Assembly: GCA_010672165.1 (NCBI GenBank)
Contig: JAAHHN010000060.1
Span: 1-32,556, forward strand
DNA length: 32,556 nucleotides
Direction: 5' to 3'
Source of the DNA: Spirulina sp. SIO3F2
GTDB taxonomy: Bacteria; Cyanobacteriota; Cyanobacteriia; Cyanobacteriales; Spirulinaceae
Below, piece after piece: positions 1 through 32,556 of the stretch. A program made the position numbers and the translations under genes. How positions within the stretch are numbered: position 1 is the stretch's first letter; every line of letters begins with the position of its first letter. The notes beneath the pieces are model-generated. The model was not told the DNA's origin and ran no database searches. It worked only from the letters and a program-made list of their open reading frames with translations.

Positions 1-880
1 TCGCTGCTACTTCATTGAGCAGTTTACCCTGCTCTGCCATGTCGGGGGTGCTAAAGAGCGATCGCGTAAACATCAACTCCCAATGCAAGGATATGGCTTT
101 GGTCTTGAGCAACCGCGCATTGAGCACTTCAGGGTCATCAATGAGCCCAAATCGGCCCTGGGGTGCGATTAGCTCGACAATATCTGCAAAATGATGCTCG
201 GTATGGGTTGTGGAGAACACAAACCCTGGTGCCCCCAGCCCCAAGGCTTCCACTTGGGGTGCCATCGGTTGGCGATGGTCAATCACATAATGCGCACCAC
301 ATTCACGCACCCAATCTTGGGTTTCTGGCCGGGAAGCGGTGGCAATCACCGTCAGGTCAGTCAGCGCCCGCAGCAACTGGATCGTGATCGAGCCCACACC
401 GCCTGCCCCCCCGACAATCAGAATTAGCTTACTCCCCTGCACTGTTGGCCGCTTGACATCGAGGCGATCGAAGAGCATCTCCCAAGCCGTGATCGCTGTG
501 AGGGGTAGGGCTGCCGCCGCTGCATCACCTAGGCTAGCGGGTTTGCGACCCACAATCCGCTCATCCACAAGATGATATTCACTGTTCGTACCAGGGCGCA
601 CCAGGGAACCTGCATAAAATACTGCATCACCAGGCTTGAAGTTCTGCACCTCCGATCCTATCGCTTCTACCACGCCCGCTGCATCAAACCCCAGAACTCG
701 CCATTCACTGCCTTCGGGAGACATTTTTTTGCGGACTTTGGTATCTACTGGATTAACTGATACTGCATGAATTTTAACGAGCAGATCGCGGCCTTCGGCT
801 TGGGGGGTTTCCAATGTGATGTCTTGAAGAGCATCGGCGCGATCGATGGGGCCAGGGGTTTTATAAGCGACAGCTTTCAT
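1..880 (-). CDS. Zinc-type alcohol dehydrogenase / quinone oxidoreductase family protein, 3' end cut off by window edge
   Basis: The gene runs off the left edge of the window. It starts at the ATG at 880-878 and 293 residues are visible without a stop. The N-terminus MKAVAYKTPGPID, the GroES-like segment NPVDTKVRKKM and the nucleotide-binding loop VGGAGGVGS (Rossmann fold of the MDR superfamily) place it with NADPH-dependent quinone or zinc-binding alcohol dehydrogenases, usually about 335 residues, so roughly 40 C-terminal residues are missing. The cysteines that bind structural zinc in true alcohol dehydrogenases are not evident, which favours a zeta-crystallin-like quinone/enone reductase in the cytosol. 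The HxlR-type regulator gene lies upstream on the same strand, an arrangement common for electrophile-responsive reductases. Only a weak Shine-Dalgarno is seen. The family call is firm; the substrate is unknown. Confidence 0.9.
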   Translation of the reverse strand, partial: MKAVAYKTPGPIDRADALQDITLETPQAEGRDLLVKIHAVSVNPVDTKVRKKMSPEGSEWRVLGFDAAGVVEAIGSEVQNFKPGDAVFYAGSLVRPGTNSEYHLVDERIVGRKPASLGDAAAAALPLTAITAWEMLFDRLDVKRPTVQGSKLILIVGGAGGVGSITIQLLRALTDLTVIATASRPETQDWVRECGAHYVIDHRQPMAPQVEALGLGAPGFVFSTTHTEHHFADIVELIAPQGRFGLIDDPEVLNARLLKTKAISLHWELMFTRSLFSTPDMAEQGKLLNEVAA

Positions 881-1015
881 GGAGGTAGGGTTTTGAGTAA
901 AGTTGTTGATGAGAGTGAACTCGACCTAAGAACGAGAGAGAGGCTGTAAATCAGTTATGGTCATGATGAGGACTCTAGCTGATGACAACTCCTAGTGCAG
1001 CGTCAAGCCTTAATT

Positions 1016-1091
1016 GTAGGTTGGGTTAGCGATAGCGTAACCCAACACAACCATTGTCGCTGTTGGGTTTCGTTCCTCAACCGCAACCTAC
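1016..1091. repeat. 76-bp MITE-like inverted-repeat element
   Basis: The element begins GTAGGTTG (1016-1023) and ends with its exact reverse complement CAACCTAC (1084-1091). Inside, GGGTTAGCGATAGCGTAACCC forms a nested hairpin on the left (written here in two parts: GGGTTA and TAACCC arms), and a TGTTGGGTTTCGTTCCTCAA segment forms the right part. The phrase TGTTGGGTTTCGTTCCTCAACC is, from memory, a common dispersed repeat in filamentous cyanobacteria. It is non-coding, can fold strongly as RNA, and probably moved with help from an unlinked transposase. Confidence 0.75.
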
Positions 1092-1123
1092 GCACAAACC
1101 TGATTTTTAGAGTTGACAAAGCA

Positions 1124-1235
1124 CTAGTACCGCAGGGCGGAAGTTCAAAGTGCAGAGTTCAAAGTTCAAAGTGTCTGTATGACAGATATCGGGTGGATTT
1201 TGAATAGGTGGCTTACTTCCGCCGTCGAGTACTAG
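1124..1235. repeat. 112-bp MITE-like element with imperfect terminal inverted repeats
   Basis: The left end (1124-1144) reads CTAGTAC followed after a few bases by GGCGGAAGT. The right end (1215-1235) is its imperfect complement, ACTTCCGCC...GTACTAG. Between the ends AGTTCAAAGT occurs three times (from 1142, 1156 and 1163, the last two overlapping). The element starts only 32 bases after the 1016-1091 element, so this gap is a repeat hotspot. It has no coding capacity. Confidence 0.75.
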
Positions 1236-1251
1236 CTCAGTCCATTGAGAC

Positions 1252-1620
1252 TTAAGCAATGTCCACAGACGGTTCAGCTTCAGCTTCTTCAGCCAAACGA
1301 CGCGCTTTAAAGCCGCGCCCCCATTCCTGCATTAGAAGTAGAAGCGGCTCTAGAGATCGGCCAAATTCCGTTAACTCATACTCAACACGGGGCGGCACTT
1401 CTGCATAGACATGCCGGGAGAGCACCCCATCCGCCTCCAACTCCCGCAATTGCAATGTGATCATCCGCTCTGTGGCATTAGGGGTTAGACGCCGCAGCTC
1501 ACCAAAACGCTTACGCCCATCCAGCAGATGGCAGATGAGAATCGGCTTCCAGCGGCCGCCGATAACACTGAGGGTGGCTTCCACATCACAGCCCGTTTTC
1601 CAGTTATATTGCCGCGCCAT
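1252..1620 (-). CDS. HxlR-family winged-helix transcriptional regulator
   Basis: A 122-residue DNA-binding regulator with the HxlR signature in order: Cys11 just before the first helix, VIGGRWKPILICHLL, FGELRR, ITLQLRELEADGVLSR (recognition helix and wing), PRVEYELTEFG and the C-terminal dimerisation helix. I take the ATG at 1620-1618 because TAGGAG lies six bases upstream; a TTG at 1641 would add seven residues without a better ribosome site. HxlR proteins such as YodB, HypR and QorR sense quinones, hypochlorite or other electrophiles through a cysteine at this N-terminal position. The gene is divergent from an oxidoreductase operon starting at 1788 and upstream of a quinone oxidoreductase, so it probably controls one or both. 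The inducer is inferred, not shown. Confidence 0.9.
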   Translation of the reverse strand: MARQYNWKTGCDVEATLSVIGGRWKPILICHLLDGRKRFGELRRLTPNATERMITLQLRELEADGVLSRHVYAEVPPRVEYELTEFGRSLEPLLLLMQEWGRGFKARRLAEEAEAEPSVDIA

Positions 1621-1787
1621 ACTGGCTCCTAATTCGTTCAACTTTCTCCATTACTTACAAAAATGTGGGTACTTGTCAATATCTTGGCAAGGACACTAGG
1701 CTAGATCTTAAGCGAGGACGTCACCTAAAGCGATCGCGTTGTCCTGCTTTAACCCAAACACCCCCATCACATCTGTGGAGATCCCCC

Positions 1788-2630
1788 ATGAAAGATCATT
1801 TCACGACGTTCAAAGTCACAGTCAAAAACGCGATCGCCTGGGTCACGTTTGACTATCCGCCCGTTAATATTCAGGGCTTGCCCATGCTTGCAGACTTAAA
1901 TACGTTGGCCCAACGGCTTGAAACGAATCGAGAGATTAAGGTCGTGGTCTTTCAATCCGCCCATCCCGAGATTTTCGTCGCCCATGCCGACACAGACTTT
2001 CTCAAGGAAATGTCCGCCACAGCAGTGCCCCGTGACGAGGTGAAGCTGCTGGATCTGCAAGCTACATTGGAGCGGATCAGTAAACTGCCCCAAGCGACGA
2101 TCGCCAAGATCGAAGGCTTTGCGCGGGGTGGTGGTCATGAGTTTGCCCTGGCTTGCGATATGCGCTTTGCAGCACGGGGCAAAGCCAAGTTTATGCAAAT
2201 GGAAGTGGGCATGGGCATCCTCCCCTGTGGTGGCGGAGCATCCCGCATGGCGCGTCAAACAGGTCTAGGGAAAGCACTAGAGATTATTCTGGGCGCTCAA
2301 GACTTTGACGCGGATCAAGCTGAAGCCTATGGCACAGTTAACAAGGCTCTCGAACCCGAGGAAATTGGTGCCTATGTGGAAGCGCTCGCCCAGCGAATTG
2401 CCCTTTGGCCGGCTGAGTCGATTAATGCTTGCAAACAGGCGGTTTACGCTTCGATTGATAAGCCCATTGCAGCGGCGCTAAAGGAAGAAGCCTATTGGCT
2501 CTATCAAGCGACCAGCCAAACCCCGGCTCTCAAGCGTTTCCAATGGGCGGATGACAACGGTGCGCAGTTTGATCTGAATAATCAGCGAGCTTGGCCCGAA
2601 CTTGTGGTTGGTGTTCAAGAGATCAATTGA
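1788..2630 (+). CDS. Enoyl-CoA hydratase/isomerase (crotonase) family protein
   Basis: A 280-residue crotonase-fold enzyme. The start is the ATG at 1788 with GGAG seven bases upstream; an upstream in-frame extension has no supporting ribosome site. The oxyanion-hole segment ARGGGHEFALACD is at about 112-124, and both acid residues used by hydratases appear conserved: Glu139 in MQMEVGMGILPCGGG and Glu165 in KALEIILGA. The reaction would be hydration, isomerisation or cleavage of an acyl-CoA. Typical hydratases are about 260 residues. It is the first gene of an operon, with the flavin oxidoreductase 18 bases downstream and a short-chain dehydrogenase after that. This looks like a small peripheral oxidation pathway rather than full beta-oxidation. 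Regulation by the divergent HxlR protein is likely. Confidence 0.88.
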   Translation: MKDHFTTFKVTVKNAIAWVTFDYPPVNIQGLPMLADLNTLAQRLETNREIKVVVFQSAHPEIFVAHADTDFLKEMSATAVPRDEVKLLDLQATLERISKLPQATIAKIEGFARGGGHEFALACDMRFAARGKAKFMQMEVGMGILPCGGGASRMARQTGLGKALEIILGAQDFDADQAEAYGTVNKALEPEEIGAYVEALAQRIALWPAESINACKQAVYASIDKPIAAALKEEAYWLYQATSQTPALKRFQWADDNGAQFDLNNQRAWPELVVGVQEIN

Positions 2631-2648
2631 TAGGAACAGAATTTAACA

Positions 2649-3617
2649 ATGCTCAAACAACTCGAAAATACAACCTTTCAACCCATCAATCGGGGCTACA
2701 ACAGCGTGTTCCAGCCCAACCGTCTGAGCTTGGGTTTGGTCGTACCGATTGAAACCTATGCCCGGAGCGCCGTACCGACACTGACTCACCATCTTGAACG
2801 GATTCAACTGGCAGAAGCCCTAGGTTTTGCTGCTGTCTGGCTGCGAGATGTACCGTTTAATGTGCCCTCTTTTGGTGATGCCGGCCAAACCTACGATCCC
2901 TTTGTGTATTTGGGTTTGCTGGCGGGTCAAACCAAACAAATTGCCTTGGGGGTCGCCAGCATTATCCTACCCCTGCGTCATCCCGCCCATGTGGCCAAGG
3001 CAGCGGCAAGTGCCGATGTGCTCTCTGGGGGGCGGCTAATTCTGGGGGTGGCATCGGGCGATCGCCCGGAGGAATACCCTGCGCTTAATCTGTCCTATGG
3101 CGATCGCAGCGCACGATTTCGGGAGAGCTTTGGTTACATTCGACGCATGGGTGAAGCAACACCCGCTTTTGAAAATCATTATGGCAGTCCCAGAGGGGGG
3201 ATGGATATGTTGCCCAAGCCTACCGCTGGTAAACTCCCACTGCTGATTACGGGGGGTAGCCAGCAAGCTCCTGAATGGATCGCGCAGAATGGCGATGGCT
3301 GGATGACCTATCCCCGCAATCCGGTGTTGCAGGCTCAGGTGATTCAAGATTGGCAGGCGCGGGTTGAGTCAGTGGGACGCCCTGCCCAGCCTGTGATGCA
3401 ACCGCTTTATATAGATCTCATTGACGATCCTGATGCACCACCGCAGCCGATTCATCTCGGTTTCCGACTCGGGATTAACGCGCTCCGGACTTATCTAAAA
3501 TCTTTAGAGGCGATCGGTGTCAACCATGTAGCGCTAAATCTTCGCTTTAATCAAACCAATGTCGAAACAACGCTGAAACGTCTGGCAGATGAGCTATTAC
3601 CAGATTTTGCGACGTAA
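2649..3617 (+). CDS. Luciferase-like (LLM class) flavin-dependent oxidoreductase
   Basis: A 322-residue TIM-barrel flavoprotein of the bacterial-luciferase superfamily. Landmarks are LSLGLVVPIE near the start, AEALGFAAVWLRDVPF, IALGVASIILPLRHP (the beta strand lining the flavin site), LSGGRLILGVASGDRPEEY (phosphate-binding region) and GKLPLLITGGSQQAPEWIAQNGDGWMTYPR split over 233-263. The length and the layout recall the subgroup named after Bacillus BA3436. Such enzymes use reduced FMN, or F420 in some bacteria, to oxidise or mono-oxygenate small organics. It sits between a crotonase and a short-chain dehydrogenase with gaps of 18 and 15 bases, so all three are almost certainly co-transcribed. 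A weak AGGA lies upstream of the start. The substrate is unknown. Confidence 0.88.
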   Translation: MLKQLENTTFQPINRGYNSVFQPNRLSLGLVVPIETYARSAVPTLTHHLERIQLAEALGFAAVWLRDVPFNVPSFGDAGQTYDPFVYLGLLAGQTKQIALGVASIILPLRHPAHVAKAAASADVLSGGRLILGVASGDRPEEYPALNLSYGDRSARFRESFGYIRRMGEATPAFENHYGSPRGGMDMLPKPTAGKLPLLITGGSQQAPEWIAQNGDGWMTYPRNPVLQAQVIQDWQARVESVGRPAQPVMQPLYIDLIDDPDAPPQPIHLGFRLGINALRTYLKSLEAIGVNHVALNLRFNQTNVETTLKRLADELLPDFAT

Positions 3618-3632
3618 ACAGAGCATAGAACA

Positions 3633-4436
3633 ATGACCAAAACCATTCTTATTACAGGTGCAACCGATGGTATCGGACGCGAAACAGCGAAGAGTCTGGC
3701 CGCATTAGGTCACACCATTCTCTTGCACGGGCGGAATGCAGCCAAGTTGGCAACAGTAGAGCAAGAACTGACGACAGGTAGTGGACAGGTTGGCAGTTTC
3801 GTTGCTGATTTATCCAACATGGCTGAGGTGCTCGCTTTGGCCAAAGCTGTAGCAGCCCAGAACCCTAAGCTAGATGTGCTGATCAATAATGCAGGGGTTT
3901 TCAAAACCACGAACCCCATCACACCGGACGGGTTGGATGTGCGGTTTGTGGTGAACGCGATCGCGCCCTATCTACTCACCCAAAAGCTCATGCCGCTGCT
4001 GAATCCATCGAGCCGGGTCGTCAATGTTTCCTCGGCAGCTCAGTCTCCAGTGAATCTGAAGGCGCTAGCGGGGCGGGTGAAGATTGCCCAGGACTTCAGC
4101 GCTTATGCCCAGAGCAAGCTGGCTCTGACGATGTGGTCGCGGGTGCTGGCGTTGAAACCCAATAATCCGGTCATCGTTGCAGTGAATCCGGGGTCGATGC
4201 TGGGTAGCAAGATGGTGAAGCAAGCGTTTGGTGTGCCAGGGGGTGATCTGCGCATCGGTGCAGATATCCTCACACGGGCGGTTTTAGCCGATGACTTTGC
4301 AACCGCTTCCGGCAAATATTTCGATAATGATTCGGGTCAGTTTGCACCACCCCATGGAGATGCGTTAGATGCGCAAAAATGTGAGGCAGTTGTGAGTACG
4401 ATCGAGTCAATTTTTCGAGGTTCCCGAGATGATTAA
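3633..4436 (+). CDS. Short-chain dehydrogenase/reductase (SDR)
   Basis: A 267-residue classical SDR oxidoreductase. The cofactor motif TGATDGIG starts at residue 8, NNAG is at 85-88, the catalytic serine is in NVSSAA (131-136), and the active-site YAQSK gives Tyr158 and Lys162. HGRN after the second strand (32-35) suggests NADP preference. It ends the crotonase/flavin-oxidoreductase operon and would reduce or oxidise an alcohol/ketone intermediate. The last four bases (4433-4436) overlap the end of the convergent EF-hand gene, so the two transcripts must overlap at their 3' ends. No terminator is visible between them. Confidence 0.92.
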   Translation: MTKTILITGATDGIGRETAKSLAALGHTILLHGRNAAKLATVEQELTTGSGQVGSFVADLSNMAEVLALAKAVAAQNPKLDVLINNAGVFKTTNPITPDGLDVRFVVNAIAPYLLTQKLMPLLNPSSRVVNVSSAAQSPVNLKALAGRVKIAQDFSAYAQSKLALTMWSRVLALKPNNPVIVAVNPGSMLGSKMVKQAFGVPGGDLRIGADILTRAVLADDFATASGKYFDNDSGQFAPPHGDALDAQKCEAVVSTIESIFRGSRDD

Positions 4437-4978
4437 TACGGCCCAAAAACCAAGTTCCCTGGTGCATTGGGATCATCACTATAGAAAAACTCATCCATCA
4501 GTGCCAACACATCCGCCTTCTTGAGCACACCATCTTGATCAGCGTCGAGCTTCGGGAAAATAATGCTGACATAGACAGGCGAAATGTTGTAAACGCTTAA
4601 AAGCTTAGCCCATTCATCTGCCGAAAGCTCGCCATCTCCATTGGCATCAAACACATCAAATATCAACTCCTGGAGAGATTTCACCTGTTCAGCGTAACGT
4701 TTCTTGTCCGCCAGCACCTCATCGTAGTAGCAAAACCATTCATCAATGGAGATTTGCTGATCTCGATCTGAGTCCGCACTACCCTTAAGGCGTTTCCATT
4801 TCTGAGAAAGCTGGTGGGTAAGCGTAAGACATTTAGGCGATCGCGTACTCCAACCCGCAATTCCGGAGAGCTTTTGGGCCACAGCATCAAAATCCTGACT
4901 CACCAAAGACCCATCGCAGTTGGCATCGTACATACTAAACAGCTTCATCAGCTTGCGTTTCTGGAGATCCGTGAGCAT
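4433..4978 (-). CDS. Four-EF-hand calcium-binding protein
   Basis: A 181-residue acidic protein with four EF-hand loops at about residues 18-29 (DANCDGSLVSQD), 69-80 (DSDRDQQISIDE), 111-122 (DANGDGELSADE) and 145-156 (DADQDGVLKKAD). Loops 2 and 3 end with the canonical Glu at position 12; loops 1 and 4 carry Asp there, which usually lowers calcium affinity or favours magnesium. Spacing and size resemble bacterial calerythrin-like sarcoplasmic-type EF-hand proteins, which act as cytosolic calcium buffers or sensors. No signal peptide is seen. The start ATG (4978-4976) has GGAGG about eight bases upstream. It is convergent with the SDR gene. The partner is unknown. Confidence 0.9.
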   Translation of the reverse strand: MLTDLQKRKLMKLFSMYDANCDGSLVSQDFDAVAQKLSGIAGWSTRSPKCLTLTHQLSQKWKRLKGSADSDRDQQISIDEWFCYYDEVLADKKRYAEQVKSLQELIFDVFDANGDGELSADEWAKLLSVYNISPVYVSIIFPKLDADQDGVLKKADVLALMDEFFYSDDPNAPGNLVFGPY

Positions 4979-5149
4979 GAAATTTGACCCTCCTGGAGGC
5001 GCATAAACAGTAGATAGACCCCATCATAGCGGAGGCATCTCATTGATGAAACAAAGAAAATCTGATGGTTCTTGGGTTTTGTGGTTCTCTTGACCCAGTA
5101 GCCTGTTGAATAATTCAGGATATGTTCGCTGGGTAGATAAACATCGCCC

Positions 5150-6091
5150 CTACAGACCCGGCATAAAATATTTAAACGTGGTATTCCCTTCATAGTCTGA
5201 CAAGGTTGCTAGCGCTTCGGGGGATTGAATGCCGGAATATAGCTCACCATCCAGTTCCCAAGTGGGGAACGATTGAATCCCTGCCGCTTGGCATTGCTCA
5301 GGCTGGGCGTTTTTACCGTCCTTACCACATTCAACATAATTAATCTTGGCAAAGGCTTGTTTACCCAGCAGCAACTTCTGCTCACTACAGTGAGGACACC
5401 AATAGGCGCCATACATCTTGAAGCCCTGACGGCTGAGGTGCTCAGCTAAAGCCATTTCAGCGGGCCCGGATTGGGTTATAATCTCCCAGCCGCTCTTGGG
5501 CTTGGGGCGACTTTTGAGGGTGGGGATTGCCATCCGCCCATCACTGGCTACAACTGGAGGGGTCTGCTGGGCGAAAATCCCGAGGGTTGCCACCAAGGTG
5601 ATCAAAACCACAATCACAGTCGTGGAAATGAGTTGACCCAGATCATCCCAGGTGCGACCGAAAAGTACCAAAATCAGTAGGGTGGCCGAGAAAATTGCTG
5701 AAGCCAAGCAGTAGGGACAAAAAAGATGTAAATCCCAGATTAGAACTCCCATCAGATAAGTGCTGACTGTCGCCATGCCTAACGTTAGCCACAAGAGAGG
5801 TGGATCAGTCCAAGACTTTAAAGCGGGTACAAGCTGGGAGACGATCGTGGCAATTGCCACAACCCCATACGCTGCCATCCCCAAAACACTCAAGGGCACA
5901 CCGAACACGGTCGCGTAGGGACTGTTAAGTACAGCTTGACAACCTTCGCCGGAACTAGGGCAGAGCAAGGTTTGACCTGTCAGTTTAATCCAACTCAGAT
6001 AGCCGGTTAGCCCAAGGCCGAGTAGAGCGATCGCGCCTAGCAGGGGACGAAACCAACGGTGGAGCCAGGGGGTAGAAGCAGTATTCGGCAT
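5150..6091 (-). CDS. Vitamin K epoxide reductase-thioredoxin fusion (thiol-oxidising membrane protein)
   Basis: A 313-residue membrane protein. Residues 15-175 hold the transmembrane VKOR bundle with the loop cysteine pair Cys44/Cys51 (CPSSGEGC) and the active-site CPYC at 125-128. Residues about 205-313 form a thioredoxin-like domain with YWCPHC (Cys232/Cys235), an extra cysteine pair (ECGKDGKNAQPEQC) and the cis-proline motif SFPTWEL. In cyanobacteria and chloroplasts (LTO1) this fusion introduces disulphides into proteins of the lumen or periplasm and passes electrons to quinone; the Synechococcus homologue has a crystal structure. All the required cysteines are present, so it should be active. 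The gene appears monocistronic, with the desaturase about 210 bases upstream. Confidence 0.95.
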   Translation of the reverse strand: MPNTASTPWLHRWFRPLLGAIALLGLGLTGYLSWIKLTGQTLLCPSSGEGCQAVLNSPYATVFGVPLSVLGMAAYGVVAIATIVSQLVPALKSWTDPPLLWLTLGMATVSTYLMGVLIWDLHLFCPYCLASAIFSATLLILVLFGRTWDDLGQLISTTVIVVLITLVATLGIFAQQTPPVVASDGRMAIPTLKSRPKPKSGWEIITQSGPAEMALAEHLSRQGFKMYGAYWCPHCSEQKLLLGKQAFAKINYVECGKDGKNAQPEQCQAAGIQSFPTWELDGELYSGIQSPEALATLSDYEGNTTFKYFMPGL

Positions 6092-6162
6092 CGTTTTTCA
6101 ACTGGAATTCAACCTTCTATGGAATAGATTGCTGCATTAGTGGCCAACATCCGACCCACCCC

Positions 6163-6199
6163 GGTCTGGGCTACGCCAGACCACCCCTCCCAAGAGGGG
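6163..6199. repeat. Paired hairpins in the VKOR-desC gap
   Basis: Two neighbouring perfect stems are visible: GGTCTGG/CCAGACC (6163-6169 and 6176-6182, six-base loop) and CCCCTC/GAGGGG (6184-6189 and 6194-6199, four-base loop). The surrounding GC-rich stretch to about 6255 contains further partial inverted repeats. This resembles REP-like dispersed palindromes of cyanobacterial intergenic DNA. It lies downstream of the desaturase, so it may also act as its terminator, although no T-run follows on the minus strand. Confidence 0.6.
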
Positions 6200-6301
6200 A
6201 TTTCGCTGCACTCATCTCCAACTGGGAGGAGTCCCCGACAGAGGGAAGCGGGTCAGCTCACTATGGTAAGAGATTCAAACGTTGCAAATGGATTAAGCCG
6301 A

Positions 6302-7129
6302 TCAAGCCTGTTGCGGTTCAACCGGAGCCAACTTCACATTGGTCGCTAAACCTAACATCTGCAAGAACCGAATAGTCATCCAGGTCAAGTCAATTTCCCA
6401 CCATTTGAGACCATGACGGGCGGAATATTGATAAGCATGGTGGTTGTTGTGCCAGCCTTCACCATAGGTTAGCAATGCCACCCACCAGCAGTTACGGGAC
6501 TTGTCATCGGAGTTAAAGGTGCGATAACCAAACATATGGGTAGCGCTGTTGACCAACCAGGTGCAATGGAACACTGCCACCAAGCGGAAGAAAATGCACC
6601 AAGCGATGTAGGGCCAACCGCCAATGGCAAATAAGCCCAATCCCAAAGCCACTTGAATCAACACAAAATAGTCATTCAAAAACTTGTAAACGGGGTCATC
6701 TTTAATATCCTTTGTCACACGAGGTACCGCATCGCCGCGTTGAGCATAAAAGAACATCCAGCCAAAATGGCTCCAAAAAAAGCCCAGACTCGAATCATGG
6801 GGGTCTGGTGCGGTATCAGAATATTTATGATGAAGGCGGTGTAGCCCAACCCAGTCGAGCACGCCACCTTGGCAAGCTAGCGCACCACAGAGAACGAAAA
6901 AATATTCAACCCACTTGGGGGTGGTAAAACTGCGATGGCTCACCAGGCGATGCCAGCCGAGGGTGATCCCCAGGCCACCAGTGATCCAATGCAACAAAAC
7001 AGCGATGCCGATTGCGCTCCAGCTAAAGTTGCTGGGGATGAGAACAAGACAAGCTCCCACATGGATCAGCGCCAGATAGCCAGTGTTGAGCCAGTTCCAG
7101 GAGCGTTCTGGAGATGAGGCAAGTGTCAT
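6302..7129 (-). CDS. desC: Acyl-lipid delta-9 fatty acid desaturase
   Basis: A 275-residue integral membrane di-iron desaturase. The three histidine boxes are HRLVSH (60-65), HRLHH (97-101) and HNNHH (227-231), with hydrophobic spans before box 1 and between boxes 2 and 3. This spacing matches cyanobacterial DesC, which puts the first double bond at carbon 9 of acyl chains on glycerolipids using ferredoxin and oxygen. The length is as expected. It starts at the ATG at 7129-7127 and is divergent from the PLP-enzyme gene at 7239, so the 109 bases between them must hold both promoters. Paralogues (desC1/desC2) exist in many strains, and I cannot tell which this is. Confidence 0.93.
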   Translation of the reverse strand: MTLASSPERSWNWLNTGYLALIHVGACLVLIPSNFSWSAIGIAVLLHWITGGLGITLGWHRLVSHRSFTTPKWVEYFFVLCGALACQGGVLDWVGLHRLHHKYSDTAPDPHDSSLGFFWSHFGWMFFYAQRGDAVPRVTKDIKDDPVYKFLNDYFVLIQVALGLGLFAIGGWPYIAWCIFFRLVAVFHCTWLVNSATHMFGYRTFNSDDKSRNCWWVALLTYGEGWHNNHHAYQYSARHGLKWWEIDLTWMTIRFLQMLGLATNVKLAPVEPQQA

Positions 7130-7238
7130 GCAAAAATTTTTAGTTAAGGAACGTTACAAAATCCCCCCTATGCTAAACCATTCCGTTGTCAATGGCTGAT
7201 ACCCTAAGAGCGATTCTCAACTTGGAAACCCGTTCAGA

Positions 7239-8474
7239 ATGAACAGCCAAGCGTTGCTCTTAGATGCACAGAAGGCATTGCTACCGATTTTTTCGGCAAT
7301 TGACACCCAGGTCAAGGAAAATCTTAATAAAGTCCTACAGGCATTTGGGCACCATAAGGTGGGAACCCACCATTTTGCAGGGGTTAGCGGTTATGGGCAC
7401 GATGACTTGGGTCGAGAGATTCTCGATCGCGTTTTTGCTCAGGTGATGGGGGCGGAGGCGGCGATTGTCCGGGCACAGTTTGTTTCGGGAACCCATGCGA
7501 TCGCGGCGGCGCTGTATGGGGTGTTGCGTCCGGGGGATGAGTTGTTGGCTATTGCAGGTGCACCCTACGACACCTTAGAGGAGGTGATTGGAACGCGGGG
7601 TCAAGGTCAGGGTTCTCTGACAGAATTTGGTATTCGCTATCGTCAGCTCGATTTGACTGCTGAGGGAACAGTGGATTGGTCAGCGTTGGCAACGGCGATC
7701 GCGCCCCAAACTCGTCTGGCGTTGATTCAGCGCTCCTGTGGCTATAGTTGGCGATCGAGTCTCTCAATTGAAGAGATTGCCCGCATCGTTGAAGTTGTCA
7801 AAGCACAGAATCCTAATACAGTGTGTTTTGTTGATAACTGCTATGGCGAGTTTGTTGGTAGTCAAGAACCTCCGGATGTGGGGGCAGATTTAATTGCGGG
7901 TTCCCTGATCAAAAATCCAGGCGGGACGATCGCGCCGACGGGGGGCTATGTGGCAGGTCGGGCGGATTTGGTGGCGGCGGCGGCTTGTCGGCTCACCGCA
8001 CCGGGGATCGGCATCGAAGGGGGGTCGAGCCTAAATCTCAATCGTCTGCTCTTTCAGGGCTTATTCCTTGCACCCCAGATGGTGGGGGAGGCGCTTAAGT
8101 GCAGTCATCTCTTGGCTTGGGTGGGCGATCGGCTCGGCTACCGGGTTAATCCTGCACCGCTAGCCTCCCGCTGCGATACGATCCAGGCGATCGAGTTGGG
8201 CAGCCCTGAGAAGCTAATTGCGTTTTGTCGGGCGGTGCAGCAAGCGTCGCCGATTGAGGCGTATGTTGACCCGGTGCCGGCGGCGATGCCGGGGTATGAG
8301 AGTCAGTTGGTGATGGCGGGGGGGACGTTTATTGATGGCAGTACGTCAGAGCTTTCGGCGGATGGCCCGTTGCGGGAACCGTATGTGGCGTTTTGTCAGG
8401 GGGGAACCCATTGGACGCATATGGCGTTGGTGTTGGAGCGGGTGTTGGGAGTATTGGGGGAGGATGGAGGTTAG
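7239..8474 (+). CDS. PLP-dependent methionine gamma-lyase family protein (aluminium resistance protein-like)
   Basis: A 411-residue fold-type-I PLP enzyme of the family annotated as methionine gamma-lyase or aluminium resistance protein (B. subtilis YnbB-like). Visible marks are HHFAGVSGYGHDDLGRE (44-60), RAQFVSGTHAI (substrate/PLP phosphate region), the PLP-ring Asp in FVDNCYGEF (197-205) and the probable Schiff-base lysine Lys225 in GSLIKNPGG. The C-terminal half ends with REPYVAFCQGGTHWTH, typical of this family. The family is widespread in cyanobacteria and Firmicutes, and its physiological substrate is poorly established, so the name is historical. Monocistronic, divergent from desC. It borders the AT-rich island that begins about 250 bases downstream. 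Confidence 0.9.
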   Translation: MNSQALLLDAQKALLPIFSAIDTQVKENLNKVLQAFGHHKVGTHHFAGVSGYGHDDLGREILDRVFAQVMGAEAAIVRAQFVSGTHAIAAALYGVLRPGDELLAIAGAPYDTLEEVIGTRGQGQGSLTEFGIRYRQLDLTAEGTVDWSALATAIAPQTRLALIQRSCGYSWRSSLSIEEIARIVEVVKAQNPNTVCFVDNCYGEFVGSQEPPDVGADLIAGSLIKNPGGTIAPTGGYVAGRADLVAAAACRLTAPGIGIEGGSSLNLNRLLFQGLFLAPQMVGEALKCSHLLAWVGDRLGYRVNPAPLASRCDTIQAIELGSPEKLIAFCRAVQQASPIEAYVDPVPAAMPGYESQLVMAGGTFIDGSTSELSADGPLREPYVAFCQGGTHWTHMALVLERVLGVLGEDGG

Positions 8475-8924
8475 CCGTCTTGGGTATCGTTATGATTTCC
8501 GTTCGAGTAGATGTTTGGTGATCCCGTGAATGTCGGAGGGCATGATGATTTCTAGGATGCCGCGATTTTAGGTTAGACAAGTCGATTACCCATCACCTAA
8601 TTTGTCAGGAGTGATTGATAGGTTGACTAGCTGACGTGAGGCTGTACAACCCGTTGGGTGGGTTGTTTGAGGAGATTTGGGGTGCGGGTGGGCGATCTTT
8701 TCATTACAACTCTATTGGGCTAAAGAAGATGCTAGGTTGATGTTTGCAGTGTGTAGTATAAGTAATAACCGTTCTACACCTTTTTCTTGTGGGCTTGGTC
8801 ACAAGTAAATATAGTCAAACATAATTACCAGAATCTCCAAAGTTTTACCTCCCTTGATACAACCTACTGGCATGTGACACATGTGATAAGTTACAGTACT
8901 GTTAGTGAGTTTCATGAAAATTCC
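8475..8924. other. Intergenic left margin of the AT-rich island
   Basis: No convincing gene is seen. The DNA changes here from HIP1-containing, GC-balanced sequence to clearly AT-rich sequence at roughly 8690-8750, which I take as the left margin of the island. A small hairpin is noted at 8646-8666. A 99-codon frame starting at 8787 has no motifs and runs through the 8925-9015 element, so I do not count it as a gene. No tRNA or attachment-site repeat was found. Confidence 0.55.
8646..8666 (+). terminator. Weak candidate terminator hairpin
   Basis: ACAACCC (8646-8652) pairs exactly with GGGTTGT (8660-8666) around a seven-base loop, 172 bases downstream of the methionine-gamma-lyase-like gene. 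Only TTTGAGG follows, so there is no proper U-tract. It could equally be a degraded repeat. Confidence 0.3.
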
Positions 8925-9015
8925 GGGAGTGTTCAGGAAAGTGTGTTTGATCTGACTAAAACCCTTGGTTTCTCGTTCCCAGATCTGGGATTTACACAAA
9001 ATTTTGATCAGACCC
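8925..9015 (+). mobile_element. 91-bp MITE-like element, copy A, with 7-bp target duplication
   Basis: The element starts GGGAGTGTTCAGGAAAGTGTG and ends GGATTTACACAAAATTTTGA...GACCC. Its two ends are imperfect inverted repeats (about 15 of 21 positions by hand). AAATTCC lies immediately outside both ends (8918-8924 and 9016-9022), which looks like a target-site duplication. A second copy of exactly the same length lies inverted at 12141-12231; my ungapped hand alignment gives 71 of 91 identical bases. The TTTTGTGTAAATCC motif at one end recalls IS256-family termini. No transposase is encoded here, so this would be a non-autonomous derivative. Confidence 0.8.
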
Positions 9016-9020
9016 AAATT

Positions 9021-9046
9021 CCTTCAAGACAAGCTTGTCTTGAAGG
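9021..9046. promoter_or_regulatory. Perfect 26-bp palindrome, operator-like
   Basis: CCTTCAAGACAAG (9021-9033) is followed directly by its exact reverse complement CTTGTCTTGAAGG (9034-9046). Its right arm contains the -35 box of the promoter at 9040-9068. A perfect palindrome without a T-run, placed over a -35 box, is best explained as the binding site of a dimeric repressor controlling the topoisomerase-like operon. No regulator gene is found next to it. Confidence 0.65.
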
Positions 9047-9068
9047 GATCATGAACAATATGTATACT
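9040..9068 (+). promoter_or_regulatory. Sigma70-type promoter of the topoisomerase-like operon
   Basis: TTGAAG (9040-9045, 4/6 to TTGACA) and TATACT (9063-9068, 5/6 to TATAAT) are separated by exactly 17 bases. Transcription would start near 9075, giving a leader of about 77 bases before the ATG at 9152. The -35 box lies within the palindrome at 9021-9046. Confidence 0.6.
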
Positions 9069-9151
9069 TTTTTGACTGCCAAGTGATAGCTTTGGCGTAG
9101 TTTGCGAATTTATAGTCCCAAAAACATTATTTGTCAAGGATATTATTGTAT

Positions 9152-11632
9152 ATGTCTAACAGTGGTTCTGGAAATAGATCGTCAAAACCAAAACAAACTC
9201 GAAATGTCCCTCGACCTATACTCAAGAAGAAGTCAAAGCCTCGTCCAAAACTCAAGCCTAAAAGCTCACCTCCTAGCGAGCCACCTCAATTTGAGGTTGA
9301 TGTGATTATCGCTGAGAAACCTCGTATTTCTGGTGCTATAGCTCGGGCATTAGTGAAAAAGGATACGGTGGAAAACTTTCTACATTCAGATATCATTCTA
9401 GTCAATGAGTCTGGACAAGAATCCCAGGAAAAAGTGAGTGATTTACCAGTTTATCTTCGAAAAGATATCAACGAGAGATTTTCTTTCAAGAGCTTGCATG
9501 TGGATCATCAAGGCAAAACCCATGCAGAAAAAGTACGTCGTCGTAGGAGAATAGACGAAACGCTTAAAAGTAATGTCAGTGAAGAGCTCTCATATTACAT
9601 TTTACCTTACGAAAACAAGATAATTATCATTTTTGATACGCAGGGTAATCCGTTAACATACTCTTTGCCAAAGGGAAAGGGTAAAACTCATATTAACTTA
9701 CTTAAGTTAATTGCGTTGAGTGAAAACTGGTCTGATCTATCAGAGCATTTAAGTCTTCAATCATCTTTCCGGAAACGTAAATTGTCTTTTAGAGATAGAG
9801 ATGCCAGCTATTCTGATGAATCGGAATCTTATGTAGCAAGAGCCTTATGGTTTGAGTATGTGCTCGCACAGCAAAGATTGCCCTGCAAATATCAAAAATA
9901 TAGAGAAGGGACACCATTCACTATTGCTAGAATGATTGCTGCAACTGATGAGGATATTGCAGGCTCATACATTTTCTTGTCTATTTTTCAATTGGCAAAT
10001 CAAGTTGCACAGAAGGAGGGAATTCCAGAAATCACTCCTGACAAAGTAAAGCGCTTGGATATGATGTCGTTGGAACCAGAAGTAATAAGAAAATCTCTGT
10101 CAAACTTGAAAGAATTTGAGTGGGATATGGCATTTGCTGGAAAAAACCGTGCTGATTTTGACTTTATTTTTGGAACAACCATGACAACTTGGTTCAAGTC
10201 TATATGGAGAGATGATATCTCTGAGCACAATAAATCTGAACATATACCAGTTTCGATCGGAAGAAATCGATGTCTTGGTCTTCGAGAATTAATCAAACTA
10301 GAAATCGAAGCACAGGAGCGTATTCGTGAAAACGAGATACAGAATTATCTGTTCTTGATTATACCAGGTCTTGTTGGTTGGTATGAAATGGTTGAGTGTA
10401 TAAAAAAAAGAGCATATACTTCCCTTCATATTGAGATGATACAAGATGGTGTTACACCAGCAAACCTTTTACTGAGGTGTCGAGAATCTGGCGTCGGTAC
10501 TCACACAACTCGATATAAAGTCCCCTCCCAATTGAAATCCTTGGGCTTAGCAAAAGACCATAGTGATGATCAATTAGTTTCTACAGCCTACGGAAGGAGT
10601 TATGACAACCTTCTGTATGAATATCTAGATCCATCAGAAAACGTTGGACTTTCTATTTGGAGCATGATGCTCTATGAAAGAATAAAGAATGCAAAAAAAG
10701 TCAATCTTGAAGACATCATTCCTCTGGAAAGAGCTCAAGAGAATTATGACTATTTTATGAATCAATTCTTTCCAGCTTTTCGGGAATATATAGACTTACT
10801 TCAATCCAAAGGTTCGGATATATCACAAACTATAAAGCAATTAAGAAACTTACACTATCATGTACAACATGAAGTTCAATTAACTCTTTCACAAGATAGC
10901 GATAGTTTGTCTATTGATAAACCATTTAAAAATATAACCTATAATGCAGGTTCAGTTTTGTTGAGAGGATATGAATCTTGCTTGCCAGAACAAGAAATCA
11001 TTAACTTGTTTAATGGCACATCTAAAATCTCTAAAATCCAGAGAGTTATTCCACCTGTTGACATTGATATAAGAGGATGTATTCGTCGAGTGTGTGTAAT
11101 CCCTCCAGAATTCAACTTCGGCGTCAAAAAAATCTATAACCCTAGTCTGCTCCTTGACTTGGATCTAAAAAAATCCACAGTTTTTAGAGCAAGTTTAGAA
11201 GGATTTAAAAATTTGAATGAGATCCCTTTGAGCCAAGAGAGTGGGCTTCAGGTTAGATTATTATCCAACTGTAAACCCCTGAATCTTGACTGCTTTGATG
11301 ATTCAGAAATCAATGTTCACTCTCCACACAAGCCCCTGATGATGACCAGTATTTCAAGATCGGATATTTCCGGACCTCTCGGTTTAAAGATTGTCCAAGA
11401 GTACAACAATCCTTGGATATCGACAATTGATAAGCTCAGACGAAATCAAAACGGTGGAATTAATGTTGAGAGATTTGATGCAGACGAACTTAAGTTCCAG
11501 AAAGTTGACTGGTATTCTTATGGTAAGGTTCACAATTTTGAAAGCTTGCTGCTGATAATGTTCAATAAATATGGAATTCCTTTCCACAAAACTGCTAGCA
11601 TGGCACAAGAACTATATCTGAATGTTGATTAA
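9152..11632 (+). CDS. Divergent, apparently circularly permuted type IA topoisomerase-like protein lacking its own catalytic tyrosine motif
   Basis: An 826-residue protein. I choose the ATG at 9152 (AAGGA 11 bases upstream); a TTG at 9131 would add seven residues. Residues 1-48 are a basic, proline/lysine-rich tail. A toprim start, VDVIIAEKPRISGAIARAL, spans 49-67 (Glu55), and its acidic motif is ATDEDIAGSY (Asp266/Asp268; the usual third acid is Ala270). VSIGRNRCLGL (367-377) matches the GRVQTP motif of domain IV. It is followed almost at once by GVTPANLLL and ESGVGTHTTR (433-454), the match to the second half of domain IV that normally comes after the tyrosine domain. The parts resembling domains II/III come last: HKPLMMTSISRSD (726-738) and YGIPFHKTASMAQELY (807-822). 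The chain ends at residue 826, just where GLITYPRTDS would follow. That tyrosine motif instead opens the next gene. AT-rich codon use unlike its neighbours suggests transfer. The family match is good; activity is unproven. Confidence 0.7.
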   Translation: MSNSGSGNRSSKPKQTRNVPRPILKKKSKPRPKLKPKSSPPSEPPQFEVDVIIAEKPRISGAIARALVKKDTVENFLHSDIILVNESGQESQEKVSDLPVYLRKDINERFSFKSLHVDHQGKTHAEKVRRRRRIDETLKSNVSEELSYYILPYENKIIIIFDTQGNPLTYSLPKGKGKTHINLLKLIALSENWSDLSEHLSLQSSFRKRKLSFRDRDASYSDESESYVARALWFEYVLAQQRLPCKYQKYREGTPFTIARMIAATDEDIAGSYIFLSIFQLANQVAQKEGIPEITPDKVKRLDMMSLEPEVIRKSLSNLKEFEWDMAFAGKNRADFDFIFGTTMTTWFKSIWRDDISEHNKSEHIPVSIGRNRCLGLRELIKLEIEAQERIRENEIQNYLFLIIPGLVGWYEMVECIKKRAYTSLHIEMIQDGVTPANLLLRCRESGVGTHTTRYKVPSQLKSLGLAKDHSDDQLVSTAYGRSYDNLLYEYLDPSENVGLSIWSMMLYERIKNAKKVNLEDIIPLERAQENYDYFMNQFFPAFREYIDLLQSKGSDISQTIKQLRNLHYHVQHEVQLTLSQDSDSLSIDKPFKNITYNAGSVLLRGYESCLPEQEIINLFNGTSKISKIQRVIPPVDIDIRGCIRRVCVIPPEFNFGVKKIYNPSLLLDLDLKKSTVFRASLEGFKNLNEIPLSQESGLQVRLLSNCKPLNLDCFDDSEINVHSPHKPLMMTSISRSDISGPLGLKIVQEYNNPWISTIDKLRRNQNGGINVERFDADELKFQKVDWYSYGKVHNFESLLLIMFNKYGIPFHKTASMAQELYLNVD

Positions 11633-11669
11633 ATATTGTTTTATTAAGGATTTAGACAGTTCTAAAAGC

Positions 11670-11677
11670 AGGAGGAG
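11670..11677 (+). promoter_or_regulatory. Strong ribosome binding site deciding the start of the small downstream gene
   Basis: AGGAGGAG lies six bases before the ATG at 11684, a near-ideal Shine-Dalgarno. It shows that the small protein is started on its own and is not made by read-through from the upstream gene, from which it is separated in the same frame by three TAA stops (11630, 11645 and 11663). Confidence 0.85.
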
Positions 11678-11683
11678 ATTAGT

Positions 11684-12139
11684 ATGAGCAGTTCGTACCC
11701 AAGAACAGAGAATGATAAGTTTGTTCCAGGAAACGAATCGTCTGTGCTCCGCACAGAGAAAGTTATTAATGCTTTTACTGAAGCTAATAGAGGTTTTGAT
11801 CGTGGCGGAAATGAGAAAATGCATGGAACAGGTCATCATGCAGAAAGAATTCAGATGGTAGCAAGGCGTTTAAGAGAAATTGGACATCTTGATATACGCA
11901 TTGATCAAACTCAAGTTGATGCTCATGGTAATCCCATAGACAAAAATAGACCAGATGTTTCATTTACTCACAAAAACACAGGCAATCGTATTAATATTGA
12001 ATACGATAATAATATGCGCTCTAGTGAGAGACATGAGGAGCGAATAAACCGTAACGATCCCAATTCAACTAGAGTATATGCTAATTTTGATTCCAAAGGT
12101 AATATAAAAAAAGGTACAAGAAAACGCAAATCTGAATAA
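11684..12139 (+). CDS. Small protein opening with a topoisomerase IA-type tyrosine motif, then a nuclease/toxin-like domain
   Basis: A 151-residue protein 51 bases downstream of the topoisomerase-like gene, in the same operon. Its first residues, MSSSYPRTENDKFVP, match the active-site strand of topoisomerase III enzymes (ISYPRTETN in eukaryotic TOP3, ITYPRSD in E. coli TopB). Tyr5, Arg7 and Glu9 would be the catalytic tyrosine and its conserved neighbours. The upstream protein stops just before this point. GHHAERI (50-56) might echo the HHAIIPT motif of the same enzymes, but this is weak. Residues 68-135 (DKNRPDVSF, INIEYDNN, HEERINRNDPN) look instead like a small alpha/beta domain seen with polymorphic toxins, with a PD...ExD pattern faintly like PD-(D/E)xK nucleases. 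The C-terminus is strongly basic. No exact family is recognised. If the motif match is real, this supplies the catalytic tyrosine in trans. Confidence 0.65.
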   Translation: MSSSYPRTENDKFVPGNESSVLRTEKVINAFTEANRGFDRGGNEKMHGTGHHAERIQMVARRLREIGHLDIRIDQTQVDAHGNPIDKNRPDVSFTHKNTGNRINIEYDNNMRSSERHEERINRNDPNSTRVYANFDSKGNIKKGTRKRKSE

Positions 12140-12140
12140 G

Positions 12141-12231
12141 GAGAGTGTTATGAATTTTGTGTAAATCCTGAATCTGGCAACGATAAATCAGAGGTTTTAG
12201 CCGGAGCAATCACACTTTTCTGAACACTCCC
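12141..12231 (-). mobile_element. 91-bp MITE-like element, copy B, inverted relative to copy A
   Basis: Read on the minus strand it begins GGGAGTGTTCAGAAAAGTGTG at 12231 and runs to GAATTTTGTG...AGAG at 12141. It is the same length as the 8925-9015 copy, with 71 of 91 bases identical by hand and no gaps. Its own ends also form an imperfect inverted repeat (15 of 21). No target duplication is visible. It begins two bases after the stop codon of the small tyrosine-motif gene and ends 25 bases from the helicase stop, filling the gap between convergent genes, where it may also terminate transcription. Confidence 0.8.
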
Positions 12232-12256
12232 TTCTCTTGATTTAAAAACCACCTTT

Positions 12257-15112
12257 TTAAGTATCTTGAATGTTTTTAGTGTCATAAAATTCTCGAATCT
12301 GTTTTTCCATGTCTGCAAAACTGATAAAGTCTGCATCACTTACACCTGCCCAGTTTTTATTTTTCCCCTTAATATGTTCATTAATCTTAGCTCTGTTGCT
12401 AGATTGAATATGTTCAATTACTATATTTTTTGAAAATCCTTGGACAGGCTTTTGAAGTAGTTCCAGATTCTTCGCTGTGTTTCGCAAATTCAAAAATTCG
12501 TATGAGTTGTTTTTGCTGCTGGTATTTTTAATACCTAATAATCTCTCATCGACCATAATCACAACAGCTCTGTCCCTTGGTGTACGATGAGCACGTCCAA
12601 TTGACTGAGCCAATTTCCTAAAAGCTGCCTGCTTAAAGGCTAACTCTTCAGCTTTCTGGCGTCCATCCTCATAAAACATATTCCAGTAATCAGCTTTTAT
12701 TTTCCCTAAAATTTCCTCAGAGGGTGGAGGATAAGGTAGACCGATTGTAATGACCATTTCCATTGCATCTCCCCTATAATCTACGCCTTCAGCTAAAGTT
12801 CCTCCTTGAACAGCACAAAGAACAACAGTTCTGTTGAGCTTTTCCTTATGCTCTTTCTTCCCAATGTCTTTGAATAATTGTCCTACTGCCTCATCACTGA
12901 AATTAATAACGCCTTGATTTCCCAAAATACTCCGCCAGATAAACTCATGATTTTCACGAAGCCATTGCTTTGTGTTGCTGTATATCGAATCTTTGGAAGT
13001 AATGAAGCCTATAACAATAATTCCTAATTCCTCAGACTTGTCTCTGAGTAGTTCGGCAACCTGCTGAACCATAAGAATGTTGTTGCAAAATATTCCAATA
13101 TTTTTCTTTCGTGCAGGTCTAAATGCATGCTCAAATAATTGAGTGAGAATATCCCGATCCCTAAGAGAAAGAACTCTTTCATTAGATAATGACTGAATAC
13201 CTTGCCTTTGCGATCGCTCATTATCTCTGAATTCATCTTTTAAGCTTGTATTGATTCCAGCAATAAAAAAATGTTTGTAATTTTCTTCTGAAAATATATG
13301 ATTTAATTTGATTTTTAAAGCTGTTGAATAACCCAACATATCTGCAACATCGGTCACGGGAGAAATGGTTGCACTTGAAAATAGAACAGAACGAGAACCT
13401 CCTAGTCTCATCCTAAGCTTTGTTTTTGGATGCAACGCGTATATTTTTGCAGAAGGTTCTGATGGTTTATATCGCATAAAGAACTCGATGGGTGATCGAA
13501 TACATTCTCGTAACAAAATAAATAGCTGAGACAAGTTTTCTGCCGAAAGATGAAAGAACTTTGTGTCATTCCTACTTAATAGATGATCACACTGATGAAT
13601 AACTTCATTCAAGAAATTCTCGATTTTTGGATCTAGATTTGATATAAACTCAAAGAGGTCTTCTGAAATTAGCTCATCCTTTAATGATTGACCAGATTGA
13701 CATTTGGAGAGTGCTATTTGAATCTTATGGAGAACTGCTTTCCCAGATTCTTTCACACTCTTTATGAGATCATTATCACTTTTATGGCTCGTATTGAGCT
13801 GCTCTAAAATTGATGAGATTGGGTAGTTGTCTCCAATTCTATTGACACTTTTTGAGGATTGACCAACTGAAATCGACAAGAATGGCTCATCTGCTGCTGC
13901 TGACAAAAAGCTATGAGCTTCATCAATAACAATTACACATTTTTCCAATGATCCAAAATATTTTTTGATCCAGAAAAGGTCAGATAAATAGCTATGAGGA
14001 GCAACGACTATTCGTGCCTCATTGCTTACTCCCCTCATCGCACCCACTGGACAGTTTCCTGACTCTTTAATCCGTTGTAGCTCATGTTTATCTAAACAAG
14101 TAGCCGATGATAACTTATAGCTATTGCTGCGAAGTCCTCTATAATACTTGCATTCCTTACAATTCCTAGAACTTATATCCGATTGCTCTTGTGATAAATT
14201 TTTATTTCGATTATCTAAGTTAAGCTTTCGAGTAAAACAATTTGTATATTCGTTTTTCACCTTCTCTGCACCGATATGTATAGTCGCATTGATGGTTGAC
14301 AAAGCACTTTTGCTGGCGAGCAATATTTCTGATATCTCTTCAGCAACATTACAGACTTGAGTGACAGTCGCAGAAGTGTAGATGAGACGAGCTTCTGGAT
14401 CACTGAGAAGGTAAGGAAGTACAGATGCAAGACATGCTCGAGTCTTTCCTAAACCTGTTGGTCCTTCAATAATGACATTTCTCCTTGTAACTACACCTTC
14501 ATATCCCGTGTATATAAATTGATGCTGCTGGACTCTAAGCTCTGGTTTCCGACGACCAAAGTTAAACACCAAAGGCATTACCTTCTGTAATGGATCAAGT
14601 GGAATGCTACCATCAGCTAAAGGCTGTAGTATTGATGTTGAATAGCTTGTAACTTGCTGCGGTGAAGAGCTAGAAACTGTGAAATGATCTGTAGGAAGTT
14701 GTGACGAAGCTCGATTAGTTGCCAAGGGGCTAATCGAGCCTTTTGGTGATGGTCTTGCTGTAGAATTTGGCGCTTGATAAGAGTTTGACTTCTTGGTAGA
14801 GAGTTGCTCCTTGCTTGACGGGCTTTGGTTAGATGTTGAAAAACTTGTAGGTTGATTTAGAAAATCTAAAGGCCTATAAGAATTTGAATTTCTGGGATTA
14901 GTTTGTCGCCTCGTTGATATTGTCGATTTTTGGGTAGACAGCAAAGAACCCTTTGGTCTTTTTGAAGGACTTACGGGTGGTCGATGAGATTTCAACTTCC
15001 TGAAAGGATTCTTTCTCCTCGTCCGTTTTGATAAAAACTTAGAAACACTGAAGAGAAAAAAAGTTAGAAGAAGAGTAATAAGTACAAAAAAAAGTATTAA
15101 ATATATCCACAT
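12257..15112 (-). CDS. Membrane-anchored XPD/DinG-like superfamily 2 DNA helicase
   Basis: A 951-residue protein. Residues 3-26 form one hydrophobic helix followed by KFLSKRTRRK, so the bulk should face the cytoplasm. Residues about 35-170 are a Ser/Pro/Thr/Asn-rich, probably disordered linker. The helicase core follows: Q-motif-like RVQQHQF (193-199), Walker A GPTGLGKT (217-224), TSATVTQ, a cysteine cluster (Cys292, Cys318, Cys321, Cys339, Cys354) where XPD/DinG enzymes bind a 4Fe-4S cluster, DEAH (397-400), FSSATISP, GGTLAEGVDYRGDAMEM (motif V) and QSIGRAHR (motif VI, 836-843). This is a 5'-3' helicase architecture. A membrane anchor is unusual for the family. The gene is convergent with the topoisomerase-like pair, shares their low-GC composition and contains only one HIP1 site. 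A topoisomerase IA/helicase partnership recalls reverse gyrase and RecQ-Top3, but the operon link is indirect. Confidence 0.88.
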   Translation of the reverse strand: MWIYLILFFVLITLLLTFFLFSVSKFLSKRTRRKNPFRKLKSHRPPVSPSKRPKGSLLSTQKSTISTRRQTNPRNSNSYRPLDFLNQPTSFSTSNQSPSSKEQLSTKKSNSYQAPNSTARPSPKGSISPLATNRASSQLPTDHFTVSSSSPQQVTSYSTSILQPLADGSIPLDPLQKVMPLVFNFGRRKPELRVQQHQFIYTGYEGVVTRRNVIIEGPTGLGKTRACLASVLPYLLSDPEARLIYTSATVTQVCNVAEEISEILLASKSALSTINATIHIGAEKVKNEYTNCFTRKLNLDNRNKNLSQEQSDISSRNCKECKYYRGLRSNSYKLSSATCLDKHELQRIKESGNCPVGAMRGVSNEARIVVAPHSYLSDLFWIKKYFGSLEKCVIVIDEAHSFLSAAADEPFLSISVGQSSKSVNRIGDNYPISSILEQLNTSHKSDNDLIKSVKESGKAVLHKIQIALSKCQSGQSLKDELISEDLFEFISNLDPKIENFLNEVIHQCDHLLSRNDTKFFHLSAENLSQLFILLRECIRSPIEFFMRYKPSEPSAKIYALHPKTKLRMRLGGSRSVLFSSATISPVTDVADMLGYSTALKIKLNHIFSEENYKHFFIAGINTSLKDEFRDNERSQRQGIQSLSNERVLSLRDRDILTQLFEHAFRPARKKNIGIFCNNILMVQQVAELLRDKSEELGIIVIGFITSKDSIYSNTKQWLRENHEFIWRSILGNQGVINFSDEAVGQLFKDIGKKEHKEKLNRTVVLCAVQGGTLAEGVDYRGDAMEMVITIGLPYPPPSEEILGKIKADYWNMFYEDGRQKAEELAFKQAAFRKLAQSIGRAHRTPRDRAVVIMVDERLLGIKNTSSKNNSYEFLNLRNTAKNLELLQKPVQGFSKNIVIEHIQSSNRAKINEHIKGKNKNWAGVSDADFISFADMEKQIREFYDTKNIQDT

Positions 15113-15366
15113 AAAACATACCTAAATTCAAAATAACCTGACTTTTTTTGCTGTAGTAAATATTTACTCAACTACAAGGTGGATGTAGATATTGATTACG
15201 GAAGATAAATGCAGTTTTTCTAAATCAAACAACCACCAAAAACTCGGTACACCCAAACTAGCATAAAACCGATTTCTAGAATTATTCTGAATGGGTGATA
15301 TATACATTTCGTACGGATGGTCTGATTATAGCCAATCACAAATAAGTATGCAGACGCTCACTCAAA
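15113..15366. other. Right margin of the island; helicase promoter region with a palindrome
   Basis: There is no gene in these 254 bases. AGTAAATATTTACT (15155-15168) is a perfect 14-bp palindrome 43-56 bases upstream of the helicase start, overlapped by a TGTAGT/ACTACA pair (15152-15176), and it is well placed for an operator. I found no convincing -35/-10 pair. The DNA returns from AT-rich to HIP1-containing sequence at about 15350. No attachment-site repeat matching the left margin was found. Confidence 0.5.
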
Positions 15367-16095
15367 CTAGAATTCAATCCCCTGCGCCCGAAGACGATCG
15401 CGCAACGCCTCCAACTCCGCCTCAGCCTGCTCCGCTCTAACCCGCTCCCGTTCTGCCCGCTCATACTCCTGCTGACGCGCCTGCTCCGTTTCCTGGGGCG
15501 TCCGTAAATATTCCCCCCGCTCCGGATCAAAAAACCTGAGCTGACCTGTCGCCAGCAGATGTAACTCCAAACCCAACACCTCAGACTTCAACGCAAACCG
15601 CCCATCACTGAGGGGCCGGGCTTGGAGCAGCCCATAGCTACCATCGGCTTGCAACCGTCGTCCCTTGAGCGGTGGATTCAAATAATCCCCCGTAGGGTCA
15701 TATTGAAAATATTCAGGAACCCCCATCCGAGCGTAGGTGATCGGTTTGTCCTGATCATCTTTATTCCGGGTTTTTGCAAAGGTCACTTCCAACACCCAAT
15801 CTGGCATCTTGTTATTTTCCAGCCAAACCCGATAACTCCGGCGGGGGCGATCCTCAACCCCAAAGACCACAAACACATCCGGACAAACCACTGCATCAGG
15901 AACCCCTTGCTCATAAGACAGCCAGAGATTACCCGAAACATAGACATTAGAGCGAGCCTGGAAATATTGCTTCAAGGCTTCAACGCCATAGATAAGGTAA
16001 TCGCGGGCGGGATCACTCTCTGCCATCGGTGCTCCGTCAGGTTCAGGATAGACAATCGGGGTTTTGGGCAGGTCTTTAAGGGGGGTTTGAGTCAT
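15367..16095 (-). CDS. Uma2 (DUF820) family putative restriction endonuclease-like protein
   Basis: A 242-residue member of the Uma2 family, a PD-(D/E)xK nuclease fold greatly expanded in cyanobacteria. Visible are the acidic YPEPDGAPMAESD start, VVCPDVFVVFGV (Asp73), DWVLEVTFAKTRNKDD (Glu103) and YARMGVPEYFQYDP. The C-terminus (about 195-242) is a charged coiled coil rich in Glu, Arg and Ala. I prefer the ATG at 16095 because family members typically begin MTQT; an ATG at 16125 would add ten residues. No ribosome site decides between them. The function of Uma2 proteins is largely unproven; they are suspected remnants or parts of mobile elements. Confidence 0.9.
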   Translation of the reverse strand: MTQTPLKDLPKTPIVYPEPDGAPMAESDPARDYLIYGVEALKQYFQARSNVYVSGNLWLSYEQGVPDAVVCPDVFVVFGVEDRPRRSYRVWLENNKMPDWVLEVTFAKTRNKDDQDKPITYARMGVPEYFQYDPTGDYLNPPLKGRRLQADGSYGLLQARPLSDGRFALKSEVLGLELHLLATGQLRFFDPERGEYLRTPQETEQARQQEYERAERERVRAEQAEAELEALRDRLRAQGIEF

Positions 16096-16205
16096 GGAAA
16101 TACCGCCAGCGCCGTTACTGGGCATGATAGCAAATCCAGAACAAATGATCAGGAAGGGCGTCGCCCAAATATTTGCCAGAGCAACTCAGCTCCTTATAAC
16201 CACCC

Positions 16206-17657
16206 CTAAACCCGTCCCTGAGACTCCCGCTTGCGATACTTCTCAGGCAAATCAATAAACACCCGGTCATTTTGCTGTAACCCCTCAACCACCTGGGTTT
16301 TATCATCCACCGTGCTCCCCAGCACCACCGGCCGAAATTCTGGCTTGTTGCGAGCATCAGCCACCATCACCCCCGTCTCACCATCTTCGGTCACCACCGC
16401 CACCGTCGGAATTACGATCGCCCGAGCCAACTTTGGCCCCAAAAAGGTCACATCCACATTCATCCCTGGCAGCAAGCGAATTTTCTCCTTGGCGATAGTT
16501 TCAAGATCCAAAACAATGCGCACTTCAAAAGAGGTGACATTCTCTTCAACAATGGCTTCGGGCGCGAGTAAGCGCACCTGACCCCGGAACCGTTGATCAG
16601 GGTGGGCATCGGCAACAACTTCCACCAGTTGGCCCGGTTGGACTTGATTAACATCAATCTCAGGGATTTTAGCCAAGACTTCTAAGCCATTCGCCAACGC
16701 CACAATGGAGGTGGCAGCCGCCGCATTATCACCGGAAGAACCAGACGTGGTGGGGGTAACAAATGCCCCTTGAGTGGCATATTTCTGGGTGATAATGCCA
16801 TCAAATGGTGCGGTAATCACGGTATCTTCAAAGTCAACCCGCAGTTCCTCAATTTGAGCGCGGGCTAACTCAACCGCCGCCTCCCGGCTATTAATTTCAG
16901 CTTGAGCACTGCGCTCCCGTTCACGGAGGGCAGCTTCGGCTTCAAACAGGTTGGCTTCTAGTTCCCGAATTTCAGGCTCGATCGTGCGTTGCTCCCGTTG
17001 AAAATCAGCCCGGGCATCTTCTAGCGCTGCGCGGGCATTGGCAACTTCTAGGGCAACATCATCAAAGTCATTTTGCGCGATCGCCATTTCATCGGTGGGC
17101 CCAATATAACGATCGCGGCGGAGTTCAGCCCGGGCCAGCCGTTCTGCTGCTGCCAACACATTGGCCTCAGCTTGTGCCAGCTCAGTGGGAATCCGCACAC
17201 GGGCTTCAGCTAAACGGGCTTCGGCTGCACCAACCCGTGCCCGATTCTGGAGAATCTCGCCATCAATTTGCTGAGCAGCCAGTTGGAGATCGGCAACGGC
17301 TTGTTTAAGGCGAGCCTCCGCCTGAGCGCCTTGGGTCAAAATGGCCTTATTGTCCATCACCGCCAAGCGTTGACCTTGTTGAACGGGCATGCCTTGTTCA
17401 ACGAGTAGCTCTTGTAACTGACCCGCCTCAGTAGGGCTAATATTGACATCCTGTACAGGCACAACCGTGCCACTGGCATCAATCCGGACTTCTAGAGACG
17501 TGACTTCGACTGGGACGGTGTACTCTTCAAGAAGCGTGGCCGCCGGGCCAAAGAACGCGTTGTAGGTGGTCGCACCAATCACCACAACGCCGCTCGTCAC
17601 CAAACCCGTCAGCCAAAGGACGGGGTTGCGAGGATTGAGGAAGGAGGGCAAAGCCAT
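16206..17657 (-). CDS. HlyD/MacA-type membrane fusion protein of an efflux system
   Basis: A 483-residue periplasmic adaptor. One N-terminal transmembrane helix (about 13-33) is followed by a lipoyl/barrel-sandwich half-domain, a very long Ala/Glu/Arg-rich coiled-coil hairpin (about 95-280), the second lipoyl half with DTVITAPFDGIITQKYATQGAFV, and a beta-barrel ending in PTVAVVTEDG and LPEKYRKRE. Such adaptors link an inner-membrane ABC or RND pump to an outer-membrane channel. The pump gene normally found downstream is missing here; the next gene in that direction is the Uma2 gene. It is divergent from the TPR gene at 17817. The partner pump must be elsewhere, or the operon was broken. Confidence 0.9.
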   Translation of the reverse strand: MALPSFLNPRNPVLWLTGLVTSGVVVIGATTYNAFFGPAATLLEEYTVPVEVTSLEVRIDASGTVVPVQDVNISPTEAGQLQELLVEQGMPVQQGQRLAVMDNKAILTQGAQAEARLKQAVADLQLAAQQIDGEILQNRARVGAAEARLAEARVRIPTELAQAEANVLAAAERLARAELRRDRYIGPTDEMAIAQNDFDDVALEVANARAALEDARADFQREQRTIEPEIRELEANLFEAEAALRERERSAQAEINSREAAVELARAQIEELRVDFEDTVITAPFDGIITQKYATQGAFVTPTTSGSSGDNAAAATSIVALANGLEVLAKIPEIDVNQVQPGQLVEVVADAHPDQRFRGQVRLLAPEAIVEENVTSFEVRIVLDLETIAKEKIRLLPGMNVDVTFLGPKLARAIVIPTVAVVTEDGETGVMVADARNKPEFRPVVLGSTVDDKTQVVEGLQQNDRVFIDLPEKYRKRESQGRV

Positions 17658-17816
17658 GAGTTTGGGAGATCGAACGCTAAAATTGAGGTCAGCACATCTG
17701 AGCGCACAGGTCAGATATCTGCTCTAGTGTAGATTAAATTAAGATCAGAGCAACGGTAGACCCGTTATCTTGAAGCAACGATTTATTCACCCCCCAACCA
17801 CTCAATACGATTTATT

Positions 17817-18677
17817 GTGCCTAAACGAAATTGGTTATTGTCTTTACTCGCGATCGCGGGAACCTGGCAAGGGTTAGCATTACCGGCGACAAGTCAAGCC
17901 TTGCTCCCGTACAACCTTGAGCTAGACAACCCCACCCTAGAAACCCAGGGGTTGATCTTGCTGCAAGACGCGGTGCAACTGCTCCGTTTTGAGCAATATG
18001 ACCTGGCACTGCCGCGGGTGAAGTTAGCGACTCAGCTTGCGCCCCAGGAGTTTCGGACTTGGTTCTTACTGGGTAGCCTGTACGTCCAGGATGAGAAGGT
18101 AGCAGAAGGCATTGAAGTCTTAGAGCGGGCCTTAAATTTGATTCCGGTGGAGGCGGCTGACGATCGTCCCAGCTTGCTCTTCATGTTGGGGTCGGCCTAT
18201 TTCCAGAATGAGCAATATCTCGAAGCCCGTCAGGCCTTCACAGAAGGGCTGGAAGCAGAAGACTCCGCCGAAGCCTGGTTTGACCTCGGTAATACCGACT
18301 ATCAACTACGCAACTATCGCGAGGCCATTACTGCCTATCGTCAAGCCATTGACCTGGAAGCCAAGTTCTGGCCCGCCATCAACAATATTGGTCTAGTTCA
18401 ATACGAACAAGGTCAGCTAGAGGCAGCCGTTAAGCAATGGGAAAAAGCCCTAGAAGTAGATGAAGAAGCGGCTGAACCCTTGCTCGCGATCGCGGTGGCT
18501 CGATATCGCCAAGGTCAAGTGCCCGAAGCCCTCGAAATTGCCCACAAGGCTCTGCGCCTTGACCCCAGCTATGGTGATTTGGACTTTTTGAAGCTGAATC
18601 TGTGGGGCGATCGCTTGCTCACCGATACCTCGAATTTCTTTGGCTTGCCAGAGATGCAAGAGTTGTTAGCGCCTTAG
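17817..18677 (+). CDS. Exported tetratricopeptide-repeat protein
   Basis: A 286-residue protein with a GTG start and a clear signal peptide ([15 protein letters not shown]... with probable cleavage after TSQA, about residue 28), so it acts in the periplasm or thylakoid lumen. At least five TPR units follow, for example [31 protein letters not shown], then segments beginning [40 protein letters not shown] and [16 protein letters not shown] proteins are scaffolds for protein complexes. It is divergent from the membrane fusion protein. The last four bases overlap the convergent argH gene. The exact partner is unknown. Confidence 0.88.
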
Positions 18678-20065
18678 GATGCATTCTCCATCTGCTGCTT
18701 CAGGGCAGCGATCGCTGCCCTGACCTGCTCAAACCCTGTGCCGCCTGCACTGTTGCGGGCTGCCACCACCTGACGCGGCGCGATCGCTGCATAGATATCG
18801 GTCTCAAACTTGGGATGGATTGCTTGCCATTCTTCCAGCGTTAAGTCCTTAAGCAATTTACCTGCCGCTAAACTGGTTTTGACCACCTTGCCTACTAGGT
18901 TATAGGCTTCCCGGAAGGGGACGCCCTTCGCTGCGAGATAGTCTGCCACATCGGTGGCATTGGAGAAGTCTTCATCCACTGCGCTGTTGAGGCGATCGGT
19001 TTGGAATTCTAGCCCTTCTCCCAGCAGAATCGTCATCGCTTCAAGGCAAGCCTGCACCGTTTGCACGCCGTCAAAAATGGCTTCTTTGTCTTCTTGCAGA
19101 TCTTTGTTGTAGGCCAAGGGCAATCCCTTCATTAAGGTTAGCAGCGCTTGTAGATGGCCAAACACGCGCCCTGTTTTGCCTCGCACCAATTCAGGAATAT
19201 CCGGGTTTTTCTTTTGGGGCATAATGCTAGAGCCCGTGGAGCAGTTGTCTTTAAGACGAATAAAGCTGAATTCCTTTGACCCCCAGAGAATTAGTTCCTC
19301 ACTCAGACGGCTCAGATGCACCATAATTAGGCTCGCTGCACAAAGAAATTCAATGGCAAAATCTCGATCGCTCACCGCATCCAAACTATTGGCATAGATT
19401 CCGCCAAAGCCTAGTTCTTGGGCTGTGAATTGGCGATCGATAGGGAAGGTGGTTCCGGCTAGCGCCCCCGCTCCGAGGGGGGAAACATTCGTGCGGTTGT
19501 AGATTTCTCCCAAACGCTGCCAGTCCCGTTCCGCCATCTGTGCATACGCCATCAGGTGATGGGCAAGGCTCAGGGGTTGGGCACGTTGTAGGTGGGTGTA
19601 ACCCGGAATCAGCGTCTCAACGTGGGCTTCGGCATGGTTCACAAGCACGGTTTGGAACTGACGTAATTGCGCCCGAACAGTTTGAATTTGAGCGCGGAGG
19701 TAGAGGCGGATATCGGTGCCCACTTGATCGTTGCGCGATCGCGCCGTGTGTAGCTTTTTACCCACATCTCCGACAATTTCCGTCAGCCGTCGCTCTACTG
19801 CAAAATGCACATCCTCAGCATCAATTCCCGGTGTAAACTGGCCCGCTTGATATTCTTCGAGGACTTGCCCCAAGCCCTGCTGTAGGGTTTGGACGTCTGC
19901 GGCGCTAATAATCCCGGTCTGTCCCAACATCTGGGCATGGGCCATGGAGCCTTGAATGTCGTATTCAATCAGGGCAATATCAAAGCCAATGCTGGCGTTA
20001 AAACGGGCGATCGCGGGGTGAAGGGCGGTTTCAAAGCGATCGCTCCAGGTTTTGGGTTGGGTCAT
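18674..20065 (-). CDS. argH: Argininosuccinate lyase
   Basis: A 463-residue enzyme that splits argininosuccinate into arginine and fumarate, the last step of arginine synthesis, acting as a cytosolic homotetramer. The superfamily signature [12 protein letters not shown] is at 278-289, with [13 protein letters not shown] (106-118), the general acid/base region [10 protein letters not shown] (155-164) and [17 protein letters not shown] (195-211). The length is normal for the family (about 460). I start at the ATG at 20065-20063 ([12 protein letters not shown]); an upstream in-frame start lacks family support. The gene stands alone, as arginine genes often do in cyanobacteria, and overlaps the TPR gene tail-to-tail by four bases. 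Confidence 0.97.
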
Positions 20066-20236
20066 GGGGTAGCAGCGCACGAACAAAAACAACGCCCTAT
20101 CTTAGCTTGCGCAAGGGGGCAGAGCAAAGCGAGAAAGTAGGTTTTAGATGGGAGGTGTTGGGTTAGGTGTCTGTTTTGGGTACGTTCCTAAATAGAGAGA
20201 GAAACCTATCAGTTTTATTGGAGGGAATTGTTAACC

Positions 20237-20800
20237 ATGAATCAATTCCGATGTTTTACAATCGCATTTTTTCTTGGCTTTATTCTTGTCATCTCTTTAA
20301 CCACTCAAACTTGGGGCTGTTCTTTAGCCCGTCTCTCCCTCACTGATGTGGGTAGCATTACCCGGAGCCAGATGGCTTATCATCTAGAACACAGCCAATT
20401 TACGGCAGCGATCGCCGACTTAGGTTTAGGGATTAACTTAGCCCAAAGACAGTTACCCAGCTCACCCTTTGCCCTAACGATGCAAGTCGAAAACAATACG
20501 GTAGTAACCACCTCAACCCAAAAAAGTCCCATTGATCGCTGCATCCTTTATCTAAGTGATTGGCTCCCATTTCTGGAGATATTCGGGCGTCGTTGTCCAC
20601 CGACGGGTTGGTTGTGTCTAAGCTCAAAACAGGTTTATGGTTATACAGGGGTTGCTGCCGTTATGGTCGATGCTGAGAACGATTTAGAAATCCCTCTGAT
20701 TTATGGGATGTGTATGAATTTTTCCCCACAGAATGAGGTGACAATTAACCGCCAGACGGGTGAGGTTGATTGCGGTCATCAAGGCAAGTTGATGAACTGA
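20237..20800 (+). CDS. Type IV pilin-like G/H domain protein with an N-terminal hydrophobic segment
   Basis: A 187-residue exported protein. The ATG at 20237 follows GGAGGGA 11 bases upstream. Residues about 6-27 form one hydrophobic helix (signal peptide or anchor). SQMAYHLEHSQFTAAIADLGLGI (split: SQMAYHLEHSQF, then TAAIADLGLGI) matches the start of the cyanobacterial pilin-like G/H domain, and the rest has several cysteines (CILYL, RRCPP, WLCLS, MCMNF, VDCGH) that could form disulphides in the periplasm. Real pilins begin with a prepilin-peptidase motif (GFTLIE), which is absent here, so this is a soluble or anchored relative rather than a fibre subunit. It is in its own transcription unit. 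Confidence 0.7.
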   Translation: MNQFRCFTIAFFLGFILVISLTTQTWGCSLARLSLTDVGSITRSQMAYHLEHSQFTAAIADLGLGINLAQRQLPSSPFALTMQVENNTVVTTSTQKSPIDRCILYLSDWLPFLEIFGRRCPPTGWLCLSSKQVYGYTGVAAVMVDAENDLEIPLIYGMCMNFSPQNEVTINRQTGEVDCGHQGKLMN

Positions 20801-20867
20801 AGAGCATTGCTTAATTGATTCAGTACAATAAATCAAGTCTAGAGAAACTCGATCGCCTCTTCATCCT

Positions 20868-21692
20868 ATGACAACCCAGCGCCTAGAAACCTCATCCGAA
20901 GCAACTAGGGATGAATTTCCCCACCCGTTTCCAGATCACACTCAATTACCCGAGTCTGATGGTGAATTTGTGAAAAATTTTCAAGAGCATCCCCAAAGCA
21001 TCCTCCTCACGGAATCGATTCACCCCGTTTTCGAACAACTTCATCCGGATGGGCAATATTGCATCGGTCAAGATAGCGGCATTTATTGGCGAGGTGTGCA
21101 ACCGCCTGAACCGCCGCAGCGGGGAGCTGAAGCCCCGGATTGGTTTTATGTACCGAATGTGCCGCCCACGCTTGATGGTCAAATGCGGCGATCTTATGTG
21201 CTCTGGCAAGAGAGCATTCCACCCCAGATCGTGATTGAGTTTGTTTCGGGCACAGGGGCTGAAGAGCGCGATCGCACACCCTGGAAGGGTAAGTTTTGGG
21301 TCTATGAGACGGTGATTCGCCCTGCCTATTATGCCATTTATGAAGTTCAGAAAGCCCAAGTCGAGGTCTATGCTTTAATCCGCAATCATTATCAGTTGCT
21401 CAATGCCAATGAACAGGGGCGGTTTGCGATCGAGGAGTTGGGGGTTGAGTTGGGCATCTGGGAGGGAACTTATCAAAATGTAGAGTTGCCTTGGTTGCGA
21501 TGGTGGGATGCTCAGGGGAATTTACTCTTGGCGGGGTCGGAGCGGGCTGAACAGGCACAGCAGCAGGCTGACGAAGAATATCAAGCTCGGCGGGCGGCGA
21601 TTCCTCGGTTGCTGGGGATGGGTTTGACGTCGGAGCAGGTGGCGGAGGCGTTGGATTTATCTGTGGCGGAGGTTGAGGCGCAGAGCGGTTAA
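20868..21692 (+). CDS. Second Uma2 (DUF820) family protein
   Basis: A 274-residue Uma2-type protein from a different subgroup than the one at 15367. Marks of the fold are EAPDWFYVPNVPP (Asp of the PD motif), IPPQIVIEFVSGTGAEERDRTPWKGKFWVYE (Glu of the ExV motif, read in two parts) and the C-terminal AAIPRLLGMGLTSEQVAEALDLSVAEV, a helix-turn-helix-like tail common in this subgroup. The N-terminal 60 residues are acidic and proline-rich. A nuclease role is assumed from the fold only. The two copies differ too much to be a recent duplication. Confidence 0.88.
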   Translation: MTTQRLETSSEATRDEFPHPFPDHTQLPESDGEFVKNFQEHPQSILLTESIHPVFEQLHPDGQYCIGQDSGIYWRGVQPPEPPQRGAEAPDWFYVPNVPPTLDGQMRRSYVLWQESIPPQIVIEFVSGTGAEERDRTPWKGKFWVYETVIRPAYYAIYEVQKAQVEVYALIRNHYQLLNANEQGRFAIEELGVELGIWEGTYQNVELPWLRWWDAQGNLLLAGSERAEQAQQQADEEYQARRAAIPRLLGMGLTSEQVAEALDLSVAEVEAQSG

Positions 21693-21786
21693 CAGCAAGG
21701 TGGGCAAATAATTGAAAAACCTGATCTTTCTTTCGAATTTAAAGCTCACTAATTCTGTCCACCTTACACCTTGCGATTTTTATGAA

Positions 21787-22800
21787 TTACAGATTTTCTG
21801 TACCCAGAAATTCAACATGAATGATTTTCTTCTCGTGCTCTTTTTTTGAAAGTGCGGCAGCGATATCCGCTGATGCAATGTTTTTTAAGAGTCCTTCAGC
21901 TAACCCTATTTCACTGCTGATTGAGTAGGAACTATCCTTATGCAACTCAATTGATGAAGATAAGCAACCACCATGTATTCTTGCATGAGTTACAGCGGCC
22001 CATGATGGTTCATACTGTAACCAACTATATTTAGTTGTATCGACAGTCATGCTCTCACTCCAATTTTTTCCCTGAAGCTTGAATTCACGAGAAAAATTCT
22101 CGCTAACATTATTTTCTACTCCAGTTTCTCCTGAAACCCCACCTGCACCTGGGATTTCAACGCCAGCCTTTACATTCATATCAAGTATTCTGTTAGAAAT
22201 ATCTTGAATAAGAATTCTAGTTGCGCCTAGATCTACAAGCAATCTTATAAGCTCTGCTTCTCGCTCCGCATAAAGCAATGAGTCAAAAACCTCTATGGGG
22301 ATATACTGATCACTTTTTGAGCTTAATGGATGTGAGCGATATAATCTTCCTGGTAGAGGATGTCCAGGGGGGAATTTGATTGCATCTGGAACTTCAAGAT
22401 AAGAAGTCTGTTCGACAAAAGCCGACCAATTATCAATACTAAACTTATCTAAGACCCTTTCCACATCAATGGCCTGGATATCTCCCTGTGAGCTCGATTC
22501 AGAATCATTCTGAATTGCAGATCGCAAAGTATCAACTAGAAGCGTCGCAACAACACCTCCAGCAACTGGAATTGCTGAAGCCAGAGCCACTGATGCTATG
22601 GCAGTGCCAATTTTGACCGAAGTGGATTTCCATTGACTTCCGTCTGTATCACTCTTAGACTCGTCGGATACTGCTAAATCGTTGAAGGTTGCTGAGATAT
22701 TTGCGTCTTGAGCACGGAAGTTGTTACCAGGAATGATATAGAGAAGTGGTTTTCGAGAGTTTTGAACCAAAATCTGGTCTGGTTTTTCATCTTTAGTCAT
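21787..22800 (-). CDS. Unrecognised protein with a glycine/alanine-rich hydrophobic segment
   Basis: A 337-residue protein that I cannot assign. It starts at ATG 22800 (a GTG four codons earlier is possible). Residues about 62-92 (VKIGTAIASVALASAIPVAGGVVATLLVDTL, given as a span) form a hydrophobic stretch flanked by acidic, serine-rich DNA-encoded linkers, so it may insert in a membrane. The segment FPPGHPLPGRLYRSHP followed by YIPIEVFDSLLYAEREAELIRLLVDLGATRI (span) is the most conserved-looking part. Glycine-rich GVEIPGAGGVSGETGVE and a beta-rich second half follow. The composition is more AT-rich than its neighbours. Five bases separate it from the gene upstream, indicating coupling with two more unknown genes. 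An effector or pore-forming role is only a speculation. Confidence 0.7.
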   Translation of the reverse strand: MTKDEKPDQILVQNSRKPLLYIIPGNNFRAQDANISATFNDLAVSDESKSDTDGSQWKSTSVKIGTAIASVALASAIPVAGGVVATLLVDTLRSAIQNDSESSSQGDIQAIDVERVLDKFSIDNWSAFVEQTSYLEVPDAIKFPPGHPLPGRLYRSHPLSSKSDQYIPIEVFDSLLYAEREAELIRLLVDLGATRILIQDISNRILDMNVKAGVEIPGAGGVSGETGVENNVSENFSREFKLQGKNWSESMTVDTTKYSWLQYEPSWAAVTHARIHGGCLSSSIELHKDSSYSISSEIGLAEGLLKNIASADIAAALSKKEHEKKIIHVEFLGTENL

Positions 22801-22805
22801 ACATA

Positions 22806-23231
22806 TCACCAAGGAAACAGTTTTCTCACTTTCTTACCCGACTTTTCCGCAGCAGACTCAATCTGCTGATTGCGTTGGGACTGACTGCCTTTCACCTCTG
22901 TCGCTTTAAGATCATGATTCGCAACCGTTTCAGCCGCCATTAACGCCTTTTGGGCTTCATTGGGTAAACTGGCGCGACGCCCTGGTTTAGCCCCAGTTTT
23001 CTCGTACAGCTCCTTTGTGCCATGCCCCATCGTCTCACGGGTTAAAGCTTCAGTGGCGAGTCTTTGAGCATACCGATCGCCGCCCTTGTCTTTGATGGTT
23101 TTGGTGTAATCATTGCGAATGGTCGCGCCATCAGCCCGCTTATGTTCCTGCGGTAGCGCCTGCGAGTCGCCGAATAAACTCATCTGAGAGCCGTCCGACT
23201 CCTCGGCTTGCTTGCCCTTGAACCAGTCCAA
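22806..23231 (-). CDS. Unrecognised small protein ending in a conserved-looking KVRKLFPW tail
   Basis: About 141 residues. There is no ATG in a good position; a TTG at 23231-23229 is preferred because AGGAAGG lies about 11 bases upstream and the N-terminus LDWFKGKQ is amphipathic (the same frame reads GFLDWFKGK). An ATG at MSLFGDS is an alternative. Residues about 30-141 are a charged alpha-helical domain: NDYTKTIKDKGGDRYAQRL, ALTRETMGHGTKELYEKTG, LPNEAQKALMAAETVANHD and SGKKVRKLFPW. There is a faint likeness to the C-terminal half of DinD/KilA-type DNA-damage proteins, which I do not trust. It overlaps the end of the upstream gene by about 90 bases and is followed after five bases by the next one. 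Confidence 0.6.
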   Translation of the reverse strand: MDWFKGKQAEESDGSQMSLFGDSQALPQEHKRADGATIRNDYTKTIKDKGGDRYAQRLATEALTRETMGHGTKELYEKTGAKPGRRASLPNEAQKALMAAETVANHDLKATEVKGSQSQRNQQIESAAEKSGKKVRKLFPW

Positions 23232-23610
23232 GAACCCTATAACCTTCCTCTCTTTCCTCCGGTGTACAGTAATCAGGATCAATGAAGAGCTGCTCCAAAC
23301 CCTCTCGAAGCAACGCCAAACCTCCCGGCAACTTCATAAATTCATCGAAAATTGCTTCATGGTAAGGATAGCGCCAATCTGTCTCCGGGAGACTCAAACT
23401 CAACGGCACTGTAAACGCATCCAAACAGCAATCATGAATTTGCCGAGCATAAAAATGGCAATAGGCTTTTGCCCAGGTTGTTTTGCGGCGAAGATCGCCA
23501 AAATGACGCAACTCCGGTTTGAAGTCGCTAGGAATAGCGATCGCACCATGAGACTTATGACTATAATTCCACAACTCTTGAGTTCGGACTTTGAGTTCCT
23601 GGAGTTTCAT
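23140..23610 (-). CDS. Unrecognised conserved-type small protein
   Basis: A 156-residue soluble protein that I do not recognise. It starts at ATG 23610 (MKLQELKVRTQELW) with AGGT about nine bases upstream; a GTG at 23616 is an alternative. The chain is rich in aromatic residues and cysteine/histidine (KAYCHFYARQIHDCCLDAF), with a helical middle LLREGLEQLFIDPDYCTPEEREEG. It heads a group of three same-strand genes of unknown function that overlap or nearly touch, which suggests a single operon and related roles. No signal peptide or membrane helix is present. Confidence 0.65.
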   Translation of the reverse strand: MKLQELKVRTQELWNYSHKSHGAIAIPSDFKPELRHFGDLRRKTTWAKAYCHFYARQIHDCCLDAFTVPLSLSLPETDWRYPYHEAIFDEFMKLPGGLALLREGLEQLFIDPDYCTPEEREEGYRVLGLVQGQASRGVGRLSDEFIRRLAGATAGT

Positions 23611-23659
23611 AAACACCTGCTCGATATGCCTGTATTGTATGAAAATCCTTTGCCTTACT

Positions 23660-24901
23660 TCAAGGCAACCGCGACATTAACTTCGTAAACCCCTCAAACG
23701 CCCCACTCCACCCCCCCACAAACCAAACCAACCCATCCCCTAAAACGGGTAAATGTCCTTGGGGTGCATCCAGGTCAAACGAGAGTTCCTCATAGGTCAG
23801 CCACTGATCACCAAACTGACACCATCCCAACTCCGTCGCTAGCTTCGGCCAAACCTGGGTAATCCGAGCGCGATTACCACTCAGGGCAATATGATGCTGT
23901 TTTTGGACACTGAGGCCAAAATGTCCCTCACTCGCTTCTAACCAAAGTTCATCTAGGCGCAACAACAGCTCCGGAGGCAAGACCGCCACATCCTCTGGAG
24001 AGAGATAGCCCTGCCGCTCCCGCTGAGCGATCGCCACCAACAACTGAGCCGATCGCAGATCCGCCGCCTGCCATTGCTGTTGGCTTAGCGCTTGGCTCAC
24101 CTGTGCCCATAGCGGTTCGTAGTCCATCTGGGGCTCCGGTGCTGGTAGAGAAATGGTTTCGTCTGCTGGTTCAGGTTCTGGGGTTGCTGCGAACTGAGAC
24201 GCAATATTAGCCACACCCGCCAAGATTGTGGCTTGGACTTGCGCCAATTGTTCTTGCAGTGCTTGCCCTTGCTGCATCTGTTGCCAAACCTGCCGCACCC
24301 AGACCAGTTGGGCAGTCGAAAGGAGCAGAGTCTCCGTAAGTGGCCAAGCACAATAATGGCAAAGGGTTAATGACGGTTCCGACTGAGTCCTTTGGCAGAC
24401 GGGGCAAAGGGTTGGGTTGGCGAAACCGTCATTTAAAGACTTTTGATAGTAAACACTGTAGGGATCATCTTCATAGTCGCCAAACGGTTCAGTGGGGGCA
24501 AAATCGAATTTCTGATAGAGGGCGATCGCTTCCGTTTGATAAATCCCAGTTTCTAACCGCAGGGTATGCAGTTCCTGCTGCTGCGCTGCATCGATCACGG
24601 TCTGCATGAGCTTGGAGCCAATCCCCTTGCCCCGTGCACTCGGTTGCACAAACAGACGCTTAATTTCCCCATAGCCAGCAGCCTCCATTTTCAGGGCAAT
24701 GCAGCCCAAGACCATGCTTGTTGGCGCATCCTGAGCAATCCAAAATGTTATCTCTGGCGCTTCTAGTTCAGCAGGAGAAGATGCATAGTTGCTCTCGGGT
24801 GGATAGAGTTCTGCCAAATAGGCATCGGAAGCAGCAAGGATCTGCCGCGCCCCAGGCTTGTCGGGTGGGCTAATGAGGATTTCGATCGCATCGGTGGACA
24901 T
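23660..24901 (-). CDS. GNAT acetyltransferase - zinc ribbon - GUN4 domain fusion
   Basis: A 413-residue fusion in one uninterrupted frame, from ATG 24901. Residues 5-155 are a GNAT N-acetyltransferase with the acetyl-CoA loop QPSARGKGIGSKL (87-99) and LYQKFDFAPTEPFGDY. CPVC (166-169) and CHYC (181-184) make a four-cysteine zinc ribbon. A Gln/Ala-rich helix and a Pro/Glu linker lead to a GUN4-like domain at 259-405: LSQQQWQAADLRSAQL, LPPELLLRLDELWLEASEGHFGLSVQKQ (span) and LDAPQGHLPVL. GUN4 proper binds protoporphyrin IX and Mg-protoporphyrin to stimulate Mg-chelatase. Stand-alone GUN4 is about 230 residues; cyanobacteria also use the domain as a module in signalling proteins. I infer a tetrapyrrole-sensing regulator of an acetyltransferase. 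The gene stands between unknown genes and a decayed gene. Confidence 0.87.
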   Translation of the reverse strand: MSTDAIEILISPPDKPGARQILAASDAYLAELYPPESNYASSPAELEAPEITFWIAQDAPTSMVLGCIALKMEAAGYGEIKRLFVQPSARGKGIGSKLMQTVIDAAQQQELHTLRLETGIYQTEAIALYQKFDFAPTEPFGDYEDDPYSVYYQKSLNDGFANPTLCPVCQRTQSEPSLTLCHYCAWPLTETLLLSTAQLVWVRQVWQQMQQGQALQEQLAQVQATILAGVANIASQFAATPEPEPADETISLPAPEPQMDYEPLWAQVSQALSQQQWQAADLRSAQLLVAIAQRERQGYLSPEDVAVLPPELLLRLDELWLEASEGHFGLSVQKQHHIALSGNRARITQVWPKLATELGWCQFGDQWLTYEELSFDLDAPQGHLPVLGDGLVWFVGGWSGAFEGFTKLMSRLP

Positions 24902-25103
24902 AAAATCACGCTCAGAAGCAAGGCAAACTGCGATCAATCTTAAGCTGAAGCCGCAGCCAAAACCGTCAAAATGGCTTGATTTAATATTGCAACGGGTCGG
25001 GTGCGCGATGTTAGATGAAATCTTTCACGACGGCTGAATTTTGGCGGGCGTCTAGCCAATTATCGCCGCAGTTGAGGATGCAGGCACAGAAAACCTACGC
25101 GCA

Positions 25104-25391
25104 ATGGCGGCAGAATCCACGGCATCCTTCTTCTTTGCATTTCAACTAAAGTTGGTAAGACGTTGTGTGCGAATTACGGGGGGCTATCGAACGTTGGCGA
25201 TTAAGAAGGGAGTTGATTTGGGTCAGATCTATATTGAGTTGTCTGGAAATGACTATGTGAATGAATTTTTGCTCCCCAATTTTTACTTTCATCTGGTTAC
25301 GGCGTATGACATTTTGCGCATGGCGGGTGTCCCGATTGGCAAACGAGATTACATGATGCATTTAGTCCCGTTGATTAAAAATAAGGGCTAA
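25104..25391 (+). pseudogene. Decayed DUF1993 gene (C-terminal remnant)
   Basis: The frame encodes 95 residues, and only the last 60 or so match DUF1993 (normally about 165 residues): IELSGNDYVNEFLLPNFYFH, then LVTAYDILRMAGVPIGKRDY. The N-terminal half with its RLxPDM motif is not found upstream in any frame. The first 35 residues look like out-of-frame or unrelated sequence, and there is no ribosome site before the ATG at 25104. A frameshifted or 5'-truncated gene is the simplest reading. DUF1993 proteins belong to the DinB-like four-helix group, and their function is unknown. Confidence 0.65.
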
Positions 25392-25407
25392 GTACGACAA
25401 CTCAGTC

Positions 25408-26289
25408 TTAGTGTCTTACACAACGATCGCTCGGCAGCCCTTTAATGTCAGTTTGCACCCGAAATAGATCGCCTGCTTCAAAACTCTGTTTAAGTTGGGC
25501 TTGACTGAGGCCAGCAGAGGCAGTGGTAATAAACAAATCAGTTAAATCCTTGCCGCCAAATGTGCAAGACGTAACCAGTGGCACAGGCATGGGGACACGC
25601 AGCATCTCTTGACCTGCTGGATCGAAGCGAATCACACACCAGCCTTCCCACATTGCTGACCAGATGCAGCCTTCAGCGTCAATTGTGAGACCATCGGGAT
25701 AGAAGGATTCATGGCTGAGGTCAATCAGAGGACGGCGATCGCTGATTGTGCCCGACTCCGCATCAAAATCGTAGGCATAGATCACCTGTCGGGGTGAATC
25801 GGTTAGATAAAACGTGCGCCAGTCTGGACTCCAGCCCAGCCCGTTAGAGATCGATAAACCCGTTTCCATCCGATGCAATGAATTATCTGGGTCGCAACGA
25901 TACAAATTTGCTTGCGGCTCTTCGTCATTGTTCATCGTGCCGACCCAGCAGCGACCATGACAGTCTGCCCGGACATCATTAAGGCGATTGTTAGGGCGAT
26001 CGGCTTCGATCGCAACTAGTGGAGTCGTCTCACCACTCTGCAAATTGAGGCGGGTCAAGCCATTCTCTTGGGCGATAACCAGGTGCTGTTGATCTTCAAG
26101 AAACAGACCGCTAACAATTGTGTCAACTTCAATAAAGGTATCTTCACCCGAGCTAGGGTCAAAAGTATGCACTCGACGATTGTAAATATCGACCCAGTGC
26201 AGCACCTGTTGCGCATGATTCCAAGTTGGCCCCTCGCCCAGGCGAGCACGAACCGCGAGCACATTTTCGGGTTTGAGGGGAACAGACAT
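25408..26289 (-). CDS. SMP-30/gluconolactonase family lactonase
   Basis: A 293-residue six-bladed beta-propeller hydrolase. The start ATG 26289 gives MSVPLKPENVLAVRARLGEGPTW; upstream in-frame codons look non-native. Metal-binding residues of the family are present: Glu19 in GEGPTW, Asn149 in SISNGLGWSPD and Asp199 in YPDGLTID. Substrate-contacting NRLNDVRAD (101-109) and CWVGTM are also typical. Enzymes of this family open sugar lactones (gluconolactone, arabinolactone) with a divalent metal. It lies 76 bases downstream of the DoxX gene on the same strand, so the two may be co-transcribed. The actual lactone is not known. Confidence 0.92.
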   Translation of the reverse strand: MSVPLKPENVLAVRARLGEGPTWNHAQQVLHWVDIYNRRVHTFDPSSGEDTFIEVDTIVSGLFLEDQQHLVIAQENGLTRLNLQSGETTPLVAIEADRPNNRLNDVRADCHGRCWVGTMNNDEEPQANLYRCDPDNSLHRMETGLSISNGLGWSPDWRTFYLTDSPRQVIYAYDFDAESGTISDRRPLIDLSHESFYPDGLTIDAEGCIWSAMWEGWCVIRFDPAGQEMLRVPMPVPLVTSCTFGGKDLTDLFITTASAGLSQAQLKQSFEAGDLFRVQTDIKGLPSDRCVRH

Positions 26290-26365
26290 GAGCGGATTTC
26301 GGGGCAACCACGGGGGGATTGCCCCTACTGTATCTTGAAAACGACCGATCGCAATTGGTCTGAGT

Positions 26366-26821
26366 TTAACTCTCCAGCTTCTGCGCAATCAGAGCATCCA
26401 GTGACCAGCGCCCTGATCCATTGATGAGTAAGAATGCATAGATGGTGGCGTAGAGCGAGGCTGTCTCTAGGGGGGGGATCTCCAGACCATCGGCTTTGAG
26501 GTGGAAGAAGATCGCAACTCCCATCGTCCCCAGCAGCAGCAGGGCATTGAAGCGTGTTAGCAAACCCAAGATTACACAGACTGCACAAACGATTTCAACG
26601 TAGGCGGCACAGTAGGTGAAAAAGACGGGGTACGGCAGTCCAATAAAGGTGACAACATTGTCGGCAAATCCCTGAATATCAGCCAGTTTGTCTAGACCGT
26701 TGTGGATCATTAAACCCCCAGCCGCCAATCTAACCCCCAGCCACAAGATTTGGAACAGGGCATCTTCTGAGCGATTTGAGGCGATTAGGCGTTGGAGAGG
26801 TGAGGGGGAGGATGCAGTCAT
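26366..26821 (-). CDS. DoxX family membrane protein
   Basis: A 151-residue inner-membrane protein with four hydrophobic helices. DoxX marks are RLAAGGLMIHNGLDKLADIQGF (split: RLAAGGLMIHNGLDK at about 30-44), YVEIVCAVCVILGLLTRFNA and a short fourth helix. Members of this family are subunits of oxidoreductases or act in redox homeostasis; the precise role is unknown. The length is typical. It is upstream of the SMP-30 lactonase on the same strand, spaced 76 bases. The start is ATG 26821. Confidence 0.9.
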   Translation of the reverse strand: MTASSPSPLQRLIASNRSEDALFQILWLGVRLAAGGLMIHNGLDKLADIQGFADNVVTFIGLPYPVFFTYCAAYVEIVCAVCVILGLLTRFNALLLLGTMGVAIFFHLKADGLEIPPLETASLYATIYAFLLINGSGRWSLDALIAQKLES

Positions 26822-27123
26822 AGGGATGGTGATTGGTTGGATTTATGAGAGCTATTGTTTGGGCATTATTGTAAAGCTTTCTTTACATTCAGGGGAGAGT
26901 GCTCAGGGATTGCTCCAAACCCAGGCGGGGTGAAAGGACACTACCTTTGCCACAATAGTCCTGCTATCCAATATTTTTGAGCAGTGGGCAGCACCTCACA
27001 GTTTTTTGGGGTTTGAGGTGAGCGATCGCACAGCATACATCTACGCTCATAGCAAACAAATCCAGGCGATGAGTCAGTGCATTGGCTGATGCTATATCAA
27101 CACCTGAAACTGTTTTAGAGAAC
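26822..27123. other. Intergenic stretch between doxX-like gene and giant surface-protein gene
   Basis: There is no gene in these 302 bases. CACCTCA (26992-26998) pairs with TGAGGTG (27014-27020) across a 15-base loop, about 100 bases downstream of the giant gene's stop. Without a T-run this is a poor terminator. One HIP1 site (GCGATCGC) lies right after it. The doxX-like promoter should lie at 26822-26900, but no clear boxes were found. Confidence 0.5.
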
Positions 27124-30100
27124 TCAGACAATTACACCAAAATTAATATCTGTGACTGCTTGCCCTGAATCAACTGTCACTGAATGATTACCAAGATCGG
27201 GTAAATCAATCATTCGAGTTCCACTGTCGGTTTTGAAGAAGAGTAAATCACCATCCTGACTCATCGTCATCGTGCCAGATGAACCAAATGAGAAGCTAAT
27301 ATTCTCTCCAATGGGCACACGATAACGCTCAGTCCAACCATTAGTCTCATAGGCCACTATTTCATCAGTGTTCTCATCGGCAACATATAGAATATCTCGC
27401 TTTATATCAAACCCTAATCCACCATTAAAACCTGTCAAAGTTGTGACTGGATCAAAGTCACGATCAAAGATATTAACTTTCCCGAACCATTCTTCGATTG
27501 CAATAAGTTCACCGTCATGGCTTACAGACATAACCGCATTACTCAAAAAATTACTTGTGTCCCGCAGTGCAGGGAAGCTATCGCTAATAATCGTCCCAAC
27601 GCCCAAGCTATCAACCAACGTCGCTCCAGCAATCCCTGAAAGTGCAAGGTTAAAGGTACCACCACCATCCGCTAGGGCATCATAAGTAAAGGCTCGACCC
27701 CGTGAGCTATTGACTTCACCAAAGAGTACTGTATTTCTATCATTACTGCGTAAGAGTTTACTGGCTCCTCGGACTTCCCCTCCAAAGCCTGAACCTGGTG
27801 CATCCCGCCGAATCGTTAAGGTGTCGTTAACCGTATCAAGTTCCCGCAGGGGAGTCCAACCGGAACCGTTATATCGAGTTGTGACAAAGCCTTTCCCTTG
27901 AGAATCAATCACGACATCCCAAGCTCCCCCTTCACCAAAATCCAAATCGTAGGTTAGGGTTGTTTGTGCTCCAGTATCAAGATCAACTTTATAAACAAAT
28001 CCTTGGTTATTGGAGGTTTGATTTTCAGCAACGTATAAATATTTGCCATCCGGTGTGATATCACCATGATTGAGATTATTCCCAATTTCAAATGGTGTTA
28101 GCCACTGTTGCGTGGTGATGTCATAACGTTCAACTTTACCGAAGTTTGTTGTTAAATAGAGCCGATTGCGTACCGGATCATAGATGGGGTCATGGGCAGC
28201 AGGATGGCTCAATAATGTGCTGGAAGAATTCGGCGAAGTACTCGGGGTGACTTGTGTTTGTCCACTCTTGAGTAACTGCGCCACTGTATAGGTTCCCGGA
28301 TTCAATGGCCCAAAGGTATATTCGCCGCGACTATTGGTTTGAGTCCTAACCTCACCGCTATCCAATCTACCGTTCTGATTGGTGTCGAGAAAAACAGTTT
28401 GGTTACTAATACCCGGTTCCCCTGCATCTTGCACACCATTCTGAATAATGTCACGCCAGATCACACCCTGAATCGTGCCAGGTTGTGGAGTCGGTGGAGG
28501 CGGTGGTGATTGCACTTGCACAGTAATCGTTTTGCTGGTTTCGCCAGGCGCAAATGTGAGCGTACCGGATTGGGCAACGTAGTCATCTGGCGCAGTTGCA
28601 GTATCATCCTGTGTGGAAAAATCGACTGTCACAGGCAAACCACTGGCCGCAGACAATTCCACAGTAAATTCAGCATTAGCCGTTCCTGACGTAGGTTGCT
28701 GAACAGAAATATCATCAATTGAGAGCGTTGGCGCGGCATCATCATTTTCTAAGGTCAGTACCGCACTGGGGCTCGTATTGCCTGCCACACCTCCTGCGGT
28801 GAAATTATCCAATGAGAGGTCGATGGTTTCATCCCGCTCATAAGTGCGATCGCCACGAACCAAGATCGACACAGTTTTGCTGGTTTCACCTGGTGCAAAG
28901 GTCAGCGTCACTCTGCTAGTGGTGAAATCGGTTCCTGGGGTTGCGGGGTCAGTTGCACCAGGGCTCAGAACCACATCAACACTGGAGGTGATGGAGGTAT
29001 CCCCTGAACGCTCGACCTCAACCATGCGTAAAGTACTACTAAAGCGACCTTCCGGTGTTGCATAGGTTGCCGCCGTGAAATCATAGATCGGTACTGGCCT
29101 CACATCATCGTTGGCGATCGCCAACGACGCGGTCGGCTGCGTGGCTCCCGCAACACTCCCGTTGGTAAACGCTGCTAAAATCAAATCCAGCGTCTCATCC
29201 GCCTCAAAATCTGCATCCCCCAAGACCTCAATCGGCACCGTCTTGCTCGTCTCGCCCGGTGCAAAATTGACCGTAATCGGCCCTGCCGTTACATCATCAC
29301 CCGGTGTTGCTGGATCAGTCGAGCCCGCATTCAGCACCACATCCACACTCGACGCAATAGAGGTATCCCCAGAACGGCTTAGCTCCACCGCCGTCACCGT
29401 ATTGGTGGCATCGCCCTCAGTCACGTTGTAACTCGCCGCCGTAAAGTCGTAGGTGGGTGGTGCATCGTCGTTGGTAATCGTCACCGTTGACCGAGGTTGA
29501 GTCAAACCCGGCCCGCCGCCCTGACTAAAATTACTGAGGCTCAGCTCTACCGTTTCATCCGTCTCAAACAGCGTCTCACCGAGTAAGGCGAGGGGAACCG
29601 TCTGGCGGGTTTCACCGGGATTGAACGTCAGTGTAATCGGCCCGGCGATAATGTCAGTGCCGATCGCCGCCCCATTGGTGCCCGTGCTGGTGAGATTAAC
29701 ATCCACCGTTGAGGTGATATCTGTGTTTTGCGATCGCACCACCGTGACCACAGTCACCGTACTGGCCACATCCCCTTCAGCCACCGTATAGCTGGCCTGC
29801 TCAAAGTCATAGAGCGGCGGTGCATCTTCATTGACCACAGTTAAGGTTGCCGTGGGTTGGGTGGTTCCCGCCTGGGTTCCTACGCTGAAGTTGGCCAGGG
29901 TCAAGGCGATCGTCTCGCTGGTTTCAGGCAAGCGATCGCCCAAAATCTCGATCGCCACCGTTTGACTGGCTTCACCCGGCGCAAAGTTTACCGTCACTGG
30001 GCCCGCCGTAAAGTCCTGACCTGCAGTGGCTGGGTTGGGATTGCCACCACTCAAGACCACATCCACTGTCGAAGCCGCGCTAATATCCCCCGAACGGAGC

Positions 30101-32244
30101 ACTGTAACCACCGTCGTTACATTGGTATTGTCGCCTTCGGGGTTACTAAAACGGGCACTGGCAAAGTCATAGACCGTTAGTACATCGTCGTTCGCCAGGG
30201 TCAGGGTGGCAGTGGGTTGGGTTGTGCCAGCATGTTGAGCAAAGGAGAGGGCGATCGTCTCGTTAGGCTCGGGGAGGCGATCGCCCCGGCGCTCAATGGC
30301 CACCACCTGGCTCGTTTCTCCTGGTGCAAAATTCACTGTCACCGGGCCCACCGTAAAGTCCTGACCTGCAGTGGCTGGGTTAGAATTCCCCGGTTGCAAC
30401 ACAATATCAACCGAACTCGCTTGGCTCAGATCCCCGGAGCGCAAGACCGTAACCACATTTGTGGTGTTGGTTACATCGCCTTCGGGCGTGCTAAAACGAG
30501 CGCTGCTAAAGTCATAGGTCGGTGTCGCAGCAATAGGCTGATCGTCATTTTCGATGGTGAATGTGGTTGTGGGTTGGGTTGTGCCAGCATGCTGAGCAAA
30601 CGAGAGGGTGAAGGTTTCAGCGGGTTCCACCTGGCGATCGCCCAAAATTTCTAGCGGTACGGTTTTGCTCGCCTCGCCTAAAGCAAATTCAACCCGAATT
30701 GGCCCTGCAACCACATCACTCCCCACGGTAGCTGTACCGCTACTCAACACCACTTCGACCGTTGAAGAAACATCTAGTGGGCCGGTGCGGGTCACAATCA
30801 CCAGATTGTTCAGTTGGATGCTATTGCCTTCTGGGGTGCTGTATTGCGGTGCGTTAAAGTTGTAGCGATGTTGAGGGGGCGGAGCCGCCACCGCCAGACT
30901 CATCCGTGCGGGTTCTGAAGCAAAGGCAGTACCATCTGAGGCTTGCCAGGTAAAGTCGGTGATCCCCGTCCAGCCTTGATCGGGCGAAAATACCAATTCA
31001 TCTAAATCATCAACATCAAAGCGTTGTTGCGGCGTAACGGGTTGACCCTGAAAGCTCAGCAGGCCATCTTGAGGCAGACTGACAATTTCCAGTTCTGCGA
31101 GGGGGTCGCCGTCAACATCCTCAAAGGCTTGGGTAAAGTCAGATGCGGCAAAGGCGATCGCTTGGTTGACTTGGCCAGTTTTGGCGCGATCGCGCAGCAC
31201 AGGTGGCGTATTACTAATCGGCGGGGGGGCAGTGGGAGCCGGGGGTAAGCGCAACTGCACCACCAAATCGTTGAAGTCCAAATCGCCGCCCCCAAGCAGG
31301 TCTTCAAAGGCAAAGGTGTTATCACCCAGGAGCAGAATATGATCCAACCCATCGGGGTTGGCTCGTAGAAAGGGGAAATAGGCCAGAATATCCGCCTGGA
31401 CGCTATTGCTGGGGTTTTGGCGCAAAAACTGCTCGGCGGTTCCCTGGGCAATAAAGAAGGGGGCCAGGAGCTGACCCCCCATCAGGGGCTGACTTAGATC
31501 CACCCGATTCAGTAGCGCCGCTTGGGCGTAGCCTGCATCACCGGGTCGCAAGCCCCCCACACGCCCTTGTTCATCGTCAATAACATAGAGCCCAAAGCTA
31601 TTGCGATAACTGGCATTGCCGTTAAGCGCCATTTGGAATTCAATCGGCCCTTGGTAGTCACGGAGGTCTAGTAGTTCTTGCTGACCTTGCAAGCCTGTGC
31701 CTACGGGGGGTGCAGTGAGAGTGACCTCGGCTTGTAAGACCACATCATTAAAATCGCGATCGCCCCCGTCTGGGTTGTCATCCCAAGCCAGACGCAGCCG
31801 TTCATTGGTCACTTCTAACAACCGGCCAAAGTCTCGGCCATCGGGGTTAGCGGCTAGGTGGGCAAAGCGAATGGGGGGTGGGGCTTGCCCGAGGGCAAAG
31901 CGCTGGAGCGCAACTTGTTTGGTGCTGTTGCTGATTAGGTAAAGGTTGAGGCGGGTTTCCGGGTCAAAGCTAAGGTGGCGTTGGATGGCGATGTTGTTAA
32001 ATCGAGCCTGGGGCGCTGCGGAAAAAATAACCTGCGATCGCTGCAAGGCGGCTTGGGCATAGTCAGAGCTACCGGGTGCAATACCGTTGATCGTGCCGCG
32101 ATCGTCATCCACCGCAAAGATGCCAACCTCATTGGCTTGACCTGCATCGTTCTGGAGCAGAGTGAATTTTAGGTGGAGAGGGGTGTTGCTTTGGGGAAGC
32201 TGAAACAGGGCGTTAAGGGACGCATCACGCTTAAAGTTCTTCAT
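27124..32244 (-). CDS. Giant modular surface/secreted protein: DUF4114, Calx-beta repeats, SdrD-like domain, beta-propeller
   Basis: A 1706-residue protein (ATG 32244; a GTG two codons earlier is less likely). In order it has two DUF4114 domains ending DRDFNDVVLQ and GDLDFNDLVVQ (to about 335), a cadherin-like module (about 345-455) with FEDVDGDPLAELEI, six full and one shortened Calx-beta repeats (about 459-1250) marked by TPEG, RSGD, NFAPGETS and NDD, a proline linker, an SdrD-B-like carboxypeptidase-regulatory domain (about 1255-1335; NGVQDAGEPG, DTNQNGRLDSGE), and a six- or seven-bladed propeller-like C-terminus. Calx-beta and SdrD modules bind calcium and mediate adhesion. No signal peptide is seen at the start, so export would use a C-terminal or type I route. 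The gene stands alone. The binding partner is unknown. Confidence 0.92.
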   Translation of the reverse strand: MKNFKRDASLNALFQLPQSNTPLHLKFTLLQNDAGQANEVGIFAVDDDRGTINGIAPGSSDYAQAALQRSQVIFSAAPQARFNNIAIQRHLSFDPETRLNLYLISNSTKQVALQRFALGQAPPPIRFAHLAANPDGRDFGRLLEVTNERLRLAWDDNPDGGDRDFNDVVLQAEVTLTAPPVGTGLQGQQELLDLRDYQGPIEFQMALNGNASYRNSFGLYVIDDEQGRVGGLRPGDAGYAQAALLNRVDLSQPLMGGQLLAPFFIAQGTAEQFLRQNPSNSVQADILAYFPFLRANPDGLDHILLLGDNTFAFEDLLGGGDLDFNDLVVQLRLPPAPTAPPPISNTPPVLRDRAKTGQVNQAIAFAASDFTQAFEDVDGDPLAELEIVSLPQDGLLSFQGQPVTPQQRFDVDDLDELVFSPDQGWTGITDFTWQASDGTAFASEPARMSLAVAAPPPQHRYNFNAPQYSTPEGNSIQLNNLVIVTRTGPLDVSSTVEVVLSSGTATVGSDVVAGPIRVEFALGEASKTVPLEILGDRQVEPAETFTLSFAQHAGTTQPTTTFTIENDDQPIAATPTYDFSSARFSTPEGDVTNTTNVVTVLRSGDLSQASSVDIVLQPGNSNPATAGQDFTVGPVTVNFAPGETSQVVAIERRGDRLPEPNETIALSFAQHAGTTQPTATLTLANDDVLTVYDFASARFSNPEGDNTNVTTVVTVLRSGDISAASTVDVVLSGGNPNPATAGQDFTAGPVTVNFAPGEASQTVAIEILGDRLPETSETIALTLANFSVGTQAGTTQPTATLTVVNEDAPPLYDFEQASYTVAEGDVASTVTVVTVVRSQNTDITSTVDVNLTSTGTNGAAIGTDIIAGPITLTFNPGETRQTVPLALLGETLFETDETVELSLSNFSQGGGPGLTQPRSTVTITNDDAPPTYDFTAASYNVTEGDATNTVTAVELSRSGDTSIASSVDVVLNAGSTDPATPGDDVTAGPITVNFAPGETSKTVPIEVLGDADFEADETLDLILAAFTNGSVAGATQPTASLAIANDDVRPVPIYDFTAATYATPEGRFSSTLRMVEVERSGDTSITSSVDVVLSPGATDPATPGTDFTTSRVTLTFAPGETSKTVSILVRGDRTYERDETIDLSLDNFTAGGVAGNTSPSAVLTLENDDAAPTLSIDDISVQQPTSGTANAEFTVELSAASGLPVTVDFSTQDDTATAPDDYVAQSGTLTFAPGETSKTITVQVQSPPPPPTPQPGTIQGVIWRDIIQNGVQDAGEPGISNQTVFLDTNQNGRLDSGEVRTQTNSRGEYTFGPLNPGTYTVAQLLKSGQTQVTPSTSPNSSSTLLSHPAAHDPIYDPVRNRLYLTTNFGKVERYDITTQQWLTPFEIGNNLNHGDITPDGKYLYVAENQTSNNQGFVYKVDLDTGAQTTLTYDLDFGEGGAWDVVIDSQGKGFVTTRYNGSGWTPLRELDTVNDTLTIRRDAPGSGFGGEVRGASKLLRSNDRNTVLFGEVNSSRGRAFTYDALADGGGTFNLALSGIAGATLVDSLGVGTIISDSFPALRDTSNFLSNAVMSVSHDGELIAIEEWFGKVNIFDRDFDPVTTLTGFNGGLGFDIKRDILYVADENTDEIVAYETNGWTERYRVPIGENISFSFGSSGTMTMSQDGDLLFFKTDSGTRMIDLPDLGNHSVTVDSGQAVTDINFGVIV
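30006..30036. repeat. 31-bp identical direct repeat within Calx-beta units (copy 1)
   Basis: The 31 bases starting CCGTAAAGTCCTGACC recur exactly at 30351-30381. The offset is 345 bases, that is 115 codons or one Calx-beta unit. A second identical pair of 23 bases starts GTGGGTTGGGTTGTGCC at 30212 and 30569. This points to recent unit duplication or gene conversion inside the giant gene. Confidence 0.85.
30351..30381. repeat. 31-bp identical direct repeat within Calx-beta units (copy 2)
   Basis: An exact match of 30006-30036, one Calx-beta unit away. Recombination between the two would delete or add one domain while keeping the reading frame. Confidence 0.85.
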
Positions 32245-32556
32245 GGCCACAGAAAAACAGCCGTTAGGGACGTAAGGTTAATCTTAATTTATGCATAGTA
32301 TGACATTAGTGGGCATTGGGTGGGGAGGGGCCTACACCTTCATTCATAGAGGACTGATTTGCCATTCCTCTAGCGCTTGTGCGGTCTTCATCTCAACCAT
32401 GGGGACAGTCTCGGGTATCGATACCGTGTCAGTCTCTGCACGCCGATTGTTGTATCGCATTTGAGCACATAGAGTTTTTAATTTGAGTCATTGCCTACAA
32501 CTAAAATACCAAATAAAATTGGTGTGAGTATTTAGTTTTATTTCTTTGCTCTGAAT
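32245..32556. other. Upstream region of the giant gene, with one palindrome
   Basis: There is no gene in these 312 bases up to the window edge. GGTATCGATACC (32414-32425) is a perfect 12-bp palindrome about 170 bases before the giant gene and could be an operator. I cannot tell whether it serves this gene or one beyond the window. The last 80 bases are AT-rich. Confidence 0.45.

What the first reader, a model, noticed from the sequence alone, without database searches (positions are those of the whole stretch)
12257..15112. XPD/DinG-like helicase with an N-terminal membrane anchor
A single hydrophobic helix (residues 3-26) followed by a positive cluster and a 135-residue disordered-type linker precedes a complete iron-sulphur XPD-type helicase core. 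Helicases of this group are normally soluble. Tethering to the membrane suggests action on incoming DNA (phage, conjugation, uptake) or on membrane-attached replication sites.
Basis: partly seen in the sequence, partly recalled or inferred. Interest (0 to 1): 0.65.

Follow-up and report, generated by a model that had tools for sequence, protein, structure and literature searches.

The report
Split topoisomerase lends tyrosine to effectors
The helicase in question belongs to a rare three-gene set, seen in a bacterium with cyanobacterium-like genes, a Shewanella and an archaeon, in which a DNA-cutting enzyme appears to have lost its reactive amino acid and a variable partner protein carries it instead, which could let the cell glue that partner onto DNA.

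Summary
In detail: window 12257-15112 (minus strand) encodes a 951-aa XPD/Rad3-type helicase with a four-cysteine pattern, one strong N-terminal hydrophobic helix and a basic linker. The anchor is not a family trait: it is absent from both orthologues found (uncultured Shewanella, Pacearchaeota MAG).

The more interesting finding is the company it keeps. In all three loci the helicase sits beside (i) a Toprim protein related to type IA topoisomerase, in which most of the roughly 250 positions that hold the catalytic tyrosine are missing, and (ii) a protein whose first ~11 residues (SYPRTEND, SYSRTDNK, SYPRTEND) match the topoisomerase active-site motif Y-x-R-T, while its body differs in each locus. 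The Toprim protein's C-terminus resembles the stretch that directly precedes the catalytic tyrosine and stops there (0 of 300 shuffled profiles reach the score; segment chosen after a first look).

Best reading: a split type IA active site in which the helicase supplies single-stranded DNA, the Toprim protein holds it, and the tail tyrosine of a variable effector becomes bound to the DNA 5' end. The module and split are well supported; catalysis and role are inferred. No earlier description appeared in my searches.

The parts
12257..15112 (-). XPD/Rad3-type SF2 helicase P0001, 951 aa
   Evidence: orthologues L042 5962-8250 and L043 5545-8289
15041..15109 (-). hydrophobic helix, residues 2-24, likely membrane anchor; of the three copies only this one has it
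14609..15040 (-). basic Ser/Pro-rich linker, residues 25-168
14051..14239 (-). iron-sulphur segment, C292, C318, C321, C354 (a four-cysteine pattern also in L043, lost in L042)
   Evidence: assignment by spacing
12533..14545 (-). helicase core, residues 190-860
9152..11632 (+). topoisomerase-IA-derived Toprim protein P0002, 826 aa from ATG 9152 (the ORF list gives a TTG start at 9131)
9152..9289 (+). basic tail of P0002, residues 1-46 (13 K/R, 1 D/E), absent from both orthologues
9296..10312 (+). Toprim / domain I part (E55-K56, D266-x-D268; third acid is A270), up to the SIGR motif
10430..10627 (+). GVGTHTTR part, matching the topoisomerase segment after the gate domains
   Evidence: profile; for the two orthologues
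11543..11629 (+). C-terminal stretch resembling the helix directly before the catalytic Tyr of topoisomerase IA; the chain ends here
11684..12139 (+). tail protein P0003, 151 aa (body of unknown fold)
11684..11716 (+). N-terminal tail MSSSYPRTEND, the Y-x-R-T active-site motif
8925..9003 (.). left arm of an imperfect inverted repeat (79 nt, 84%) around P0002-P0003
12153..12231 (.). right arm of the inverted repeat; diverged relatives at G000 C120 (79%) and C421 (73%)
8501..15500 (.). low-GC island (34-43% per 500-base bin) that holds the three genes

Best explanation
The helicase is one part of a rare, horizontally moving three-gene system. (1) Shown by sequence: three gene families co-occur in three loci from apparently three phyla. 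(2) Shown by sequence, the second half less firmly: the Toprim protein is a rearranged type IA topoisomerase that lacks most of the gate region with the catalytic tyrosine, and it ends, at its C-terminus, with a stretch resembling the one that normally leads straight into that tyrosine. (3) Shown by sequence: the Y-x-R-T motif sits at residues 5-8 (6-9 in L042) of a separate protein whose body differs in each locus. (4) Inferred: the tail docks on the Toprim protein and completes a type IA active site. The helicase opens duplex DNA, the Toprim protein cuts the single strand, and the tail protein becomes attached to the 5' phosphate through its tyrosine. Without gate arches there would be no strand passage, and loss of the third Toprim acid may favour cleavage over resealing. 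(5) Inferred: the body of the tail protein (possibly a nuclease or a peptidase) then acts on or travels with the tagged DNA, most likely in defence or in conflict between mobile elements. (6) Inferred: in the window's genome an added membrane anchor and basic linker hold the helicase at the membrane.
For: Co-occurrence: tblastn 1e-113 and 1e-105; close or overlapping genes on one strand in both loci: L042 helicase, tail protein, Toprim protein; L043 helicase, Toprim protein, tail protein. Toprim protein versus canonical topoisomerases: residues 145-387 E 1.6e-10; 427-492 E 1.6e-5; E 6.4e-11 and 1.3e-8. Gap: about 40 residues of the family stand where the canonical protein has about 239, between its 279 and 518; in L042 one topoisomerase model matches up to residue 353 at its position 211 of 618, another from residue 387 at its position 475 of 677. 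C-terminus: (score 27.3 against the pre-tyrosine segment of 9 canonical enzymes; 0 of 300 column shuffles reach it, maximum 17.4; family columns 757-782 of 785). Tail: 3 of 3 loci; Y.RT[DE] in the first 20 residues was found only in the three genes among 701 ORFs of at least 100 aa, overlapping loci counted repeatedly (9 rows, all copies of the three); the tail is all that the partner proteins visibly share (9 of 11 identical, window versus L043, E 0.004); Y.R[TS] occurs once in each of 9 canonical enzymes. Chemistry: PMC7587558, passages, (tyrosine at the D1/D3 interface, strictly conserved arginine separated from it by one residue, divalent metal absolutely required only for resealing, Toprim mutant D111N lethal through accumulated adducts). 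Horizontal transfer.
Against: Only three loci are known (L042 and L043 from uncultured assemblies), and activity rests on sequence alone. The C-terminal segment was chosen for testing after a weak hit at that place (E 0.013). The match is not significant for single sequences: 3.2, 2.0 and 2.1 bits, while 4 of 2100 shuffled sequences reach 3.2 and 10 reach 2.0, as do 3 unrelated ORFs among the 685 decoys (9 other decoys are the canonical enzymes themselves). The half of domain III after the tyrosine was not found (21 of 150 shuffles score as high). Structure predictions failed (pLDDT 38.5 and 39.0). The third Toprim acid is alanine in 3 of 3, so the site could be dead. No body of a tail protein matched Pfam, NCBIfam or the PDB convincingly. 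In the window the helicase is convergent with the other two genes rather than co-transcribed. No immunity gene or defence phenotype is known.
Confidence: 0.42

Rival explanations
1. The tail is a docking or pseudo-substrate plug. The Toprim protein no longer cuts DNA; the tail occupies the old tyrosine site so that the partner is stored inactive and released when the helicase meets foreign or damaged DNA, much as a toxin is held by an antitoxin.
For: Third Toprim acid lost in 3 of 3; most of the gate region missing; partner bodies unlike.
Against: The reactive Tyr, the Arg two positions on and the Thr are all kept, and E55, D266, D268 too; a plug alone would not need exactly these.
Confidence: 0.25
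2. It is a two-chain topoisomerase that works with its helicase as a repair or decatenation machine, like BLM with topoisomerase III; the partner bodies are accessory domains.
For: Helicases are known partners of type IA topoisomerases (PMC10969213, passages); XPD core and Toprim/domain I are well conserved.
Against: Most of the gate region is missing and its post-tyrosine half was not found elsewhere in the chain; bodies differ between loci; sporadic distribution, only itself in 386 sampled genomes of the phylum.
Confidence: 0.15
3. A mobile-element tool: the tail protein becomes a terminal protein on the element's own DNA for transfer, replication or protection.
For: Low-GC island, inverted-repeat arms around two of the genes, presence in apparently three phyla.
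Against: No relaxase, replication or transposase gene among the neighbours that were scanned or read by eye; Toprim proteins found no match in 72,556 plasmid records and that of L043 none in 50,697 phage records.
Confidence: 0.12
4. One reading: the defining feature is membrane tethering of the helicase, for incoming DNA or membrane-bound replication.
For: Clear hydrophobic helix with a positive cluster.
Against: 0 of 2 orthologues has it.
Confidence: 0.06

Closest known systems
Type IA topoisomerase (TopA / topoisomerase III / reverse gyrase)
   Same: Toprim and domain I, the GTxxTR segment, apparently the helix before the tyrosine, and the Y-x-R-T motif have counterparts
   Different: Motif is on a separate protein; most of the gate region is missing; the pre-tyrosine stretch is at the C-terminus; third Toprim acid is Ala
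XPD/Rad3/DinG helicases, including type IV CRISPR DinG (PADLOC PDLC01439)
   Same: SF2 core, DEAH box, motif VI, four-cysteine pattern in 2 of 3
   Different: Scores below the curated cut-offs of all 7 NCBIfam models it matches; L042 has lost the iron-sulphur segment; C-terminal extension; anchor in the window copy only
PIWI-RE three-gene systems (PMC3702460, passages)
   Same: Three-gene logic: DinG-type helicase plus a DNA-handling protein plus a nuclease
   Different: A Toprim protein where those have PIWI; partner bodies vary and carry the active-site tail
Polymorphic toxin systems (PMC3482391)
   Same: Conserved N-terminus joined to a variable body (recalled as their hallmark)
   Different: The conserved part is 11 residues of an enzyme active site; a text search of the held part of that paper for topoisomerase, Toprim, XPD, Rad3, DinG and tyrosine gave 0 (the first 300,000 of 357,715 characters are held)
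Toprim-based defence (Gabija, PARIS)
   Same: Toprim plus helicase theme (Gabija)
   Different: Those Toprims go with OLD-type ABC ATPases (PMC12839542, passages); no PADLOC model matched P0002

Membership tests
XPD/Rad3/DinG SF2 helicase | Walker A, DEAH box and motif VI in two helicase domains | tested here: met
   EGPTGLGKT, DEAH 397-400, QSxGRxHR in 3 of 3
XPD/Rad3/DinG SF2 helicase | four iron-sulphur cysteines | tested here: met
   window and L043 yes, L042 no; metal binding itself not testable
Type IV CRISPR-Cas DinG/Csf4 | score above the Csf4 cut-off and csf genes nearby | tested here: not met
   TIGR03117 17.8 of 400 bits; no Cas family among the 20 window proteins scanned with Pfam. 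PDLC01439 also rings in 8 of 14 ordinary control genomes, so it is not specific
Type IA topoisomerase | Toprim Glu and DxD | tested here: met
   E55, D266, D268 in 3 of 3
Type IA topoisomerase | third Toprim acid (DxDxE) | tested here: not met
   A270 in 3 of 3
Type IA topoisomerase | gate domains II/III in the same chain | tested here: not met
   only the pre-tyrosine stretch is found, at the C-terminus
Type IA topoisomerase | catalytic Y-x-R-T in the same chain | tested here: not met
   no Y.R[TS] in the Toprim proteins apart from YGRS at 480 in the window copy; present in the partner in 3 of 3
Polymorphic toxin system | shared N-terminus, unrelated C-terminal bodies | tested here: met
   three loci
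Polymorphic toxin system | recognised toxin domain | tested here: not met
Polymorphic toxin system | adjacent immunity gene | tested here: inconclusive
   only L043 has an unknown 253-aa gene directly downstream
Known defence system (PADLOC) | match to models of its other components | tested here: not met
   none for P0002, P0003, the L042 Toprim and tail proteins and the L043 tail protein (the L043 Toprim protein and helicase were not scanned)
Membrane protein | membrane location | not testable with these tools
   hydropathy only

The most novel reading that the evidence does not exclude
A new kind of conflict system that charges an effector onto DNA: a type IA topoisomerase active site split between a Toprim carrier and the 11-residue tail of an interchangeable effector, fed by an XPD-type helicase, so that a nuclease, peptidase or other enzyme ends up covalently bound to the 5' end of unwound (foreign) DNA; in the window's genome the helicase is held at the membrane, where DNA enters.
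Probability: 0.33. Interest if true: 0.95.

Novelty: categorically new. Interest (0 to 1): 0.8.

Why it matters
If right, this would be the first case I know of in which the catalytic tyrosine of a topoisomerase lives on a different, interchangeable protein, turning a DNA-relaxing enzyme into a device that attaches chosen proteins to DNA ends. It would add an immune or conflict mechanism, offer a compact tool for protein-DNA coupling, and explain why an XPD helicase, a crippled topoisomerase and unrelated small proteins travel together. The claim is directly testable with purified proteins and one tyrosine mutant.

Tried and rejected
Single-protein pattern scans found no relative of P0001 or P0002 (the one locus, L003, holds what looks to me like an FtsK-type gene). 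Searches with P0001 in 59 relatives and 386 phylum genomes, and with P0002 in 386, gave only the window's genome (in at most two candidates were scored in each genome listed). Helicases found with PDLC01439 in 111 of 292 phylum genomes are taken as ordinary XPD/DinG relatives. Four relatives were aligned with P0001; only L034, from the plasmid search, was kept, to make the two-sequence profile A2 that led to L042 and L043.

Of the 32 loci only L042 and L043 have E below 1e-100 over most of the protein; the other 30 are at 2e-13 or weaker and were set aside. Eleven of those 30 genomes were searched for the Toprim family: 0 of 11. Scans of viral contigs with A2 and A4 gave one weak helicase each, on the same contig (E 2e-6 and 3e-6), and with A3 none. 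Genome searches with A3: only the known member among 279 genomes of the archaeal phylum, 0 of 398 in the phylum of L056. Searches had no positive control, as the tool notes. P0003 in 180 relatives: only itself.

Protein searches of plasmids and phages: P0001 found weak general helicases only (4 plasmid records, 5 phage records); P0002, P0003, the L042 and L043 Toprim and tail proteins, and the L042 helicase found none in plasmids and the L043 Toprim protein none in phages. Tail patterns in viral contigs: 0 and 2 hits; in the ORFs listed around both I saw no topoisomerase or XPD-type helicase and take them as chance.

Structure models are too poor to use, so no fold search was made. Fusion of Toprim and tail protein was rejected: the gene order is reversed in L042, the frames differ in L043, and a stop codon and a good ribosome-binding sequence lie between them in the window. 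A full circular permutation of domain III is not supported. That the inverted repeats are ends of a known insertion sequence was not tested.

A nuclease reading of P0003 (PD ... E-x-D), an HNH-like reading of the L042 body (GHH) and a peptidase reading of the L043 body (HEMFH) are motif recollections of mine, confirmed by no search.
Full report
What was checked. The ORF exists on the minus strand at 12257-15112 and encodes 951 residues. Residues 2-24 form one strong hydrophobic stretch, followed by 10 K/R in 20 residues and a Ser/Pro/Thr-rich linker to about residue 168. The rest is an XPD/Rad3-type helicase with a four-cysteine pattern of the iron-sulphur kind. The N-terminal 180 codons look coding, so the anchor is unlikely to be an artefact of ORF calling, although nothing here proves the start.

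Where it lies. The window is a whole contig of a 7.3-Mb genome. I take it for a cyanobacterium from gene content (GUN4, Uma2, DUF4114, a weak DevB match); the lineage was not shown by any search. The helicase gene and two genes next to it, P0002 (9152-11632, plus) and P0003 (11684-12139, plus), are about 37% GC with GC3 of 0.23-0.32, while four other genes measured have GC3 of 0.54-0.59. The low-GC stretch runs from about 8.5 to 15.5 kb; bins before it are 48-59% and those of the next 4.5 kb 50-56%, with smaller dips further right, for instance 40% at 22.0-22.5 kb. A 79-nt imperfect inverted repeat flanks P0002-P0003, with two diverged relatives elsewhere in the genome. The helicase was found only in its own genome among 59 relatives at 1e-20 and among 386 sampled genomes of the phylum at 1e-15; P0002 likewise in 386 at 1e-5. 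I read this as a rare, acquired island.

Orthologues. A two-sequence profile gave 32 loci, two of them full-length orthologues: L042 from an uncultured Shewanella and L043 from a Pacearchaeota MAG, 35% and 31% identical to P0001. Both loci carry an orthologue of P0002 (28% and 36% identical) and a third gene that begins like P0003. Gene order differs: helicase, tail protein, Toprim protein in L042; helicase, Toprim protein, tail protein in L043; Toprim protein and tail protein on the plus strand with a convergent helicase in the window. Neither orthologous helicase has a hydrophobic N-terminus: L042 begins about 15 residues before the conserved region, and L043 has a different N-terminal region of about 150 residues. 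In the window the Toprim protein also has an extra basic tail of 46 residues. So the anchor and the basic tails look like additions of this copy. The L043 module is a little richer in GC than its left flank (0.35-0.40 against 0.29-0.37 per kb), while L042 shows no such step. Both foreign loci lie near genes of a conflict type: a UvrD-nuclease with an IrrE-like domain in L042, a nucleotidyltransferase and a YoeB/ParE-like toxin in L043.

The Toprim protein. Against canonical type IA topoisomerases (one of the window's genome, one of the L043 genome, then seven from plasmids) the family aligns over the Toprim and domain I part and again over the GTxxTR part. Between these, about 40 residues stand where the canonical protein has about 239; NCBIfam models give the same picture, with L042 matching up to position 211 of TIGR01057 at residue 353 and again from position 475 of NF004438 at residue 387. 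In Pfam the best stretch of both orthologues is the end of Topoisom_bac (318-380 and 321-379 of 411); L043 has a second stretch that was not shown, and the window protein has no Pfam match at 0.001. In canonical enzymes the missing part holds the gate and the catalytic tyrosine. Toprim E55, D266 and D268 are kept in all three; the third acid is alanine in all three.

The cut at the tyrosine. The C-terminus of the family (window residues 798-825, ending ...KTASMAQELYLNVD) aligns with the stretch that runs into the active site of canonical enzymes (...TLALAQQLYLAGLISYPRT in L078). It first appeared as a weak hit (E 0.013) and was then tested: as a profile the match scores 27.3 against a maximum of 17.4 in 300 column shuffles and covers family columns 757-782 of 785. 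Single sequences give only 3.2, 2.0 and 2.1 bits, which 4 of 2100 (at 3.2) and 10 of 2100 (at 2.0) shuffled sequences reach, so the evidence lies in the profile and in the register. The chain ends 4, 2 and 4 residues after the conserved LY, about where canonical enzymes continue into the tyrosine motif. The part of domain III after the tyrosine was looked for and not found.

The tail. The three partner proteins begin MSSSYPRTEND, MGSGSYSRTDN and MGGSYPRTEND. Tyrosine is residue 5, 6 and 5. Y.RT[DE] within the first 20 residues was found only in these three genes among 701 ORFs, overlapping loci counted repeatedly. Beyond the tail the proteins are unlike: the window and L043 proteins share 9 of 11 tail residues (E 0.004), and no other blastp alignment between the three is better than 0.06, that one again lying at the N-termini. 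In type IA topoisomerases the tyrosine at the D1/D3 interface makes the 5'-phosphotyrosine link, and an arginine separated from it by one residue is strictly conserved (PMC7587558, passages). The same passages say that divalent metal is absolutely required only for resealing and that a Toprim aspartate mutant is lethal through accumulated adducts. I infer that a Toprim site short of one acid could cut and stay attached.

Mechanism. The most economical reading is an active site assembled from two proteins. The helicase makes single-stranded DNA; the Toprim protein binds it; the tail tyrosine attacks and the partner protein ends up on the 5' end. Interchangeable bodies behind a fixed active-site tail look like a way to load different enzymes onto DNA. 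Sporadic occurrence across apparently three phyla, conflict-type neighbours and variable bodies favour defence or inter-element conflict, but no phenotype is known. Steps 1-3 of the best explanation are sequence results; the rest is inference.

Literature. Eight full-text searches (I saw listings, which for searches show 20 of 949, 12 of 13, 10 of 25 and 10 of 22 papers) listed no title or abstract opening that describes such a system. I saw passages of five papers and ran a text search without hits in a sixth. The closest are PIWI-RE systems with a DinG helicase (PMC3702460, passages) and the review of type IA topoisomerase diversity (PMC10969213, passages; no occurrence of words beginning 'split' or 'permut'). 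Preprints and most subscription journals are not in the library.

Limits. There are three loci; the genome samples are small against all known species; the scan that found L042 and L043 used two short patterns and will have missed others; structures could not be predicted; organism names of L042 and L043 are those of the record titles, and mis-binning cannot be excluded.

Noticed in passing
L042:950-4342 (minus): A 1130-aa fusion of an IrrE-like domain, a UvrD-type helicase and a PD-(D/E)XK nuclease (best PADLOC hits RTasHel and GajB), with two small genes between it and the three-gene module; it may be a defence gene of its own.
   Followed up: partly
L043:3556-5405: A helix-turn-helix/nucleotidyltransferase gene and a YoeB/ParE-like toxin gene lie just upstream of the archaeal copy of the module.
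   Followed up: partly
window 8925-9003 and 12153-12231; G000 C120:1788-1864 and C421:39009-39088: An imperfect 79-nt repeat occurs as an inverted pair around P0002-P0003 and as diverged copies elsewhere; reading the ORFs around those by eye I saw no transposase.
   Followed up: partly
L034 (NZ_CP154629.1, Acetoanaerobium noterae): A 2.6-Mb record labelled as a plasmid carries genes that look chromosomal to me; it may be a mislabelled chromosome.
   Followed up: no
window 23660-24937 (minus): One ORF joins a GNAT acetyltransferase domain and a GUN4 domain.
   Followed up: no
window 15367-16125 (minus) and 20868-21692 (plus): Two Uma2-family (putative endonuclease) genes near the island; the first weakly matches PADLOC candidate models PDC-S03.
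   Followed up: no
window 27124-32250 (minus): A 1708-aa protein with seven Calx-beta stretches, DUF4114 and an SdrD-like domain.
   Followed up: no
G096 C147:10631-12439 and C289:2416-4242: One genome of the same phylum but another class holds two DinG/XPD-type helicases.
   Followed up: no
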